NCBI RefSeq assembly: GCF_016653405.1
Contig: NZ_NHSN01000019.1
Location: 1 to 64,000, forward strand
Length of the DNA stretch: 64,000 nucleotides
Reading direction: 5' to 3'
From: Halorhodospira halophila
GTDB taxonomy: Bacteria; Pseudomonadota; Gammaproteobacteria; Nitrococcales; Halorhodospiraceae
Position 1 is the stretch's first letter. Each line of letters opens with the position of its first letter. The position numbers and the translations under genes were made by a program. Positions 1 through 64,000 of this stretch are shown here, in pieces. The notes below the pieces were generated by a model. It searched no databases and was not told the DNA's origin. It saw nothing but the letters and a program-made list of their open reading frames with translations.

Positions 1-87
1 CACGGCTGGCTGCTGGAGCGCCATGGGTTCCGGTCGCCGGCGCAGGTTCGTACAGACTACCTGGAAACCATGCCGATGGCGGCGTGA
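1..87 (+). pseudogene. C-terminal tail of a probable DDE transposase (cut by window edge)
   Basis: The first reading frame is open from the window edge to a TGA at 85-87 and gives a 28-residue tail. It contains HGWL near its start and RSPAQVRTDYLE near its end. An HG...(S/T)PA(E/Q) arrangement close to the stop is typical of the integrase-core end of IS3-type transposases. The stop codon lies inside the first copy of a 47-bp tandem repeat, which would then be the end region of the insertion sequence. Only the tail is visible, so family and intactness cannot be decided. It could also be the end of an unrelated gene. Confidence 0.4.
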
Positions 88-174
88 TTATGCTTACCGG
101 GTGTCCAGGCAACCGGGTGCGGTACACGGCGTGATTATGCTTACCGGGTGTCCAGGCAACCGGGTGCGGTACAC
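81..174. repeat. 47-bp direct repeat, two tandem identical copies
   Basis: Positions 81-127 and 128-174 are identical 47-bp units, each starting GGCGTGATTATGC and ending GGTGCGGTACAC. A diverged third partial unit, sharing the pattern (G)TATCCAG...CGATACAC, can be aligned at 175-207. The first unit overlaps the stop codon of the transposase-like tail. Repeated short blocks at an element end can be transposase binding sites, so this is best read as an IS end or the scar of one. Confidence 0.8.
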
Positions 175-207
175 CCACTGGGTATCCAGAAACTGGCCGC
201 GATACAC

Positions 208-346
208 TCCCGAACTCGCGAAACACCGCGACACAGGATGTCGCTGCCTTATGTTTGAGTAACCAAACGTGTTAGTACCGACGGAGCTGGCCGGAGGGTC
301 GGCATCTCGTTAAAAGCGTCCGCGCCATCGACAGAAGGGAATCGCT
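208..346. other. Upstream region of the cas operon
   Basis: No gene is supported here. The stretch contains the ribosome binding site GAAGGGA at 334-340, six bases before the TTG start of cas3. I see no convincing -35/-10 pair. The cas promoter is presumably in this interval or is supplied by the adjacent insertion-sequence end. Confidence 0.4.
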
Positions 347-2893
347 TTGTCCCACGCCACGCCACCGTTCGAGACGATCACTGGCCGCTCCCCCTACCCT
401 TGGCAGCAGCGTTGCTATGACCAGCTAGCTCAAGGTGTCGTCCCCCCCGAGCTGACGCTCCCAACAGGCGCTGGCAAGACCTCGGTGGTACTCCTCTACT
501 TGATCGCTTTGGCCCAGGGGGCGCCACTTCCACGTCGTCTGGCGTATGTCGTCGACCGACGCGCCATCGTGGATCAGACCACTGCAGAGCTTCAGGCATG
601 GATCGAGGCTTTCGCCGATATTCCCGAGCTGCGTAACGCGCTGGGGGCTTTGGCCGCGTTCGAGCGTCCAGGGGCAGCACCGGTGGAAGTCGGTACGCTG
701 CGCGGTGGCCTGCTCGATACTGGCGAGTGGCGGCTCGACCCGGCGAAACCTGCTGTGCTCGTGGGCACGGTCGATATGGTCGGCTCGCGGCTGCTCTTCT
801 CCGGGTATGGCGATGGCCGCAGTCGGCGCTCGCTCCATGCGGGGCTTCTTGGGGTCGATACCACAGTGCTGCTCGATGAGTCGCACTTGAGTCCCGCCTT
901 CGCCGAGACGCTGCGACAGGCCGAGGATCTCCATGCAGAAACCGTAGGGGCAAGGTTCCGGACCTTGACCATGTCTGCCACGCCGCGGGAGAGCCAGGGG
1001 GCTGCCCTGGAATCCACTGACGAAGCGCACCCGGTCCTCGGGGCGCGTCTGCAGGCTGCCAAGTACCCGACCCTTTACGAGGTCGAGGGCACCGCACAGT
1101 GGCGCGAGCAGATGCTGGAGTGCGCGCTGGCGCATGAAAAAGGCACCGTCCTGGTCTTCAGTCGCTCGGCGCGGGAGGCCCAGCGGCTCTATGGGGACCT
1201 GGTCAAGGCCCTCGGAGAGGGCGGAGAGGAGCGTGTGGGCCTGCTGACAGGCACCCTGCGTGGTGCTGAGCGTGAACAGCTCACGCAGCGCCCGCTCTGG
1301 CGGTGCTTTAGGGACCCGCAAGCGTCGCGAGATTTCGATGGTCCGGTCTACCTCGTGGCGACGGCAGCCGCCGAGGTGGGGGTCGACCTGGATGCCGAGC
1401 ACATGGTCATGGACTTGGTGCCCATGGACTCGCTGATCCAGCGCCTTGGCCGGCTGAATCGTTCCGGCCGGCGTAGTCACAGCTCCGTGGCCATCGTCTA
1501 TACCGGAGCCGACACCACTTACAAGGCCGACAAGGACGACTGGAAAAACCGCTTTGCAGCCGCCTGTGCGCGGACACTGGAACAGCTCCAGGGGCTGCAG
1601 CGATTGGCTCCTCAGGATCTGCTGGGGCTGCCAGTCGATGTCATTCGGGATGCCTCCTCTCCGGCACCCGGGCTGGTGCCTTTGGAGGCGGATCGCGTTG
1701 AACTGCTGGCGGCGACCAGTGCGGGCATGGCGCTTCCACCGGTTGAGCCCTACCTGCGCGGTATCACCGACGAGCAGGATGCGGCCGAGGTTCAGCTGTT
1801 CTGGCGCTCGGATCTGGAGCGGCTCATGGAGCGCGGGCTGAGTGCCTGTGAGGATGCCCTGGCCATGCTCCCACCCCGTCCGCGGGAGCTGCTCAAGGTC
1901 CCGGCCTATGCCGCTGCGGGAGATCTTGCGCAGATCGCCAAGAGGGTCGGCCCGTTCCAGTGTCTGCTGTTCGGTTCAGATGGGGCCACGTCCCTTCTGG
2001 AGGTGACCGCGGATAGCCGGGGTCTGCAGCGCTCGCTCGAGTACGCCACATTGGTCCTGCCCGCCCGCGTCGGTAGTTTGTCGGAGGCCGGATTCCTGGA
2101 GCCGAAGGCTGCTGGCAAGAGCGTCTCCGATCTTGCTGACGATGACGAGGGGCTGCGTTTTGAGCAGCACGGTGATGAACCCCCGGCCGATCTGCCCGAG
2201 TGGGTTGCCGGAGCCGTGCAGTGGCGAATCGCGCTGCATGATGAGGATGACGAGGAGGCTGAGCCGCACTGGTGGGTTTACGCCCGCCGCAAGGCCGGAG
2301 AGTTGGCCCTCAACGCCGAGTCCGATCTCACCCGGCTGGCGCGCAGAAAGGAGGATCTGGCCGATCACAACCACCGGGTTGCCGAGGCGGCCGCCCGGAT
2401 TGGACATGCGCTCGGCTTGGAGGACTGGATGGTGGAGGCCCTCCGCGAGGCCGGGACGCGCCATGATGATGGCAAGGCCTCAAGCATCTGGCAGCGGGCG
2501 GCAGGCAACCGTGGATCAAAGCCGTTGGCCAAGAGTCCGCGGGGGCAGTTCCGTCCGGGGCTGTTGGGCGGGTATCGCCATGAGTTCGGGTCGCTCGGCA
2601 AGGCTGAGCGCGAGCTCGCGGTCTCATCGGATCTCTCCCGAGACCTCACCCTGCATCTGATCGCAGCCCACCATGGTCATGGCCGACCCGGATTCCCATT
2701 GCGGCGGCAGTGGGATCCCGAGCTGCCCGACGGGATCTCACAGCGGCTGGCGGAAGATGCCGAGCACCGCTACGCCCGACTGCAGCGACATTTCGGTGCC
2801 TGGGGGTTGGCCTGGTTGGAGGCTCTTCTGAAGTGCGCTGATGCCTGGGTCTCCAGTGGTTATGCGGATCAGGGAGGGCCGCAGCATGACTGA
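347..2893 (+). CDS. cas3: CRISPR-associated helicase-nuclease Cas3, type I-G, HD domain at the C terminus
   Basis: 848 residues starting at TTG with a well-placed GAAGGGA ribosome binding site. Cas3 is recruited by Cascade to unwind and degrade the non-target strand of invading DNA. The SF2 helicase comes first: Walker A PTGAGKTS at residues 39-46, DExH box DESH at 177-180, and a helicase C-terminal domain with QRLGRLNRSGR near residue 365. The HD nuclease is C-terminal, with HDDGK at 706-710 and the histidine pair of AAHHGHG at 775-776. This helicase-then-HD order is characteristic of the I-G (I-U) lineage, whereas most Cas3 proteins carry HD first. It overlaps the next gene by 8 nt, so the four effector genes form one operon. 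Confidence 0.93.
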   Translation: MSHATPPFETITGRSPYPWQQRCYDQLAQGVVPPELTLPTGAGKTSVVLLYLIALAQGAPLPRRLAYVVDRRAIVDQTTAELQAWIEAFADIPELRNALGALAAFERPGAAPVEVGTLRGGLLDTGEWRLDPAKPAVLVGTVDMVGSRLLFSGYGDGRSRRSLHAGLLGVDTTVLLDESHLSPAFAETLRQAEDLHAETVGARFRTLTMSATPRESQGAALESTDEAHPVLGARLQAAKYPTLYEVEGTAQWREQMLECALAHEKGTVLVFSRSAREAQRLYGDLVKALGEGGEERVGLLTGTLRGAEREQLTQRPLWRCFRDPQASRDFDGPVYLVATAAAEVGVDLDAEHMVMDLVPMDSLIQRLGRLNRSGRRSHSSVAIVYTGADTTYKADKDDWKNRFAAACARTLEQLQGLQRLAPQDLLGLPVDVIRDASSPAPGLVPLEADRVELLAATSAGMALPPVEPYLRGITDEQDAAEVQLFWRSDLERLMERGLSACEDALAMLPPRPRELLKVPAYAAAGDLAQIAKRVGPFQCLLFGSDGATSLLEVTADSRGLQRSLEYATLVLPARVGSLSEAGFLEPKAAGKSVSDLADDDEGLRFEQHGDEPPADLPEWVAGAVQWRIALHDEDDEEAEPHWWVYARRKAGELALNAESDLTRLARRKEDLADHNHRVAEAAARIGHALGLEDWMVEALREAGTRHDDGKASSIWQRAAGNRGSKPLAKSPRGQFRPGLLGGYRHEFGSLGKAERELAVSSDLSRDLTLHLIAAHHGHGRPGFPLRRQWDPELPDGISQRLAEDAEHRYARLQRHFGAWGLAWLEALLKCADAWVSSGYADQGGPQHD

Positions 2894-3587
2894 GCAGCAG
2901 TGCTACCCCATCGATCCAACGAACCCGGGCGAAGTGCTGGCATGCGCGGCGCTTGCCTGGCTGGCGGCCCAGGAGGACCCGCAGAGCAAGAGCGGGTTCA
3001 CCCAGATTGGTGATGGCGGCTCATGGCAGTTCCAAGGGCCGTGGCCCGAGACATCCGTGCATGCCCTGATCGAGCAGGATCCGTGTGAGCAGGATGATGC
3101 CGTCTGGATCGGCGGACTGCGGCTGGACTGGTTCCAGTACCCCTACGGCCTCAACCCCGGGTTCAAGTTCTGGGCCGGGCAGCAGACGGCGACCACCGTG
3201 CTGACCAATCTTGTCCAGGCAGCCCGCGAGGGCGATCCGCAGGAGTGGCTTTCGTATCGGGCTCCGACGACGGGACGGCTCGGCGTGGACCCAGAGGGCA
3301 CCTGGGACAGCCTGGCGCTGGGCTGGTCGGTGAACGAGCACACCCGACTGAAGTATCTCTGCCGCCCCTTCGTGGAGCTGTTGGCCTTCGTGGGACTGCA
3401 GCGCTTCCCGGTGCAAGGCAGCCGCGCCGAGGGGTTTCGCTACCACCTCTGGCGCCCCGTTCCGGGAGCCCTTGCCCCTATCGCCTTGGCCGGCGCGAGC
3501 AGCTTCAGCGTCGGTGGATGGCAGACCGAGATAGCCGATTCAGGCAGCAACAAGTACCTCAAGCCCGCGCGAGTGATAAGGGAGTGA
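2886..3587 (+). CDS. csb3: Type I-G CRISPR protein Csb3/Cas8u2-like, probable large-subunit equivalent
   Basis: 233 residues. The ATG at 2886 lies inside the end of cas3 (ATGACTGA overlap), which indicates translational coupling. The N-terminal pattern PIDPTNPGEVLACAALAWLA resembles the start of Csb3/GSU0052-type proteins (NPGxxxACxGLxxLA). A central FWAGQQT and a late GFRYHLW also fit what I recall of the family. In I-G systems without the large Csx17 protein this subunit is thought to fill the Cas8 position, where it would contact the PAM. Family membership rests on these short motifs and on operon position between cas3 and csb1; function is inferred. Confidence 0.72.
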   Translation: MTEQQCYPIDPTNPGEVLACAALAWLAAQEDPQSKSGFTQIGDGGSWQFQGPWPETSVHALIEQDPCEQDDAVWIGGLRLDWFQYPYGLNPGFKFWAGQQTATTVLTNLVQAAREGDPQEWLSYRAPTTGRLGVDPEGTWDSLALGWSVNEHTRLKYLCRPFVELLAFVGLQRFPVQGSRAEGFRYHLWRPVPGALAPIALAGASSFSVGGWQTEIADSGSNKYLKPARVIRE

Positions 3588-3589
3588 CC

Positions 3590-4621
3590 ATGGCGAGCAT
3601 CGCGGAACTGATCAACGACACGCAGGTTGTCGCGCTCAACGTGACCCAGGGACTGGAACCGATGGAGGGCTGGGAGGTGCCGATCTTCCCGGCGACCTAT
3701 CCGCCGGACCCAAAAACCAAACAGCATCGGCATGATACCCCGTACACGGTCAATCAGCTTAAAGACGGTCGCTGGGTGGCCACACTCGATACCGTCCAGA
3801 GCCAGGCCAACCGGATGGAGGCGAGTTTCACCGGGGAGTTGGCCCATACCGTTCCCACGGTGACCATCACCGCCGGGCAGCGCACCGTGTCGTTGACCGA
3901 TCTTCCGCACCGCCTTGCGGATGCCGCGATCCGCACCAGTGACCTGCGCGATGAGATTCGCGCAGCCTTCGAAGCGCACGAGGCTGGAGATCCGCTGCCC
4001 ATCGCAGAGCTTGGGCCGACCTCACTGGTCTACGGCGCATGGGATAGCCGGGACACCCGGGTCAGAATCCCGCGCATGATACGCAGTGAGATCTACGCCT
4101 GGGACGTGGATGTCTTCACCCGCTCAGCGCAGTTCTCGGCGACCTTTGATGGCGAGGACTTGGGGCTGACTGATCAGGAGTGGAGGAAAGGCGCAGAGGT
4201 CGGCTTTGCGCCTACACCGTCCGTCGAGCAGCACGGCGGAGTCGTGGTCCATGGGCAGATTCGCCAGAACATGTCGCTCCACCTTGGGGCCTGTCGCAAC
4301 CTGGAGCGCGCGCGCACGGGCCTGGGTCAGTACATCCTGGGGCTCGCGCTCGGTGGCTACTGGATGGGTGGCCGTGACTATGACCTGCGTACCGGGTGCT
4401 GGCTAATCCCATCCGATGCTCCGAGGGTCGAGGCCGTGCGCAAGGATGGCTCCCGCGACGCGCTTGAACTGAATGAGGGAGCCGTACGGAGCTTCTTGGA
4501 GGACGTCGCCCTGCCTGCAGCGACTGAGTTAGGGATCGCGACTGGGGAGACGCCGGTGCGTGAGGCGCAGTTCGATCCCAAGGCCGGCAAGAGCCTTATC
4601 AAGAAGGGGGTCGACGAGTGA
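3590..4621 (+). CDS. csb1: Type I-G CRISPR backbone protein Csb1 (Cas7)
   Basis: 343 residues, starting at an ATG two bases after the csb3 stop, preceded by AAGGGA. The same frame is open much further upstream, but that extension overlaps csb3 and is rejected. Csb1 forms the helical Cas7 filament along the crRNA in the I-G effector. The sequence has the expected length, an N-terminal segment beginning MASIAELIND, and a central region reading SLVYGAWDSRDTRVRIPRMI, which resembles the conserved core of Csb1 proteins. The gene order cas3-csb3-csb1-csb2 supports the call. The C terminus ends SLIKKGVDE, one base before the csb2 start codon. Confidence 0.87.
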   Translation: MASIAELINDTQVVALNVTQGLEPMEGWEVPIFPATYPPDPKTKQHRHDTPYTVNQLKDGRWVATLDTVQSQANRMEASFTGELAHTVPTVTITAGQRTVSLTDLPHRLADAAIRTSDLRDEIRAAFEAHEAGDPLPIAELGPTSLVYGAWDSRDTRVRIPRMIRSEIYAWDVDVFTRSAQFSATFDGEDLGLTDQEWRKGAEVGFAPTPSVEQHGGVVVHGQIRQNMSLHLGACRNLERARTGLGQYILGLALGGYWMGGRDYDLRTGCWLIPSDAPRVEAVRKDGSRDALELNEGAVRSFLEDVALPAATELGIATGETPVREAQFDPKAGKSLIKKGVDE

Positions 4622-4622
4622 C

Positions 4623-6098
4623 ATGCCGGTCCTGCATCTGACAATCCACTGGCTTGCTGCGGGGCCGGGCCAGGGCAGCTATCACGGTGAGGAGTGGCCG
4701 CCAAGCCCAGCCCGGGTGTTCCGTGCGCTCCTCGCTGCTGCTTGCCGTCCTGGTGGCCCAGGACAGCGCGGACGAGAAGCTCTGGCCCGCCTTGAACAGC
4801 TCGATCCTCCGCAGATCCTCGGGCCAGCGGCCGAGCGGCTGGAGCCCGTGCGCACCGCCGTTCCGAATAACGATGGCGACGTGGTGCTGGGGCTTTACCA
4901 CAAAGGCCGCACCGAACAGGCCCGGAAGAAGACCAGCGCCCTGAAGACGATGCGTCTTCGACAGGGGTGGTCGGTCCCCGGGCCGGTGGAATACCGCTGG
5001 CACTTTCCGGAGCCCGACCCGGACCCACAAGCCTTCGAGCAACTCGCCGACAGCCTCACGCACCTCGGCCAGGGGATCGATCTCGCATACGCCAACGCCG
5101 AGTGGCTAGAGAGTCCGCGGCCTCAGTGGGGCTACGCGTGGCGCCCTGACGAGACCCTCGGCAACGAAATGATGCCTGTGCCAAGCCCCGGCGAGATTGA
5201 GCGGATGGATGCGCTCCACGAGGGTGCTCTGGGCCGGATCCGGGGGCCGCATGTGAGTAGCTCCCGGGAGCCGCCGGTTGCCTTCGCGACCTATCAGGAC
5301 CCGCTGGTGCCGCCCGCCAAGCGCTGGCAGGCCTTCACGCTTCGGCTGCCCGATGACGCTGGTCCCTTGGCCGTTTCCGGGGCGCAGGCCATGCGTGTCA
5401 CGGGGATGGTCCGCCATGCGGTCCACCGGGCTGCTCAGCAAGCGGGGCTCGATGAGACGACGATTCAATCGCTGATGGGTCATGGCGGCCCTGGGAAGAT
5501 CCAGGCGCTTGCGATCCCCAACGTCGCACACGACTGGGCCGATGGCCGGATCCGACGCGTGGTGCTGGCAGCCCCGCCCGCGGTAGATGCCCAGATCTGG
5601 GACGCGGTGGTCCTGCGGATGGTCTCGGCGGAACTGATTGATGCCGACTCCGGCGAGATCCAGGGGCTGCTCGCACCTGTTGCCCAGCCCAGGGAAGACA
5701 AGCTCCTTTGGCGGTTCACGGATTCGGCCAGGGTCTGGTCGGCGGCGACACCGGTGATTTTCCCGGGGTTCGACACACGCCGCGGACGCCCCCGCCCGGA
5801 GAAGGCGGTGCGCCGGATGCTGCGGCACGCGGGGATTCCCCAAGAGGCCGTGCGTCGGGTCCGGATTGATGACGCGCCCCAGCTGCCGGGGGTCTGCTCG
5901 GCACGGAGCGTGGCCTTACCGCACTACTTACGCTCCTATCCGCGCAAGTTCCTCACCGTGGAGTTCCAGAAGCGCGTCGCCGGGCCGCTCATTCTGGGGG
6001 CGGGTGAAGGCAGTGGGCTCGGCTTGCTGACCCATTGCGAGCAGTTCAGTGCTGCCAGTAACCCCGGGGAGCGCTCGCAGCGGCGAAAGGCGAGCTGA
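4623..6098 (+). CDS. csb2: Type I-G CRISPR protein Csb2 (Cas5-Cas6 fusion)
   Basis: 491 residues, starting at an ATG one base after the csb1 stop, with AAGGGGG at 4604-4610 as ribosome binding site. Csb2 joins a Cas5-like N-terminal half, which caps the crRNA 5' handle, to a Cas6-like C-terminal half, which cuts repeats in the array transcript. The N-terminal WPPSPARVFRALLAAA pattern is typical of the Cas5 part of this family. The C-terminal glycine-rich stretch GPLILGAGEGSGLGLLTH resembles the RNA-binding G-loop of Cas6. No separate cas6 exists here, so this protein is the probable processing nuclease for the adjacent array. Confidence 0.88.
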   Translation: MPVLHLTIHWLAAGPGQGSYHGEEWPPSPARVFRALLAAACRPGGPGQRGREALARLEQLDPPQILGPAAERLEPVRTAVPNNDGDVVLGLYHKGRTEQARKKTSALKTMRLRQGWSVPGPVEYRWHFPEPDPDPQAFEQLADSLTHLGQGIDLAYANAEWLESPRPQWGYAWRPDETLGNEMMPVPSPGEIERMDALHEGALGRIRGPHVSSSREPPVAFATYQDPLVPPAKRWQAFTLRLPDDAGPLAVSGAQAMRVTGMVRHAVHRAAQQAGLDETTIQSLMGHGGPGKIQALAIPNVAHDWADGRIRRVVLAAPPAVDAQIWDAVVLRMVSAELIDADSGEIQGLLAPVAQPREDKLLWRFTDSARVWSAATPVIFPGFDTRRGRPRPEKAVRRMLRHAGIPQEAVRRVRIDDAPQLPGVCSARSVALPHYLRSYPRKFLTVEFQKRVAGPLILGAGEGSGLGLLTHCEQFSAASNPGERSQRRKAS

Positions 6099-6225
6099 GG
6101 CAGGAGGTTAGGTAGGGGTGAGGTGCGGATCGAAGGGCCAATCAGGAGTGACAGGCGTCCCGAGGAGCGGACCACTCGCAAACCTGGTCGCAGAGACCCT
6201 TCAGGTCCGGTGGTTGAAAGGTGCT
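6099..6225 (+). promoter_or_regulatory. CRISPR leader
   Basis: 127 bp between the csb2 stop and the first repeat. It is not strikingly AT-rich. Just before the first repeat, CCGGTGGTTGAAAG (6207-6220) resembles the 3' half of the repeat and may be a decayed half-repeat or a leader anchor. Orientation is inferred from the position beside the effector genes, the decay of repeats at the far end, and the ATTGAAAC-like 3' end (GTTGAAGC) of the repeats on this strand. Confidence 0.6.
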
Positions 6226-8181
6226 GTGTTCCCCGGCCCTCAGCCGGGGTGGAGTTGAAGCGTCGGATCAGCTCTCGGTTTTCCTGCACCCATTCCTGCA
6301 CAGTGTTCCCCGGCCCTCAGCCGGGGTGGAGTTGAAGCAATAACCCCAAGGTTATCACGAATGGCGGTAATTGTCGTGTTCCCCGGCCCTCAGCCGGGGT
6401 GGAGTTGAAGCGTTCTGTCCGTCCATTGTCAAGTCTCCCTGAGCATTTGTGTTCCCCGGCCCTCAGCCGGGGTGGAGTTGAAGCTGGCGCTCCATGATAT
6501 CCGCTCGATTTACGAGCTGGCCGGTGTTCCCCGGCCCTCAGCCGGGGTGGAGTTGAAGCAGACGGCGGATGATGACAGGGTGTGCGAAGAGTGTGCCGTG
6601 TTCCCCGGCCCTCAGCCGGGGTGGAGTTGAAGCGGCGGCTACGATAATCGCGCCCGGCTCAATCGCGCGGAGTGTTCCCCGGCCCTCAGCCGGGGTGGAG
6701 TTGAAGCCTCGCCAGCATCGTCGTTGTCACCGCCGGCGCTACGGTGGTGTTCCCCGGCCCTCAGCCGGGGTGGAGTTGAAGCGCCTTGGGAATCCTCAAC
6801 CGTAACCGTGGTGTTGCCGTGTTCCCCGGCCCTCAGCCGGGGTGGAGTTGAAGCAGCCTCCGTTAAACCGTGACCACGCCGCGCACTTCCGTGTTCCCCG
6901 GCCCTCAGCCGGGGTGGAGTTGAAGCATGTTCACGCTAGCGTATGACGACGCCAAATTGTTGTGTGTTCCCCGGCCCTCAGCCGGGGTGGAGTTGAAGCT
7001 CATTCAGTATTTACGCCGGATCGCCGATGCGGACAACGTGTTCCCCGGCCCTCAGCCGGGGTGGAGTTGAAGCCTGGTTCTCGACGACGCATGGATGGAG
7101 CGCGGCCGCCGGTGTGTTCCCCGGCCCTCAGCCGGGGTGGAGTTGAAGCCCGCCCGGACTCGGTGGTCAGGTCTTGGGCCTCGGCCAGGTGTTCCCCGGC
7201 CCTCAGCCGGGGTGGAGTTGAAGCTAGTGAGCCGGGTGGTTCACTTCGTCCGTCATTGCATGTGTTCCCCGGCCCTCAGCCGGGGTGGAGTTGAAGCCAC
7301 GACCTGAGAGCCAAGGCCCTCACCGACATCGCCCGTGTTCCCCGGCCCTCAGCCGGGGTGGAGTTGAAGCACAAAGCAGGCATCCGGCCTAAACTACCTA
7401 CGGTCACCGTGTTCCCCGGCCCTCAGCCGGGGTGGAGTTGAAGTTAGAGCCCGTGGGCCTCCAGCGCGGAGATGCTGCCGGTGTTCCCCGGCCCTCAGCC
7501 GGGGTGGAGTTGAAGTGCAGTACGGGTCAGTGCAAATACGCGCCCCTATGCGGTGTTCCCCGGCCCTCAGCCGGGGTGGAGTTGAAGTTCGATGGAAACA
7601 CGGATCGGTGATCGTTTCGGCAACATGTGTTCCCCGGCCCTCAGCCGGGGTGGAGTTGAAGTATGACTGAGCGGTCTTACTGCGAAACCCGCGGCGAGCG
7701 GTGTTCCCCGGCCCTCAGCCGGGGTGGAGTTGAAGTGAGGAAGTCACGTTCAACGAGCTTGGCTCGCGGAATGTGTGTTCCCCGGCCCTCAGCCGGGGTG
7801 GAGTTGAAGTCCGGGGATCCTGGAGAACATCGCCACCAAGACCCTGCGCGTGTTCCCCGGCCCTCAGCCGGGGTGGAGTTGAAGTATCCATGACTCCTAC
7901 GCCTGCCGCAGCGGGCGAGGAACCCGTGTTCCCCGGCGGAGTACCGGGGTGATGTTGAAGCATCACAGCATCCATGGCGCGGTCGAACTGCACGTTGGGT
8001 GTTCCCTGACCGCGTGCCGGGGTTTCGTTGAAGCGCGCCGATGGCACCCGCGCCGAAACCGGCGAAACCAGGTGTTCCCCGGCTGTGTGCCGGGGTGATG
8101 TTGAAGCATCCGCGTGGTCATCCCGCCGGAGCTGCCCCGCCGGGGTGTTCCCCGGCTGAGTGCCGGGGGCGACGTTGAAGC
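6226..8181 (+). CRISPR. Type I-G CRISPR array, 27 repeats and 26 spacers
   Basis: Repeats are 36 bp, beginning GTGTTCC, with a perfect stem CCCCGGC/GCCGGGG around the loop CCTCA and a 3' end GTTGAAGC. Repeat starts are 6226, 6303, 6376, 6449, 6524, 6598, 6672, 6747, 6819, 6891, 6964, 7038, 7114, 7189, 7262, 7335, 7409, 7481, 7553, 7627, 7701, 7775, 7850, 7926, 7999, 8072 and 8145. Spacers are 36-41 bp, the first being longest. Repeats 1-16 are identical. Repeats 17-23 differ only by T in place of the last C. Repeats 24-27 are diverged. All spacers look unique. Cleavage 5' of the last 8 bases would leave a GUUGAAGC or GUUGAAGU handle. Confidence 0.98.
7926..8181 (+). repeat. Distal block of four variant CRISPR repeats
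   Basis: Repeats at 7926-7961, 7999-8034, 8072-8107 and 8145-8181 differ from the main consensus in the loop and in the segment after the stem. Three keep the palindromic stem with new loops (TGTGT or TGAGT between CCCCGGC and GCCGGGG; a shorter CCGG stem in the first). Instead of GGAGTTGAAGC they carry TGATGTTGAAGC or similar. The second has lost most of the stem pairing, and the last has one extra G (37 bp). Spacing remains 73 bp. Confidence 0.9.
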
Positions 8182-8583
8182 CGTTGCGCCGGTCCTTGCG
8201 GTGGTGCCGCGCAGGACCAACGGCTTAGACCGTCTCTTGCCCAGGGGGGAAAGGTCCGGTACCAGCGGATCCGCGGCGCATGGATCCGTCTGGGCCGACT
8301 TTGCTGCCCGAGCAAGCGCCTGACTCTTGCCCCGGGTACGCTCGCAAGGAGAGATGCCGTATCGACGAGATATAGACCGGCGCCCCCATTGCACGAGAGT
8401 GGCAGCGTCGACCGGGGGAGACTTACCCATTACACGTGGGTGTCCTGGCGCCCAGGCCCTCGCCCCTCACCGCTAGCAATGGCCACCGTCTTTGGCCGAC
8501 CTGCTTCCGCTGCGGTAGGTCAGTTTGCGGGGTTGGTAACAGCCGCACTCGACGACCGAGGGCAAACGCCCAGGGACCTCGAC
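8182..8583. other. 402-bp intergenic stretch after the CRISPR array
   Basis: I find no supported gene. In particular I see no remnant of cas4, cas1 or cas2 in any of the translated segments examined. Short open frames here show no recognisable composition or ribosome binding site. Confidence 0.5.
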
Positions 8584-8796
8584 TTAGCCGGTTGTATGGC
8601 TCTCCTGCCATGCGGCGGCAACTTCGGCATGGAGTCGATCCACCAGCGCGGCGGCCCGATGGTCGCCAAGGGCGAGCGCCATTTGCTTGGCCCCCAGCAT
8701 CTCGCTGGTGATGCCGCGGTAGTCCGGCTGATCCTTGGCGAGCCTAGCGCGGGTGGCTTCGCCGATGCTCTGCAGGGTGATGTTGTCGGTTTTCAT
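8584..8796 (-). CDS. Small hypothetical protein
   Basis: 70 residues beginning MKTDNITLQSIGEATRARLA, with a GAGG ribosome binding site about nine bases before the ATG. An in-frame ATG 12 codons upstream exists, but this start has the better site. The composition (Ala, Leu, Asp, Glu, His) looks like a real soluble helical protein. I do not recognise the family. It stands alone between the CRISPR array and the HiPIP gene, with no operon partner. Confidence 0.45.
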   Translation of the reverse strand: MKTDNITLQSIGEATRARLAKDQPDYRGITSEMLGAKQMALALGDHRAAALVDRLHAEVAAAWQESHTTG

Positions 8797-8971
8797 GGGG
8801 TGCGTCCTCATGCCGCGGTTGGCTTTTGGCATTGGACGCGTGCGGGTGCTGGTGCGGGTAGCGGGTCACAATCGTCTTCTTTTTTGACAGTTGATTCAGT
8901 GTCTTGAAGACGCTTTGTGGTGGACGCCGCCTCCACCAATCTCTAGATTCCCGATACCCCCGCTTCCCTGA

Positions 8972-8995
8972 ATGCCCGCACCGCGGGCATTTTTT
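8972..8995 (+). terminator. Rho-independent terminator
   Basis: Perfect 8-bp stem ATGCCCGC/GCGGGCAT with loop ACC at 8980-8982, followed immediately by TTTTT. The T-run follows the stem only in the plus direction. No plus-strand gene precedes it, so it may end a non-coding transcript or be the leftover terminator of a lost gene. Confidence 0.75.
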
Positions 8996-9141
8996 ATGCC
9001 GCAGTTGTCAGCACGCCTCGCCACATCGCCGCCCCCTGCGTATCGCCGCAGGGGCGCCCGGCGCGGCTGCCACACCCTCCCGGGCGGGCGCGTGGCAGCC
9101 GCCGGTGGCCGGGCTTACCCCCACGTGACGGCGACCCCGGA

Positions 9142-9462
9142 TCAGGAGGCTGGTGCGTAGACGGAGCACCAGCCTTCCGCCTTGACGAGCACCTCGTCAA
9201 AGTCCGGGTGGGTGCACCGCCCCCAACCATCCTCGACGGCCTCGCCCCAGAAGGCGCAGTTCTCGCAAAGCTGCCCTTCCTCGTAGCGCGGATGGCCCGA
9301 GGCGTCCGCGGCCTCGTTGACGTAGTCGTGGGCGTGGCCATCCTCGGCCCTCGGTTCCGCTCGGGCGCTGCGCTGATGCAGCAGGGTTGATAGCGGCAGC
9401 GCCGCCAGCGCCACGGCACTACCCTTGAGGAACGTGCGACGACTCTTGTCGATTCCACTCAT
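9142..9462 (-). CDS. hip: High-potential iron-sulfur protein (HiPIP), iso-2 type, Tat precursor
   Basis: 106 residues: a 35-residue twin-arginine signal (SRRTFLKG motif, hydrophobic stretch, cleavage after SARA) and a 71-residue mature protein starting EPRAED. Four cysteines at mature positions 31, 34, 48 and 64 (CENC...C...C) bind one [4Fe-4S] cluster. HiPIPs carry electrons from the cytochrome bc1 complex to the photosynthetic reaction centre in the periplasm of purple bacteria. The mature sequence agrees almost entirely with the acidic H. halophila iso-2 HiPIP as I remember it. Start: the ATG at 9462 has GAGGTGG just upstream. Longer in-frame starts would destroy the N-terminal Tat signal. 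Confidence 0.95.
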
Positions 9463-9768
9463 GCCAGCCACCTCATTATTTTCGGTATGGATCGGCGATT
9501 CCACCCTACGCCTCTTAACGGCGCGATCCAACCCGAAACCAACGGGGCAGATGCCAGCGCTTATCCGATTTTGACTCATCGGGTTTACACGGAAAAGGTA
9601 GGGATGCCATCCGAAGAAGAGCGACGAATTGATTCCTGAAAAGGATCTGGTATCTTGTTTACAGGCTTGAATCGCTCTCAACGAAACGACGCCTCAGGAC
9701 TCAAGCACCCGGTCAAGGGACGGACCCGAAAAGCCCCCGGGCACTCATTTGTAAGGAGCCGATACCCG
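9463..9768. other. Divergent intergenic region between HiPIP and H-NS-like genes
   Basis: 306 bp with noticeably lower GC than its surroundings. It contains the plus-strand promoter described separately and the minus-strand ribosome binding site of the HiPIP gene. No gene is seen in it. Confidence 0.6.
9629..9656 (+). promoter_or_regulatory. Sigma-70 type promoter for the H-NS-family gene
   Basis: TTGATT at 9629-9634 and TATCTT at 9651-9656 are separated by 16 bp, in an AT-rich stretch about 110 bases before the start codon. This would leave a long 5' untranslated region ending in AAGGAG at 9753-9758. Confidence 0.55.
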
Positions 9769-10116
9769 ATGACCAGCAAACAGCTTGAAGCCATCAACCT
9801 GGAGGGGTTCACGGACGAAGAACTCGACACCCTCGAAAAACGCATTGCCAGGGAACGCGAGCAGCGGGATCGCAACCGCGTTGTAGAGGCCGAAAAAGAG
9901 ATCCGCCTGGTAGCGGCGAAATACGGCGTCAAACTCGAAGAGGCGCTCGGCGACCTCAATGGGCACAACAAAAAACCTCGCCGCCGTGTCCCTGCCAAAT
10001 ACCGCCACCCGCGGGACCCGGCCAAGACCTGGTCCGGCCGTGGACGCACCCCGCGCTGGATCCAGGAGTGGGAACAGGACGGCGGCAGCCGCGAGGAGCT
10101 GCGCATCGCGCACTGA
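9769..10116 (+). CDS. H-NS family nucleoid-associated protein
   Basis: 115 residues. The ATG at 9769 has AAGGAG ten bases upstream. The N-terminal half is a charged helix suited to coiled-coil dimerisation (EELDTLEKRIAREREQRDRN). The C-terminal half carries the H-NS-type DNA-binding segment KYRHPRDPAKTWSGRGRTPRWIQEW, whose core W-S-G-R-G-R-x-P-x-W inserts in the AT minor groove. H-NS proteins silence horizontally acquired DNA and, in E. coli, the cas operon. Its location 1.6 kb from a CRISPR array is therefore suggestive, but no regulatory link can be read from the sequence. Confidence 0.9.
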   Translation: MTSKQLEAINLEGFTDEELDTLEKRIAREREQRDRNRVVEAEKEIRLVAAKYGVKLEEALGDLNGHNKKPRRRVPAKYRHPRDPAKTWSGRGRTPRWIQEWEQDGGSREELRIAH

Positions 10117-10233
10117 TCGCAGGCCAGCCCTAGGCCCGGCCCACGCCTGGCGCGCATGGCCGGGCTAGCCCGAGACCTCACCCCGGGCCAAACGGTGTTG
10201 GACAAACCGTGGCGGCCGGTCCACTATTCCCGC

Positions 10234-12225
10234 ATGGATGATACCCCCGACGACACCGGGCAGGCGCTGGAGCGCCTGACTCAACGGGTGGATGACGCCT
10301 GCGAGCGCCTGGCCCGGACCGCGAGCTTCGCCAAGTTCACTCACGCTGCGCAGGTTCTCGAGGCGACCCGCCGCCTGCTCACCCACCCCGACGGCGTCCC
10401 GGCGCTCTACCAGCGGATCGGGGCGCTGACCGAGGCCGGCGTCTTCGCCGGCAGCGACTGGGAACACCCCGAGCAACTCCAGCCAACCCTGGCCGCCAAC
10501 ACCCTGAAGCTCGCCCGGGACCAGACGCTGATCCTGGAGTGCCTTAGCGAACTGCGCCTGGTGGCCATCGCCGAGGGCACCGCCAGTCATCCAACGCTCG
10601 ACGCCGACACGGCCCGACGGTTCCTGGCACGGGTCCTGGCGCTGAATCTGCGGCTGATCTTCGGGCCGGTCGGCGAGTCCGAGCGGGTGCATCTGGGCCG
10701 CAATCTGCCCATGGTGCAGCGCCACCAGCGCTTCATCGCCGAGCAGGTCGGCTTCGGCGAGGTCATCGAGGAGCTGATCGGCGAGATCTGGCGCATCCTC
10801 GCCCAGCGGCCGGTGGTCGTCGGGCACGTCAAGGAGATGATCACCAGCGTGGCGGTGTACCTGGACAGCGATGAACCCGGGGTGCCAGCAGCCCGCGCCC
10901 GAGGCGCGGAGCGCCTGATCAGCGCGCTCTACGGGCCGACACGTGGCTGCCAGGAGGACCCGGGTCTGGCCGTCTACCAGGAGCGGCTGGCCAGCATGGA
11001 CGAGACCTCCCTGCGCAACGAGGCACTCGGCCTGGGGCGCGCCATGCACGACACCGGCCTGGTTTCACCCTACCACCCGGTCTTCCTGCACTTTGCGCTG
11101 GAGCAGTCGCCCGAACTCCTCCCCAGCGCGCTGGGCCTGAGCAGCACCGGGATCGATGCGCTCGGATGCTACCCGGAACTGGTGCACACGCTCATCCGCC
11201 GTGCCATCTGGTCCGAGACCGCGCAGGCGGTCTACGGCCTGGCGGGCCTGCTCGAGCGCGGCATCCTCTACAGCGGCCCAGTAGCGCCGGCCCTCTGGCG
11301 CCAGATCCATCTACCGCTCTGCGCCGCCGCCCGGCAGCGGCTGGTCGATCGCATCCCCGGCGCCTCGGCCGCGCCGGAGGCCTTCCTGCTCGCCGGGGCG
11401 ATCAGCGTCCTCGGCCAGCCGCGCGGCCTGGGTCAGGGCAACAGCCCCACGTGTCAATCGGCACGGGCGCTGTCCATGTGGTCGAGCAACGACCCCGACT
11501 ATCTGCTGCAGATTGTCGCCTGGGCCGCCCGCGACGACGATGTCGTGGCCCACTTCGAGGGCCAGGCCCTCTCCTCCGCGGAGCTGCTCGCCCGCTACCC
11601 GGAGGCGCCCCTGGAGGATATCGACCCGGTCTCGGCGGTGGCCGTACCTCACTTGGACGCCATCTACCACGAGATGGGGCGGCGCTGCGCCGGACGCGGC
11701 GAGGACCCCCACCGCTGGGTGAACCCCGAATTCCACGGCTGGTGGGTCGGGCGGGGGTTCTCGATCGCCGTCGATGTCGCCACCGGCGCCCTCCCCGATC
11801 TGCGCGGCTTTGCAAGCCGTTTCTACGGCTGCTACCACCCCGGCTACAACGGCAACAACCCGGTGATCCACCCCCAGCCCGCCGGGGTGGCGGTCACCGA
11901 CAGCAGCGGTGCCTTCGTCGGCTGGCACGCCATCACCATCGAGCGCGTCTCCACGGACCCGGACGGCGTGGTCCGCGTCTACTTCTTCAACCCGAACAAC
12001 GACAGCACCCAGGACTGGGGCAACGGGGTGATGGTCTCCACCGAGGGTAACGGCGAACGCCACGGGGAATCGTCCCTGCCCTTCGAGCAGTTCCTGTCCC
12101 GGCTCTACATCTTCCACTACGACCCGCGGGAGGAGGCCCTGGACCCGCCAGTGCCGGAAGAGGAGATCAGCGAGGTCATCGCGCTCGCACGCAACAGCTG
12201 GGCCGCCGGGCGAGCGATCCACTGA
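10234..12225 (+). CDS. Large protein of unknown function with a possible papain-like Cys-His-Asn triad
   Basis: 663 residues from the ATG at 10234. An upstream in-frame ATG at 10156 lies in a GC-rich inverted repeat and is less likely. No signal peptide or membrane span is evident. The N-terminal 400 residues are helical and unfamiliar. The C-terminal third contains GNSPTCQSARALSMW (Cys407), GWHAITIE (His565) and FFNPNN (Asn586). The order Cys, His, Asn with His inside a beta-strand and Asn about 20 residues later is that of papain-fold and C39-type peptidases or transglutaminases. I do not recognise the family, and the triad is an inference from motif order alone. Confidence 0.75.
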   Translation: MDDTPDDTGQALERLTQRVDDACERLARTASFAKFTHAAQVLEATRRLLTHPDGVPALYQRIGALTEAGVFAGSDWEHPEQLQPTLAANTLKLARDQTLILECLSELRLVAIAEGTASHPTLDADTARRFLARVLALNLRLIFGPVGESERVHLGRNLPMVQRHQRFIAEQVGFGEVIEELIGEIWRILAQRPVVVGHVKEMITSVAVYLDSDEPGVPAARARGAERLISALYGPTRGCQEDPGLAVYQERLASMDETSLRNEALGLGRAMHDTGLVSPYHPVFLHFALEQSPELLPSALGLSSTGIDALGCYPELVHTLIRRAIWSETAQAVYGLAGLLERGILYSGPVAPALWRQIHLPLCAAARQRLVDRIPGASAAPEAFLLAGAISVLGQPRGLGQGNSPTCQSARALSMWSSNDPDYLLQIVAWAARDDDVVAHFEGQALSSAELLARYPEAPLEDIDPVSAVAVPHLDAIYHEMGRRCAGRGEDPHRWVNPEFHGWWVGRGFSIAVDVATGALPDLRGFASRFYGCYHPGYNGNNPVIHPQPAGVAVTDSSGAFVGWHAITIERVSTDPDGVVRVYFFNPNNDSTQDWGNGVMVSTEGNGERHGESSLPFEQFLSRLYIFHYDPREEALDPPVPEEEISEVIALARNSWAAGRAIH

Positions 12226-12258
12226 CCCCGGAACCCGGCACCGTCGCCCACGAGCCGC

Positions 12259-12294
12259 CCGGGGCGCTCCCGCCCGAGCGGCGGGGCGCCCCGG
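12259..12294. terminator. GC-rich hairpin between convergent genes
   Basis: CCGGGGCGC (12259-12267) pairs with GCGCCCCGG (12286-12294). It lies between the ends of two convergent genes, so it may act as a bidirectional terminator. There is no T-run, so intrinsic termination is uncertain. Confidence 0.4.
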
Positions 12295-12306
12295 TCCGAT
12301 GCGACG

Positions 12307-13536
12307 TCAGACGTAGAAGTCCAGCTCCTCCTGGTGCTTGAGCAGATCCCGGAGCCGGTGGGGATTGTCCCCGAAGAAGTAGACCAACCCCCAGTGAGTC
12401 CCGAAGGCGGTGCGCTTGGTGACCACCTCCTGCTGTGGCGGCGTCAGCTCGTGGTACTCGAAGTACTCATGCTGCTCGGTCTCTTCCGGGATCTCCAGGC
12501 GGCTAACCACCCGACGGCGCGGATAGACGCCGAAGCAGCCCGCATAGCCCTTGGCATCCACCACCTCGCGGGGGAAGAAGTCGGTGATCTCCTCCTCCGT
12601 GGTCTTCGGATCGAAGGCCAGCACCATCCCCTGGTAGGCGTTGAACCCGTAAGCGCGCTCGAGCAGCTCGAAGACCTTGAACCCCGGCGGGCGGTAGGCC
12701 ACCTCGCCGAAGTACATCGTCCCATCGCTGGTCACGAAGTACTCCGGATGGATAAAGCCGAAGCGGATGTCGAAGGTCTTGATCAGCTTCTCGATCTCGC
12801 GGGTGATCAGATCCCGCCAGCTCTCCAGCTCCGGGGTGGCCGGAACAAAGACCGAGTAGCCGAGGGTGACGTACTCGGAGATGTTCAGGAAGCGGATCTT
12901 GCCGTCGTGGATCCAGGCCTCGACGGCGAACTCCCAGCCGTCCAGGTGGCTCTCCATGAGCACCGGGAACTCCTCCTCGGGGATCAGGTCGACCTCGTCC
13001 GGCGTGCGGATGACGCGGTGCCCGAGGCAACCCGCCTTGTCGAAGGCCTTGAGGTGGATCGGGTCGTTGGGGTCGCCGTCGAGCTTGAGCAAGGTCTGGT
13101 TCACGCGCTTGAGGAAGCGGATCACGTCGTCGCGATCGTGGGCCTCCTCGAAGATGCCGACGCGGATCCCGCCGAGCTGAGCACGGCGCTTCATCAGCGC
13201 CTTGTCCCGGAACAGCACCGCCTGACCGTGCAGCCGCGGGTCCCCCATGAGCACGGCGTTGATGGCACCGGCCCACTCGACGGTCTCCTCGAACAGCGGG
13301 ATGGCGACATCCACGCCTTCTTCATGCAGCCGTTCGGCGATCTCCATGGACCGGTCGTTGAGTCGCTCGAAATCCCAGGCGATGAAGGGGATCTCGTGCT
13401 CCCGGGCATACTCCTCGGCCCACTCCGGGGCGACAATGACGTAACGGCGGTCGAACCGGTCGAGGGCATCGATGCAGTTGATGCTCCAGCCCAGAATGGC
13501 GACGTAGCCCTTGGTCGGGTCCTTCTCAGTACTCAT
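12307..13536 (-). CDS. ATP-grasp domain protein, carboxylate-amine ligase type
   Basis: 409 residues. The N-terminal pre-ATP-grasp part starts GYVAILGWSINCIDALDRF. The ATP-grasp core includes a lysine-containing strand (IHLKAFDKAGCLG), EFPVLMESHLDGWEFAVEAW, and the metal-binding region FGFIHPEYFVTSDGTMYFGEVAYRPPG. These enzymes activate a carboxylate as acyl phosphate and join it to an amine or thiol. The substrate cannot be read from the sequence. It stands alone between the unknown 663-residue protein and a PAS gene. The ATG at 13536 has GGAG about ten bases upstream. Confidence 0.8.
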   Translation of the reverse strand: MSTEKDPTKGYVAILGWSINCIDALDRFDRRYVIVAPEWAEEYAREHEIPFIAWDFERLNDRSMEIAERLHEEGVDVAIPLFEETVEWAGAINAVLMGDPRLHGQAVLFRDKALMKRRAQLGGIRVGIFEEAHDRDDVIRFLKRVNQTLLKLDGDPNDPIHLKAFDKAGCLGHRVIRTPDEVDLIPEEEFPVLMESHLDGWEFAVEAWIHDGKIRFLNISEYVTLGYSVFVPATPELESWRDLITREIEKLIKTFDIRFGFIHPEYFVTSDGTMYFGEVAYRPPGFKVFELLERAYGFNAYQGMVLAFDPKTTEEEITDFFPREVVDAKGYAGCFGVYPRRRVVSRLEIPEETEQHEYFEYHELTPPQQEVVTKRTAFGTHWGLVYFFGDNPHRLRDLLKHQEELDFYV

Positions 13537-13732
13537 GCGGCGGGGTGCTCCGATGGCGGGTCATGATGGGTCGGCCCGCCTTGCGGAGCGGCCGGCAGAC
13601 GTCGTGCCTTCGTGGGACCGCCCGGGCGAGCTACCCCGCAGTCTATCTGCTCGGACGCGGCCGGAATAGCACCGCCGCGCCGTGCGCAGATGATTTTTGC
13701 AGCAATCGAGCAAGCCGGGGCTCGGCGGCCGC

Positions 13733-14431
13733 TCAGGGCGTCGGCTCGCCCTCCGCATCATCCACCGGCTTGACGCCCAGACGCCCCGCGAGGAGTTGCG
13801 GGGACGCCTCGACCAGATCGATCAGGGCCTCGCGATCCTCCTCAACCTGACGTTGCTCGGTCAAATCGATCAGAGCGAACAGGCCGTGGACGCCACCCCC
13901 TTCGGTGCACGCTACCTCCGTGACGCACTCCATACGCACAAGCCGGCGCAGGGGACACTGATCGCAATGAAGCCCCAGCTCGGTCGCCGCCCGCGCCGCC
14001 CCGCCCGCACTCTGCGCCGCTCGGCACCGCGCCCACTGCTCGAGCGCCGAAGGGGCCAGAAACTCGGCAAACGCCTGCCCCTCGAGTTCCGGTGCCGAGG
14101 CGGCTCCCAGCAGTTCCGCGGCCGGGGGGTTGGCATCACGGATCACTCCGTCCTCATCCAGCAACAGATAAGCCACCGGGGCGTGCTCGAAGAGATCGCG
14201 GTAGCCGGCACGGACCCGCGCCAGTTCGCCCCTGGTGCGGTGGAGCTCCTCGGCCTGGATATCGCGCTCAATCTGCAGCAGCAGCAACTCCTCACGCCAC
14301 GCCTCCGGGGTGGCCGGCAGCGTCCGATCGATGTCGACTGCTCCGGGGGTGGTCTCCATGCGCTTCCTAGCCCGCTCTCGCAACAGCCGGGCCGCTTCAT
14401 CCTGGCGCGACGGACTGGGGTCTTTGGTCAT
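13733..14431 (-). CDS. PAS domain sensor protein without an output domain
   Basis: 232 residues from the ATG at 14431, preceded by AGGA at 8 bases. An ATG three codons upstream is possible. A charged helical N-terminal region with a predicted coiled coil (LLLLQIERDIQAEELHRTR) leads into a PAS core starting YRDLFEHAPVAYLLLDEDG, with NPPAAELLG. A second part contains HCDQCPL and ends DLTEQRQVEED, a typical PAS-to-linker end. No kinase, GGDEF or HTH follows, so it may signal through partners or act as a dimeric sensor fragment. The ligand is unknown. Confidence 0.75.
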   Translation of the reverse strand: MTKDPSPSRQDEAARLLRERARKRMETTPGAVDIDRTLPATPEAWREELLLLQIERDIQAEELHRTRGELARVRAGYRDLFEHAPVAYLLLDEDGVIRDANPPAAELLGAASAPELEGQAFAEFLAPSALEQWARCRAAQSAGGAARAATELGLHCDQCPLRRLVRMECVTEVACTEGGGVHGLFALIDLTEQRQVEEDREALIDLVEASPQLLAGRLGVKPVDDAEGEPTP

Positions 14432-14458
14432 GGAGGGCATCCTGAGCGGGAGAGATCA

Positions 14459-14474
14459 GGCGCCGGCCGGCGCC
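14459..14474. other. 16-bp perfect palindrome
   Basis: GGCGCCGGCCGGCGCC is self-complementary and lies upstream of the PAS gene start and downstream of the ETF-QO stop. It may be a hairpin that separates the two genes. No T-run follows on either strand. Confidence 0.4.
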
Positions 14475-14558
14475 CGCGGATAACCTCAGCCTCAGGAGTA
14501 TAGAGGGCCCCGGCGCCATCCACACGGACTGTCGCGCACCCAGGACCCTCGCCCCGTG

Positions 14559-16196
14559 TCACATCCCCTGGTAGTTCGGTCCGTCCCCGCCCTGCGGGAC
14601 CACCCAGCGGATGTTCTGGGGCGGGTCCTTGATATCGCACGCCTTGCAGTGCAGGCAGTTGATGGCATCGATACGCAGTCGCGGCTGGCCGGCCGCATCC
14701 GTGTCGTAGTCGTAGACGGCCGCCGGACAGTAGCGGACCTCCGGCCCGGCGTAGACCGCCCAGTTGACGCGCAGCGCCAGCGCAGGGTCACGCAGCACCA
14801 GGTGGCAGGGCTGCCCCTCCTCGTGATGGGTACCGGAGAGGAACACCGAGGCGGTCCGATCGAAGGTCAGCCGCCCGTCGGGCCGGGGATACTCCTTGCG
14901 CCTCGACCGCGCGGCGGGCTGCAGGGCCTGGTGATCCGGCTCGTGCCCCAGCGTCCAAGGCGCCCGTCCCCGCAGGAGGTAGGTATCCAGGGCTGAATAA
15001 GCCAACCCGGGCAGCAGCCCCCAGCGGAATGCCGGACGGATATTGCGCACGGCGCGGAGCTCGTCGCTCACCCAGCTGTCGCCGACCCGGCGATCGAGAT
15101 CATCGGCCTGCACCCGATCCGCCTCCAGGGCGGCGCGCACCGCCTCGGCAGCGAGCATGCCAGACTTGATCGCGGTGTGGATGCCCTTGATGCGCGGTAC
15201 ATTGACGAACCCTGCCGCATCACCGGCCAGGACCCCACCGGGGAAGCTCAACCGCGGCAGACTCTGCCAGCCCCCCTCCGGTAACACCCGTGCCCCGTAA
15301 CCGATGCGCCGACCGCCTTCGAGCAGCGGCCGGATCGACGGGTGAGTCTTGAAGCGCTGGAACTCCCCGAAGGGCGACAGATAAGGGTTCTCGAAGTCCA
15401 ACCCCACCACCAGCCCGATCGCCACACGCCGATCGTCCAGGTGGTAGAGAAAACTGCCGCCGTAAGTGAACTGATCCAGGGGCCAGCCGATGGTGTGCGC
15501 GACCCGCCCCGGCACATGCCGCTCGGGGCTAACTTCCCAGATCTCTTTGAAACCGAGGCCGTAGGTCTGCGGCTGCGCATCCCGGCGCAAGTCGAAACGC
15601 CCGATCACCTGCTGGGTCAGTGACCCGTGCCCTCCCTCGGCAAACACCGTCTGCCGAGCGCGCACCTCCACGCCCGGCTCGAAACCCGGGCCCGGCGTAC
15701 CGTCCGGCTGGCGCCCCATATCCGGGGTGGCCACGCCGCAGACCGCACCTTGCGCGTCGTAGAGCACCTCGGCGGCCGGAAACCCGGGGTAGATCTCCAC
15801 CCCGGCCGCTTCGGCCTGGTCCGCCAGCCATTGCCCGAGCTCACCGAGGCTGCCGACGTAGCTCCCGCGGTTGTCCATCTGCGGTGGCGTGGGCAGTCTC
15901 AGCGCGTAACGTGGTGTCAGGCAGTGGAAGGTGTCCTCAGCGGCGCGCAGGCGCAGCGGCGCGCCGCGCTCCGCCCAGTCGGGCAGCAGCTCATCCAGGC
16001 CGCGCGGATCGATGGCGGCACCGGATAGGAGGTGCGCGCCAACCGCAGACCCCTTCTCCAGAACGCAGACCGAAGGCGCCGGGCCGTTACCGGTACCGCG
16101 GGCCAGCTCCAGGGCCGCCGCCAACCCGGCCGGACCGGCGCCCACGACAACAACATCGTAGGCCAGCGTCTCGCGCTCGAGTTCCTCCTGCTCCAA
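14559..16196 (-). CDS. Electron transfer flavoprotein-ubiquinone oxidoreductase
   Basis: 545 residues. It takes electrons from reduced ETF and passes them to the membrane quinone pool. The N-terminal FAD-binding motif is VVVVGAGPAGLAAALELA. The C-terminal ferredoxin-like part has CLHCKACDIKDP, part of the [4Fe-4S] cluster ligands, and ends in the usual WVVPQGGDGPNYQGM. The start is TTG at 16196 with GAGGAGGA six bases upstream; no closer ATG gives a complete dinucleotide fold. It is the last gene of etfB-etfA-acyl-CoA dehydrogenase-ETF-QO, 12 bp after the dehydrogenase. Confidence 0.95.
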   Translation of the reverse strand: MEQEELERETLAYDVVVVGAGPAGLAAALELARGTGNGPAPSVCVLEKGSAVGAHLLSGAAIDPRGLDELLPDWAERGAPLRLRAAEDTFHCLTPRYALRLPTPPQMDNRGSYVGSLGELGQWLADQAEAAGVEIYPGFPAAEVLYDAQGAVCGVATPDMGRQPDGTPGPGFEPGVEVRARQTVFAEGGHGSLTQQVIGRFDLRRDAQPQTYGLGFKEIWEVSPERHVPGRVAHTIGWPLDQFTYGGSFLYHLDDRRVAIGLVVGLDFENPYLSPFGEFQRFKTHPSIRPLLEGGRRIGYGARVLPEGGWQSLPRLSFPGGVLAGDAAGFVNVPRIKGIHTAIKSGMLAAEAVRAALEADRVQADDLDRRVGDSWVSDELRAVRNIRPAFRWGLLPGLAYSALDTYLLRGRAPWTLGHEPDHQALQPAARSRRKEYPRPDGRLTFDRTASVFLSGTHHEEGQPCHLVLRDPALALRVNWAVYAGPEVRYCPAAVYDYDTDAAGQPRLRIDAINCLHCKACDIKDPPQNIRWVVPQGGDGPNYQGM

Positions 16197-16208
16197 GCCG
16201 CTTCCTCC

Positions 16209-17990
16209 TCACCAGTCGCCGTCGCCGATCGCCTCGAGCTCGTCGCTGCCACCCCGAATCGCCGGGGTGTAGCCGTGGAGCCGTGGCAGGATGTGACGCA
16301 TATAGAAACGCGCGGTATGCACCTTGCCGGTATAGAAGCCGGTGTCACCGCTTCCCTCCCGGATACGGGCCTGCGCAACCACGGCCGCCCGCGCCATCAG
16401 CCAGCCGCCCAGCACCAGACCGGCCTGCATCAGGTAGGGGGTGGCCGCAGTCAGGGGCACCAACGGATCGTCTTGTCCGTCCCGCAGCAACCGCGCCGTG
16501 CTCTCGCGTAGCGTGGCCAGCGCATCGTCCAGCGGGCCGGCCAAGGCCTCGAGCTCGGTATCACGGCGCAGCGCCTCGACGATCTCATCCGCCTCGCGGA
16601 GCACCGACTCCAGGGTCTCGCCGCCGTCCTTGAGCACTTTGCGCAGGGTGAAATCCTGGGCCTGGATCCCATTGGTGCCCTCGTAGATCGCCGCCACCCG
16701 CACGTCCCGGAGCAACTGCGGGGCCTCGACCTCCTCCACATAGCCCATGCCACCGTGGACCTGGATACCGAGGGAGGTGATCTCCACGGCTTGCTCGCTG
16801 GCCACGGCCTTGACCACAGGAGTGAACAGATCCACCCGGCGCTGAGCGCTCTGACGCCTCGTTTCGTCCGCCCCGTGACCGGCGACATCCATCTCCGCCG
16901 CGGTCAGCAGGGCCAAAGCACGCATGGCCTCGGTCTGCGCCCGCATGGCCATGAGGCTGCGCCGCACATCCGGGTGGTGGAGGATGGGCACCGACGCCTT
17001 GCCCCCGGGCCGGCGCCCCTGGATCCGCTCCCGGGCAAACGCCAGCGCCTGCTGGTAGGCGCGCTCCGAGACCCCGACGCTCTGCACCCCGACCTTGTGG
17101 CGGGCCTCGTTCATCATCGTAAACATGTGGTTGAGGCCGCGACACGGCTCGCCGACTAGGTAGCCGACGGCCCCCTCGCCGTCCCCGTAGCTGATGGTGC
17201 AGGTCGGCGAGCCGTGGATGCCGAGCTTGTGCTCCAGCGCCGTGCAGTGCACATCGTTGCGCGCCCCGAGCGAGCCGTCGGCCTCCACCCGGTACTTGGG
17301 CACCAGGAACAGCGAGATCCCCCGATGGCCCTCGGGCGCGTCCGGCGTACGGGCCAGCACCAGGTGGATGATGTTCTCGGCGGCTTCGTGCTCCCCCCAG
17401 GTGATGTAGATCTTCTGACCGTAGAGGCGGTAGGCCTCCCCGTCCGGCACGGCACGGCACTGGACCTGCCCCAGGTCGGACCCGGCCCGGGGCTCGCTGA
17501 GATCCATGGTGCCGCTCCACTCACCACTGACCAGCTTGTCGAGGTAAAGCCCGCGCAGGGTCTCGTCGCCATGGCGGTGGAGCAACTCGGTCGCCCCCGC
17601 CGAGAGCATCGGCGCCAGGGCCAAGGCCATATTGGCGCCATGCCACATCTCCTGGGTCGCCGTGGCCACCAGCTCCGGCAGCCCCTGACCCCCGTGGTCT
17701 GGATGAGCGTTGATACCGTTCCAGCCGCCCTCTACGAAGGCCTGGTAGGCCTCGGTGAAGCCCTCGGGCAGCTGCACGCTCCCCCCATCCATCCGGCACC
17801 CCTGACGGTCGCCGACACGGTTCAGCGGGGCCCACACCTCGCTGGCCAGCCGATCGGCCTCCTCGAGGACCGCCTCGAGCAGATCCGGGGTCACCTCCTC
17901 CAGATCCTCCAGGCCGGACAGGCGCTCCAGGCCGATCAGTTCCTCGATGACAAAGCGCAGATCGCGCGTCGGTGCACGGTAGATGCTCAT
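16209..17990 (-). CDS. Acyl-CoA dehydrogenase (long form, DmdC-like)
   Basis: 593 residues, longer than the 380-residue core family, with the extra C-terminal domain found in DmdC-type and related long acyl-CoA dehydrogenases. It oxidises an acyl-CoA at alpha-beta and hands electrons to ETF. Visible hallmarks are GTMDLSEPRAGSDLG (FAD and substrate binding), YITWGEH, and QVHGGMGYVEE followed by RDVRVAAIYEGTNGIQ, the region that normally carries the catalytic glutamate. The start overlaps the etfA stop by 4 nt. The substrate could be a fatty acyl-CoA or a short acid such as 3-methylmercaptopropionyl-CoA. Confidence 0.92.
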   Translation of the reverse strand: MSIYRAPTRDLRFVIEELIGLERLSGLEDLEEVTPDLLEAVLEEADRLASEVWAPLNRVGDRQGCRMDGGSVQLPEGFTEAYQAFVEGGWNGINAHPDHGGQGLPELVATATQEMWHGANMALALAPMLSAGATELLHRHGDETLRGLYLDKLVSGEWSGTMDLSEPRAGSDLGQVQCRAVPDGEAYRLYGQKIYITWGEHEAAENIIHLVLARTPDAPEGHRGISLFLVPKYRVEADGSLGARNDVHCTALEHKLGIHGSPTCTISYGDGEGAVGYLVGEPCRGLNHMFTMMNEARHKVGVQSVGVSERAYQQALAFARERIQGRRPGGKASVPILHHPDVRRSLMAMRAQTEAMRALALLTAAEMDVAGHGADETRRQSAQRRVDLFTPVVKAVASEQAVEITSLGIQVHGGMGYVEEVEAPQLLRDVRVAAIYEGTNGIQAQDFTLRKVLKDGGETLESVLREADEIVEALRRDTELEALAGPLDDALATLRESTARLLRDGQDDPLVPLTAATPYLMQAGLVLGGWLMARAAVVAQARIREGSGDTGFYTGKVHTARFYMRHILPRLHGYTPAIRGGSDELEAIGDGDW

Positions 17991-18925
17991 GACTGCTCCA
18001 GCGCCTCGCGCAGCGCGGGTAACGCTTCCCGCAGATCGGCGACCAGCCCGTAGTCGGCCACCTCGAAGATGGGGGCCTCCGGGTCGTGATTGATCGCCAC
18101 GATCACACCGCTATCCTTCATCCCGGAGACGTGGTAGATCGCCCCGGAGATCCCAGCGGCGATGTACAGCTGCGGCGCCACCACCTTGGCGGTCAACCCG
18201 ACCTGCGCCTCATTGGGCAGCAGGCCGGCCTCCACAGCCCCCCGTGAGGCCCCGATGGCGGCACCGAGCTGATCGGCCAGTGCCTCCAGCGCCTCGATGC
18301 CGACATCGGCCACGCCACGGCCGCCGGCCACCACCACGCGAGCGGAGGTTAGCTCGGGACGATCCGAGGCCGAGCCGTGTTCCTCGAGCAGGCGCGTCGG
18401 TCCTGGCTCCGTGGGCGCTTCGAGACGCTCTACGGCCGGCGGATCACCGGCCTCCGGCCGATCGAACCGGGTGGCCCGCACCGTGAGCACACGGACCGGC
18501 TCCCGGCAGCGCATCCGCGCCAGCACACTGCCCCCGTGGATCGGCCGGACGAACGTCTCGGCGTCCTCGATAGCGACGACGTCCGAAAGCATCTGCACAT
18601 CCAGCGCCGCCGCCACACGGGGCAACAGGTCCCGGGACTGGGTACTGGTAGCCGCCACCAGCGCCTGGTAGCCCTCGTCACGCACCAGGTTCGCGAGCTG
18701 CCCCGAAACCGGCTCGGCGAGCTGATCGGCACAGGCCGCCCCGAGGCACAGCCAGACCCGGCCGACCCCCTGGATAGCCAGCGAGTCGGCGACCCCGGCC
18801 GCATCCTCGCCGCCGGTCACCACCACATCCACCGGCGCCCCCAGGTTGGCAGCGGCAGTGATCGCCCGCCGTGTCGCCTCGGTGACACCGGCACCGTCGT
18901 GCTCCGCAAAGACCAGCACACTCAT
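17987..18925 (-). CDS. etfA: Electron transfer flavoprotein alpha subunit
   Basis: 312 residues. It binds the FAD of the heterodimeric ETF that shuttles electrons from dehydrogenases to ETF-QO. The N-terminal domain begins [11 protein letters not shown]. The conserved FAD-binding C-terminal part reads [19 protein letters not shown] followed by [19 protein letters not shown], the typical signature of the alpha subunit. One base separates its start from the etfB stop, and it overlaps the acyl-CoA dehydrogenase by 4 nt, so translation is coupled. Confidence 0.96.
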
Positions 18926-18926
18926 C

Positions 18927-19676
18927 TCAGATCACCTGTGCGTCGTTCTTGAGGCGGTCGACCAGCTCGGCCACACTCGCCACGCGCTCACCCGCTGCCC
19001 GCGGCGGCGGCTCCTCGACCCCGAGCAACTCCAAGCGCGAGGCCCCGTCCACTCCCAGGTCGTCGAGCGATATCCGGTCAATCGGCTTCTTCTTGGCCTT
19101 CATGATGTTCGGCAGCTTGATGTAGCGCGGCTGATTGAGATCCAGCTCGGTGGTCACCACCGCCGGCAGCCGCACCGCGACGGTGCGCCGCCCGCCGTCG
19201 ACTTCGCGGGTCACCTGCAACTCCTCACCCTCGGGGTGGATGGCGCAAGCGAAGGTGGCCTGCCCCCAGCCCAGGTGCTGCGCCAGCATCTGCCCCACCT
19301 GGTTGCTGTCGTCGTCGATGGCCTGCTTGCCCATGAGCACCAGGTCGGGCTGCTCACGCTCGACCAGCGCCGCCAGCGCCCGGCTGACCGCCAGGGGCTC
19401 CAAGGGGTTGTCGCTCTCCACCCGCAGCGCGCGGTCGACGCCGAAGGCCAGGGCAGTGCGCAACACCTCCTCGCTGCCCGCATCCCCCAGCGTGACCGCC
19501 AGCACCTCGCTGGCCGCACCCGCTTCCCGGAACCGGACCGCCTGCTCGACCGCCGTCTCGTCGAACGGATTCATAGCCATCTTGGCGTTGGCCGTGTCCA
19601 CGCCGGAGCCGTCTGGGCGCACACGCACCCGGACGGTGGAATCGATCACCCGCTTGGCTGTGACCAGGATCTTCAT
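18927..19676 (-). CDS. etfB: Electron transfer flavoprotein beta subunit
   Basis: 249 residues. It binds AMP and partners with EtfA. The start chosen is the ATG at 19676, giving MKILVTAKRVID, the classic EtfB N terminus, with GAGGGG upstream; 29 further in-frame codons upstream are not family-like. Recognisable parts are NPFDETAVEQAVR, LVLMGKQAIDDDSNQVGQM (the signature region) and PNIMKAKKKPID. First gene of the four-gene minus-strand operon, so the promoter should lie in the 154-bp divergent gap to its right. Confidence 0.96.
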   Translation of the reverse strand: MKILVTAKRVIDSTVRVRVRPDGSGVDTANAKMAMNPFDETAVEQAVRFREAGAASEVLAVTLGDAGSEEVLRTALAFGVDRALRVESDNPLEPLAVSRALAALVEREQPDLVLMGKQAIDDDSNQVGQMLAQHLGWGQATFACAIHPEGEELQVTREVDGGRRTVAVRLPAVVTTELDLNQPRYIKLPNIMKAKKKPIDRISLDDLGVDGASRLELLGVEEPPPRAAGERVASVAELVDRLKNDAQVI

Positions 19677-19830
19677 GCCTACCCCTCTATTGGCGTCGCG
19701 CGCACCCGCGCGCCGCGGTGCAACATCCCGACTGACTGTGCGCACTCCTGATCCCGGCGTCAACTCGCACCCTCATCCCCACCCTCCACCTGCCGACAAC
19801 AGGGACAGGCAAACCGACACGACGCAGCCC

Positions 19831-20637
19831 ATGCTTGCTATCAAGCCCGCCCGGTTACGCCACCGCCTCGGTGTTACAGCCGCCGTACTGGTCGGCTTCG
19901 GCTCCACCATCGCCGCCGCCGGTGAACTGCCCGAGAGCGGGAGCGCGCGCTACTGGATCCAGGACGGGGGGCAGTGGCGCGGCTACGAAACCCTGACCTG
20001 GGACTTCGAAGCGGACGACACCTTCCGCCTGGAGCGCATCCGCGAACACCGCCAGCGCCCGGCCCAGGCCGACCACCCGGGGGATCGGCGCATCCGCCGC
20101 ACCCGGGAGATCAGCGAGGGCACCCTCGAGGGCGATGTCGCCCGCCCAGAGACCTACGAGGTCCGCACCGCGACCGTCTTCCAGACCGACGAGGCGTATG
20201 ACCCCGAGACCGCCTTCGAGGACGCGGAAGAGGAAGTCACCCTGGCGGCGCGCTTCACCGATGACGAGGCCGCTGTCGAGGCGGACGAGATCGCCGTGCC
20301 CCCGGATGCACTCGACCCGCTGACCCACCGCTGGCAGGTCATGGAAGAGGCCCTGGAGGGGACGCGCCATACGCAGATCAGCCACCAGGTGGTCGATGAG
20401 CAGGGTGAGGTGGAAGAGGTCGTTTTCCGGGTGGAGGGCCGGCAGACCGTGCGCGCACACCCGGGCACCTTTCGCACGGTGCGTCTCACCCGCCAGCAGC
20501 CGGGCCAGCAACGGGCGGTGCGCTGGTACATGGCGGAGGGCTGGGCCGGCCTGCCCGTGCGCACCGTCGACCGTCGCAGCGAGCACCACGCCCAGCGCAC
20601 CCGGCTCGAACGCATCGAGGCGGCCGACGACGGCTGA
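19831..20637 (+). CDS. Exported DUF3108-like protein
   Basis: 268 residues from the ATG at 19831. A signal peptide is visible (basic start, hydrophobic LGVTAAVLVGFGSTIAAA, cleavage near AAA-GELPE). The rest is acidic and beta-rich, with EVEEVVFRVEGRQTVRAHPGTFRTVRL and a C-terminal WYMAEGWAGLPVRTVDRRS, which resembles DUF3108 proteins of proteobacterial periplasm. No function is established for the family. It is divergent from etfB, and there is no strong ribosome binding site, so the start is somewhat uncertain. Confidence 0.75.
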   Translation: MLAIKPARLRHRLGVTAAVLVGFGSTIAAAGELPESGSARYWIQDGGQWRGYETLTWDFEADDTFRLERIREHRQRPAQADHPGDRRIRRTREISEGTLEGDVARPETYEVRTATVFQTDEAYDPETAFEDAEEEVTLAARFTDDEAAVEADEIAVPPDALDPLTHRWQVMEEALEGTRHTQISHQVVDEQGEVEEVVFRVEGRQTVRAHPGTFRTVRLTRQQPGQQRAVRWYMAEGWAGLPVRTVDRRSEHHAQRTRLERIEAADDG

Positions 20638-20715
20638 CCGCTGCAACACAGCGATTCTCGGCTACGCTCCCTCCTAGGGAACCGTGCAATGGGGCACGTC
20701 CGTTTGAGGGTCGCC

Positions 20716-22017
20716 ATGGACGATCGCAAGCAGATCTTCGTCGTCGGGCTCGACGACTTCCATCTCCAGCACCTGAACAGCGTACGAGGCAGTGCGAACT
20801 ACGCCTTCCACCCGCTGGCCGACTACAGCGCCATCGTCCTCCCCAAGCGCTACGACATCCCCGCCATCCTGGATCAGGCCCGCCGCACTCTGGACCAGGC
20901 ACCGCGGGTGGACGCGATCATCGGCCACTGGGACTTTCCGACGACCTCCATCCTGCCGGTCCTGAGGCGTGAATACGGCCTGCCCACCCCGTCGCTGGAA
21001 AGCGTGCTGCTCTGCGAGCACAAATACTGGAACCGGCTGGCCTGCGAGGCGGCGGTGCCGGAGTGCACCCCGCCGTTCCAGGCCATCGATCCGTACGCCG
21101 ACGACCCCTTGGCCACGCTCAAGCTGCCCTACCCGTTCTGGCTGAAACCGGCGGTGGCCTTCTCGTCCCTGCTCGGCTTCCGGGTGGAGAGCGACACCCA
21201 GTTCCGGGCGGCCATCGATGCCATCGCCCGGGGCATCCCGGTCTTCGCCGAACCGTTCCAGGCGTTCACCGAACGCGTTGAGCACCCGGAGCGGCTGCCG
21301 GGGTCCGGCAGCGGCGCGACGGCCCTGGCCGAGGGCATTATCCAGGGCCGGCTCTGCACCCTGGAAGGGTACGTCTTCAACGGCGAGGTCGTCGTCTACG
21401 CCATCCTGGACTCCCTGCGCGGAGCCAACCAGGTCAGCTTCGTTAGCTACCAGTACCCCTCCAGCCTCCCGATCCCCGTCCAGGAGCGGATGAAGGACTA
21501 CGCCCGACGACTGCTGAAGCACATCGGGCTAGACCAGACGCCGTTCAACATGGAGTTCTTCTGGGACGAGGACGTGGACAAGATCTGGCTGCTCGAGGTC
21601 AATCCACGGATCTCCAAGTCCCACTGCCCGATCTTCGAGATCGCCACCGGCGCCTCCCACCATGAGGTCGCCATCGACATCAGCCTGGGCCGGCGCCCGC
21701 GTTTTCCGCGGCCAGAGGGCCGCTTCCCCATGGCGGCCAAGTTCATGCCCCGCGTCTACGGGGACGCCCGCGTGCTGCGGGTCCCCGATGCCGAGCAGAT
21801 CCACGCCCTGCAACGCACCCACCCGGAGTTGTCCATCCACATCCAGGTCGCCGAGGGGACGCAGCTCTCCGAGCTGCGCGGGCAGGACAGCTACAGCTAC
21901 GAGATCGCCGAGCTGTTCATCGGTGGCGAGGACGAACAGCACCTCCACGACAAGTTCCGGTCCATCATGGAGCAGCTCGATTTTCGCTTCTCGGAGCCTT
22001 TAGAAACCAACTACTGA
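20716..22017 (+). CDS. ATP-grasp domain ligase (CarB/biotin-carboxylase-like fold)
   Basis: 433 residues from the ATG at 20716 (GAGGG upstream). After an N-terminal alpha/beta domain the ATP-grasp core shows YPFWLKPAVAFSSLLGFRV (ATP-binding lysine), a flexible loop with GSGSGAT, EGYVFNGEVVVYAILDS, and the metal-binding FNMEFFWDEDVDKIWLLEVNPRIS. This E...NPR pattern is diagnostic of ATP-grasp. Automatic tools often call such proteins biotin carboxylase, but there are no partner domains here. It is the first gene of a cluster with a GNAT, an M20 hydrolase and a CocE hydrolase, which suggests amide or peptide-bond chemistry. Its stop overlaps the convergent GNAT stop by 7 bp. Confidence 0.85.
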   Translation: MDDRKQIFVVGLDDFHLQHLNSVRGSANYAFHPLADYSAIVLPKRYDIPAILDQARRTLDQAPRVDAIIGHWDFPTTSILPVLRREYGLPTPSLESVLLCEHKYWNRLACEAAVPECTPPFQAIDPYADDPLATLKLPYPFWLKPAVAFSSLLGFRVESDTQFRAAIDAIARGIPVFAEPFQAFTERVEHPERLPGSGSGATALAEGIIQGRLCTLEGYVFNGEVVVYAILDSLRGANQVSFVSYQYPSSLPIPVQERMKDYARRLLKHIGLDQTPFNMEFFWDEDVDKIWLLEVNPRISKSHCPIFEIATGASHHEVAIDISLGRRPRFPRPEGRFPMAAKFMPRVYGDARVLRVPDAEQIHALQRTHPELSIHIQVAEGTQLSELRGQDSYSYEIAELFIGGEDEQHLHDKFRSIMEQLDFRFSEPLETNY

Positions 22018-22478
22018 CGGGCCGCCGGGCGCTCCAGGATCAGGATGCGCGAGCCGGGAGCCGGCAAGCCTCGTGGGTCATCGACGAACCCCAGGTCGCG
22101 GTACAGGCGCAGCGCCCGGCGATTGCTGCGTAGCACACTGAGCCACAGGCGCTGCGCCCCCAGCTCGGCGAAGACGTGCGTAATCAAGGCCCGCACCGCC
22201 CGGCGGCCGTAACCGCGGCCCTTGCCAGCAATGGCAATCCGGCGCAGCATCACTACGCCGTCGGGGTGATCCACGTCTTGCAGGATGGCATACCCAACCG
22301 CCCGCCGCGGCCGCCCGGCCTCCAGGATCCAGTGCGCGCAGCCCGGGGCGTGGATGCAGGCCTGGTGCTCGGCCACGGTCCACTGCTCGACGAATGCGGC
22401 GTTCTCCGTGGCGCCCTCCACGGCGCGCACGAAAGCAAGATCGTCGGGTGAAGTCGGTCTCAGGTGCATATACTCCAT
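22011..22478 (-). CDS. GNAT family N-acetyltransferase
   Basis: 155 residues from the ATG at 22478 (another ATG three codons later). The acetyl-CoA binding motif A is clear: VVMLRRIAIAGKGRGYGRRAVRAL, with the R-G-K-G-R-G-Y-G pyrophosphate loop. The C-terminal motif B reads LWLSVLRSNRRALRLYRDLGFVDD. The start lies only 27 bp from the start of the divergent M20 gene, and the gene sits in a cluster of ATP-grasp and amidohydrolase genes. Acetylation of an amino group later removed by the M20 enzyme is a possible link. The substrate is unknown. Confidence 0.88.
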   Translation of the reverse strand: MEYMHLRPTSPDDLAFVRAVEGATENAAFVEQWTVAEHQACIHAPGCAHWILEAGRPRRAVGYAILQDVDHPDGVVMLRRIAIAGKGRGYGRRAVRALITHVFAELGAQRLWLSVLRSNRRALRLYRDLGFVDDPRGLPAPGSRILILERPAARQ

Positions 22479-22505
22479 GGTAGCCCCCGAAACCGCGGAG
22501 CACGC

Positions 22506-23834
22506 ATGGTCCGCCGTACCGCCTACCTCGACGAAGCGCGCATCCACGAGCGACTGGTCTCCCTGATCCGCATCCCCTCGATCACTGGCGAGGAGGATGG
22601 GGCGGTCGCTCGCATCGCCAACTGGCTGCAACAGTACGACGCTGAGATCGACTACTGGAACGATGGCATCGCCTCACTGCAGCGCGATCCCCGCTACCCA
22701 GGCCACGAGGTCGAGCGGGCCTGGGCGCCGGTGGTGGTAGGCGTGGTCCGGGGCGATCAGCCCGGTCCCAGCGTGCTGCTCACCGGGCATGTGGATGTGG
22801 TACCGCCAGGCGACTACGGCCTTTGGCAGGACGAGCCCTTCTCCGGGGTCACCCGGGGCGACCGGGTCTTCGGCTGCGGCGCGTCGGATATGAAAGCCGG
22901 CCTCGTGGCCGCACTGGCCGCCTTCGAGGCCTTCGCCGAAGGGGGGCGCAACTTCCCGGGGCGGGTGATCTTCGCCGCGGTCCCGGCTGAAGAGGACAGC
23001 GGGCTCGGCACGTTGGCGGCCATCCGCGGCAATTGGCGCGCCGATGCCTGCATTATCCCCGAACCGACGGTGCAGCACGGCATCCCGGAGTTGGTCATCG
23101 CCCACGCCGGGGCCATGTCCCTGCGCATCCGCGTACCCGGCAAATCGGCCCACGCCAGCAAGCGCCTGCAGGGCGAGAGCGCCCTGGATCACTTCATCAC
23201 CCTTTACCAGGCCATGCGGGCCGACGAGCAGGCCCTGAACGCCGCCGAGCAGCACCCGCTGATGACCGTCCACCCGCTGCCCTACGCCACCAGTGTCGGG
23301 GTCATCCGCGGCGGGCTTTGGTCGTCCTCGGTGATGGACTCGCTGGAGGCCCAGGTCCGCGTCGGGGTCCCCCTGGGCATGACCATCGACGAGGCCGAGG
23401 CCCGGTTTCGCCACGCCATCGCCGAGGCGATCCACGACGACCCCTGGCTATCCCGCAACCCGCCGGAGATTCGGCGTCTGGCCTCGGGCTTCGGCTCGGC
23501 CGAGACCGACGCCGACCACCCGCTGGTGCGCACCCTGGCCGAGTGCGCCGAGGAAGAGTTCCGCCAGGAGCCGCGCATCGCCGCAGCCCCCTACGGCTGC
23601 GACATGTCCGGCTGGGTTCGCCTGGCCGGGGTGCCGACCGTCATCTACGGCCCCGGGGACATCGACCAGGCCCACGCACCCAATGAATCCGTCTCCCTCG
23701 AGACCACCTGCCGGGTGGCGCGAACCCTGGTGCGCACCACCGAACGGTTGCTTGAGGCAGGCCTGGATGGCCTGCGTCCGGCAGCGGGGCGGATGGAACC
23801 GGCTTTCGCCGGGCACAACCGGGGCCACGACTGA
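22506..23834 (+). CDS. M20 family metallo-amidohydrolase (ArgE/DapE/acetylornithine deacetylase type)
   Basis: 442 residues from the ATG at 22506, GGAG seven bases upstream. The zinc-site residues are in place: GHVDVVPPGD (His95, Asp97), GASDMKAG (Asp128), and PAEEDSGLG (Glu162 catalytic, Glu163 ligand). A dimerisation domain follows, with the usual GKSAHASK. Such enzymes hydrolyse N-acyl amino acids or dipeptides. Three bases separate it from the CocE hydrolase gene, so the two are co-transcribed. Adjacent to a GNAT and ATP-grasp enzymes, it may remove a blocking group in a small biosynthetic pathway. Confidence 0.92.
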   Translation: MVRRTAYLDEARIHERLVSLIRIPSITGEEDGAVARIANWLQQYDAEIDYWNDGIASLQRDPRYPGHEVERAWAPVVVGVVRGDQPGPSVLLTGHVDVVPPGDYGLWQDEPFSGVTRGDRVFGCGASDMKAGLVAALAAFEAFAEGGRNFPGRVIFAAVPAEEDSGLGTLAAIRGNWRADACIIPEPTVQHGIPELVIAHAGAMSLRIRVPGKSAHASKRLQGESALDHFITLYQAMRADEQALNAAEQHPLMTVHPLPYATSVGVIRGGLWSSSVMDSLEAQVRVGVPLGMTIDEAEARFRHAIAEAIHDDPWLSRNPPEIRRLASGFGSAETDADHPLVRTLAECAEEEFRQEPRIAAAPYGCDMSGWVRLAGVPTVIYGPGDIDQAHAPNESVSLETTCRVARTLVRTTERLLEAGLDGLRPAAGRMEPAFAGHNRGHD

Positions 23835-23837
23835 ACC

Positions 23838-25874
23838 ATGCGCATCGTCGAGGCGTTCCCGCAGAACATCCGGGTCATCGAGAACCTGTGGATCCCGATG
23901 CGCGACGGGGTCCGCCTGGCGGCGCGGGTGTGGTTGCCCGAGGACGCGGAGCGCTCCCCGGTCCCCGCGGTGCTCGAGTACATGCCCTACCGCAAGCGCG
24001 ACTTCACCCGTCTGCGCGACGAGCCGTTGCACCACTACTTCGCCGGCCACGGCTACGCCTCCATCCGCCTGGATCTGCGCGGGACCGGCGACTCCGAGGG
24101 GGTGCTGCTCGACGAATACCTGGAGCAGGAACAGGACGATGCGGTGGACGCCATCGCCTGGATCCGCGAACAGGCGTGGTGCGACGGCAACGTCGGCATG
24201 ATGGGCCTCTCTTGGGGAGGGTTCAACGCCCTGCAGGTCGCCGCCCGGCGTCCACCCGGACTGCGCGCCATCCTCACCATGTGCTCCACCGACGACCGCT
24301 ACGCCGATGACGCCCACTACAAGGGCGGCTGCCTGCTCAATGAGAACCTGACCTGGGGCTCGAGTTTCTTCAGCCTGGCGGCCTGGCCACCGGACCCGGC
24401 CATCGCCGGCGCCAACTGGCGCGAACAGTGGCAGCAGCGACTCGACAGCCTGCGCCTGTTCCCGGCGGTCTGGCTCCAGCACCCCCATCGTGACGGCTAC
24501 TGGCGCCACGGCTCGGTCTGCGAGGACTACGCAGCCATCGAATGCGCCGTCTACGCCGTGGGCGGGTGGTCGGATGGCTATGTCAACGCCATCCCGCGGC
24601 TGATGGCCGGCCTGAGCGCGCCGCGCAAGGGGTTGATCGGCCCCTGGCCCCATGCCTTTCCCCACGCCGCGGTGCCCGGGCCGCGGATCGGCATGTTCCA
24701 GGAGGCCGTGCGCTGGTGGGACCACTGGCTCAAGGGCATCGAGACGGGGATCATGGACGAGCCCATGCTGCGGGTCTGGCTGGAGGAGTGGGTGCCGCCC
24801 TCGCCGTATCTGGAGTACCGACCGGGCCGCTGGGTGGCCGAGACCGAATGGCCCTCGCCGCGCATCCAGGCCCGCCGATGGCACCTGAACGTCGGCGCCC
24901 TGGGTGAGACGCCGGACGATCCCGAGGACGCGGTGCGCGTGCGCTCGCCGCAAACCACCGGGCTCAAGGGCGGCGAGTTCTACGGCTACGGGGCCGAGGG
25001 CGAGGGCCCCCTGGACCAGCGCGAGGATGACGGCAAGTCCCTGGTCTTCGACTCGGACCCGCTCCCCCGGCGGCTGGAGATCCTTGGTGCACCCCGGGTG
25101 GACCTGGTCTTGTCCGTGGACCGCCCGGTGGCGATGGCGGTGATTCGCCTCAATGACGTCGCCCCGGACGGCACCTCATCCCGGGTAAGCTACGGGGCGC
25201 TGAACCTCTGCCATCGCGACGGCCACGAGCAGCCGCGACCGCTCGAGCCCGGCGAGCGGTACCGGGTGCGGATCACCCTGAACGACATCGCCTACGCCTT
25301 CCCGGCCGGCCACACCCTGCGGCTCAGCATCTCCACCACCTATTGGCCCTTGATCTGGCCTTCGCCCGAGCCCGTGGCCCTGACGGTCCATACCGGGGCC
25401 AGCACCCTCGAGCTCCCGGAACGCCCGCCCAGCGCCCTGGATCGATCCCTGGCCCCCTTCGCACCGCCTGAGCGCGGCCCCGGCGCCGAACCCACGGCAC
25501 TCGAGTGGGTCGATCCGCACCGCACGGTAGCGCACGATCTGACCACCAACGAGACGATCTACAGCACCTTCGGCGACGCCGCCGATCTGGAGGGTGCTGC
25601 CCTGGCGCGGCTCGAGGAGATCGATCTCACCGTCGGCCACACCATCCGGCGCACCTTCCGCATCAACGAGACCGATCCCCTGTCGGCCCAGGCCCTGATC
25701 GACCTCGATGCCCGCCTACACCGCGAGGACTGGGACGTGCGGGTGACCTGCCAGACCCGCATGAATGCTACCGCCGAACACTTCCGGGTCAGCGCCGAGC
25801 TAGAGGTCTTCGAGAACGGGGCACGCATCTTCCACCGCGACTACGACGAGTGGATCCCGCGCCAGCTGCTCTAG
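23838..25874 (+). CDS. CocE/NonD family (S15-type) serine hydrolase
   Basis: 678 residues. The alpha/beta-hydrolase domain has PMRDGVRLAARVWLPE at the start, SIRLDLRGTGDSEG, and the nucleophile elbow GLSWGG (Ser125). A late histidine lies in GPWPHAFPH. The C-terminal jelly-roll domain expected of X-Pro dipeptidyl peptidase and cocaine-esterase type proteins is present (PAGHTLRLSISTTYWP). It would cleave an acyl or peptidyl bond. No signal peptide is seen, so it is probably cytoplasmic. It follows the M20 gene by 3 bp and overlaps the convergent ATP-grasp gene by 4 bp. Confidence 0.92.
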   Translation: MRIVEAFPQNIRVIENLWIPMRDGVRLAARVWLPEDAERSPVPAVLEYMPYRKRDFTRLRDEPLHHYFAGHGYASIRLDLRGTGDSEGVLLDEYLEQEQDDAVDAIAWIREQAWCDGNVGMMGLSWGGFNALQVAARRPPGLRAILTMCSTDDRYADDAHYKGGCLLNENLTWGSSFFSLAAWPPDPAIAGANWREQWQQRLDSLRLFPAVWLQHPHRDGYWRHGSVCEDYAAIECAVYAVGGWSDGYVNAIPRLMAGLSAPRKGLIGPWPHAFPHAAVPGPRIGMFQEAVRWWDHWLKGIETGIMDEPMLRVWLEEWVPPSPYLEYRPGRWVAETEWPSPRIQARRWHLNVGALGETPDDPEDAVRVRSPQTTGLKGGEFYGYGAEGEGPLDQREDDGKSLVFDSDPLPRRLEILGAPRVDLVLSVDRPVAMAVIRLNDVAPDGTSSRVSYGALNLCHRDGHEQPRPLEPGERYRVRITLNDIAYAFPAGHTLRLSISTTYWPLIWPSPEPVALTVHTGASTLELPERPPSALDRSLAPFAPPERGPGAEPTALEWVDPHRTVAHDLTTNETIYSTFGDAADLEGAALARLEEIDLTVGHTIRRTFRINETDPLSAQALIDLDARLHREDWDVRVTCQTRMNATAEHFRVSAELEVFENGARIFHRDYDEWIPRQLL

Positions 25875-26917
25875 ACCGGGCTACCAAGCGGCCGCCCCCC
25901 GGAGGCGTAGCGCTCCACGGCGGCCTGGACGATCTGCCCGAGGAGTTCGGCGTAGCTGAAGCCGGCATATCCGGCCATCATCGCCAGTTTCCCCTCCGGC
26001 CCCCAGGAGGGGTGGTTGTTGAAATCGAGCAGCCGCGGCTTCCCCTCGGCATCCTCACGGAAATCCACCCGCGCATAGTCCCGCGCCCCCAGCCGCGCGA
26101 ACAGCTGCCGCGCGGCCTGCTCGAGCCCGACCCGTTTGGCCTCGTCGAGTTGCGCCGGGGCGAAGCGCAGCGACCGGTAGTAGGCGGATTCGGGGTCGGT
26201 CTTGGAGCCGTAGGAGAGGATCGGCGGCAGCTCCAGGGGCAGCGCCGAATAGTCGACGACCAGCGGCGGCAGGACCGACAGCCCGGTGGCCGGGTTGCCG
26301 ACCAGCCCCACCGTGTACTCCGCCCCGGGGAGGAACTCCTGGGCCAGCGCCCAGACCACCCCGGATCCAGCCAGACGACCCAGATAGGCCCGCGCCTGAC
26401 GGGCGTCCCGCACCACGCAATCGGGCTCCATGCCGATGCTGCCGCAGCTGTCGTTCGGCTTGATCAGCACCGGGTAGCGCTTCGGCACCACCGGGCGCGG
26501 GTCGCGCAGATCGATGAGCCACTCCTCAGGCACCGCCACCCCCAGTCCGGCGGCTAGGGCGCGCACCGCCCCCTTGTCCCGCCCCAGCCCCATGGCCGTA
26601 GCCGTGGTCCCGGTGTAGGGGATGGCGAGCATCTCCAGCAGTGCCGGGATGCTGGCCTCGAGTTCCAGGCGGTTGCGGTAACCGTTGTCGCAGAAGTTCA
26701 CCGCCAGGTCCGGCGGATGGTCACGCAGATCATCGATCAGCCGCTCGTGGTCATCGAAAACGCGCAGGCTCACTCCGGGCAGGGCCGCCAGCACTCGCTT
26801 GGCCTCCTCCGCCGCCGCCAGCTCCTCGGGGCCGATCCGTCCGTAGGGGCCGTAGGCGTAGGGCAGACGCGGGTCCCCGAAGAGGAGGCCGAGACGCAGT
26901 CCAGTCAGTTTGTTCAC
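25871..26917 (-). CDS. D-alanine-D-alanine ligase-like ATP-grasp protein
   Basis: 348 residues. The preferred start is GTG at 26917 (MNKLTGLRLG), with TGAGG upstream; a TTG ten codons earlier is possible. The middle holds PVLIKPNDSCGSIGM (ATP-binding lysine) and AQEFLPGAEYTVGLVGN. The C-terminal metal site reads YARVDFREDAEGKPRLLDFNNHPSWGP, where the family usually has xxEVNTxPG; here FNNHP replaces it. It is therefore a divergent ligase, unlikely to be the housekeeping Ddl. It joins two other ATP-grasp genes nearby and is convergent with the CocE hydrolase gene. Confidence 0.83.
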   Translation of the reverse strand: MNKLTGLRLGLLFGDPRLPYAYGPYGRIGPEELAAAEEAKRVLAALPGVSLRVFDDHERLIDDLRDHPPDLAVNFCDNGYRNRLELEASIPALLEMLAIPYTGTTATAMGLGRDKGAVRALAAGLGVAVPEEWLIDLRDPRPVVPKRYPVLIKPNDSCGSIGMEPDCVVRDARQARAYLGRLAGSGVVWALAQEFLPGAEYTVGLVGNPATGLSVLPPLVVDYSALPLELPPILSYGSKTDPESAYYRSLRFAPAQLDEAKRVGLEQAARQLFARLGARDYARVDFREDAEGKPRLLDFNNHPSWGPEGKLAMMAGYAGFSYAELLGQIVQAAVERYASGGRPLGSPV

Positions 26918-27001
26918 GGCGGGCGACCTCAGCGGTTGGGTCAGCAATCGCGTGTATGCGCTATCCTGAGTCTAGTCGTGCCTCGCCTCGTTCGAGCCAG
27001 G

Positions 27002-27010
27002 TGTTATGCT
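27002..27010 (+). promoter_or_regulatory. Extended -10 promoter element
   Basis: TGTTATGCT fits the extended -10 pattern TGnTATnnT. It lies about 80 bases upstream of the exported protease gene, in the only gap in front of it. No good -35 accompanies it, which is acceptable for extended -10 promoters. Weak evidence. Confidence 0.3.
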
Positions 27011-27087
27011 ACCCGCGGCGGCTTTGCTCGACGGTAGACGATGCGTCCGCTCAAACGTTCATAAAACCCTCTTGGGAGCCAGCAAGG

Positions 27088-27900
27088 ATGACGCGAAGCC
27101 CCCGCCGCGCTGACCGCACTTGGCTGTTCAGCCTCGCTGCCATGCTGCTCCTCGCCTATGCCGTAACACCCGCCAGCCAAGCCGCGGATCAACTCGCGGA
27201 TACGATCGAGACCATCGCCCCGTCCGTGGTTGGCGTGGGCACCCATGCGCCGACCCGCAACCCGCGGGTCGATTTCCGCGGCACCGGCTTCGTGATCGCG
27301 GATGGCAAGGCAGTGCTGACCAACCAGCATGTACTGCCCGAGCGCCTGGATGAGGAACGGCGCGAACAACTGATCGTGCTGGTTGGTGAACCGGGCTCGC
27401 CGGAGGTCCGTGCCGCGGAGACGGTGGCCCACTCGCGGGCCCACGACCTCGCCATCCTGCGCATCGACGGCGATCCGTTGCCGGCACTGAGCCTGGGCAA
27501 CCCCGACGATCTGCGCCCCGGCAACCAGGTGGCCTACACCGGGTTCCCCATCGGCATGGTCATCGGCTTCTACCCCGTCACGCACACCGCGATCATCTCG
27601 GCCCGCACCCCGCTGGCGCTGCCCGCGCAGCGCGATGACCAGCTCGATCCCGGCCAGGTCGCCCGTCTGCGCCGCGAGCAACCGCCGATGGTCTTCCAGC
27701 TCGACGGCACCGCCTACCCGGGCAACAGCGGCAGCCCGGTCTACGACACGGCCACCGGGCAGGTCTATGCGGTGCTCAACAAGGTCTTTGTCCAGGGCGG
27801 GCGCGAGGCGGCCGTACGCGAGCCCAGCGGCATCAGCTACGCCATCCCGCTGGATCTGGCCGCGCCCCTGCTCGAAGAGTACGAGCGGAAATTCCGCTAA
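27088..27900 (+). CDS. Exported trypsin-like (DegP-type fold) serine protease
   Basis: 270 residues from the ATG at 27088, with AAGG and GGGAG just upstream. The N-terminal signal is evident (TWLFSLAAMLLLAYAV, cleavage near SQAA). The catalytic triad is complete: His81 in TNQHVLP, Asp120 in AHDLAILRI, and Ser214 in YPGNSGSPVYD. No PDZ domain follows, so it is a single-domain periplasmic protease rather than DegP or DegS. It is probably co-transcribed with the next gene, which starts 9 bases later and encodes a membrane-anchored helical protein. Confidence 0.9.
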   Translation: MTRSPRRADRTWLFSLAAMLLLAYAVTPASQAADQLADTIETIAPSVVGVGTHAPTRNPRVDFRGTGFVIADGKAVLTNQHVLPERLDEERREQLIVLVGEPGSPEVRAAETVAHSRAHDLAILRIDGDPLPALSLGNPDDLRPGNQVAYTGFPIGMVIGFYPVTHTAIISARTPLALPAQRDDQLDPGQVARLRREQPPMVFQLDGTAYPGNSGSPVYDTATGQVYAVLNKVFVQGGREAAVREPSGISYAIPLDLAAPLLEEYERKFR

Positions 27901-27909
27901 GTCGCCCCG

Positions 27910-29838
27910 GTGTCGCTGCTGCGCTGGAAGAAAAAGCCGCCCGACGGTTCGTCAGCTGACGAGCAGCCTCGTGGCGTTTCGCTGGATCGGGAGGCCAATG
28001 AGCGCCTGGAGCAATGGTCCCGCGCCGTGCGCCGGGTGCGCATCTCCCGCTCGCTGCTCAGCCTGGCCTGGACCGCCGGCCCGGTCACCGGCCTGGGGCT
28101 GACCGGCGGCTACTGGGTCGCCTACGGTCATCCCCCCCACACCCAGCTGCTGATCTACTTCACGACCTTCACCATCCTCTCCGGCCTGATCGGCCTGCTG
28201 GCCAAGATCGTCTACGACAGCACCTGGGGGCCAGCCCAGGAACGCGCCCAGGCCGATGTATCCAGCACCATCGATCACCTCGGCGACCTGATCCTGGCCA
28301 GCCGGGATCTTCATGTGGCCGGCCTCAGCGGCCAGGCGCGCCGCAGCGAAGCAGCCCGCCAGCTCCTGCGCCGGGTTGACCTCTCACCGGCCGGGATCGG
28401 CCTGGCCTGCCAGGACCTCACCGGCGATCGCCAGCTCGGCGAGGTCCTCGCGCGTATTGAGAGCTACCGCCGCTCGGGCTTGTTCACCCGCATCCGGGAC
28501 CTCAACGCCCAGCACGAGGAACTCTTCGATACCGCGTACCAGCAGATCCGGCCGGAGGCCCCACTGGCCGCCAGCGCCCTGCGCGAGCGCTTCCTCGGTG
28601 AAGTGCCCCAGCTGCGAGCCGGCATCGCGCGCAACGAGGCCTTTATCGAACGCGTACTGGCGGGTTTCGAGGAGGATAACCCGCTGCTGATCACCATGGG
28701 CGACGTGGAGGACATGCTCGGGTTGGCCTTCGAGCTGATCAACGGCCGCGAGATCCCCATCCTCACGTTCACCTACCGCGGGCGATGGCAGCTTGCCCGC
28801 GCCCTGGAGACCCTGGAGACCGCACGCAGCCGCTATCGCCTGGCCCAGGCCGCCAGCGACAACCGCATCCGCGCACTCGCCGCCTGGCTGATCGAGGCCG
28901 ACGCCCTGCCCTACGAGCTGGTCCCCGAAGAGTTGCCTTCCAATAAACTGCTGGAACGCGTCATGGCCGCCATGGACGACCTGCAGATGCGCATCGACCG
29001 TCTGCAGGCCCTGGAGCAACGCCGGGCCCTGGACCGGGCCAGCCGCGAGCGCCTGGCACGCACCGCGGACACCCTGGGCACGGCGCTGTCGCTGTACCGC
29101 TCGGCCCGAGAGGCCCTGGTCACCCTAGGCACTGCCCACGCGGAACTGCTTAAGGCCACCGAGCGCTGGAACGACCTTGCCGGAACCCTGCCCGGGGATC
29201 CGCAGCGACTGCGCACCAGCCGGGGGGGCCGGGGCCTGCGCATCGTCGAGCGGACGGTCGCCCTGGACGAAGACGCCCGGCAGACCGTCTGCCAGCAGAT
29301 CATGCGTCACCTGCGCGACGAAGGGCTGGAGTGGTTGCGCAGCGACGCGCAGCCCCGCCGCCCCCGCGAGCAGGTGCGCGATCTGACCCCCCACCGAGCC
29401 CGGCACCTGGCCGTTGAGACCGCGCTGGCCCTGGAACCGCACATCCAGCTCTCCCGGCCCGAGGTCCAACGCGGCCTGGGGGCCACCAACGCGAGCTACC
29501 TTGGCGGCCTCGAGCCGGGCATGAGCGCCCGGGAGAAACGCGACCTCGGCGAGGCGATGGCCGCCAGCGTCGAAGAGGACCTGAGCCGCTCCGCTGAGCA
29601 GCTGGCACTTGCCCTGGTCCGCCACTACCACGTGGAACTCACCGAGGACGGGAGGCGGTTCCTGACCGAGACCTACGGCGCCCGCGAGCGGGTTCTGGCG
29701 ACCATCTCCCGCGGGCAACAGCTCAGCGAGCAGGCCAGCCAGGTGAGCCTGCTCAGCCGCCGCCCGACGCCGGTGCCGCTGCCCCGGCGCGACTGGTACC
29801 GCAGCCTCGTCCGCGCCCGACGCGCACTGCGCCGCTAG
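27910..29838 (+). CDS. Membrane-anchored, mainly helical protein of unknown function
   Basis: 642 residues from GTG at 27910; no clear ribosome binding site, possibly coupled to the upstream protease gene. After a basic start, two hydrophobic segments lie near residues 50-70 (SLAWTAGPVTGLGLTGGYWV) and 77-97 (LLIYFTTFTILSGLIGLLAK). The remainder is long, charged and Leu/Ala/Arg-rich, with several coiled-coil-like stretches. It ends in a very basic tail (RRALRR). No family is recognised. Pairing with the exported protease is the only contextual clue. Confidence 0.8.
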   Translation: MSLLRWKKKPPDGSSADEQPRGVSLDREANERLEQWSRAVRRVRISRSLLSLAWTAGPVTGLGLTGGYWVAYGHPPHTQLLIYFTTFTILSGLIGLLAKIVYDSTWGPAQERAQADVSSTIDHLGDLILASRDLHVAGLSGQARRSEAARQLLRRVDLSPAGIGLACQDLTGDRQLGEVLARIESYRRSGLFTRIRDLNAQHEELFDTAYQQIRPEAPLAASALRERFLGEVPQLRAGIARNEAFIERVLAGFEEDNPLLITMGDVEDMLGLAFELINGREIPILTFTYRGRWQLARALETLETARSRYRLAQAASDNRIRALAAWLIEADALPYELVPEELPSNKLLERVMAAMDDLQMRIDRLQALEQRRALDRASRERLARTADTLGTALSLYRSAREALVTLGTAHAELLKATERWNDLAGTLPGDPQRLRTSRGGRGLRIVERTVALDEDARQTVCQQIMRHLRDEGLEWLRSDAQPRRPREQVRDLTPHRARHLAVETALALEPHIQLSRPEVQRGLGATNASYLGGLEPGMSAREKRDLGEAMAASVEEDLSRSAEQLALALVRHYHVELTEDGRRFLTETYGARERVLATISRGQQLSEQASQVSLLSRRPTPVPLPRRDWYRSLVRARRALRR

Positions 29839-29985
29839 GCGCGGCGATACGGCGCACGGGGGTGCGCGCCTGCGTCCCGGCCACCCCCTGCAACACCCTT
29901 GGATTCCTGAGCCAAACTGGGAGGAGTGCCGTGTGTCCGGCCTCCGGAACCGGGTCGCCCAGACAGACATCATGGAGTCGTGTCG

Positions 29986-31215
29986 ATGAAATGGGTAGAA
30001 CAACGACTTGGTCGACGAATCCGTCGCGGGACCCTGGAGCTGCGCTATGACGACGGAGAGCAGTGCGCCTACGGGGACGGCGGCCCGCCGCACGGGGTGA
30101 TGCACATCCACCGCCGGCGCACCCTGCGGCGCATCGCCCTCGATCCGGAGTTCATGCTCGGCCAGACCTACATGGACGGCGACTGGAGCCCCGGTGAAGG
30201 CGGGCTGCTCGGCGTCCTCGAGGTGCTGCTGAACAACTTCCCGCCACCACGCGCCCGCGGCGTCAAGGCCTGGCTGCTGTGGGCCGCGCGCCCGCTGCAA
30301 CAGTGGAACCGGGCGGCCGCGGCGCGGCGGAACATCGCCTCCCATTACGACCTGGACGACTGGCTGTTCCAGAACTTCCTGGACGCCGATATGCACTACT
30401 CCTGCGCCTACTTCGAGGATCCGGACATGGACCTCGAGTCGGCGCAGCGCGCCAAGGCCGCCCACATCCGCCGCAAGCTGTGCCTGCGGCCCGGCGACCG
30501 CGTGCTCGATATCGGCTGTGGCTGGGGTTCGATGGCGATCCACCTGGCCCGCCATGAACAGGTCGAAGTGGTGGGCCTAACCCTGTCGAGCGAGCAGCAG
30601 CGCCTGGCGCAGGAACGCGTCCGGCAGGCGGGCGTGGCCGACCGCGTCGAGATCCGGCTGCAGGACTACCGCGACGTGACCGGACCGTTCGAGCGCATCG
30701 TCAGTGTCGGCATGTTCGAGCACGTGGGGGTGCCCTTCTACGACACCTACTTCGACACCATCCGCCGACTGCTCACCGAAGACGGTGTGGCACTGGTCCA
30801 CAGCATCGGGCGCTTCAATCCGCCCGGCGTGACCAACCCATGGATCCGGCGTTACATCTTCCCCGGCGGCTATATCCCGGCCACCTCCGAGGTCATGAGT
30901 TCGGTGGAGCGCGTGGGCATTCGCACCACGGACATCGAGGTCCTCCGGCTGCACTACGCCTACACCCTGGCCAACTGGCAGGCACGCTTCCAGCGCATCC
31001 GCGGACGCGTGGCCGCTGCCAAGAGTGAGTCGTTCTGCCGCATGTGGGAATTCTACCTGGCGGTCAGCGAAGCCGCCTTCCGCTGGCGCGGCATGATGGT
31101 CCTGCAGCTGCAGCTGGCGCGGCAGCAAGACGCAGTGCCTTTGACACGCGATTACCTTTACAGTGGGGAGCGCGAAGAGCGCCGATGGCCGGAGCCATCG
31201 CGGATTGCAAGCTGA
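29986..31215 (+). CDS. cfa: Cyclopropane-fatty-acyl-phospholipid synthase
   Basis: 409 residues from the ATG at 29986 with GGAG eight bases upstream. The enzyme transfers a methylene from S-adenosylmethionine to cis double bonds in membrane phospholipids, a stress adaptation relevant to a halophile. The SAM-binding motif VLDIGCGWGSMAIHLA lies around residues 173-188. The family blocks SHYDLDDWLFQNFLD, MHYSCAYFEDP, SVGMFEHVG and the C-terminal EFYLAVSEAAFRW are all present. Length is close to E. coli Cfa. It precedes a cyclic-nucleotide-binding-domain gene on the same strand. Confidence 0.95.
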   Translation: MKWVEQRLGRRIRRGTLELRYDDGEQCAYGDGGPPHGVMHIHRRRTLRRIALDPEFMLGQTYMDGDWSPGEGGLLGVLEVLLNNFPPPRARGVKAWLLWAARPLQQWNRAAAARRNIASHYDLDDWLFQNFLDADMHYSCAYFEDPDMDLESAQRAKAAHIRRKLCLRPGDRVLDIGCGWGSMAIHLARHEQVEVVGLTLSSEQQRLAQERVRQAGVADRVEIRLQDYRDVTGPFERIVSVGMFEHVGVPFYDTYFDTIRRLLTEDGVALVHSIGRFNPPGVTNPWIRRYIFPGGYIPATSEVMSSVERVGIRTTDIEVLRLHYAYTLANWQARFQRIRGRVAAAKSESFCRMWEFYLAVSEAAFRWRGMMVLQLQLARQQDAVPLTRDYLYSGEREERRWPEPSRIAS

Positions 31216-31284
31216 GCCGTTCCCGTCGATCGGCCGGGCGCGGGGCCGGCGGCGGCGGACCATCCGCCCCAGGAGGCACGCACC

Positions 31285-31755
31285 ATGCCCGCAACGATTG
31301 CCAACATCCTGTCCGATCAGGAGTTCTTCGAGGGGCTGGAGCGCGCCCACGTGGAGTTCCTGGCCGAATGCGCCAGCCCTCGCACCCTGGAGCGGGATGA
31401 GGTGCTGTTCCGCCACGGCGACGCCGCGCGCGCCTTCTACCTGATCCGCTCCGGTGATGTCGTGCTCGAGGTCCCGGCGATCAGCGGGCCCACGCTGGAG
31501 GTCCAGCACCTGGGGGCCGATCAGATCCTTGGCTGGTCCTGGCTGATTCCCCCGTACCGCTGGAATTTCAACGCCCGCGCCGAGGATAAAACCGAATTGC
31601 TGGAGTTCGACGGCGCTGCAATCATAGCGCGCTGCGAGGCGGATCCGGCTTTCGGATATCAGATTCTGAAACGCTTTTCGGCGCTGATGTCGAAACGATT
31701 GGATGTGGCAAGAGAGCGCATGATGGATCAGTGGAACCCCCCGGGTTTCGCCTAA
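31285..31755 (+). CDS. Cyclic-nucleotide-binding (Crp-like) domain protein
   Basis: 156 residues, GGAGG upstream of the ATG. The cupin-like cNMP-binding fold is visible: LERDEVLFRHGDAARAFYLIRSGDVVLEV, then LGADQILGWSWLIPPYRW. There is no C-terminal helix-turn-helix, so it is not a Crp/Fnr transcription factor. It ends with a helix (QILKRFSALMSKRLDVARERMM). It probably modulates a partner or a membrane process. It follows cfa by 69 bp and may be in the same transcript. Confidence 0.85.
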   Translation: MPATIANILSDQEFFEGLERAHVEFLAECASPRTLERDEVLFRHGDAARAFYLIRSGDVVLEVPAISGPTLEVQHLGADQILGWSWLIPPYRWNFNARAEDKTELLEFDGAAIIARCEADPAFGYQILKRFSALMSKRLDVARERMMDQWNPPGFA

Positions 31756-31894
31756 CATCCTGTTGCACAAAGGCAACCGATGGGCCGCGCGCAATGGTGG
31801 TTACCCGCGGGAATCAACAGGGGGCGGCCCGGAACTGCGGTTTGCGGAGGTTATCGCTCCTCGGTATTGTAACGACGGGCCGGGGGTATGATTC

Positions 31895-31912
31895 GCCCTG
31901 ATCGGGCTTTTT
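31895..31912 (+). terminator. Weak hairpin with T-run before the DUF4870-like gene
   Basis: GCCC (31895-31898) can pair with GGGC (31904-31907), followed by TTTTT. The stem is only 4 bp, so it is at best a weak terminator of the upstream transcript or a leader hairpin of the next gene, whose GGAGGTG follows at once. Confidence 0.3.
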
Positions 31913-31928
31913 CATGGAGGTGTCCAGA

Positions 31929-32579
31929 ATGAGCGAGGACATGAACGACAAATCGACCAAGAAAACCTCGGAAACGAGCACCAAGAGCAGCACCACCAAA
32001 TCCACGGGTAGCACGGCCAAGGCCGGCACCACCAAGTCCGAGAGCGCCAAGTCCGAAGCTGCCAAGTCCGGCACGGTGGAGACCGCTGCCGAGCAGGGCA
32101 GTGCCGGCAAGGGCACGAGCAGCACTGCCAGCAGCAAGGCGAGCAGCTCCGCCTCGACCACCAGCAGCTCCACAACGGCGAGCTCGGCGGCTTCCGATTC
32201 CGGCAAGAGCAGCAGCGATAGCGCCGAGGCCTTCCTCGGCAACTCCGGGCTGCCGCGCCACTTCGCAGCCGGCCTCTCCTACGTCGGCGGTCCCGTTACG
32301 GGGGCGATCTTCCTGCTGCTCGATCGCGCGGACCCGTTCGTGCGCTTCCATGCCGCACAGTCCCTGGCGATCTCCGCGGTCATCGCCGTGGTCTGGATCT
32401 GCGTGGCGATCCTCAACGCCGCCTTCGCCGGCATGCCCCTGGTGTTCTGGGTGGGTCTGATCGGCCTGCTGTTCATGGCCTTCAACGCCTTCCAGAGCAA
32501 GGATTGGGAGGTGCCAGTGCTCGGTGAGTACTCGCAGAAGCTCTCCGACAAGGCCTCCCCCGGGGACGAGGACAAGTAA
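31929..32579 (+). CDS. DUF4870-like membrane protein with a Ser/Thr/Lys-rich N-terminal region
   Basis: 216 residues from the ATG at 31929, with GGAGGTG upstream. Residues 1-95 are almost entirely Ser, Thr, Lys, Ala, Gly and Glu in short repeats (for example TKSESAKSEAAKSG). The C-terminal part is a compact membrane domain: GLSYVGGPVTGAIFLLLD, then DPFVRFHAAQSLAISAV and two more hydrophobic helices. RFHAxQS is the signature of DUF4870/Tic20-like proteins. The low-complexity region is probably disordered and cytoplasmic. Function is unknown. Confidence 0.8.
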   Translation: MSEDMNDKSTKKTSETSTKSSTTKSTGSTAKAGTTKSESAKSEAAKSGTVETAAEQGSAGKGTSSTASSKASSSASTTSSSTTASSAASDSGKSSSDSAEAFLGNSGLPRHFAAGLSYVGGPVTGAIFLLLDRADPFVRFHAAQSLAISAVIAVVWICVAILNAAFAGMPLVFWVGLIGLLFMAFNAFQSKDWEVPVLGEYSQKLSDKASPGDEDK

Positions 32580-32605
32580 CGCGTCCTCTCTCGAGGGAAC
32601 CAGTC

Positions 32606-32636
32606 ACCTTCCGCCGGCTACCAGCCGGCGGAAGGT
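32606..32636. terminator. Perfect 14-bp stem-loop
   Basis: ACCTTCCGCCGGCT (32606-32619) pairs fully with 32623-32636 around the loop ACC. It lies 27 bp after the DUF4870-like gene and before the chain-length gene. No T-run follows, so it may be a Rho-assisted terminator or RNA-stability hairpin rather than an intrinsic terminator. Confidence 0.55.
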
Positions 32637-32761
32637 TGATCGCCTTCCTGATTTTGGCCTCCCCCATTTCGGGTACGGAGGCTATACTCCCCTATTGAGG
32701 CGGTTGCGGGAACCGCCGCGACTCGGCCCGCAGGCCGAGGTCCGACGTGGGGGAGCAGGCC

Positions 32762-34294
32762 GTGGGGCTGGAGCAGCTTTATAAGGACATCATTCAGTAC
32801 CTGCGCGCGATCTGGCATCGCCGCTGGTGGATCATTCCGTTCGCCTGGGTCATCTGCCTGGGCGGCTGGGCTTACATCCACACCCTCCCCGACGTCTACC
32901 AGTCCTCCAGCCGCGTCTACGTCAACACGCAGTCCGTGCTCGACCCGCTGCTGCGCGGCATGACCGTCCGCCCGGACACCGATCAGCGCATGCGGATGAT
33001 GTCCGCAACCCTGCTGAGCAACGACAACCTCCGCGAGATCGCCCGGCAGTCGGACCTGGATGTCCTCCTCGGCCAGGACAACGAGCAGGCCCTGATCAAC
33101 ACGCTGCGAGGTGGCATCCAGCTGCGCAGCCAGGGGCGTGGCAACATCTACACCATCTCCTTCGCGCACCGGGATCCGGAGGTCGCCTACCGGGTGGTGC
33201 GCGAGACCTCCAACCTCTTCATGGAGCGAGGACTCGGCGACTCCCGCACCGACCTGCTCAGCTCCCAGAACTTCATCGAGCGGCAATTGGCGCGCTACGC
33301 CCAGTTGCTGCGCGACAAGGAAGAGGAGATCGAGGCCTTCAAGCGGGAGCACGTGGCCCTGCTCAGGGTCGGCGGGGACTACTACGCACGCCTGCAGCGG
33401 GCCCGGGAGGCGCTGGAGCAGACCCGCCTGGAGCGTGAGGAGCACCTGCGCCGGGTGGAGACTCTGAAGGCGCGTCTGGACGAGGGGCGCAGTTCCCTGC
33501 CACCCGAGAGCACTTTCAGCGACCCCCGCCTGGATGAACGGATCAGCCGCCTGCAATCGCAACTGGATGAGATGCGCCGGCACTTCACCGACTCGCATCC
33601 GGACGTCGTGCAGACGCGGCGTATCCTCGAGGACCTGGAGGAGGAGCGGCGCAACAACGTCGAGCTCGCCATGAGCGAGGGCGGCCTGGAGCTCTCCGGC
33701 GTCGACAACCCACTGCGCCTGGCCCTGGCCGAGGCCGAGAGCCGGGCCGCCGCCATGGACACCCGGGTACGGGAACACGAGCGCCGCGTGGCCAATCTTG
33801 AGGCCTTAGTGGACGAGGTGCCCGCCATCGAATCCCGGTTCGCCTCCTTGGAAAGGGATCGAGAGGTCCTTCAACAGAGCTACCGGCAACTGCTCAGTAC
33901 TCGGGAACGCGCGGTGCTCACCGGCACGGTGGAGACCGAGACCGCGGCGGTGGATTTCCGGGTCCTGGAGCCACCGCAACGGCCCAACAGCCCCGCGGCC
34001 CCGGACCGCCCCCTGCTGGCCAGTGGCGTACTCCTGCTCGGGCTCGGCGCTGGTACCGGCGTCGCCTTCCTGATCTCGCAGATCCGCGGGACGGTGGCCG
34101 CCCCGGCGCAACTGGCCGGGCTCACCGGACGACCGGTGCTCGGGGTGGTCAGTCGCGTCCGCACCCCGACCCGATACCGCCGTCAGCGCCGGGAGATCAC
34201 CGTCTTCACCCTGGCACTTATCGGACTGATGATCGCGTTCTTCGGTGCCCTCAGCCTCTACAGCGGGGGTGGGTTGGGCGGGCTGATCGGCTAG
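32762..34294 (+). CDS. XrtA-system polysaccharide chain-length determinant (Wzz/GNVR type), second copy
   Basis: 510 residues from GTG at 32762, with GGGGAGC upstream (a GTG at 32747 is the alternative). This choice aligns with the start of the paralogue at 48523-50043. The N-terminal membrane span contains RRWWIIPFAWVICLGGWAYI. The periplasmic Wzz region follows (YQSSSRVYVNTQSVLDPLL), then long coiled coils. A second span precedes a basic cytoplasmic tail. Such proteins control polymer length in exopolysaccharide export. It has no kinase domain. It stands alone on the plus strand, and its last 44 bp overlap the convergent glycosyltransferase gene. Confidence 0.9.
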   Translation: MGLEQLYKDIIQYLRAIWHRRWWIIPFAWVICLGGWAYIHTLPDVYQSSSRVYVNTQSVLDPLLRGMTVRPDTDQRMRMMSATLLSNDNLREIARQSDLDVLLGQDNEQALINTLRGGIQLRSQGRGNIYTISFAHRDPEVAYRVVRETSNLFMERGLGDSRTDLLSSQNFIERQLARYAQLLRDKEEEIEAFKREHVALLRVGGDYYARLQRAREALEQTRLEREEHLRRVETLKARLDEGRSSLPPESTFSDPRLDERISRLQSQLDEMRRHFTDSHPDVVQTRRILEDLEEERRNNVELAMSEGGLELSGVDNPLRLALAEAESRAAAMDTRVREHERRVANLEALVDEVPAIESRFASLERDREVLQQSYRQLLSTRERAVLTGTVETETAAVDFRVLEPPQRPNSPAAPDRPLLASGVLLLGLGAGTGVAFLISQIRGTVAAPAQLAGLTGRPVLGVVSRVRTPTRYRRQRREITVFTLALIGLMIAFFGALSLYSGGGLGGLIG

Positions 34295-35537
34295 TCGCGG
34301 CCTGCTGCAGCCGCGCCACCAGCACCGGGATGCGCTCGGCCCAGCTGTTCCGCCGGGCATATGCCAGGATCGCCGCATGATCCCACTCCCGGCTCAGCGC
34401 ATCGAGGATGGCCCGACGCAGGGCCGGGCCATCCCCGAACGGTACCAACCGGCCCAGGGTGTCGCTGGAAACGACCTCGCGATTGCCACCTACATCGGTG
34501 GCGACCGTCGGGAGGCCGCAGGCGAAGGCTTCCAGAAAGACGTTCGCCCACCCTTCGAAACGGGTCGGCAGGACGAACAGATCGGCCGCCGAATAACAGT
34601 AACGAAGCCGCTCAGGCGGGACCGGACCCGTGAACACCACCCGGTCGGCTACCCCTTTTTTCTCGGCCAGCGCCCGCAGACGGCGCTCATCGTTGCCGTC
34701 CGGGCTCCCCCCGCCGACGGCCAGATAGTAAAGATCCGGTTGCTCCTGGAGCATCTGCGGCAGCTGCTCGATGACCCGGTGGAAACCCTTGCGCTCGTTG
34801 AGCGTCCCCACCGTGATCAGCACCCGGGCATCGGCCGGGATACCCAGCGCCTGACGGCAAGCCCGCCGGTCCTCCGGATAAAAGAGATCGAGGTTGATCC
34901 CGTTCGGCACCACCTCCACCGGGACGCGATCGGGCTCCATGGCCAGGGCAACCTGGCGCAGCGAGTCGGAGACCGAGAAGACCCGGGCCGCCCCGCGCAG
35001 CGCTCGGCGGGCCTGATAGCGCGCCAGCCGGGTGCGCGAGATACGCAGGATGGTCCCGCGCAACGTAATGGTGTAGGGGCAACCGAGCCACCGCGCCGCC
35101 AGCCACGCCGCCACGCCATCGGGGTAGACAAAATGCGCATCGATCAGATCCAGCTGCCCGGCGCGACGGAGCCGCCGCAGGGTCGGCAGGACCCCGAGCG
35201 CCTGGAACAGCCCGTCCAGGCTCTTGCCCACCCCGGGGATGCAGAGAAAGCGGGGGTGTTGGATGTCGATCCCCTCGCGCTGCTCGTGGCGCGGCACCCG
35301 GGGCCGGAACCAGGGCCGCCAGTAGCGGATCAGTCCCTCCCCGGGGAACCAGGGCACCGGCGCCACCACCACCAGGGGCAGGTGCCGGGCAACACGGGCC
35401 ATGCGCTCCTGGACGAAGACGCCGAAGGTCGGCTGCGCCGCGTTGGGGTAGACCCGGGTGAGCACGACAACCCGCGGGCCCGCACCCCCATCCGAGCCGG
35501 AAGGCTCCTGCACAGACCTAGGCCCCCGCCACGACAT
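34251..35537 (-). CDS. Glycosyltransferase, family 4 (GT-B)
   Basis: 428 residues. The start is placed at the ATG at 35537 (MSWRGPRSVQ), which overlaps the upstream glycosyltransferase by 20 bp; longer starts run far into that gene. GT-B features: RVVVLTRVYPNAAQPTFGVF at the N terminus, VPNGINLDLFYPED, TVGTLNERKGFHRVI, and the donor-site LPTRFEGWANVFLEAFACG with VATDVGGNREVV. It would add a sugar to the lipid-linked repeat unit of the exopolysaccharide. Last gene of the minus-strand operon. Confidence 0.9.
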   Translation of the reverse strand: MSWRGPRSVQEPSGSDGGAGPRVVVLTRVYPNAAQPTFGVFVQERMARVARHLPLVVVAPVPWFPGEGLIRYWRPWFRPRVPRHEQREGIDIQHPRFLCIPGVGKSLDGLFQALGVLPTLRRLRRAGQLDLIDAHFVYPDGVAAWLAARWLGCPYTITLRGTILRISRTRLARYQARRALRGAARVFSVSDSLRQVALAMEPDRVPVEVVPNGINLDLFYPEDRRACRQALGIPADARVLITVGTLNERKGFHRVIEQLPQMLQEQPDLYYLAVGGGSPDGNDERRLRALAEKKGVADRVVFTGPVPPERLRYCYSAADLFVLPTRFEGWANVFLEAFACGLPTVATDVGGNREVVSSDTLGRLVPFGDGPALRRAILDALSREWDHAAILAYARRNSWAERIPVLVARLQQAATSRSARPTHPRCRG

Positions 35538-36756
35538 GCCGCTGATTCCCGTCGTCCACCGCCTCCAGGACCCGGCGTGCGTTATCGACCCACCGATATC
35601 CCCCCTGCTCGATGCGCGCCGCAGCGCCCTCGCCCAGCGAGTGCCGCGCCTCGGCATCATCAAGCAGCTCCGCCAGAACCGCCCCTAACGCCTCCCAGTC
35701 CCGCGGCGGGAACAGACGACCACTGGCGCCCTCCTCGATCACCTCGCGGATATTGGGCCGATCCGGTGCCACCACAGCCCGTCCGATGGCCAGGTACTCG
35801 AAGAGCTTGATGGGGGAAGCGTAGCTGGTCACATCCGGCTGCACGGCGATATCGAGCGCCGCCAGGTGCGCCGGGACCTCCTCCTGAGCCACCGGCCCGG
35901 TAAAGATCACCGCCTTTTCGATCCCCAGGGCCCGGGCCTGACGCCGCAATGCGGGGACCGCCGGCCCGTCGCCGACAATCAGCACCCGCTCGGCAGCCCC
36001 GCCCCGCAGGCGATCGGCCATGGCCGTGAGCAGACCATCCACCCCGTGCCAGGGCCGCACCCAGCCAACAAACCCCACCACCCGGCACCCTTCCAGGCCA
36101 TACCGGCTGCGCACGGCCGAGCCATCCACCGCTGGATGGAACCGCCGGCTATCGACCCCGTTGGGCATAACCAGCAGTTTCTCCCGCGGGACCCCGCGGT
36201 CGGCGAAGATCTCCGCCATCGAATGGCTGACCACCACGGTCCGGGTCGCCTCGCGACAGAGCCAGTCCTCCATCCGCTGCGCCGGGCCGCGCAGCACAAG
36301 ATCGCCGTGCTCCTGCAACTCCAGGCTCAGCGGGGCGTTGACCTCGAGCACCAGCGGGCGCCGGATCCACCGGGCCACCAGTAAACCCGCGCAAGAGAAG
36401 AGCGCGTAACGCTCATAGATCAGATCCGGGCGTCGGGGCAGGCAACGCAGGAGCAGCATGAGCGCTGCCGGCACGTTGTAGGCCAGGGCGAGCACCTCAT
36501 AGAGCCAATGGGGGATCCGCCGACCGGCCAGCGTCGGGGTGCCCTCGGCGTCCTCGACGCCCGACGTCGCCCCCCCAGTCGCCTGCCCCGACGCGCTCGC
36601 CACCGGCCGACTGTCGCTGGCCCGCCGACGGCGGGCGGGACCGGGCTCGACCACGTCGACCCGGTGCCCGAGGGCGCGGAAGGCCTCGATGAGGGCTTGG
36701 ATGTGGATGCCCTGGGCATCCTCGGCCCGGGTGCGGTGGTGGTAGAGGATCCTCAC
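35518..36756 (-). CDS. Glycosyltransferase, family 4 (GT-B)
   Basis: 412 residues from GTG at 36756. An ATG three codons earlier (36765) directly abuts the AAGGA sequence, so the GTG has better spacing. Features: VRILYHHRTRAEDAQGIHI, VMPNGVDSRRFHP, VGFVGWVRPWHGVDGLL, and a donor site with QPDVTSYASPIKLFEYLAIGR and VAPDRPNIREVI. The KLFEYLA variant is common in UDP-sugar transferases of EPS clusters. It is followed by an overlapping second glycosyltransferase. Acceptor and donor sugars are unknown. Confidence 0.9.
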   Translation of the reverse strand: MRILYHHRTRAEDAQGIHIQALIEAFRALGHRVDVVEPGPARRRRASDSRPVASASGQATGGATSGVEDAEGTPTLAGRRIPHWLYEVLALAYNVPAALMLLLRCLPRRPDLIYERYALFSCAGLLVARWIRRPLVLEVNAPLSLELQEHGDLVLRGPAQRMEDWLCREATRTVVVSHSMAEIFADRGVPREKLLVMPNGVDSRRFHPAVDGSAVRSRYGLEGCRVVGFVGWVRPWHGVDGLLTAMADRLRGGAAERVLIVGDGPAVPALRRQARALGIEKAVIFTGPVAQEEVPAHLAALDIAVQPDVTSYASPIKLFEYLAIGRAVVAPDRPNIREVIEEGASGRLFPPRDWEALGAVLAELLDDAEARHSLGEGAAARIEQGGYRWVDNARRVLEAVDDGNQRHVVAGA

Positions 36757-36808
36757 ACTCGACATTCCTTGTTGATTTCAGACCGTGTGCCCAACTGGCC
36801 TACATACC

Positions 36809-38710
36809 TCAGCGCTCCAGGGATCTGCGCAGGAAAGACTCGAACATCAGCAGCGCCCACAAGGGGCGGGCGTGGTTGCGCCGCCCCGACTGGTGCTCAT
36901 CGAGCAGCGCCTGCAGGCGGTCGACATCAAAGAAGCCGCTATCGGCCAGCCGCTCGCCAAGGAGTGCCTGGCGCAAGGAATCCCGCAGCGGCCCGCGGAA
37001 CCACTCCGCCACCGGCAGATCGAACCCCTGCTTGCGCCGGTAGAGGACTTCCCTGGGCAACCAATCCTCCACCGCCCGCTTGAGCAACCACTTGCCCTGC
37101 CCCTGGCGGATCTTACAGTCCGTCGGTAGCCCGCCGGCCCATTCCACCAAAGTGTGATCGAGCAAAGGCGCGCGGACCTCCAGGCCGTGGGCCATGCTCG
37201 CCCGATCCACCTTGGTCAGGATGTCACCGGGCAACCAGGTCTTTAGATCCAGGTACTGGACGAAGGCCACCGGATCGTGGCTCGGGGCGTCGGCGGCGTG
37301 CCGGCGCAGTACCTCCGCGGCGTGGTAGCCCTGCAGCTCGCCACGCAGTTGATCGGAGAACAGTTGTTGACGCTGCGCATCGTCCACCACCGCCACGCTG
37401 CGCAGATAGCCCGCCACCGGGTCTGCAGCCAGGGCCTCGAAGGTGGCCTTGGCCCGAAAGACCCGCGGCGCCCAGTCGGCCTTGGGATACCAGCGCGCCA
37501 ACGGGGCGAAGAGCCCGCGGCGCAGCGAGCCCGGCAGCCGATCACGGATCTGCGCCTCGCGGGCGTACCCCCGGTACCGGCGGTATCCGGCCAGCACCTC
37601 GTCGCCGCCATCCCCGGAGAGCGCGACAGTAACGTGCTGCCGGGCCACCCGGCTGACCTCGTAGGTCGGCAGCGCCGAGGGATCGGCAAACGGCTCATCG
37701 AAGAGCAGCGCCAGCTCATCGAGGAGGTCAAAACGTTCCGGGCTGAGCTCGTAGAGGTGGTGGTTGAGCCCCAAATGAGTGGCCACGCTGCGGGCGTGAT
37801 CCGCCTCGTTGTAGCGGGGATCCCCGAAGGCGATGGAGCAGGCGTCTACAGGCTGACCGCCGAGTTCACTCATCGAGGCGACCACGGCGGAGGAATCCAC
37901 CCCACCGGAGAGGAAGGCACCCAGGGGGACCTCGGATTCGAGGCGCACGGACACCGCCTCGCGCAGCCGATCACGCATCTCCTCGACGGCCGACTCGGGA
38001 CTCAGATCGGAGTCGCCAGTAAACCGCGGCGACCAGTAGCAGCGCGGCTGCGCCTGCCCTTCGCCCCTGCGGAACGTGAGCGTATGCCCCGGCGGCAGCT
38101 TACACACCGCCGCGAAGATACTCTGCGGATCCGGCACGTAGCCGTAGGCGAAGTAAGTCTCCACGGCAGATGCGTCGAGATCCCGCGGCAGATCGGGACA
38201 GGCGAGCAGCGCCTTGATCTCGGAGCCGAAGAGCACCCGCCCGTCGGCGAGCTCGGCGTAGCAAAGCGGCTTCTTGCCCAGTCGGTCACGCGCGAGGAAG
38301 AGCGTCTGCTCCCGACCATCCCAGACCGCCAGGCTGAACATGCCCCGGAAGTGCTCGACACACGCCTCCCCCCAGGCCTCCCAGGCGTGGACGATGACCT
38401 CGGTGTCACAGCGTGTGCGGAACTGGTGCCCCAGCCCCTGCAGTCGCTCGCGCAGGTAGGCGTGGTTGTAGATCTCGCCGTTGAAGACGGTCCAGACCCG
38501 ACCGTCCTCGTTGGTCAGCGGCTGCTGGCCATCGGCCCGGTCGATGATCGACAGCCGCCGGTGCCCCAGAGCGATACCCGGCTCACAGTGCACCCCGGCG
38601 GCGTCGGGTCCCCGGTGGCTGAGGGTATCGGTCATGCGCCGGATCAGGGCCTCCTGCCCCGGATCTCCCCCGCCGCGACCACGATCCAGAATGCCGGCAA
38701 TCCCACACAC
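36809..38710 (-). CDS. XrtA-associated asparagine synthase-like amidotransferase
   Basis: 633 residues. The GTG start is fixed by biology: Cys2 (MCGIAGILDR) must become the N-terminal nucleophile of the glutaminase domain. AAAGGA lies ten bases upstream. The synthetase domain has the PP-loop SGGVDSS at residues 268-274 and SGDGGDEVLAGYRRY. This matches the exosortase A system amidotransferase family rather than housekeeping AsnB. It probably amidates a sugar acid of the polymer, with glutamine as nitrogen donor. It lies 6 bp after the TIGR03088-type glycosyltransferase gene. Confidence 0.93.
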   Translation of the reverse strand: MCGIAGILDRGRGGGDPGQEALIRRMTDTLSHRGPDAAGVHCEPGIALGHRRLSIIDRADGQQPLTNEDGRVWTVFNGEIYNHAYLRERLQGLGHQFRTRCDTEVIVHAWEAWGEACVEHFRGMFSLAVWDGREQTLFLARDRLGKKPLCYAELADGRVLFGSEIKALLACPDLPRDLDASAVETYFAYGYVPDPQSIFAAVCKLPPGHTLTFRRGEGQAQPRCYWSPRFTGDSDLSPESAVEEMRDRLREAVSVRLESEVPLGAFLSGGVDSSAVVASMSELGGQPVDACSIAFGDPRYNEADHARSVATHLGLNHHLYELSPERFDLLDELALLFDEPFADPSALPTYEVSRVARQHVTVALSGDGGDEVLAGYRRYRGYAREAQIRDRLPGSLRRGLFAPLARWYPKADWAPRVFRAKATFEALAADPVAGYLRSVAVVDDAQRQQLFSDQLRGELQGYHAAEVLRRHAADAPSHDPVAFVQYLDLKTWLPGDILTKVDRASMAHGLEVRAPLLDHTLVEWAGGLPTDCKIRQGQGKWLLKRAVEDWLPREVLYRRKQGFDLPVAEWFRGPLRDSLRQALLGERLADSGFFDVDRLQALLDEHQSGRRNHARPLWALLMFESFLRRSLER

Positions 38711-38716
38711 CGCGGA

Positions 38717-39910
38717 TCAGTCCTTTCCAGCCAACGGTAGATGCTCCGGCGCGCCGGGCAACAGCTCACGGTAAAGCCCCTCGTAGGCGGCCACCATCGT
38801 CTCCAGCGAGAAGTGCGCCACGGCCCGCTCCCGGCCGGCGCGCCCTTCGGCGCGGCGGCGCTGCGCATCGATCAGATACCCCCGGAGCACCTCGCTGAGC
38901 CGCTCCGGATCCTGCGGGGGGATCAGGGTACCGGTGACCCCGTCCTGCACCAGTTCCGGCACCCCGCCCACCCGCGAGGCGACCACCGGCAGGCCGCTGG
39001 CCATGGCCTCGAGGACGGTTACCGGAATGCCCTCCGCCAGCGATGGGAGCACGAAGACATCGAACCCCGCCAAACGCTCGGCCACTGCCGGACAGTTGCC
39101 GGCGAACTCGACCTGCCCGGCGATGCCGAGTTCGTCGGCCAGGGCGCGCAGGGTGTCCGCCTCCGGGCCACCGCCGACCAGCACCAGACGCGGGGCCGGG
39201 GATGCCGGGGCATGCTCCAGCAACCGCGCAAAGGCGCGGATCAGCGTGCCCTGATCCTTGACCGCACACAGCCGCCCCACCGTACCAATCACCACGGGGT
39301 GCGCGCCCTCCGATGCCGCCCCCACGTCCGCATCGCTCTGCCGATAGCGCCGGGTATCCACCCCGTTGTAGATGTGGCGGACCCGCTGCCGTGACACCCC
39401 CACCCGCTCGACCAGGTACTCGGCCAGATGGCCGGAGACCGTCACGTGCCGGTGAACCCAGGGGCTCAACACCCGGCGCAGCCACCGGTAGCGATGGCGG
39501 CTACCGTGGAGATCAGTGATGTTCCAGCCGTGCTCGGCGTGCACCCGGGCGGGGACCCCGCTGAGCGCGGCCACGGGCTGACACTCGAGGGCGGCGAGGT
39601 TGGAGGTGTGCACGACATCCGGGCGAAGCTGCCTCAGCAGGCGGTAGAGCCGGACCAGGGTGCCGATCCCCCACCCGGGCGGCCGGTGCAGCGCATAGAC
39701 CGGGACCTCCGACGGCAGGCGGCGGCGGAAGTCCTCATCGTAATCGGCCAGACAGACCAGGGCATGCCGGTATGAGTCCGGGGCGCTGTTGCGCACCAGC
39801 TCCACGAGGATGTTCTCCAGCCCCCCCACGTCTAAACGATAGAGGATGTGCACCACCAGCGGCCGCCGATCCCGTCCATCCCTCGCCAATCGTTCGCCCT
39901 CAACACTCAA
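38717..39910 (-). CDS. XrtA-associated glycosyltransferase (TIGR03088/stp2 type)
   Basis: 397 residues, GT-B fold. The N-terminal VVHILYRLDVGGLENILVEL is the hallmark of the exosortase A-associated sugar transferase 2 family. Other parts are RVHAEHGWNITDLHG, IYNGVDTRRYR, and the donor site VLPSLAEGIPVTVLEAMASGLP with VASRVGGVPELV. It overlaps the xrtA stop by 4 nt, so translation is coupled to the exosortase. Its role is assembly of the exopolysaccharide repeat unit. Confidence 0.92.
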   Translation of the reverse strand: MSVEGERLARDGRDRRPLVVHILYRLDVGGLENILVELVRNSAPDSYRHALVCLADYDEDFRRRLPSEVPVYALHRPPGWGIGTLVRLYRLLRQLRPDVVHTSNLAALECQPVAALSGVPARVHAEHGWNITDLHGSRHRYRWLRRVLSPWVHRHVTVSGHLAEYLVERVGVSRQRVRHIYNGVDTRRYRQSDADVGAASEGAHPVVIGTVGRLCAVKDQGTLIRAFARLLEHAPASPAPRLVLVGGGPEADTLRALADELGIAGQVEFAGNCPAVAERLAGFDVFVLPSLAEGIPVTVLEAMASGLPVVASRVGGVPELVQDGVTGTLIPPQDPERLSEVLRGYLIDAQRRRAEGRAGRERAVAHFSLETMVAAYEGLYRELLPGAPEHLPLAGKD

Positions 39911-41475
39911 TGCCGCTGCACCTCCTCAAGGGTATCGAGCACCCGGGGCAGCGCCTGCTCGGCGTAACGTCGCAGGGCAGGCTCCACCTCTGCAGGGTCG
40001 GCATCGTAGCGCGCGTAGAGGACCAGCAGCGCGGCGTCGTCCCGACCGCCGAACAGCCTCGACAGGGACTCGCGGAACTTGACCTCGTGGGCGCTACGCG
40101 TCAGATGCCCATCCACCCAGTACCAGCGCCAGACCAGCAGCCGCTCGCCCGGGCCGGAGAGCTCATACCGAGCGGGCCGGGTCCACCCGTCCACCTCGCC
40201 CCGGCCAGCGGCCCGACGGCTCCAACCGTCGCGATCGCGCCCATCCAGCGTGTTCTCCCAGCCGACCATGCTGCCGTGGCGGTGCTGCTCCCGGTAGTAA
40301 CCCACGTGGATGCCCACCGGGATCCCCTCGTCATCGACGAATTTCTCCGACGCTGTCTCCCGGGCGTGGCGATAGCCCGGCAACCAGGCGTTCATCTCGG
40401 CCGGTTCCCAGCCGGAGGCGGCCCAACCGTCGGCCTGGAGCCCGGTCACGGTACCCAGGTCGCGCTCATGCATCCAGTGCGCATACAAGGGCCCGCCGCC
40501 CACCAGGGCGATGCCAGTCACAGCCACCAACCACAGCCGGCCACCGGCGCGGAATGGCACCGGACCTTCCCCAGCCACCACATCGTCAGCGGCCCGAGCA
40601 CTCCGCCGCGCTTGTGCGTCTCCCGGATCGTCTTCCCGCCAGAAGGTCCCGATCCAGAAGAGCAGCGCAATGACGAAGCCGAAGAAGATCCAACCGTAGA
40701 CGAGGTGATCGACCCCAGCCGCCAGCTCCATGCCACTGAGATGGCCGATCATCACGATCATATAGGCGCGTAGGCCGTTGGCGATGATCGGCACCAGCGC
40801 CGAGGCGAGGACGAACAGCAGCCGACGCGTCCAGCTGCGGTAGACCAGGTACGCGTAGAGCGTACCCAGGGCGAGGGTGGCGATCAAATAGCGCACGCCA
40901 CTGCAAGCCTCGACCACCGACCAGCGACCGGTGGGCAGTTCGAAATTGAGCCCTTCCCGGTAGACGGGGATACCGCTCATCTGCACCGCCCAGACCGTGA
41001 AATCGGCGGTGACATCCATCAGCGGCGGGACCAGGAAGTCCCCAAAGGGCACCGCGAAGAGCAGGTAGGCCAAGGGGAAGACCAGGATCCAGGCCACCCG
41101 ATTGCCTAAAACAAGCCAGACCAGTGCCGGGATCAGCAGGACGGCGGCGAAGTGGCGGACCGAATCCACGTCCACCAGGGCCCCGAGGACCCAACCGAGC
41201 ACCAGCCCTAGGACCGGCAGCAGCGCCAGCGGCTGAACCTCGGGCATCACCCGGGCCAGCTCGTGACGGAGCCGGAAGACCAGGAACAGCACAATGGGCA
41301 CGATCAGAAAGCCGTGTGCAAACGTCTCCGAGCGCGACCAGATCCCGACAATGGACTGGTACGTAGGGAAGAACGCCACCGCCAGAACCAGCCCGGCGAC
41401 CGCCAGCGCTGCCAGGTGCCGCTTCCAGGCCGAGCGCTGGCCCACGCCAGCGGCGGAGGCCGTCTCAGCGTCCAT
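39907..41475 (-). CDS. xrtA: Exosortase A fused to an EpsI domain
   Basis: 522 residues. The N-terminal 280 residues form a multi-span membrane domain with the exosortase catalytic residues: Cys191 in VVEACSGVRYL, Arg236 in IANGLRAYMI, and His257 in GVDHLVYGW. It cleaves PEP-CTERM proteins and is thought to pass them on for attachment at the cell surface. Residues from about 320 form an EpsI (DUF3485) domain: GWEPAEMNAWLPGYRHA, VGYYREQHRHGSMVGWEN, and LLVWRWYWVDGHLTRS. The fused form is the usual exosortase A arrangement in proteobacteria. It overlaps its upstream glycosyltransferase gene by 11 bp. Confidence 0.96.
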   Translation of the reverse strand: MDAETASAAGVGQRSAWKRHLAALAVAGLVLAVAFFPTYQSIVGIWSRSETFAHGFLIVPIVLFLVFRLRHELARVMPEVQPLALLPVLGLVLGWVLGALVDVDSVRHFAAVLLIPALVWLVLGNRVAWILVFPLAYLLFAVPFGDFLVPPLMDVTADFTVWAVQMSGIPVYREGLNFELPTGRWSVVEACSGVRYLIATLALGTLYAYLVYRSWTRRLLFVLASALVPIIANGLRAYMIVMIGHLSGMELAAGVDHLVYGWIFFGFVIALLFWIGTFWREDDPGDAQARRSARAADDVVAGEGPVPFRAGGRLWLVAVTGIALVGGGPLYAHWMHERDLGTVTGLQADGWAASGWEPAEMNAWLPGYRHARETASEKFVDDEGIPVGIHVGYYREQHRHGSMVGWENTLDGRDRDGWSRRAAGRGEVDGWTRPARYELSGPGERLLVWRWYWVDGHLTRSAHEVKFRESLSRLFGGRDDAALLVLYARYDADPAEVEPALRRYAEQALPRVLDTLEEVQRH

Positions 41476-42721
41476 GGCTCACCCCCACCGCAGAAACCTC
41501 CTCCATCGGCACGCCGGCGCGCGTACCGCCGGCCAGCAACTGATCGAGCCGCGTCAATTGCCGCTCCCAGGTATAGTCTTGCAGGATTCGCCGCCGAGCC
41601 GCCGCGCCGATCTCCTCACTGTCTGCCGCCAGCTGACGGCAGACGGCCTCGGCCATCACCCCGGGCTCCGCGGCCGCGCGGACCACCTCGGCGTCCAGAT
41701 CCACCTGCAGCCCCTCCAGCGCCTCCGGCGAGGCAATCACCGGCCGTGCCAGCGCCATGGCCTCCAGCACCTTGTTCTGGATACCCCGCGCCACCCGCAG
41801 CGGCGCCACGGCCACGGCCGCGTGCCCGATCCACGGCCGCACGTCATCGACAAAGCCCGTCACCGTGACACCGGGCTGCCCGTCGAGGGCGGCCAGCGCC
41901 GGGGCCGGACGGCTGCCGACGATATAGAAGTGGGCCGTCGGCTCCTGCGCCCGCACCCGCGGCAGGACCTCCCGGGCAAACCAGCAGGCGGCGTCGACGT
42001 TGGGCCAGTAGTCCATGGCCCCGGTGAGCACCAGCGGCCGCTGCCCCTCGGGGTACGGACTCGGACCGACCGCCCCCGGATCGAAGTACCCCGTATCCAC
42101 CCCGTTGCCCATCGGCACGACGGCGGCCGCCGCCTCCGGGGCCAGACCGCGGAACGCCTCCGCCTCCGACGGCGAGACGAAGACGCTGGCATCGCTGGCC
42201 GCGGCCAGGCGCCGCTCGTAGTCCAGCAGCCGCCGCGCCTCCCGGGCAAAGACCGAGGCCATCGGCCACGCCCGCCGCTGGGCGTACTGCCGCCACTTGT
42301 CCGAGTCGATGTCGACGAAATCGACCACCCGCACCGGCCCGTCGTCCCCCTCAGGCAGGTACTGGCCCATAGAAGAGGAAAACACCACCACCGCGGTGAG
42401 CGGAACCGCCTCGTGGATCCGGCGAACCCAGCGCGCCAACCCCCGGTCCCGGTACCAGGGCAGCGTCAGCGGCTCGCCACTGAGCAGACCGCTCAACGCC
42501 CGCAACTGGGCCCGGCGGCGGGGCAAGGGACGGGCGCAGATATCGGCGCAACACGCCTGTACCTGCTCCAGGTACGGCCAGTCCGCCGGATCGTCCACGA
42601 AGGTCCCCAGGTGCACCCGGTGGTGGCGGGCCAGGTGGCGCAGGACATGGTAGGAGCGGATCTTGTCGCCCTTGTTCGGCGGCCACGGCAGCCGGTGCAC
42701 CAAAAAGAGGATATCCCCCAC
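41465..42721 (-). CDS. XrtA-associated glycosyltransferase (TIGR03087/stp1 type)
   Basis: 418 residues from GTG at 42721, preceded by a strong GAGGAGG. The start gives the family-typical DILFLVHRLPWPPNKGDKIR. Other features are DFVDIDSDKWRQYA, MGNGVDTGYFDP, LVLTGAMDYWPNVDAACWFA and a C-terminal GIQNKVLEAMALARPVIASP. These define the first exosortase A-associated sugar transferase family. It transfers a sugar in exopolysaccharide assembly. Coupled by an 11-bp overlap to xrtA. Confidence 0.93.
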   Translation of the reverse strand: MGDILFLVHRLPWPPNKGDKIRSYHVLRHLARHHRVHLGTFVDDPADWPYLEQVQACCADICARPLPRRRAQLRALSGLLSGEPLTLPWYRDRGLARWVRRIHEAVPLTAVVVFSSSMGQYLPEGDDGPVRVVDFVDIDSDKWRQYAQRRAWPMASVFAREARRLLDYERRLAAASDASVFVSPSEAEAFRGLAPEAAAAVVPMGNGVDTGYFDPGAVGPSPYPEGQRPLVLTGAMDYWPNVDAACWFAREVLPRVRAQEPTAHFYIVGSRPAPALAALDGQPGVTVTGFVDDVRPWIGHAAVAVAPLRVARGIQNKVLEAMALARPVIASPEALEGLQVDLDAEVVRAAAEPGVMAEAVCRQLAADSEEIGAAARRRILQDYTWERQLTRLDQLLAGGTRAGVPMEEVSAVGVSHGR

Positions 42722-42731
42722 GCCCCCCTCC

Positions 42732-43763
42732 TCAGCCGAGGTTGCGGACCACCAGCGGTCCGAGTCGATTGGCCACCGCCAGGGGTAGCCGCTGCCAGAT
42801 CCGGATGGCCCGCTGATAGCGGGGGTTGAGCGGATTGTGATCCGGCACATCCGGTCGTTTATAGAGCCGATACTCGTAGGTCAGCGGCTGGGGCTCGAAC
42901 CCCCAGTTGCGCTTGAAGTGATAGGCGCCGGTATCCCGTTTGCTGCGTCCAAAATCGAAGAGTTGATACCCCTCGGCGCAGGCCCGTCGCATGACCTCCC
43001 AATAGAGGAAGTCGTAGCCGGCCACCTCCCTAGCCTCGTCAAGCCCGCCCCCGTAGTAGGGAAGCACCTCGTCGCGGAAGTAGAAGTTGAGCACACTGGT
43101 CACCGGGCGGCCCTCGCGGCGGACGGTCACCACCCGGCAGTCGTCGCCAAAGACCTCGGCAAGGGCGTGGAAGTAGCGGCGCGGGAAGACCGGGGTCCCC
43201 AGGCGGTGGACGCTGCGCGCATAGATATCGTGGAAACGATCCAGATCCGTCTCCCAGTCCGCCTGCAACCCCGCCTTGATGCCTTGGCGGACCATACGCC
43301 GTTGCTTGCGCGGGATGGCCTGAAAGTTCGCCTCCTCGTCCGGCTCCATCGCCTTGCGGAAGGTGGCGTAGAGGTCGTCCCGCCGCGGCCAGTCGGTATG
43401 GACCGGAACCCGGTGGCGGTACTCCAGGTGCTCCACCCCGAGGGATTCCGCGCGCCGCTGCGCCTCCTCATCCAGCGCGGCGCGGGCCTCCTCGTCGGCC
43501 GCAGCCAGGCCCCCGTAAACACAGAAGGGGGTGGAGACCAAGGCGTCCCCAAAGAGCCAGCTGCGCACCCGGGCCAGCGGCAGGACCCCTACCACCTCGC
43601 CGTCGCGCTCGGCAAAGAGGTACTGCGTGGCATGGCCGAAGACCTCCCGTAGGACCCGCGCCCAGCCGCTGCGATGGAAGAAGGTGGCCTCGGACGAGCG
43701 CAGTACGAAGGCATCCCAGCGGGCCTCGTCCCCGTCCTCCAGCGCTGCTACGCGCACTGCCAT
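42732..43763 (-). CDS. XrtA-associated FemAB-like GNAT protein
   Basis: 343 residues from the ATG at 43763, GGAGG upstream. Two GNAT-like halves in FemAB arrangement: FFHRSGWARVLREVFGHATQYLFAE near the start, AIPRKQRRMVRQGIKAGL in the middle, and LYWEVMRRACAEGYQLFDFGRSKRDTGAYHFKRNWGF at the end. FemAB relatives transfer aminoacyl groups from tRNA. The exosortase-linked subfamily is uncharacterised, but may decorate the polymer or a linked peptide. It lies between the glycosyltransferase and the deacetylase genes in the operon. Confidence 0.92.
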   Translation of the reverse strand: MAVRVAALEDGDEARWDAFVLRSSEATFFHRSGWARVLREVFGHATQYLFAERDGEVVGVLPLARVRSWLFGDALVSTPFCVYGGLAAADEEARAALDEEAQRRAESLGVEHLEYRHRVPVHTDWPRRDDLYATFRKAMEPDEEANFQAIPRKQRRMVRQGIKAGLQADWETDLDRFHDIYARSVHRLGTPVFPRRYFHALAEVFGDDCRVVTVRREGRPVTSVLNFYFRDEVLPYYGGGLDEAREVAGYDFLYWEVMRRACAEGYQLFDFGRSKRDTGAYHFKRNWGFEPQPLTYEYRLYKRPDVPDHNPLNPRYQRAIRIWQRLPLAVANRLGPLVVRNLG

Positions 43764-43789
43764 GTGGCATTCTCCTCCATTTCCAGGGG

Positions 43790-44695
43790 TCAGACCGCCT
43801 GTGCCGCGACTTCCTGGCCCGCCGGCCAGTCCCGCGAGCCGGCCAGCTCGGCGGCGAACACGCGATCCATGCGATCCCAGGACAAATCCCGGAACAGGCA
43901 CCGCAGCCGCTCCTCGGTACGCCCCAGGTTCAGGTAGTGGCGGAACCGGGTGCGCAGATCGATCCCGGGGATGCGCGGCTGCTCGGCATCCAGCTCCCAA
44001 GGGTGGATGTAGAAGACCGCCGGCTGGCCCTCCACCTGGCTGATCCAGCGCAGCGCACCGCGCGACGCGCGGTACGGGAGCAAGCGGAAATACCCGCCAC
44101 CGCCCGCCGGCAGGTGCCGACCGAAGACCCGCAACGTCGCCGGTGGGATCTCCAACAGACCGCCGGGGCCATCCGGCCAGTGGGCCTGGCGCGGCGCATC
44201 GGGCTCCCCGTAGTGATCGTGGCGGATGGGGTAGACACTGGAGCTGTAAGTGTGTCCGGTCTCCAGCAGGATCTCCCGGGCCCAGGGGGTCCGCGGCCCG
44301 ATGGAGAACGCCGGCGCCCGATACCCGGTCACGGCCACCCCGCCGATATCCTCAAGCAACTGCCGGGCCCGCAGCAGGTCCTCGCGAAAGGCCCGGGGAC
44401 CCATCTCCCAAACGCGCTCATGGCCGTAGCCGTGGCTGGCCAGCTCGTGCCCGGCGGCCACGATGCGTCGGACGATGTGAGGGTAACGTTCCGCCACCCA
44501 GCCGAGGGTGAAGAACGTGCCATAGACCCGGTGATCGGCGCAGAGCTGCAGCAGCCGATCCATGCTCGCCTCGACCCGGCACGGCCAGCGATCCCACTGG
44601 TCGCGGCGCACGTAGGGCGCCATGGCCAGAACCTGGAAATAGTCCTCGACATCCACGGTCAGGGCGTTGGCCCGGACTTGTCCGCGGGCTTGCAT
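43790..44695 (-). CDS. XrtA-associated polysaccharide deacetylase
   Basis: 301 residues, NodB homology fold. The metal-binding residues are visible: Asp15 in LTVDVEDYF, and His88 and His92 in SHGYGHERVW. TGYRAPAFSIG and HTYSSSVYPIRHDHYG belong to the active-site barrel. PAVFYIHPWELDAEQP supplies the late histidine. It removes N-acetyl groups from the exopolysaccharide or its lipid-linked unit. No signal peptide is evident, so it may act on the cytoplasmic side. This subfamily (PEP-CTERM deacetylase) is confined to XrtA loci. Confidence 0.94.
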   Translation of the reverse strand: MQARGQVRANALTVDVEDYFQVLAMAPYVRRDQWDRWPCRVEASMDRLLQLCADHRVYGTFFTLGWVAERYPHIVRRIVAAGHELASHGYGHERVWEMGPRAFREDLLRARQLLEDIGGVAVTGYRAPAFSIGPRTPWAREILLETGHTYSSSVYPIRHDHYGEPDAPRQAHWPDGPGGLLEIPPATLRVFGRHLPAGGGGYFRLLPYRASRGALRWISQVEGQPAVFYIHPWELDAEQPRIPGIDLRTRFRHYLNLGRTEERLRCLFRDLSWDRMDRVFAAELAGSRDWPAGQEVAAQAV

Positions 44696-44777
44696 CGACG
44701 ATCCCCCCCCGGGGGCTTTGCCCCCTTCTCCTTCGCTCCCTCGCCCGACACACCGGGCTTCATCCCGGCGAACCCCG

Positions 44778-45884
44778 TCACTCCGCCTCGTTGCGGACCC
44801 CCAGCATGCGCTTGACGGTGCTACCGATCTGCCGGGCCAGCCGATAGTTCGAGACCAGATAGCGCTCCATGCGCTCCAGACGCTGATCGAGCCGCTGGTA
44901 ATCCTCTCGGTGAACGGTCAGGACCTGCTGAACTTGTCGATAGGTAAAGCCCAGGTAGCGCTCCAGGCGCTGCAGCCGCTGATCCAGGGTCGCCGACTCG
45001 ACAGCGGCGCCGTTGCCCTCGCCCTGACCCGGCGTGTCCGCAGCGGCGGTGTCGTCCGCCTGGGCTTCGCCAAGATCCGCCTCCACTTCATCGATGACCG
45101 ACTGGACCTCGCGCACCGAGAACTCGTGGCACTCCTCGAGATACCCCATCAGCAAAAGCCGGTCGCACAGCGTATTGATCCGCCGGGGGATACCTCGAGT
45201 GTAGTCGTAGATCCGTTGCCAGGCGCCCTCCGAAAAGCTCGGGTCATCGGTCCACCCCACCTCCCGCAGGCGGTGCTCGATGTACGCCCGGGTGTCCTCC
45301 TCGTCCATGGGGCCCAGGTGGTAGGTGGCGATAACCCGCTGGCGCAGCTGCTGCATGTTCTCGCTGCGCATCAGGCGGCGGAACTCCGGCTGGCCGAGCA
45401 GGAAGCTCTGCAGCAGCGGTCCGCCCTCCTCGCCCTGGAAGTTGGAGAGCATGCGCAGCTCCTCCACCGCCGCATCGCCCAGGTTCTGCGCCTCATCGAC
45501 CACCAGCAACGCGCGCTGACCGCGGCCGCGGATGCGGACCAAGTACGCCTCCAGGGCGCGCAGCTGATCGGCCTTATTCTCCGGCGGGTCCTCGATGCCG
45601 AAGGCCAGGCAGACCAGGCGCAGGAGGTTGTCGGCGCTCAGGCGCGTGCTCACCAAATGGGCGGCGACCAAGGGGCGGTCCACGATGCCGCCGAGCAGGC
45701 TGCGCGCCAGGGTGGTCTTGCCGGCCCCCACCTCGCCGGTGATGACGATAAAGCCCTCGCCCTGCTGGACCCCGTACTCGAGGTAGGCCATGGCACGGCG
45801 ATGGCCCTTGCTGGCATAGAAGAAACGGGGGTCGGGGCTGAGGGCGAACGGCTTGTCGCGCAGACCGTAAAAGTCTTCGTACAT
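44778..45884 (-). CDS. XrtA-associated AAA-type ATPase (ExeA-like)
   Basis: 368 residues. The N terminus MYEDFYGLRDKPFALSPDP is typical of this family and of ExeA. Walker A GEVGAGKT is at 50-57 and Walker B LLVVDEAQNL at about 127-134. After a winged-helix-like segment comes a variable acidic linker, then a C-terminal coiled-coil region with repeated LDQRL and YQRLDQRLERMERY. It lies just downstream of the outer-membrane barrel gene and probably powers or couples assembly of the export machine. Confidence 0.94.
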   Translation of the reverse strand: MYEDFYGLRDKPFALSPDPRFFYASKGHRRAMAYLEYGVQQGEGFIVITGEVGAGKTTLARSLLGGIVDRPLVAAHLVSTRLSADNLLRLVCLAFGIEDPPENKADQLRALEAYLVRIRGRGQRALLVVDEAQNLGDAAVEELRMLSNFQGEEGGPLLQSFLLGQPEFRRLMRSENMQQLRQRVIATYHLGPMDEEDTRAYIEHRLREVGWTDDPSFSEGAWQRIYDYTRGIPRRINTLCDRLLLMGYLEECHEFSVREVQSVIDEVEADLGEAQADDTAAADTPGQGEGNGAAVESATLDQRLQRLERYLGFTYRQVQQVLTVHREDYQRLDQRLERMERYLVSNYRLARQIGSTVKRMLGVRNEAE

Positions 45885-45891
45885 AGGGGGC

Positions 45892-47505
45892 TCAGAACTC
45901 CATGGTCAGCCGGGCGCTGATTCGGTTTTCGCGGCGGCGTACGTCGTCCTGGTCGTCAACCTGCTGGCGGCTTTGCCGGTGGCTGAAGTCGAGGTTACCG
46001 CTGGTCCGGCGTCCGATGGAGCGCGAGAGTCCCAGCGAGACCCGCCACTCGTCCGTTTCTCGCTCCTGCTCCGCCACATCAAATGACTCCTCGCCATTTG
46101 GCACCTCGATGACTTGAAGCGTACTCCCCTCCAAGCGACGCAGAGTCCCGCGCAGATTGGCCTGCGTCCGCGCACCAAAGGCCCAGCTCCAGCTGCCCGT
46201 CACCCTCCAGTCCCGATCGACGACATCCGTTAACCTTTCTGCATCAATCAATCCCTGGGCTACGGGAATCAAATCGTCGTCGACCGCTACCGTCCTAGTC
46301 CTAATCGCCTCGCTATCCAACTCGAAATCCTGATCCGTCTTGCGCCGGGAGATCTGTATGCGGAACGTGTTGGGTCCGGTCGAATAATCCCAGCTGCCGC
46401 GCCATGTCTCAGTAAAAGTAAGCGCTTCATCCTCTCTAGGCTCAAAAAATTCAAAAACATCAACAACGCCAGATTCCTCGGCACCAGGGAACGGGTCCAC
46501 CTCCGCACGAGCGAAATCAGCGGCACGTGCTAGCCCGTCGGTGCGCGCCTCGGAGTACGAAAGTCGCCAGGTCGAGCGCGGCGCCTGATGAACCAGACTC
46601 AGCGACCGCTGCTCGCGACGGTTGGTCTCATCTTCGTCGTCGATCTCATCCTTGAATTGCCCGTAACTCCCCTGCAGCTGTGTGTTGCGGGTGACGCCCC
46701 AGTCGGCGTTGACCCGCCAGTTCTGGGTATCACGGCGCGGCTGATCCTCCACTCGATTCCAGCCATCGCCGCCGGAGACGCTTGTGCGCAGCGAGGGGGT
46801 GACCTGGTAGCCCAGCGTGGCCTCATTGAAGAAGCGATCTACCTTGGCCCGCGCCGGGTCATCGAAGCGGTCCCAGGTACGCTCCGAGCTGAGCTGCCAG
46901 AAGGTCCGGCCGAACATGGGGCCGCTGTCGAGGCGATAGCGCACCCGGTGGACCTGCTGCGGCTCGCGGTCCGAGCGGTGATAGCGAGCCTCATCGAAGA
47001 CGTAACGCAGTTCGTGGTCCGCGAAGCGGCCGATCCGCCAGACCCAGTAGGGGCTGATGCGGTAACGGGTGGTCTCCTCTTGATCCCGCGGGGTCACCGG
47101 GTCAAAAGCGGACTCGGCGCGCACGCTGCGGCGGATCGATCCGTCCACGAAGATCGACTCCCGCACCAGTTCGGCGTTGCCGCTGCCGGACAGATTGTGG
47201 GTGCTGCTGTCGCGGTCGCTATCGTCCCAGTAGAAGCGATTGTTCCAGCTGTAGTTGAGATTGAGCTGCGCCCGGGCACCTTCGCCGGTGAGCGTAAAAC
47301 TCGGCCGCACCAGGGTGATGAAATCCGACTCCTCCCCTCCGCGCGGCGCGAAATCGGCGTTGTCGGTCCACTCCTGACCGATGGTCATGCGCGGGGTGAA
47401 CGTCCACTCCGTGCTCGCCGCAGCACCCCCCGGGATCAGCACCAACCCGGCAGCGGTGACGCCGGCAAGCGCCCGCGACCGCGGCCTAGCCCCCCTCAGC
47501 GACAC
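45892..47505 (-). CDS. XrtA-associated outer-membrane beta-barrel protein (TIGR03016-like)
   Basis: 537 residues from GTG at 47505, which gives a signal peptide (ALAGVTAAGLVLIPGGAAAS). Longer starts lie inside the kinase gene. The sequence is a series of amphipathic strands with aromatic residues, ending SARLTMEF, a C-terminal Phe typical of Bam-inserted barrels. It starts TEWTFTPRMTIGQEWTDNADF, as in exosortase-linked barrel proteins. It is probably the outer-membrane component for polymer passage or anchoring. The segment around 46230-46560 has clearly lower GC than the rest. It overlaps the kinase gene by 20 bp. Confidence 0.9.
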   Translation of the reverse strand: MSLRGARPRSRALAGVTAAGLVLIPGGAAASTEWTFTPRMTIGQEWTDNADFAPRGGEESDFITLVRPSFTLTGEGARAQLNLNYSWNNRFYWDDSDRDSSTHNLSGSGNAELVRESIFVDGSIRRSVRAESAFDPVTPRDQEETTRYRISPYWVWRIGRFADHELRYVFDEARYHRSDREPQQVHRVRYRLDSGPMFGRTFWQLSSERTWDRFDDPARAKVDRFFNEATLGYQVTPSLRTSVSGGDGWNRVEDQPRRDTQNWRVNADWGVTRNTQLQGSYGQFKDEIDDEDETNRREQRSLSLVHQAPRSTWRLSYSEARTDGLARAADFARAEVDPFPGAEESGVVDVFEFFEPREDEALTFTETWRGSWDYSTGPNTFRIQISRRKTDQDFELDSEAIRTRTVAVDDDLIPVAQGLIDAERLTDVVDRDWRVTGSWSWAFGARTQANLRGTLRRLEGSTLQVIEVPNGEESFDVAEQERETDEWRVSLGLSRSIGRRTSGNLDFSHRQSRQQVDDQDDVRRRENRISARLTMEF

Positions 47506-48508
47506 GGCCGCCGGATCCGGTTGCAGCGCCCCGTTGGACCTCGCTGGCGTAGGCGCCGTACCCGCCATAGCCGCCGTAGCTGTAGCCGCCGTAACCCAGC
47601 CCACCGAAGCCCGTCGCCTTGTTGAGCATGGTCAGTACCACGTCACAGCCTTCCAGCAGTTCAGCAGCCCGGGTCACCGCCGTCTGCGCCGTGCTCTCGG
47701 CCTCGACCACCAGCAGCACCTGTCCCATCTGGCGGGCCAGCACACTGGGCTCACTGGCCGAGAGCAGCGGCGGGGAATCGAACAGGATGATCCGATCGGG
47801 GTAGCGGGCGTGGATCTCTGCTAGCAGGTCGGACATGGCTTGACTGGCCAGCAACTCCGTGGACCGGCCGTGGGGCCGACCGGCGCCGAGGACGGTCAGA
47901 TCGGGGATATCCGTGCGCAGGAGCACGTCGGGCAGGCTGACATCGGGGTCCGTCAGCACATCCATCAGGCCGAGGTCGGCCTCAAACCCCAGCGCCCGCG
48001 GCACGCTGGGACGCGCCACATCAGCATCAACCAGCAGCACCGTCCGGTCCACCTCCAGCGCCATGCTCAGGGCCAGGTTGATGGTGGTGAAGGTTTTACC
48101 CTCCCCGGGAATCGCACTGGTAACCATCATCAGCCGCCCCCCATCGACCATTGGCGTGCCGTGCCGGCCGAAGGCGTTATCCAGCAGCGGCCGCTTGATC
48201 AGCCGGAACTCCTCTTCCAGCCCGCTGCGGCCATCGCCGGGGACGTGGATGCCCTGATGGCGCAGCCAGCCGTAATCGATGGTCCGATCCGCAGGGCGGT
48301 CAATCGTCGACTCACCGGCGCCCCTGCGGCGGGCCGCGGTCGGCTGAGCCGGGCTCGCCGAAACCGCACCGGCTGCTTCGTCCCCGCGGGCACCCGAGGC
48401 CTGCTCCGCAGCCCCCTGCAGCTCCTGACCCTCGTCCGCTTCTTCGCCCACCGCGCGCTGGGGCTGCTTGCCCCGCCGCTTCTCCAGCGCCCGCTCGATT
48501 ATGCTCAT
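47486..48508 (-). CDS. XrtA-associated tyrosine autokinase (BY-kinase)
   Basis: 340 residues, AGGAGGG upstream of the ATG. Walker A SAIPGEGKTFTT (GEGKT 135-139) and Walker A' VLLVDADVARP define the bacterial tyrosine kinase. The N-terminal 80 residues are disordered and rich in Glu, Gly and Ala. Near the C terminus is a tyrosine cluster, GYGGYSYGGYGGYGAY, the autophosphorylation tail. It works with the chain-length protein encoded immediately upstream to control polymerisation and export. No transmembrane activator domain is fused, as usual in proteobacterial XrtA systems where the two parts are separate. Confidence 0.94.
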   Translation of the reverse strand: MSIIERALEKRRGKQPQRAVGEEADEGQELQGAAEQASGARGDEAAGAVSASPAQPTAARRRGAGESTIDRPADRTIDYGWLRHQGIHVPGDGRSGLEEEFRLIKRPLLDNAFGRHGTPMVDGGRLMMVTSAIPGEGKTFTTINLALSMALEVDRTVLLVDADVARPSVPRALGFEADLGLMDVLTDPDVSLPDVLLRTDIPDLTVLGAGRPHGRSTELLASQAMSDLLAEIHARYPDRIILFDSPPLLSASEPSVLARQMGQVLLVVEAESTAQTAVTRAAELLEGCDVVLTMLNKATGFGGLGYGGYSYGGYGGYGAYASEVQRGAATGSGGRVAEGG

Positions 48509-48522
48509 CGGCCCACACCCTC

Positions 48523-50043
48523 CTAGGTAAAGACGATCCCGACCACTACACCATAGGCCACAAAGAGCGCGCTGGTTGCCGAGAAAAACACCACCATCTC
48601 CATACGCCGGCGCCGCCGATGGGCCGGCGTCCGCACCCGACTGATCTGCCCGACCACCGGCCGGCTGGCAAGCTCGCCCAGCTTGCCCGGCGAAGCCACG
48701 GTCCCGCGGATCTGCGCTAGCAGGAAGGCGAAACCGGTCCCCGCAGCCAGCCCCAAGAAGAGCACCGCACTGGCGAGCAACGGCCGGTTGGGCGCCGCCG
48801 GGCTTCCCGGCTGCTGCGGGGGTTCCAGCACCCGAAAGTCCACCGAATCGGTGCCGGTCTCGATCTCCCCGGCCAGTACCGCCTGCTCCAAGCGATCCCG
48901 GAGCTGATCATAACTGCTCTGCAGGGCTTCGTAATCCCGCGTCAGTCGATTGTAATCGGACTGGATCTCCGGGACGTCATCGGCCATGGCCTCCAGCTCA
49001 TCGACCCGCGCCTGGCGCTCGTCGACGCGGGTCTCCAGCGAAGCGACCCGGCTCTCCGCCTCGGCCAGATCCATCTGCAAGGGATTGTCGGCGTCCCCCA
49101 GGCCCACCCGATCCACCGGCGAGGCCAGCAGCTGCTCGCTGAATTCCGCCGCCTGCTGCTCGCGCTCCTCCCGCAAATCCTCAAGGACCCGCCGCGTGTG
49201 TTTCACGTCCGGGTGCGCGTCCGTGTACTGACGGCGCATCTCGTCCAACTCGGATTCCAGGTTGCTGATCCGACGATCAAGCTCCGGATTCTCGTATTGA
49301 CGCGGCTGCATCAACCCAGGCTGGTCGCCATCGCCCTCAAGCTGAGCCACAAGGTGCTCGTACTGGCTCCGTGCCTGGTCGAGCTCGAATTCGGCCTCTT
49401 CCAGGCTCTCCCGCTCCGCCTCCAGGCGGCTGTAGAAGTCCCCACCGGCGACCAGCACCTCCGAGTGCTCGCGCCGGAACTGCTCGATCTCCTCCTCCTT
49501 GGCCCGCAACTCCTCGGCGTACCGCCCGAGCTGGTTCTCGATGAACTCCCGGGAACTCACCAGGTCCCCACGGGGATCGCCCAGCCCCCGCTCCATGAAG
49601 AGGTTGCCGGTCTCGCGCACCACGCGGTAGGCCACCTCGGGATCCCGGTGCGAGAAGGAGATGGTGTAGATGTTCTCATCCCGCCCGCGCAGATCGATGC
49701 CGCGCAGGCTTCCGACCACGGCGTCCAGATCGTCCCGACCCAGCAGGACGTCGAGATCCGCCTCTCGGGCAATCTCCCGGAGATTATCCCGACTGAGCAG
49801 GGTGCTGGTCATCATACTCATCCGCTGCTCGGAATCCGGGCGCACCGCCATGCCGCTGAGCAACGGGTCCAGCACCGAATCGGTATCGACGTAGACCTCG
49901 CTGGAGGCCTGGTAGGTATCCGGGATGGTGTGGATGTAGGCCCAACCCGGGATGCAGACGAGCCAGGCGATGGGCAGGATCCACCACCGCCGGCGCCAGG
50001 TCGCTCTCAGTTGATGCAGGATTTCCTGGACGACCTGCTCCAT
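48523..50043 (-). CDS. XrtA-system polysaccharide chain-length determinant (Wzz/GNVR type)
   Basis: 506 residues from the ATG at 50043 (GGAG nine bases upstream). The membrane span RRRWWILPIAWLVCIPGWAYI is followed by YQASSEVYVDTDSVLDPLL, then long coiled coils. After EPPQQPGSPAAPNRPLLASA comes a second membrane span, then a short basic cytoplasmic stretch and a final hydrophobic segment. It is a close paralogue of the plus-strand gene at 32762-34294. It lies 14 bp upstream of the tyrosine kinase gene, so this copy is the likely kinase partner. First gene of the minus-strand EPS operon. Confidence 0.93.
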   Translation of the reverse strand: MEQVVQEILHQLRATWRRRWWILPIAWLVCIPGWAYIHTIPDTYQASSEVYVDTDSVLDPLLSGMAVRPDSEQRMSMMTSTLLSRDNLREIAREADLDVLLGRDDLDAVVGSLRGIDLRGRDENIYTISFSHRDPEVAYRVVRETGNLFMERGLGDPRGDLVSSREFIENQLGRYAEELRAKEEEIEQFRREHSEVLVAGGDFYSRLEAERESLEEAEFELDQARSQYEHLVAQLEGDGDQPGLMQPRQYENPELDRRISNLESELDEMRRQYTDAHPDVKHTRRVLEDLREEREQQAAEFSEQLLASPVDRVGLGDADNPLQMDLAEAESRVASLETRVDERQARVDELEAMADDVPEIQSDYNRLTRDYEALQSSYDQLRDRLEQAVLAGEIETGTDSVDFRVLEPPQQPGSPAAPNRPLLASAVLFLGLAAGTGFAFLLAQIRGTVASPGKLGELASRPVVGQISRVRTPAHRRRRRMEMVVFFSATSALFVAYGVVVGIVFT

Positions 50044-50216
50044 GTGCGTCCACTCCAGCCAGCTTCGCTGGCGTTTGCTCCGTTGAGGGCGCGGGCCACC
50101 CGCCGCCAAGCTTTCCTCAAAGAGGTGTCAAGATAACTTACGCACAACCTTTAGGGGAAGGGCTCTCCGGCCCGGTGAACCGCGTAGGCGCCTGATTTTT
50201 GGTCCACGCCCCTGAT

Positions 50217-50232
50217 CGGCAGTAATCTTGCA
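50217..50232 (+). promoter_or_regulatory. Sigma-54 promoter candidate for the PilZ gene
   Basis: CGGCAGTAATCTTGCA has the invariant GG (50218-50219) and GC (50230-50231) separated by exactly 10 bases, and a perfect TTGCA -12 box. The -24 box is CGGCA instead of TGGCA. Transcription would start near 50243, 33 bases before the PilZ gene. Confidence 0.6.
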
Positions 50233-50239
50233 GGCACAC

Positions 50240-50257
50240 TTAAACGGGGCCGTTTAA
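50240..50257. promoter_or_regulatory. Palindrome at the predicted transcription start of the PilZ gene
   Basis: TTAAACG (50240-50246) and CGTTTAA (50251-50257) form a perfect inverted repeat around GGGC. It spans the start site expected from the sigma-54 box. It could be an operator for a repressor, or a short hairpin at the 5' end of the mRNA. The AT-rich arms stand out from the GC-rich surroundings. Confidence 0.55.
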
Positions 50258-50275
50258 ACCGCGGGGAGTGAAGGG

Positions 50276-50893
50276 ATGTCACACATCAAAGTCGCCGAGG
50301 AGCTTGCCGATTTCTGGTGGCCCTTGCTGAAGGAGCAGCCCTGGGACCGGTGGCCCGGCTCGCTGGAAGAGATCCATGAGCAGATCTATCAGGACGTGGC
50401 GACAATCAGCAGCTACCGCAGCCTGTCGCGCCTGCTGATTGCGGAACTGATCGATCGGGCCGGGGCGCCTCCGGTCAAAAACCGCGCGCAGGCAACCATC
50501 TATACCCAGTCGGCAACACCCAGACACCGGGAACTGCTCATCGGTACCCCGTATCTGGACATCCTCTACCCATCAGAGCGCCCATCCAGGCCCGACGCTT
50601 CCCCGCAGCAACCAGCGTCCACCGCGACGTCAGAGCGTCGGCGGCTGCCTAGGCACCGGGTCCGTGCCCAAGGGAGCCTTCATGCTCACCAAACCGAGAT
50701 CCCGTGCGAGATACGGGACCTTTCCCGCCTGGGAGCCCAAATCCGGGTCGAGCAGCCAGAGCGGATCGGTCGACCACTCGCACCGCGGGATATCGTCCGC
50801 ATCCGCATGAGCGGCCGCCGGCCCCGACCCGCCCGAGTCGCTTACGTTGGGCAAAAAGCCTACGGATTGGAGTTTATTGGCCCGCCGACGTGA
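50276..50893 (+). CDS. PilZ domain protein, putative c-di-GMP receptor
   Basis: 205 residues, GGGGAG upstream of the ATG. The N-terminal 100 residues are a helical region of unknown type (WWPLLKEQPWDRWPGSLEEI). The C-terminal PilZ domain has the arginine motif RRLPRHRVR (residues 122-130) and the D/N-x-S-x-x-G motif DLSRLG (148-153), the two c-di-GMP contact sites. It ends in the typical ARVAYVGQKAYGLEFIGPP. It lies between the EPS operon and the acyltransferase genes. With its own sigma-54 promoter candidate, it could tie polysaccharide or surface-protein export to c-di-GMP. Confidence 0.9.
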   Translation: MSHIKVAEELADFWWPLLKEQPWDRWPGSLEEIHEQIYQDVATISSYRSLSRLLIAELIDRAGAPPVKNRAQATIYTQSATPRHRELLIGTPYLDILYPSERPSRPDASPQQPASTATSERRRLPRHRVRAQGSLHAHQTEIPCEIRDLSRLGAQIRVEQPERIGRPLAPRDIVRIRMSGRRPRPARVAYVGQKAYGLEFIGPPT

Positions 50894-51055
50894 TTCTGAC
50901 AACTGAGGCGATTTCGGCCCGGCGCTGAGATCTGATATTGTCGGCGAGACACGCTGGCGCATTTCCTCGATTTTTAAGAGGTTATAACGGGATGGACTCT
51001 GCAATGGACGGTGCGCCTGAGCTGTCTATCTCGGTGGCCTCTGAGGAACGGATTT

Positions 51056-51781
51056 GTGCAACAACCACACAGTTATGATGTAATTCTGGCCGATACGCCC
51101 GAGACCCGGCGACAGCACTTCCGGCTCCGCTATCTTGTGTTCTGTCAGGAGAGGAATTTCGAGCCCCCGGAGGCGTTCCCTAACGGGCTTGAGACCGACG
51201 AACACGATCGGCACGCGCTGCACTTCCTGATCCGTCAGCGCCGCCCCCACGCCCCGTGGTTCGGAGCCTTTCGCCTACTGCTTCCCTCGGGCCGGCCTCG
51301 GCCCATCGAGGCCATGTGCTCGCTGGCAGAGGACGTCCCCCATGAGCGCAGAGGTGAAGTGTCTCGCCTGATCGTGCGACACAGCGCACCGCGGCACTCA
51401 CAAACCGCGCTCTTCCGGCTCTGCCGGGCCGCCCACCAGGCGGCTACAGAGCATGCCCTGGATCAGCTGCTTTTCCTGGTCCGCCCGGGACTGCGGCGGA
51501 TGCTCAACCATCGAGGGCTCCCGCTGAAGCGCTTTGGCGAGCCATGCTGCCACCGCGGTCTGCGTTACCCATGCGGCAATGGCTTGGGGCCGCTTGGGAG
51601 GGGGCTGGAGCACTGGCAATGCAAGGAGGGATACCCGGGACATCAGCAGGAGGAGCCGGCGTATCGGCGGGCGTCCGCGTTGATCAGACCCAGCGGCACC
51701 CACCCGGCACTGGACCAGCCTCTCCGGACGCGGCTACCGGCAACCCCGGCTTCCGCAGCGGATGCGCCCACCGCTGGCTGA
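51056..51781 (+). CDS. PEP-CTERM/exosortase-associated acyltransferase, copy 1
   Basis: 241 residues from GTG at 51056, GAGGA eight bases upstream. The fold is GNAT-like, related to autoinducer and N-acyl amino acid synthases. The conserved part includes HFRLRYLVFCQERNFEPPE, then ETDEHDRHALHFLI, WFGAFRLLLP and GEVSRLIVR. In this family the acyl group probably comes from acyl-ACP and the acceptor is unknown. The C-terminal 50 residues are Pro, Ala and Arg-rich and do not look like the core family. It is followed by a second member of the same family. Confidence 0.88.
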   Translation: MQQPHSYDVILADTPETRRQHFRLRYLVFCQERNFEPPEAFPNGLETDEHDRHALHFLIRQRRPHAPWFGAFRLLLPSGRPRPIEAMCSLAEDVPHERRGEVSRLIVRHSAPRHSQTALFRLCRAAHQAATEHALDQLLFLVRPGLRRMLNHRGLPLKRFGEPCCHRGLRYPCGNGLGPLGRGLEHWQCKEGYPGHQQEEPAYRRASALIRPSGTHPALDQPLRTRLPATPASAADAPTAG

Positions 51782-51896
51782 ACCGTTCCACCACGCCGCG
51801 GTGGGGCATCCTGCCCTCGGCGATGCGCCGTGGTAGCGGGCGCGCTATAGTGTCCGAAAAACCCCAACACTCTAGCGGCCACTCAAGGAGCCAGCC

Positions 51897-52709
51897 ATGC
51901 GTGACGTGCCGGGACACACGCCCATAACGACTGCCTTCAAGGAGCTCTTCCGGCTGACCCTGGCCGGCAACCCGCAGGAGCTCGCAGAGGCACAACGCCT
52001 GCGCTACGACGTCTACTGCACTGAGCTGCAGTTCGATGCCCCCGAGAACTACCCCGATCAGCGGGAGACGGACGAGTTCGAAGACCAGTCCTGGCACTGC
52101 CTGCTTCGCTATGAGCCACCAGACCACCCGTCCCTGCACCGGATCGCCGGCCATGTCCGCATCGTCCACGTCGACGCCAACGCCACGCACCCGGAACTGC
52201 CCTTGGTCCACAACTGCCGCGATTCCCTCAACCCGGAGGATCCGGATCACCCGGCAGCCCACGACCCGGTGTCGATCTGCGAGATCTCGCGCCTGGCGGT
52301 GCACAGCGACTTCCGGAGACGCCACGGCGAAGGCAAATCCGCTTACGGCGACCTGGATGCACTGGCCGCGATCGAAAACCACCCACGGACCTTCCCGCTG
52401 GCCGCGGTGAGCCTGTTCATGGCGTCGGCGCGGATCGTTCAGCTCGCCGGCAAGGAACACGCCTACGCCATGATGGAGCCGCAACTCGCCCGTCACTCCG
52501 GCCGGCAAGGTCTGCATTTCCGGCAGATCGGCGAGACCCTCTACTACCATGGGCGCTGGCGTGCCCCCTTTCACATCCGCTTCTCCGAGGCCATTGAGAA
52601 CATCCAGCAGTCCGAACAACTGCTCTCGCCACTATTCCGCATGGCCACGAAGCAGATCCCGACGCTGCGCAGCTTCCAGCAGGCGTCGGCACTCGAAACC
52701 GAGCGGTAG
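51897..52709 (+). CDS. PEP-CTERM/exosortase-associated acyltransferase, copy 2
   Basis: 270 residues, AAGGAG seven bases upstream of the ATG. Family features: AQRLRYDVYCTELQFDAPENYPD, RETDEFEDQSWHCLLRY, AGHVRIVHVD and SICEISRLAVHSDFRRR. It is longer and more complete than copy 1 and resembles autoinducer-synthase-like acyltransferases of exosortase loci. It precedes the ThiF-like gene by 28 bp and is probably co-transcribed with it. The acyl donor and acceptor are unknown. Confidence 0.9.
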   Translation: MRDVPGHTPITTAFKELFRLTLAGNPQELAEAQRLRYDVYCTELQFDAPENYPDQRETDEFEDQSWHCLLRYEPPDHPSLHRIAGHVRIVHVDANATHPELPLVHNCRDSLNPEDPDHPAAHDPVSICEISRLAVHSDFRRRHGEGKSAYGDLDALAAIENHPRTFPLAAVSLFMASARIVQLAGKEHAYAMMEPQLARHSGRQGLHFRQIGETLYYHGRWRAPFHIRFSEAIENIQQSEQLLSPLFRMATKQIPTLRSFQQASALETER

Positions 52710-52737
52710 CCCAACGCGCACTGGAGAGGGGATCGCA

Positions 52738-53634
52738 TTGACGGAATTCGATTACGCCACTGCGTTCAAACGCACCATCGGCTGGGTCACCCCCGCCGAA
52801 CTCAACCGATTGCGCCAAGCCCGAGTCGCCATCGCCGGACTGGGAGGGGTCGGAGGCAGTCACCTACTCACGCTGGCGCGATTGGGCATCGGCGGTTTCA
52901 GCCTGTCAGACTACGATCAGTTTGAGCTGCACAACCTCAATCGACAGGCCGGCGCCACCATGGACAGCCTCGGCCGCTCAAAGCTTGATGTCCTCCAGGA
53001 ACAGGCCCTGGCCATCAACCCCGAGCTGTCCGTCGCCACCTTCCCTGGCGGCATTGACGCCGACAACGTAGACGCCTTTCTCGACGGCGCCGACGTCTAT
53101 GTCGATGGCCTTGACTTCTTCGCTTTCGAGACACGGCGACTGGTCTTCGCCCGGGCCGCCGCGCTCGGCATCCCGGCGGTGACCGCAGCACCGTTGGGGA
53201 TGGGCGTTGCCCTGCTAAGCTTCGACCCCGAGGGGTTGTCGTTCGATGACTACTTCGACCTGCGCAGCGGGCTCAGCGATGAGGAGCTTGCCGTGCGGTT
53301 CATGGTTGGACTTGCCCCGGCCCGGCTGCACATGCACTATCTGGCCGACCCTTCGGCGGTGGATCTCGCCGCGCAGCGGGGGCCGTCGACACCCATGGCC
53401 TGCGAGCTGTGTGCAGGGGTCATCGGTACCGAGGTGCTCAAGGTCGTTCTCAACCGCGGCCCGATTCGCTGGGCCCCGCACGGGCTCCATTTCGACGCCT
53501 ATACGCAGCGCATGGCCCGCACCTGGCGCCCGGGCGGCAACCGCAACCCCCTGCAGCGGCTGATGATCCGGATCGCCCTCCGGCGCCTGGCCGCCATGCG
53601 GAACGACCACCAAGCCGCTCAAGCTGGTCGCTGA
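52738..53634 (+). CDS. ThiF/E1-like adenylyltransferase domain protein
   Basis: 298 residues from TTG at 52738, with GGAGAGGGG upstream. The nucleotide-binding site reads VAIAGLGGVGGSHLL (residues 30-43), followed by LSDYDQFELHNLNRQ (56-70), where Asp58, Asn67 and Arg69 match E1 ATP- and Mg-binding residues. A late Cys-x-x-Cys (CELC) may hold zinc or act as a thiol site. E1-like enzymes adenylate a C-terminal carboxylate or a small-molecule carboxylate. No ubiquitin-like partner is visible. Between the acyltransferase and the exporter genes it may activate a carboxylate in the same pathway. Confidence 0.88.
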   Translation: MTEFDYATAFKRTIGWVTPAELNRLRQARVAIAGLGGVGGSHLLTLARLGIGGFSLSDYDQFELHNLNRQAGATMDSLGRSKLDVLQEQALAINPELSVATFPGGIDADNVDAFLDGADVYVDGLDFFAFETRRLVFARAAALGIPAVTAAPLGMGVALLSFDPEGLSFDDYFDLRSGLSDEELAVRFMVGLAPARLHMHYLADPSAVDLAAQRGPSTPMACELCAGVIGTEVLKVVLNRGPIRWAPHGLHFDAYTQRMARTWRPGGNRNPLQRLMIRIALRRLAAMRNDHQAAQAGR

Positions 53635-53646
53635 ATGGAGGATCCC

Positions 53647-54474
53647 ATGCCCCTATCGAAAGCCTGCTGGCCTTCGCATCGTATTCTGGCGGCCCTGCTG
53701 GGTGCTGCCATGCTTGCCCCTGCGGTGGCACTGGCGGACGAAGCCCCGAGCGGCGAGGAACTCGCCCAGGCCGTCTTCGACCGACCGGACGGCGACGATC
53801 TGGTCACCCGCGGCAGCATGACCCTCACGGGCGAACGTAGCCGGGACCGGGTTCGGGAGAGCTTCGAGTACCGACTCGATGGTGCCGATGGCGAGAGTTG
53901 GAGCCTGATCCGCTTCACCTCGCCGGCCAATATCGAGGACACGGCCCTGCTCGTCCACAATCACGCCGACGGCGAGAGTGACCAATGGCTTTACCTCCCG
54001 GCGGCCGATCGGGTTCGGCGTGTCAGTGGCGACAACCGCGGCTCGAGCTTCGTCCAGTCGGATCTGTACTTCGAAGACCTGGAAGACCGCCGCCCGGAGG
54101 AAGATGAACACCGGCTGATCGGCACGGACACCTACGGCGGCCGGGAGGTCTGGCTCTTGGAGAGCAAGCCGGTGGAGGCCGACAACTCCACCTACTCCAG
54201 ACGCCTGCGCTGGATCGATCCTGACACCCTGGTCGAGCTGCGCATCGACTTCTACCGCGGCGGCGAGGATCCGATCAAGCGGCTTGAGGTCCAGGAGCTG
54301 GAGAAGATCGACGGCTACTGGACCGTCACCCGCAGCACCATGAGCCACCTGGAGCAGGGCACCCAGACCGTCCTCGAAGTGGATGACACCCGTTATGACC
54401 AAGGCCTCCCGCAGGATCTGTTCACCAGTCGTGTCCTGTCGAACCCGAGCCGCGAGCGCCCCTTCCGGCCCTAA
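53647..54474 (+). CDS. LolA-like outer-membrane lipoprotein-sorting-type periplasmic protein
   Basis: 275 residues from the ATG at 53647, with GGAGG six bases upstream. A signal peptide is visible (RILAALLGAAMLAPAVALA). The mature part has the pattern of the LolA-like family often paired with RND exporters: SMTLTGERSRDRVRESFEYR, SLIRFTSPANIEDTALLVHN, DQWLYLPAADRVRRVSGDNRG, and QSDLYFEDLE. It probably ferries a lipid or hydrophobic molecule across the periplasm. It begins 12 bp after the ThiF-like gene and overlaps the next gene. Confidence 0.9.
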   Translation: MPLSKACWPSHRILAALLGAAMLAPAVALADEAPSGEELAQAVFDRPDGDDLVTRGSMTLTGERSRDRVRESFEYRLDGADGESWSLIRFTSPANIEDTALLVHNHADGESDQWLYLPAADRVRRVSGDNRGSSFVQSDLYFEDLEDRRPEEDEHRLIGTDTYGGREVWLLESKPVEADNSTYSRRLRWIDPDTLVELRIDFYRGGEDPIKRLEVQELEKIDGYWTVTRSTMSHLEQGTQTVLEVDDTRYDQGLPQDLFTSRVLSNPSRERPFRP

Positions 54475-55912
54475 CCCGGGCCGATGGCTGGTCGGATTGC
54501 TCGTCGTTGCACTCCTGGGGCCCACAAGCGCGGTCCAGGGGCAGACGCTGCGCTTCGATGCGCCGGAAGAGAACGCAGAGGCCAGTGACGCCGATGCCGA
54601 AGACACGGAAAGCGGCACGCGGCCGGCGCAAGGGCTGCTTGACGACTGGCGCTTTCGCTTGGAGAGCGGGCTGCTCGAGTTCGGCGCGCTGACCTCCGGC
54701 GACCGCCCGCAGGACTGGACTGCCCACGGCCGCAGTGTTCTGCGCGCCGACCGCTCCATCGGCACGCAGTGGGAAGTTCGCCTGGGCGCTCGCATCGACG
54801 CCTATGCACAGCAGGGTGGCGAATATCCCGCCGTCTCGACCGCCGAACTGGACTACGGGGAGAACTTCCTGCGCTACCGGGCCATGGACTGGCAGATGAC
54901 CCTGGGGACGCAGAAAATCCTCTGGGGCCGGGTGGATGAGACCCCGCCCACGGACCGCCTCAGCACCAAGGACCTCACCCGCTTCGCCCTGGATGAGCTC
55001 GCCGACCGTCGGCGTGCCAGCCCGGCTGCCCGGCTCGAGTATTTCCAGGGCCCCTGGAAGCTCGACCTCGTCGGGCTGATCGGCTTCCGTGAGGCCGAAT
55101 TGCCTGACGACGACAGCATCTGGCACCCGGTCGACCGTGAGGCTGGACGTCTGCTCGGACTCGACCCGGAGGCCGAACTCCCGAACGGAACGCCATTGAG
55201 CACACTGATCCAGAACGCCGACTTCGGGGACGCCCCCTCTGGCCGCGGCGGCGGCGGGCTGCGCATCAGCCGGGACGGCCAATCCGTGGACTTCGCCGCC
55301 ACGCTGCAGCGGGTGCGGCACTCGCAGCCGTACTACCGGCTCAGTGACGATAGCCAGGCAGAGTTGGGCGCACTCAACCCCAACGACCCCCTTCCCTCGG
55401 TCACTTTTGATGCCGAGCACCCCATGACCTGGGTGGTCGGCGGCGATCTCGGCTTTGTCACCGGCGGCTGGACCTGGCGCATCGAGGCGGCCTGGCTCAG
55501 CGATGTCCCCATCACCCGGGAGGAGGATTTTGCCTACGACAAGACCGAGGGCTTCGACTGGGTCATCGGCACCGAAGGCTTCCCCACCCCACGGGACGAT
55601 CTGCGCCTGACCGTCCAGCTGCTCGGCGAGCACCTTATAGACGCCGAAGATGCGCTAGATCCGGATGAGATCTATTACATCAACGGCGAGATCGAGGACT
55701 TCTTCCTGCGCAACGAGTGGCGAGCCCGCCTGCGCTTCTCGGCGGCGATCAACCGGCGCGACAACTACCTCAACCCCGAGCTGGCCTGGATCGCCGCCGA
55801 GCCAAATGAGCTGTTCTTCGGCGGGCACTGGATGGGCGGCGAGGACGACAGCCTGGGCGGCTTCTACCGGGATCGCCGACTGCTTGTCGCCGGATGGCGC
55901 GGCCAGTTTTAA
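54431..55912 (+). CDS. Outer-membrane beta-barrel protein of an RND-LolA export cluster
   Basis: 493 residues if GTG at 54431 is the start, which gives a plausible signal peptide (LVGLLVVALLGPTSAVQGQ). An ATG at 54395 is also possible. The frame overlaps the end of the LolA-like gene. The mature protein has an acidic linker, then repeated strand-like segments (WEVRLGARIDAY, WRIEAAWLSDVPI, WRARLRFSAAIN) and ends RRLLVAGWRGQF with a C-terminal Phe. This fits the barrel protein (DUF1302-like) found next to LolA-like and MMPL/RND genes. It would form the exit path or acceptor in the outer membrane. Confidence 0.78.
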   Translation: MSCRTRAASAPSGPNPGRWLVGLLVVALLGPTSAVQGQTLRFDAPEENAEASDADAEDTESGTRPAQGLLDDWRFRLESGLLEFGALTSGDRPQDWTAHGRSVLRADRSIGTQWEVRLGARIDAYAQQGGEYPAVSTAELDYGENFLRYRAMDWQMTLGTQKILWGRVDETPPTDRLSTKDLTRFALDELADRRRASPAARLEYFQGPWKLDLVGLIGFREAELPDDDSIWHPVDREAGRLLGLDPEAELPNGTPLSTLIQNADFGDAPSGRGGGGLRISRDGQSVDFAATLQRVRHSQPYYRLSDDSQAELGALNPNDPLPSVTFDAEHPMTWVVGGDLGFVTGGWTWRIEAAWLSDVPITREEDFAYDKTEGFDWVIGTEGFPTPRDDLRLTVQLLGEHLIDAEDALDPDEIYYINGEIEDFFLRNEWRARLRFSAAINRRDNYLNPELAWIAAEPNELFFGGHWMGGEDDSLGGFYRDRRLLVAGWRGQF

Positions 55913-55926
55913 AGGACACTGACGGC

Positions 55927-58182
55927 ATGCAATGGATGCTCCACCGCCCGCGGCTGGCCCTGATCCTCCTGGCCCTTCTGGTCCTGCTGCCCGGCCCCCT
56001 GCTGCTGCAGCTGCAGATCGACAACGCCCCAGAGAGTTATTTCCCGGAAGAGGCACCCGCCGTTGTCACGGATCAACAGGTCCGCGATATCTTCCCCCAG
56101 GAGCAGCTACTGGTGGCGCTCTTCGAGGGGGATGACCTCTTTGAAGCGGATTTCCTCGGCCGCCTGCACGCCCTGGTGGAGGACCTGGAGGCCGCACTCA
56201 CCGTCGAGCGTGTCCTCGCCCCCACCACCAACGACCACATCCGGGCCACGGTGGACGGTTTCGCCGTCGAGCGGCTGATCCGCGTCAACGAACTCGACGA
56301 ACGGACCGCCGAGCACTGGCGGGAGCGGGTGACCGGCGATACGTTCGCACCCGGCTTCCTGGTGGCCGAGGACGGCTCGGCGCTAGCCATCCTTGCCCGC
56401 CCCCACGCCCTGGAGGACAGCCTGCAGCGCCTGGAACTCGAGCAGCGCATGCGGGCGGGCATCAAAGAGCACGGGCTCGAGGCGCAATTGACCGCCATCG
56501 GCGGACACATCGCCCTGGACGTGGCGCAGCTCCAGTCCATGATCAACGACCTGATGCTACTGGTCCCCGGCACCCTGGGCATCGGCCTCCTGCTGCTGTG
56601 GTTCCTCTTCCGCCGCATCCTGGTCCTGATCCTGGCAGCGGCCACCATCAGCGCAGTCACCGGGGCCGCCATGGGCCTGCTGGTGCTGCTGGGCAAACCC
56701 TTTACCCTGATCACGGCCATCGTACCCCCGCTACTCACGGCGCTCACGGTCGCGATGCTGATGCACTTCTTCAACGCGGTGCTCCACCATGCCCGACGGG
56801 GCGCAGTGGGGCCGGACCGGGTGCGCGCTGCCCTCCGGGATGTGGCCCGCCCCACGCTATTCATGGCGCTGACCACGGCAGTGGGCCTGGCGTCGCTCAC
56901 TGTCAGTCCGATTCGTCCGATTGAGAGTTTCGGCTTGATCGCCGCCTTCGGCGTGGTCTTCGGGGCGCTGTGCGTGCTCTTCCTGATCCCGGCCCTGGTC
57001 CTGCGCTTCGACCGCGGCCCGTGGGTCAGGCGTCGCGGGGCGATGGCAGGACTGGACCGCTTCACCGCCACCACCGCCCGTTGGGCGGTGCGCCGACCCG
57101 GGGCCATCCTCGCGGTCACCGCCCTGGTCATCGTGGTCTCCATCCCCATGATCCGCCAGGTGGAGGTGGAGACCGACCTCTACGAATTCTTCGCCGACGA
57201 TCATCCGCTGACCCAGGCTACCCACCGGATCGAAGGACAGCTCTCCGGGGTCATGCCCCTGGAGGTCATCTTCAAGGGGCCGGACGTGGACAGCCTGCTC
57301 GACCCGAAGCGGCTGGAAGCCATGGCACAGGTCCAGGAGTGGCTCGACGAGCGACCGGAGGTGGACTACAGCCTCTCTCTGCCCGATCTGGTGGCCGAGA
57401 TGCACTGGGCCTTCCATGAAGAGGATCCGGACTACCGGCGCATCCCCGATAACGAGGCCCTGATCGCCCAGTACCTCTTCATCCACGACGGCCGCGACCT
57501 GTTCGATGTGGTGGACAGGGACTACAGCCAGGCGCGGCTGATGCTCAACCTGAACGCCACCGGGGCGCGGGAGCTCAATACCCTGATCGATGACCTGCGC
57601 GACCACCTGGCAGCAGAACCGCCGGCCGACCTGGAGTGGGACCTAACCGGCATGGGCCGGCTCTTCGCCGATCAGGAGCGGCTGCTGATCCAGGGGCAGC
57701 TGCACAGCCTGCTGGTGGTCGTGATCGCCATCTTCATATTGATGCTGATGATGTGGCGCTCGGCCACCGTAGCGGCCGCCAGCATGGTGCCCAACCTGGC
57801 CCCGATCCTGCTGATCTTCGCGCTTATGGGGCTGCTGGGTATATGGCTCGACATGGCCACCGCCATGATTGCCAGCGTGGCCGTCGGCATCGCCATCGAT
57901 GACACGATCCACTTCCTTCACGCCTATCGATCCCGACGGGCCCGGGGCGCGTCCACGGTGTGGGCGATCGCCCGCGCCTCCCGGCAGGCCGGACGGGCCA
58001 TTACCGCCACGACCATCATCCTGGTGGGGCAATTCCTGCTGGTCGGCACCTCGGGATTTCAGCCCACCCAGGCTTTCGGCCTGCTGACCGCCTTCGGGCT
58101 GGTGGTGGCGCTGATTGTCGACCTGGTGGTCCTCCCGGCCCTGCTAATGGCGACAAGAAGGCGTCAATTCCGAGGTATGTAG
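55927..58182 (+). CDS. RND superfamily (MMPL-type) transporter
   Basis: 751 residues from the ATG at 55927 (AAGGA upstream). Topology is RND-like: one N-terminal span (ALILLALLVLLPGPLLL), a periplasmic loop beginning DNAPESYFPEEAP, five spans, a second single span (ILAVTALVIVVSIPMI), another loop and five more spans. Repeated signature regions are PLLTALTVAMLMHFFN in the first half and GIAIDDTIHFLHAYR in the second. At about 750 residues it is shorter than drug-efflux pumps and like HpnN and other lipid exporters. The co-encoded LolA-like and barrel proteins support export of a lipid or acylated compound to the outer membrane. Confidence 0.93.
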   Translation: MQWMLHRPRLALILLALLVLLPGPLLLQLQIDNAPESYFPEEAPAVVTDQQVRDIFPQEQLLVALFEGDDLFEADFLGRLHALVEDLEAALTVERVLAPTTNDHIRATVDGFAVERLIRVNELDERTAEHWRERVTGDTFAPGFLVAEDGSALAILARPHALEDSLQRLELEQRMRAGIKEHGLEAQLTAIGGHIALDVAQLQSMINDLMLLVPGTLGIGLLLLWFLFRRILVLILAAATISAVTGAAMGLLVLLGKPFTLITAIVPPLLTALTVAMLMHFFNAVLHHARRGAVGPDRVRAALRDVARPTLFMALTTAVGLASLTVSPIRPIESFGLIAAFGVVFGALCVLFLIPALVLRFDRGPWVRRRGAMAGLDRFTATTARWAVRRPGAILAVTALVIVVSIPMIRQVEVETDLYEFFADDHPLTQATHRIEGQLSGVMPLEVIFKGPDVDSLLDPKRLEAMAQVQEWLDERPEVDYSLSLPDLVAEMHWAFHEEDPDYRRIPDNEALIAQYLFIHDGRDLFDVVDRDYSQARLMLNLNATGARELNTLIDDLRDHLAAEPPADLEWDLTGMGRLFADQERLLIQGQLHSLLVVVIAIFILMLMMWRSATVAAASMVPNLAPILLIFALMGLLGIWLDMATAMIASVAVGIAIDDTIHFLHAYRSRRARGASTVWAIARASRQAGRAITATTIILVGQFLLVGTSGFQPTQAFGLLTAFGLVVALIVDLVVLPALLMATRRRQFRGM

Positions 58183-58326
58183 AAAAAAGACCGCACACAG
58201 CTTGTGTCGAACAATCTACCATCTTCTGCAGCGACAGATTCGAGTCACCCGGCGGGAACCAACAACGCCCGGCTTTCCCCTTATTGGTCAACGCCTTCCA
58301 TAGCACCTTGGCTCTCAGGGGCTTTG

Positions 58327-58341
58327 TGGCACGTATCCTGC
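58327..58341 (+). promoter_or_regulatory. Sigma-54 promoter of the first PEP-CTERM gene
   Basis: TGGCACGTATCCTGC matches the consensus (TGGCACG, then GC). GG (58328-58329) and GC (58340-58341) are separated by the required 10 bases. The -12 box is CTGC instead of TTGC. Predicted start is near 58353, 35 bases before the ATG. Confidence 0.8.
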
Positions 58342-58387
58342 GATACCTGTGATGCGACGACCCACTGCATCACTAGAGGACACGACC

Positions 58388-59365
58388 ATGAACCGCCGCA
58401 ATGTTCTATGGATGGCGACCATCGGGGTTGGGCTGGCCGCCCCGACCGCCTGGGCCGGCCCCTTCATCATCGATGTGGGGACCGACTTCAGCGGCAATGA
58501 CCGCACTACCACCGAACCCATCCGAACCCTGGGGTTCAGCAATATCTACGCGACCTCCTTCTATCTTGGTGATCCGAATACCATCGGTACCACCATCATC
58601 GACACCAACATCCTCAGCGAGATGAACGGGCTCGGCTACAGCGCCGGGACGTACCCCGCTTTGGATGGCACCAGTCAAGTCACCCTGCGTGACCCCAACA
58701 TGGTTGCAGATCGCTCGATTTCCCGCCTTCAGTACGAGGATTCCGACACCTCCGGGATCAATGCCGGCAACCGCCACAGTGGAGAGAACTGGGCATCCCC
58801 GGACAACGAGGGCTGGGGGCTGACCTTTGATTACCGCATCGAGGGCCGCATCGTGGAAGGGCCCGGCGGCGACCCGGAGCCGTATTTCGACAGCGGGTAC
58901 TTCGACGTTTTCTATCAGAACGGTCCTTCTGAACAACGGACCCAGGTTCTCCGGATGGTGCTCGAGGACTCCGTGCTACAAGCGCCCAATCTGGATCTTC
59001 TGGGCATCCTCACCTACGAGGACTTCGATTCCGACAGCGCCCTGGTTCAGGACTTCTTCCTCGACACTGAAACCGGTCGCACCTTCTATGATCTGATCAC
59101 TGAGGGTGAGGTGATTTCCATCTCCTGGCGCCTGGATACCAACGTGGACCCGCCGCTGCCACTCGACTCCAATCTAGCGGACCTCTCCGCGGAGAACGGA
59201 GATATGGTGTTCGCCCGTCAGACGGAGCTGAGCGGCTCGGTCCGATACCAGGTCAACCAAGTTCCGGAACCGACGACCATCGGGCTTCTCGGACTGGGCC
59301 TTATGTGGCTGGCTTGGGTGATGGGGAAGGGGCGGAGGTCGAAGATGAATCTCCGCGCTAGTTGA
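58388..59365 (+). CDS. PEP-CTERM surface protein
   Basis: 325 residues from the ATG at 58388, with GAGGA seven bases upstream. A signal peptide is present (VLWMATIGVGLAAPTAWA, cleavage before GPF). The body is acidic and beta-rich without cysteine. The C-terminal sorting signal begins VPEPTTIGLLGLGLMW (PEP at 293-295), followed by a membrane span and the basic GKGRRSK. XrtA should cleave near the PEP motif. It shares several motifs with the next PEP-CTERM protein on the opposite strand. The tail after the basic cluster (MNLRAS) is slightly longer than usual. Confidence 0.95.
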   Translation: MNRRNVLWMATIGVGLAAPTAWAGPFIIDVGTDFSGNDRTTTEPIRTLGFSNIYATSFYLGDPNTIGTTIIDTNILSEMNGLGYSAGTYPALDGTSQVTLRDPNMVADRSISRLQYEDSDTSGINAGNRHSGENWASPDNEGWGLTFDYRIEGRIVEGPGGDPEPYFDSGYFDVFYQNGPSEQRTQVLRMVLEDSVLQAPNLDLLGILTYEDFDSDSALVQDFFLDTETGRTFYDLITEGEVISISWRLDTNVDPPLPLDSNLADLSAENGDMVFARQTELSGSVRYQVNQVPEPTTIGLLGLGLMWLAWVMGKGRRSKMNLRAS

Positions 59366-59374
59366 TACCACGCT

Positions 59375-59414
59375 CAAAAAACTACCGGGCAACCTCTAAA
59401 GGGTCGCCCGGTAG
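59375..59414 (-). terminator. Rho-independent terminator between convergent PEP-CTERM genes
   Basis: CTACCGGGC (59382-59390) and GCCCGGTAG (59406-59414) form a 9-bp stem. On the minus strand the stem is followed by TTTTTT (the A-run at 59376-59381), so it ends the minus-strand gene. On the plus strand there is no T-run, but the hairpin may still help terminate the convergent gene. Confidence 0.85.
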
Positions 59415-59446
59415 CCCGTCAGAAGTAGCAGGTTGGATTTGACTTA

Positions 59447-60343
59447 TCAGACCTGATCAGCGTCCCGGCGACGATAGCCGACCGTTAGCCCGATTCCGGC
59501 GAGCCCGAGTCCAAGCAACGCCAAGGTTGCAGGCTCGGGCACATTGACGCGCGCCGTCATGTTCAACTCATTACGCACGTAAGAGACAAAGTCACTATCT
59601 CGATCCACATCGATTTCACCCGAGTCTGATATCTCGTCAGGATCTCTGTTGGTGTCAGCTCTCAGTGAGAGGGGAATCTCCATACCGAGCAAAGTTCCCC
59701 AAGTCTCTCCGCTACCGATGTCGCGAAAAACCGGAAGGCCTTCCTCTTCGATGACCTCGGTGATTTCCGCATTAACGACCAGGTTCCCGGGCTCTCCGCT
59801 CCCCGAGGTAACAGCAGCATCCAGGATACGAGTCTCGTTTTCCCCGTCATGGTAGTTCAGGCCGATAGAACCGGTATCAAAATTGATACCGACGGGATCC
59901 TCCGGGTCACCAAAGACCATCCCCTCAAAGTTGAAATCGAGTGTCAACCCCCAGAAGGCGATTTCTTCGCCGTTAACCTCAAACGTATCTCCCCACTCAG
60001 TGGCATTACCACTGAACCCAGTCGCATCCTGCTCAGCCCGGGTGGTGTCCTCGTCCCAGCTGATCGAGCGATCTGACAAGGTCGGCGTTGTCAAGCCAAG
60101 TAACTCCAAGGTGTCGGCGTCATTGGTCGCCCGCACCCCCCGGACGTCAACGCCGTCAGTAGTCCCCAGAACATCCGTAAACAGGGACGTCTCGAACACG
60201 TTGCTTTCACCGAACACGCCCCGCTCGATGACGCCGTCGTTGAACTCCATCTGGAAAGGCCCCGCCAGAACCGCTGCCGGTGCAGCCATAAGCCCGACGG
60301 CCAACCCTTTGATGACCTGCTTGCCTACCTGTTTCCTAGCCAT
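59447..60343 (-). CDS. PEP-CTERM surface protein
   Basis: 298 residues. Signal peptide GLAVGLMAAPAAVLA, then GPFQMEFNDG. The C-terminal sorting signal is VPEPATLALLGLGLAG (PEP at 269-271), followed by a span and YRRRDADQV. It shares DRSIS, a WGLTxDxxxEG motif, FD(S/T)G and an R-x-DTN-x-DP motif with the plus-strand PEP-CTERM protein, so the two are paralogues. Codon use is less GC-rich than in the surrounding operons. It has its own sigma-54 promoter and terminator, so it is a single-gene unit, probably highly expressed when PrsR is active. Confidence 0.95.
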   Translation of the reverse strand: MARKQVGKQVIKGLAVGLMAAPAAVLAGPFQMEFNDGVIERGVFGESNVFETSLFTDVLGTTDGVDVRGVRATNDADTLELLGLTTPTLSDRSISWDEDTTRAEQDATGFSGNATEWGDTFEVNGEEIAFWGLTLDFNFEGMVFGDPEDPVGINFDTGSIGLNYHDGENETRILDAAVTSGSGEPGNLVVNAEITEVIEEEGLPVFRDIGSGETWGTLLGMEIPLSLRADTNRDPDEISDSGEIDVDRDSDFVSYVRNELNMTARVNVPEPATLALLGLGLAGIGLTVGYRRRDADQV

Positions 60344-60390
60344 TTCGCTTGCCCCTTACGTGATGTTCGCTTGGCCACACCGCTTATCAA

Positions 60391-60405
60391 GCAAGCGACA
60401 TGCCA
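60391..60405 (-). promoter_or_regulatory. Sigma-54 promoter of the second PEP-CTERM gene
   Basis: Read on the minus strand, TGGCATGTCGCTTGC followed by T is a near-perfect sigma-54 site: GG (60404-60403) and GC (60392-60391) are 10 bases apart, and the -12 box is TTGCT. Predicted start is near 60379, about 35 bases before the ATG. Confidence 0.88.
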
Positions 60406-60554
60406 GAAAGCGCGCCTAAAAACTAACTTCTTGTTTAAAAGGAGATTTTTTTAACTTTCCGGCGGCGTCCACAACACACACACCCAACCACACGGACCCC
60501 ATGTAAAAAGAACTGACACCGTCTGCCCAAAGGGTTGTTGCCGCCACCACCAGC

Positions 60555-63299
60555 CTACTCCTCGCGCCGGGCATCGCTGAGCAGCTCCTCCGCCTCATCA
60601 CGGGCATCGAAGGCGTCGTGTTCGGCGAGCAGACGATCAAGAAGATCACGCGCCTCGTCATTCTCCCCCAGGGTTACCAGGCCGCGGGCGAGGTTGACGC
60701 CGATATCCGGCTCCTCGCCGGCCTGATCCCACGCCTGCCGCAGCAATTCGACGGCGCGCTCGGGCTCACCAGTGTCAAGTAAAATGACACCGTAGGTGTC
60801 GAGGACTTCCGGCTGCTCCGGTGCCCGCTCGTGGGCCCGGCTGGCGTAGTCTCGCGCCCGTTCCGGATCCTCGGTGCGATACAGCCAGGCCAGGTTGTTC
60901 AGTGCGATGACATCCTCGCTCTGGTGCGCCAGCTGTTCCTGGTAGACCTCCCGTGCACGCTCCGAGTGGCCCTGCTGCATCAGGCCACCGGCCAGCGCGT
61001 GGCGAACGGCGCTGTCCTCGGGGTGGTCCGCCAACCAGCCGCTAAGCTGGTCGAAGGCATCCGCATGGCGACCCGCGTTGGTCAGGGCCTGGTACCCCTC
61101 CAGCACCCAGGTTCGCCGCTGCTCGTCCGCCAAAACCTGCTGATACCCGTCCGCAGCCTCCTCGAACCGGCCCGCGCGCAGGTCCAGCCAGGCTTGGTGG
61201 ACGCGCACGCCCGGCTCATCCCCATGCGCCTCGAGGGCGGGCCCAAGGACCTCCCGCCCCTCGTCGAAACGACCCAGCCAGCCCAGCTGACGGGCCAGCG
61301 CGATACGCGCAGGCATGTGCGTAGGCTCCCGCTCCACGGCCTGCTGCAAGGTCTCAACAGCAGTCTCCCGCTGCCCTGCCAGGATCTGGCTGCGGGCCAG
61401 GCGGTACCGCAGCTCCGCCGACTCCGGATCCGCCTCCACCGCCTGCTCAAGCAACTCGGCGCTGCGCAGGGCGTTGTCCATGCCCTCATACTCTTCGGCC
61501 GCCCGCGCCAGCACGCTCACGTCGTCCGCATTGTGCTCGACCATCCGCTCGAGCCAGTCGATCACACCCGCCTCATCGCCGAGTTCGCGGTTGAGCTGCA
61601 CCAGTCGGAATCCGGTGACCGGCTCGCCGGGGTACGCGTCCTGCGCGCTCTCCAGAGCCTCGAAGGCTGACTCCAGATCCCCAGCCATCAGCGCCAGCGC
61701 GCTGAGGTTCTGAGACAGGCCCGGGTGCCCGGGGAGCCGCTCCAGACCCTCGCGGAGAACCGCCCGAGCGGCGTCGAGGTCTTCTTGCCCCATTAGGGCG
61801 GCCGCATGGAAGGAGTAGCTATCGGGCTGCTCGGGGGCCTTCTTGCGCAGCCGCTCCGCAGCCTTCTCGGCCTCATCGAAGCGTTGCTCCTGCAGATGCG
61901 CCATCAACACGGCGAGGTCCGCCTGGCGTGGCTGCTCGTCGGCCTCGGCCGCAGCCTCCAGCATCGCCAGCCCCCCCTCGCGATCCCCATCCTGGGTCAA
62001 GGCAACCCCGAGCATCTCGCGGATGGCCGCGGTATCCTGCCCGGCATCTACCATCCCACGCAGCGCCTCCACGCCGCGCTCACGCTCGCCGGTATCCAGG
62101 TAGAGCGCAGCCAGCCTGGGCCCGAGCGCATCACGCAGGTCCGGGCGCTCCTGCACCACCTCGGCCAGGGTGTCCCGGGCGCGCTCCGGGTCCCCCTGCT
62201 CCACCCGCAGGTTGGCCAACAGGGTGTAGCTGCGGGCATTGCCCGGACCCAGCGCATGGAATCGCTCCAGGTAATGCTCCGCCTGGCGCACGTTGCCGGC
62301 CTCCAGATGGATCTGCGCCAGATACGGCATGGGCGGGCGGTAGCGGTCGTGCCGGGCCAGCGCGGACTCAAACTGGCGGCGCGCCTCATCCCGGTCGTCC
62401 CGCTCCACCGCCACCAGGCCGGCAAGGAAATAGCCGCCGGGATGGTCCGACGCCCCGTCGCGCACGAAAAGGGCGTCCTCCTCGGCACCATCGATCTCGC
62501 CCTGTTCCAGGCGCAGGGAGCCGCGGCTGAGGCGTTCGTTGATCCCCTGGGGCTGCAGTTCCACAGCGCGGTCATAGGCGGCGAGCGCGTCCTCCAGATC
62601 GTCGCGTAGCCGCGCCAGGTCCCCCTTGAGGGACCAGCCCAGGGCCAGCTCATCGTCCGTGCGCACCGCCCGATCCACCGCCACGCTGGCCTCGGGCTGA
62701 TCTCCGCGGCTCAGGGCCTCATAGGCACCGGCCAGGTGGACGAGAGCATTCTCCGGCGCCGCTTCACGCGCCGCATCGAGATCCGCGCGGGCCTGCTCGC
62801 GGGCATCTTCTCCGGCCCCAAAGCCGCCGATGGCACGATAGGCGAGGAACTCCGCGCGCTCGCGCCCTTCGAGGTCGGGCTCGGGCAATTCCAGGACCGC
62901 AGCGCCTTGGCGCGTCTCCACCAGCAATCGGGCCAGCGGCAGGGCATACCGATCCGCGTCGGCGCCCTCGTCCAGGGCCCGGCCCAAGTGCCGGATCGCC
63001 CCGTCCGTGCGCCCTTCGCCCTTCATGGCCAGCCCGAGCTGACCGCGCACCTGCGCATCCTCTTCACGCTGCAGCGCGCTCCGGTAGTCGATCACCGCAC
63101 TGCCGTAATCCCCCTGCTCCATGGAGCGCTCAGCACGCTCGAGCAGCTCTTCCTGGGTCAACTCACCACAGCCGACCAGCCCCGCCGCCAAAAGGGCGGC
63201 GAAGCCCACAGCTTTTAGACCTTGGCCAAAGGAGTTTCCAACCCGCTGCCCCAGACGCTCCAGATCGCCGCCGACCTGCCAGACTACGCTCTTGCACAT
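60555..63299 (-). CDS. prsT: XrtA/PEP-CTERM system TPR-repeat lipoprotein PrsT
   Basis: 914 residues from the ATG at 63299, where GAGGGA has proper spacing; the ATG two codons earlier is too close to it. A late lipobox, LAAGLVGCGE, places the lipidated cysteine at residue 44 after an unusually long N-terminal region. The rest is a continuous array of about twenty TPR-like helical pairs, for example LERAERSMEQGDYGSAVIDYRSAL and NNLAWLYRTEDPERARDYA. PrsT is a conserved member of exosortase A loci and is thought to act as a periplasmic scaffold. It follows prsR by 2 bp. Confidence 0.94.
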   Translation of the reverse strand: MCKSVVWQVGGDLERLGQRVGNSFGQGLKAVGFAALLAAGLVGCGELTQEELLERAERSMEQGDYGSAVIDYRSALQREEDAQVRGQLGLAMKGEGRTDGAIRHLGRALDEGADADRYALPLARLLVETRQGAAVLELPEPDLEGRERAEFLAYRAIGGFGAGEDAREQARADLDAAREAAPENALVHLAGAYEALSRGDQPEASVAVDRAVRTDDELALGWSLKGDLARLRDDLEDALAAYDRAVELQPQGINERLSRGSLRLEQGEIDGAEEDALFVRDGASDHPGGYFLAGLVAVERDDRDEARRQFESALARHDRYRPPMPYLAQIHLEAGNVRQAEHYLERFHALGPGNARSYTLLANLRVEQGDPERARDTLAEVVQERPDLRDALGPRLAALYLDTGERERGVEALRGMVDAGQDTAAIREMLGVALTQDGDREGGLAMLEAAAEADEQPRQADLAVLMAHLQEQRFDEAEKAAERLRKKAPEQPDSYSFHAAALMGQEDLDAARAVLREGLERLPGHPGLSQNLSALALMAGDLESAFEALESAQDAYPGEPVTGFRLVQLNRELGDEAGVIDWLERMVEHNADDVSVLARAAEEYEGMDNALRSAELLEQAVEADPESAELRYRLARSQILAGQRETAVETLQQAVEREPTHMPARIALARQLGWLGRFDEGREVLGPALEAHGDEPGVRVHQAWLDLRAGRFEEAADGYQQVLADEQRRTWVLEGYQALTNAGRHADAFDQLSGWLADHPEDSAVRHALAGGLMQQGHSERAREVYQEQLAHQSEDVIALNNLAWLYRTEDPERARDYASRAHERAPEQPEVLDTYGVILLDTGEPERAVELLRQAWDQAGEEPDIGVNLARGLVTLGENDEARDLLDRLLAEHDAFDARDEAEELLSDARREE

Positions 63300-63301
63300 G
63301 A

Positions 63302-64000
63302 TCATTCCCTCAATCCGAATTTATCGAGCAGCGTGTACAACGTCGGCCGGGTCACCCCCAGCAGCCCCGCCGCCTGGGCGATATTGCCGTTGCAGCGACT
63401 CAGGGCCCGGATCACCGCCTGCTGCTCGGCTCGATCGCGGACCTGCTTGAGCCGCAGGGTGTCGTCCCCTTCCTCATCATTACCCGGCACCTCCAGACCG
63501 AGTTCCTCCGGGGTGATCCGTTTGCCGTCGGCCATGATCACCGCCCGGCGGATGACATTCTCCATCTCGCGCACGTTCCCCGGCCACGTGTACGCCTCGA
63601 TGGCATCGATGGCCTCCGGCGTGAATTCGCGCCGCGGCTGTTGCTGCTCGCGGGCGAAGCGCTCGAGCAGCGAGTGCGCGACGAGGGCAGCATCGCCCTG
63701 GCGCTCGCGCAGCGCCGGAATGGTGAGTTCGATCTCGGCGACCCGGTAGAAGAGGTCTTCTCGGAAATCCCCCTCGCGGATCATCTGCCCCAGATCCCGG
63801 TGGGTGGCACAGACCACGCGCACATCCACCGGGATCGACTGCCGGCCGCCGACCCGCTCGATGACTCGCTCTTGGAGAAAGCGCAGCAGCTTGGCCTGCA
63901 AGCTCAGCGGCAGATCGCCGATCTCATCGAGAAACAACGTACCACCGTCGGCGTACTCGATCTTGCCGATGGTCTGCCGGTGGGCGCCGGTGAACGCGCC
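63302..64000 (-). CDS. prsR: XrtA system response regulator PrsR, sigma-54 activator (5' end outside the window)
   Basis: The last 232 residues of a sigma-54-dependent NtrC-type activator. The frame is open to the window edge, where it reads [25 protein letters not shown] is the loop that contacts sigma-54. Walker B is [14 protein letters not shown], and the arginine-finger and sensor-2 regions follow. The C-terminal Fis-type helix-turn-helix is [26 protein letters not shown]. Adjacent prsT identifies it as PrsR, which with the histidine kinase PrsK controls exosortase A loci. The receiver domain and prsK must lie beyond the window. Confidence 0.93.

Follow-up and report, generated by a model that had tools for sequence, protein, structure and literature searches.

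Putative sigma-54 promoters with upstream PrsR-type activator boxes in front of two PEP-CTERM genes of Halorhodospira halophila

Described PEP-CTERM promoters and the present locus

A regulatory system for PEP-CTERM genes was predicted in 2006 and has been partly tested since. In the parts of their paper covered here, Haft et al. (2006; PMC1569441) described a sigma-54 motif with an upstream activator motif in front of PEP-CTERM genes, and reported that this motif pair co-occurs with PrsK/PrsR/PrsT. According to the covered parts of PMC9850573, pepA of Aquincola tertiaricarbonis, a PEP-CTERM gene localized beside and upstream of prsT, is RpoN1-dependent and has a TGGCAC/CTGCTT promoter with a mapped transcription start, an enhancer noted upstream and a putative hairpin terminator. 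In the case of DVUA0057 of Desulfovibrio vulgaris, a regulator predicted to govern PEP-CTERM genes, five predicted PEP-CTERM targets were enriched in a DAP-chip analysis (PMC3333781, covered parts); this organism is distant from the one analyzed here, the regulator is plasmid-borne, and a legend in that paper states that no binding motifs were validated for its regulator group.

The promoter architecture presented below has therefore been known since the work of Haft et al., and the two promoters of Halorhodospira halophila are a clean new instance of it. Within the window, i.e., the whole analyzed stretch of 64,000 nucleotides, the following features are concerned:

58203..58224, plus strand: PrsR-type activator box of PEP-CTERM gene 1, TGTGTCGAACAATCTACCATCT, with a degenerate 3' half, starting 124 bp before the TGG
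58327..58341, plus strand: sigma-54 -24/-12 element of PEP-CTERM gene 1, TGGCACGTATCCTGC (GG-N10-GC, matrix)
58388..59365, plus strand: PEP-CTERM protein 1, 325 aa, weakly PepA-like by profile scores
59376..59414, minus strand: Rho-independent terminator-like hairpin with a U6 tract after gene 2 (folding)
59447..60343, minus strand: PEP-CTERM protein 2, 298 aa, weakly PepA-like by profile scores
60391..60405, minus strand: sigma-54 -24/-12 element of PEP-CTERM gene 2, TGGCATGTCGCTTGC (GG-N10-GC, matrix)
60499..60520, minus strand: PrsR-type activator box of PEP-CTERM gene 2, GGTGTCAGTTCTTTTTACATGG, starting 115 bp before the TGG
60555..63305, minus strand: prsT (TIGR02917, profile match)
63302..64000, minus strand: part of prsR (TIGR02915) inside the window; the whole gene spans 63302-64681 of contig C19, with prsK upstream

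With the sites of Haft et al. (covered parts) this locus shares a sigma-54 motif near the start codon, an activator motif ending in TTTACA upstream of it, PrsK/PrsR/PrsT near an EPS locus, and a predominance of single genes. In contrast to those sites, the distances between TTACA and TGG (96 and 105 bp) are above the reported 32-92 nt between motifs, a comparison that may be off by a few bases because motif 2 of that work is 17 nt long; since 32-92 nt is an observed range and not a definition, longer gaps do not exclude membership in this class of sites. Other differences are the degenerate box of gene 1 and the presence of composites (box plus sigma-54 element) also before EPS-cluster gene runs, whereas the covered text mentions few extra sites elsewhere; neither a helical lattice nor an IHF-like element is mentioned there. 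Compared with the Aquincola locus, prsT precedes gene 2 here and gene 1 converges on gene 2, and, unlike PepA, both proteins score below the PepA cut-off (NF033554; 27.2 bits for P0001 and 39.1 bits for P0002 vs. 80 bits).

The tails of both proteins exceed the PEP-CTERM cut-offs (PF07589, 25.8 and 30.3 vs. 20.7 bits; TIGR02595, 24 and 24 vs. 16), and the genome search reported only these two genes as PF07589 matches over the Pfam cut-off; weak matches on contig C25 and at 82.7 kb of C19 (E 1.78 and 3.6) were dismissed by eye after reading. The proteins are 29% identical to each other, and a P0002 protein search in named genomes gave no match. These scores, together with the promoter sites, support the earlier sequence-only reading in considering both genes as PEP-CTERM substrates with sigma-54-type promoters.

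Promoter elements and their putative activator

Both sigma-54 sites claimed in that reading are present, with exact GG-N10-GC spacing, and the distance of about 47 bp to the start codon corresponds to 46 and 47 bases between the GC and the ATGs (58388 and 60343). In each of them the GG and GC, 10 bases apart, lie within a TGGCAYR-N4-YTGC context. With a fuller sigma-54 matrix (approximate weights), these two were the only positions reaching at least 15 bits on both strands of the window. Amongst PEP-CTERM genes of PrsR-positive genomes, 39 of 60 (including the two described here) were preceded by a sigma-54 score of at least 12, compared with 2/60 on the antisense strand and 3.8% in Markov shuffles. 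In genomes without a PrsR match, six of the 15 PEP-CTERM genes still reached this score (shuffles, 2%). The sample comprised 80 rows, four of which were left out, and one of the remaining 76 was without upstream DNA.

The activator box, YGTCGRnAnnYYTTACA, was recovered de novo by expectation maximization, and random seeds gave the same box. Training started from 50 upstreams scoring at least 11.3 for sigma-54; one was too short, and the 49 used include genes of PrsR-negative genomes. A box of at least 10 bits is present in 46/49 upstreams on which the matrix was trained. At 11 bits the box was found in forward orientation in 46/49 and in reverse in 4/49, a count that leans to forward because the matrix was trained on the forward strands. 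The YGTC...TTTACA motif is found at gene 2, where the box was also recovered by a class-wide pattern search, and weakly at gene 1, the box of which has a poor 3' half (TACC instead of TTACA). With a matrix rebuilt without the own genome, the gene 1 box drops to 11.3 bits, yet it is still among the best four of 127,958 window positions.

The PrsK/PrsR/PrsT system itself is clearly assigned: PrsR matches its profile over positions 1-445 of 445 with 711 bits (cut-off 502.6), PrsK (TIGR02916) scores 714.8 vs. 300 bits and PrsT 473.1 vs. 312.2 bits. The activator named PrsR earlier is therefore a true PrsR by score, of which the window holds the C-terminal part only. We consider it likely that each PEP-CTERM gene has a sigma-54 promoter opened by PrsK-activated PrsR via the upstream box, as part of a wider regulon. 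The promoter, presumably used by RpoN, would stay closed until phosphorylated PrsR arrives; PrsR, activated by PrsK, would bind the box 115-124 bp upstream of the TGG, loop over and melt the promoter; looping may be aided in some cases by an IHF-like bend near -32.

Across 369 genomes, the composite and PrsR occurred together in 86, the composite only in 17, PrsR only in 20 and neither in 246 (p about 1e-46, uncorrected for kinship), with PrsR counted at E <= 1e-140 and the composite strictly, and with some of the 17 exceptions being incomplete genomes. Such strong tracking argues against a main activator other than PrsR, for which the candidates are a VpsR-like protein (contig C13) and a PrsR-like protein (contig C20), either of which could read the same box; the surface proteins would then follow cyclic-di-GMP or another signal, not PrsK. 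The recognition-helix region of the C20 activator is near-identical to that of PrsR, and VTRPTLYxLLDK is common to both. Moreover, a composite precedes a VpsR-domain gene in five genomes (G000, G003, G006, G008 and, weakly, with 22.1 bits, G009), and a PilZ protein heads one of the box-preceded operons. Genome G008 has neither a PrsR match (at E <= 1e-140) nor a PEP-CTERM match (at E <= 0.01) and yet retains a composite upstream of its VpsR-like gene, which indicates that PrsR is not the only reader of the box in every genome. On the other hand, the VpsR-like protein differs in the relevant stretch (GISRVTLYRIM), 10 of the 14 VpsR-domain loci of PrsR-positive genomes have no composite at 22 bits (24 of 35 VpsR-domain loci and, in the acyltransferase scan, 25 of 26 loci were covered), and DVUA0057, a predicted PEP-CTERM regulator, binds such promoters of D. 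vulgaris (PMC3333781, covered parts). We thus regard another main activator as unlikely. PrsR is likely a reader of the box, though other activators probably read it too, and for the PEP-CTERM genes we infer control by PrsR itself instead of another similar-box activator.

The sequence-only reading described both genes as single units, the minus-strand one with its own terminator. After the latter, a strong terminator-like hairpin (z -6; -34.8 kcal/mol in a folded stretch of 65 nt) is followed by UUUUUU. As for the single units, gene 2 follows prsT on the same strand at a distance of 211 bp, and so some read-through from prsKRT into it may occur. That gene 2 is expressed mainly in this way, with its own promoter playing a minor role, seems quite improbable to us. 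In its favour, besides the common strand and the short distance, a scan of 58100-60700 reported neither a sigma-70-type site nor a terminator, although this simple terminator scan also missed the gene 2 hairpin; against it, the gene 2 composite, with 36.4 bits, outscores all others in the window.

The preferred reading, PrsR-dependent sigma-54 promoters, has to be weighed against coincidence at 67% GC. GG-N10-GC alone is uninformative there, as the window contains 701 + 937 occurrences of it, and counting it was dropped as evidence. In the whole genome, the strict sigma-54 pattern TGGCAYRNNNNYTGC has 22 matches vs. nine for a reversed control, i.e., by itself only about 2.4-fold above it, and the box alone, with one mismatch, is hardly enriched (135 places vs. 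112 for the reversed control). It is the activator box upstream that makes the two sites stand clear of chance: for five of the 22 strict matches, including both PEP-CTERM sites (which had helped to train the box matrix), the 230 bp upstream contain a box scoring at least 13.7 bits, while the other 17 reach at most 5.7, and composite totals of at least 24 bits were found three times in the 64-kb window and in none of its 20 Markov shuffles, which leaves chance occurrence of these TGGC-like strings a negligible probability.

EPS-side operons and the wider regulon

On the EPS side of the locus, the following features are relevant:

36809..50109, minus strand: core XrtA/EPS gene run, from chain-length determinant to amidotransferase, with XrtA at 39907-41475 (putative operon)
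50124..50145, plus strand: PrsR-type activator box of the PilZ-acyltransferase operon, GGTGTCAAGATAACTTACGCAC (matrix)
50217..50231, plus strand: weak sigma-54 element, CGGCAGTAATCTTGC, of the PilZ-acyltransferase operon, with the box starting 93 bp before it
50276..58182, plus strand: PilZ-acyltransferase gene run (putative operon, from the common strand)

The claim that the EPS operon has no such site holds for the core xrtA/EPS operon and the export-epsB2-prsK-prsR-prsT group, for neither of which a composite was found at the thresholds used. It fails for two other EPS-side groups. The first one is the PilZ-acyltransferase operon, divergent from the core EPS operon, which begins with the gene of a PilZ-domain protein (50276-50893) and further encodes two exosortase-associated acyltransferases, a ThiF-like protein, two unassigned ORFs and an RND-type transporter (match below cut-off); its promoter was probably overlooked because of the weak -24 element (CGGCAGT, 9.4 bits). 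The second one, which lies beyond the window, is an HPr-rel-A/GMP_PMI gene group with a composite at C19:76477/76371. Matching promoters precede similar genes in relatives for both groups, in the case of HPr-rel-A/GMP_PMI in one relative, Halochromatium, as judged by eye. The sorting-tail loci in relatives were selected by a crude tail rule, and near-duplicates were included. We also considered autoregulation of prsK-prsR via the strong box at C19:76477 but rejected it, since a galE-like gene (named by eye) on the other strand separates that group from export-epsB2-prsKRT, and no composite was found for the latter.

Hence, the wiring does not seem to be confined to surface-protein substrates. 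With three more composites on other contigs, seven were found in the own genome altogether. They were sought genome-wide by the strict sigma-54 pattern and by the matrix on selected stretches only, and the list of regulon members is therefore a minimum. Besides the two PEP-CTERM genes, the regulon may comprise the PilZ-acyltransferase operon, the HPr-rel-A/GMP_PMI genes and a third protein, the tail of which is of the sorting type. This predicts that some EPS-cluster operons are linked to the sorted surface proteins, a link denied in the first reading. The activator consensus helps to make the system testable, as it reveals targets missed by the protein model, such as a DUF1194 protein beside a second PrsT.

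Helical spacing and the IHF-like element

As a bound activator would have to face the promoter on the proper side of the helix, changes of the distance should occur mostly in whole turns. Among the matches listed (199 sites), the box-to-promoter gaps have peaks at 52, 63, 74, 85, 96 and 106 bp. For PEP-CTERM upstreams (n=46) the clustering is R=0.79 at 10.8 bp (0/2000 jitter nulls), and for the class-wide set (n=199, comprising 150 sites among the matches listed and 49 from a 76-106 bp search, with the own sites of C24 and of gene 2 included) the best period is 11.15 with R 0.705 (0/300 nulls). A 10.7-bp lattice, with its phase adjusted to these very gaps, accounts for 82% of them to within 2 bp, vs. 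47% for a uniform distribution. Among long gaps (76-106 bp), to which those of both PEP-CTERM promoters belong, the regularity is less strict (R 0.515).

The IHF consensus is WATCAANNNNTTR, and the gene 2 spacer contains an element resembling it:

60424..60436, minus strand: IHF-like element with one mismatch (by inspection), 31 bp before the TGG

No such element was found in the gene 1 spacer at two mismatches. Across 107 spacers, pooled from three overlapping kinds of set, IHF-like elements are enriched, some of them near -32.

The helical lattice is perhaps newly described: among the literature matches listed, none was noted for PEP-CTERM promoters, "helical" occurs in the covered parts of Haft et al. 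(2006) in a reference title only, the covered text of a comparative sigma-54 study (PMC3162934) contains no EpsH, PEP-C or exosortase, and no report in the literature searched treats PEP-CTERM together with VpsR. We tentatively propose a torsional rule, a possibility we hold with less than even confidence, in which the box would be placed almost only at whole helical turns, often with an IHF-like bend near -32, and would be common to PrsR and VpsR-like activators, so that one sigma-54 matrix regulon (EPS-sorted surface proteins, PilZ effector, VpsR-like regulator and FapF-like exporter) may join the PrsK signal to cyclic-di-GMP. Natural promoters with such quantised enhancer spacing offer a ready test of short-range sigma-54 looping, and the seven composites of the own genome lie between -1.2 and +2.4 bp off the 10.7-bp lattice.

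Sigma-54 sites and activator boxes of the two PEP-CTERM genes

Both sigma-54 sites placed by the sequence-only reading before the PEP-CTERM genes, i.e., 58327-58341 (plus strand) for gene 1 (58388..59365) and 60405-60391 (minus strand) for gene 2 (59447..60343), were confirmed at these coordinates with exact GG-N10-GC spacing, 46 and 47 bases upstream of the start codons, respectively. As GG-N10-GC alone occurs 1,638 times within the window and a strict sigma-54 pattern gave 22 matches in the whole genome vs 9 for its reversed control, the two sites taken alone are therefore weak evidence. With a fuller sigma-54 matrix (approximate weights), they were the only window positions reaching at least 15 bits. 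PEP-CTERM genes were then defined as PF07589 matches at E <= 0.01 in 59 genomes (own and relatives); 28 genomes had such matches, and these included all 22 in which PrsR was found (TIGR02915, E <= 1e-140). A sigma-54 score of at least 12 was present upstream of 39/60 PEP-CTERM genes of PrsR-positive genomes (antisense strand 2/60, shuffles 3.8%) and before 6/15 in genomes without a PrsR hit (shuffles 2%).

A motif search in 49 upstream regions, random seeds included, yielded YGTCGRnAnnYYTTACA; of the same 49 regions, 46 contain it with a score of at least 10 bits. The 3' end of this box is the TTTACA of motif 1 as given in the text of Haft (PMC1569441), and the promoters of genes 1 and 2 are of a conserved kind described before. 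Gene 2 carries a good copy (18.7 bits; 17.8 when the matrix excludes its own genome) and gene 1 a degenerate one (13.7 and 11.3 bits, respectively). Genome-wide, it is the pairing of box and sigma-54 site, rather than the box alone, that stands out: the box with one mismatch allowed is hardly enriched (135 vs 112 in the control), and a box scoring at least 13.7 bits accompanies 5 of the 22 strict sigma-54 matches, the remaining 17 not exceeding 5.7 bits.

Spacing of the box and the sigma-54 element

The distances from the box to the TGG of the sigma-54 element in 46 genes were periodic, with a repeat of about 10.8 bp (R 0.79; 0/2000 jittered sets equally high), and with 21 genomes weighted equally R was still 0.79, at 10.7 bp (a value calculated without a null). 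Two class-wide pattern searches of 369 genomes found the composite (box plus downstream sigma-54 element) in 88 and 43 genomes, the reversed control patterns giving 3 and 0 matches among the matches listed. The gaps of the 199 sites among the matches listed peak at 52, 63, 74, 85, 96, and 106 bp, with few sites in between, and 82% of these sites are no more than 2 bp away from a lattice of 10.7 bp, its phase fitted to the same data, vs 47% if uniform. Short gaps gave a best period of 11.25 bp (R 0.77), long gaps one of 10.55 bp (R 0.515), and the full set one of 11.15 bp (R 0.705); 0/300 uniform and 0/300 jittered sets matched the observed R values. A smaller set, 31 composites at 23/80 named PrsR loci, gave a period of 10.3 bp (R 0.67, without a null). 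The spacing rule is strong. The mean spacer of 62.8 (standard deviation 10.6) stated in the text of Haft (PMC1569441) agrees with our main peak at 63. Helix-face dependence is already known, as PMC7408454 describes, from an NtrC system with two sites; in the literature searched on PEP-CTERM, helical and sigma-54 topics, no description of it was found for PEP-CTERM promoters, and the rule may be previously unreported.

A pooled set of 107 spacers was also searched with an IHF consensus, in both orientations and allowing 1 mismatch. Matches start at -28 to -32 in 24 cases and at -18 to -22 in 11, other five-base bins holding 0 to 5. The reverse-oriented form is present in 34/107 spacers (20 shuffled sets: mean 6.05, maximum 13) and the forward form in 20/107 (mean 4.75, maximum 8). 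Gene 2 has such an element at -31; none was found by this consensus in the gene 1 spacer. Since the majority of the spacers have none, the IHF-like element, a sequence match and not a binding result, is suggestive and not a rule.

Composites across the own genome and related genomes

At 13 bits or more, the box matrix selected only 4 of 127,958 window positions; three sit upstream of a sigma-54 element at lattice distance and the fourth inside prsT. Within the 3' part of prsT (60770-60791, minus strand), a palindrome, GTGTCA-N7-TGACAC, scores 13.4 on the activator matrix, and no good sigma-54 element was found 50-160 bp downstream of it.

Seven composites were identified in the scanned DNA: before gene 1, gene 2 and the PilZ-acyltransferase operon (50124/50217), at C19:76477/76371 on the contig of the window, and on contigs C13, C24, and C30, whose stretches were chosen since a strict sigma-54 plus box search had flagged them. 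The regulon is broader than the sequence-only reading saw. The loci on these contigs are as follows.

L013:17349-19294, minus strand, C19: unassigned secreted-type protein and HPr-related kinase A, of a run with GMP_PMI behind the C19:76477 box
L160:5560-6369, minus strand, C24: DUF1194 protein with a sorting-like tail, behind a PrsR-type composite
L160:3065-5515, minus strand, C24: second PrsT, after the DUF1194 gene (510.2 vs cut-off 312.2 bits)
L159:6166-8582, plus strand, C13: gene of a sigma-54 activator with a VpsR domain, overlapped by that of a FapF-like outer-membrane protein, box and sigma-54 site upstream
L161:5271-5367, minus strand, C30: PrsR-type box and sigma-54 site before a 167-aa gene

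The C19:76477 box is the strongest of the seven (21.8 bits). The tail of the DUF1194 protein, VPGTAALFGLGLLLL...RR, is of VPGTA type and resembles a sorting signal; no PF07589 match was reported for this protein in the genome search. The VpsR domain of the C13 activator scores 38.4 vs a cut-off of 23.7 bits, and the FapF-like protein 108.6 bits, far under the 700 cut-off. On C30, the 167-aa protein had no family match, and the site also precedes NsrR-like and Hcp-like genes (judged from translation), an unexpected, nitric-oxide-type context.

The sequence-only reading had found no such site for the EPS operon, and this holds for the core XrtA/EPS genes (run at 36809-50109, minus strand), where no composite was found in the scanned DNA, as in export-epsB2-prsKRT, but the EPS side as a whole is not free of it, given the PilZ-acyltransferase operon (first gene with a PilZ domain, 33 vs cut-off 22.5 bits). 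Homologs of this PilZ protein lie directly behind composites in the related genomes G007 (56% identity) and G010 (34%), Halochromatium (L226), and four Thioalkalivibrio genomes, one a MAG (L225) and three others (L230-L232; 26-28%, next gene about 40% identical to the acyltransferase); in G009, a homolog immediately precedes an acyltransferase. The promoter is not universal, because composites were found at acyltransferase loci in 4/14 genomes with that family (G000, G007, G009, and G010), in a view limited to 1.5-kb flanks.

A composite also precedes VpsR-domain genes in G003, G006, and G008. Among the genes that come next after 30 composites in other genomes, at least 13 had a sorting-type tail (by eye). 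In Halochromatium, a composite at L226:13061 (plus strand) is followed by a secreted-type protein and an HprK-like gene (by eye), so that both this and the own genome have a secreted-type protein and HPr-related kinase A behind a similar composite. In two other genomes (L137 and L158), GGDEF-type proteins, recognized by eye, are located downstream of the composite.

The activator reading the box

In line with the predicted PrsK/PrsR control, the composite tracks PrsR in 369 genomes (86 with both, 17 with the composite only, 20 with PrsR only, and 246 with neither). This co-occurrence, together with the binding of DVUA0057 in D. vulgaris described in the text of PMC3333781, supports PrsR as the box reader. 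In G008 (one contig), the VpsR-like gene is still preceded by a composite (36.5 bits), with no PrsR at E <= 1e-140 and no PEP-CTERM match (PF07589) at E <= 0.01. The own genome encodes a second activator, located on a 4.3-kb contig:

L006:1067-2269, minus strand, C20: activator whose recognition-helix region is PrsR-like and whose N-terminal part is short

Its recognition-helix region, assigned by the general layout of Fis-type domains, is nearly identical to that of PrsR. The composite of G008, a genome without a PrsR hit, and the C20 activator both argue against PrsR as the exclusive reader of the box. The source is probably a gammaproteobacterium: among named PrsR proteins, the nearest (full-length identity 94%) is encoded in an Ectothiorhodospiraceae MAG.
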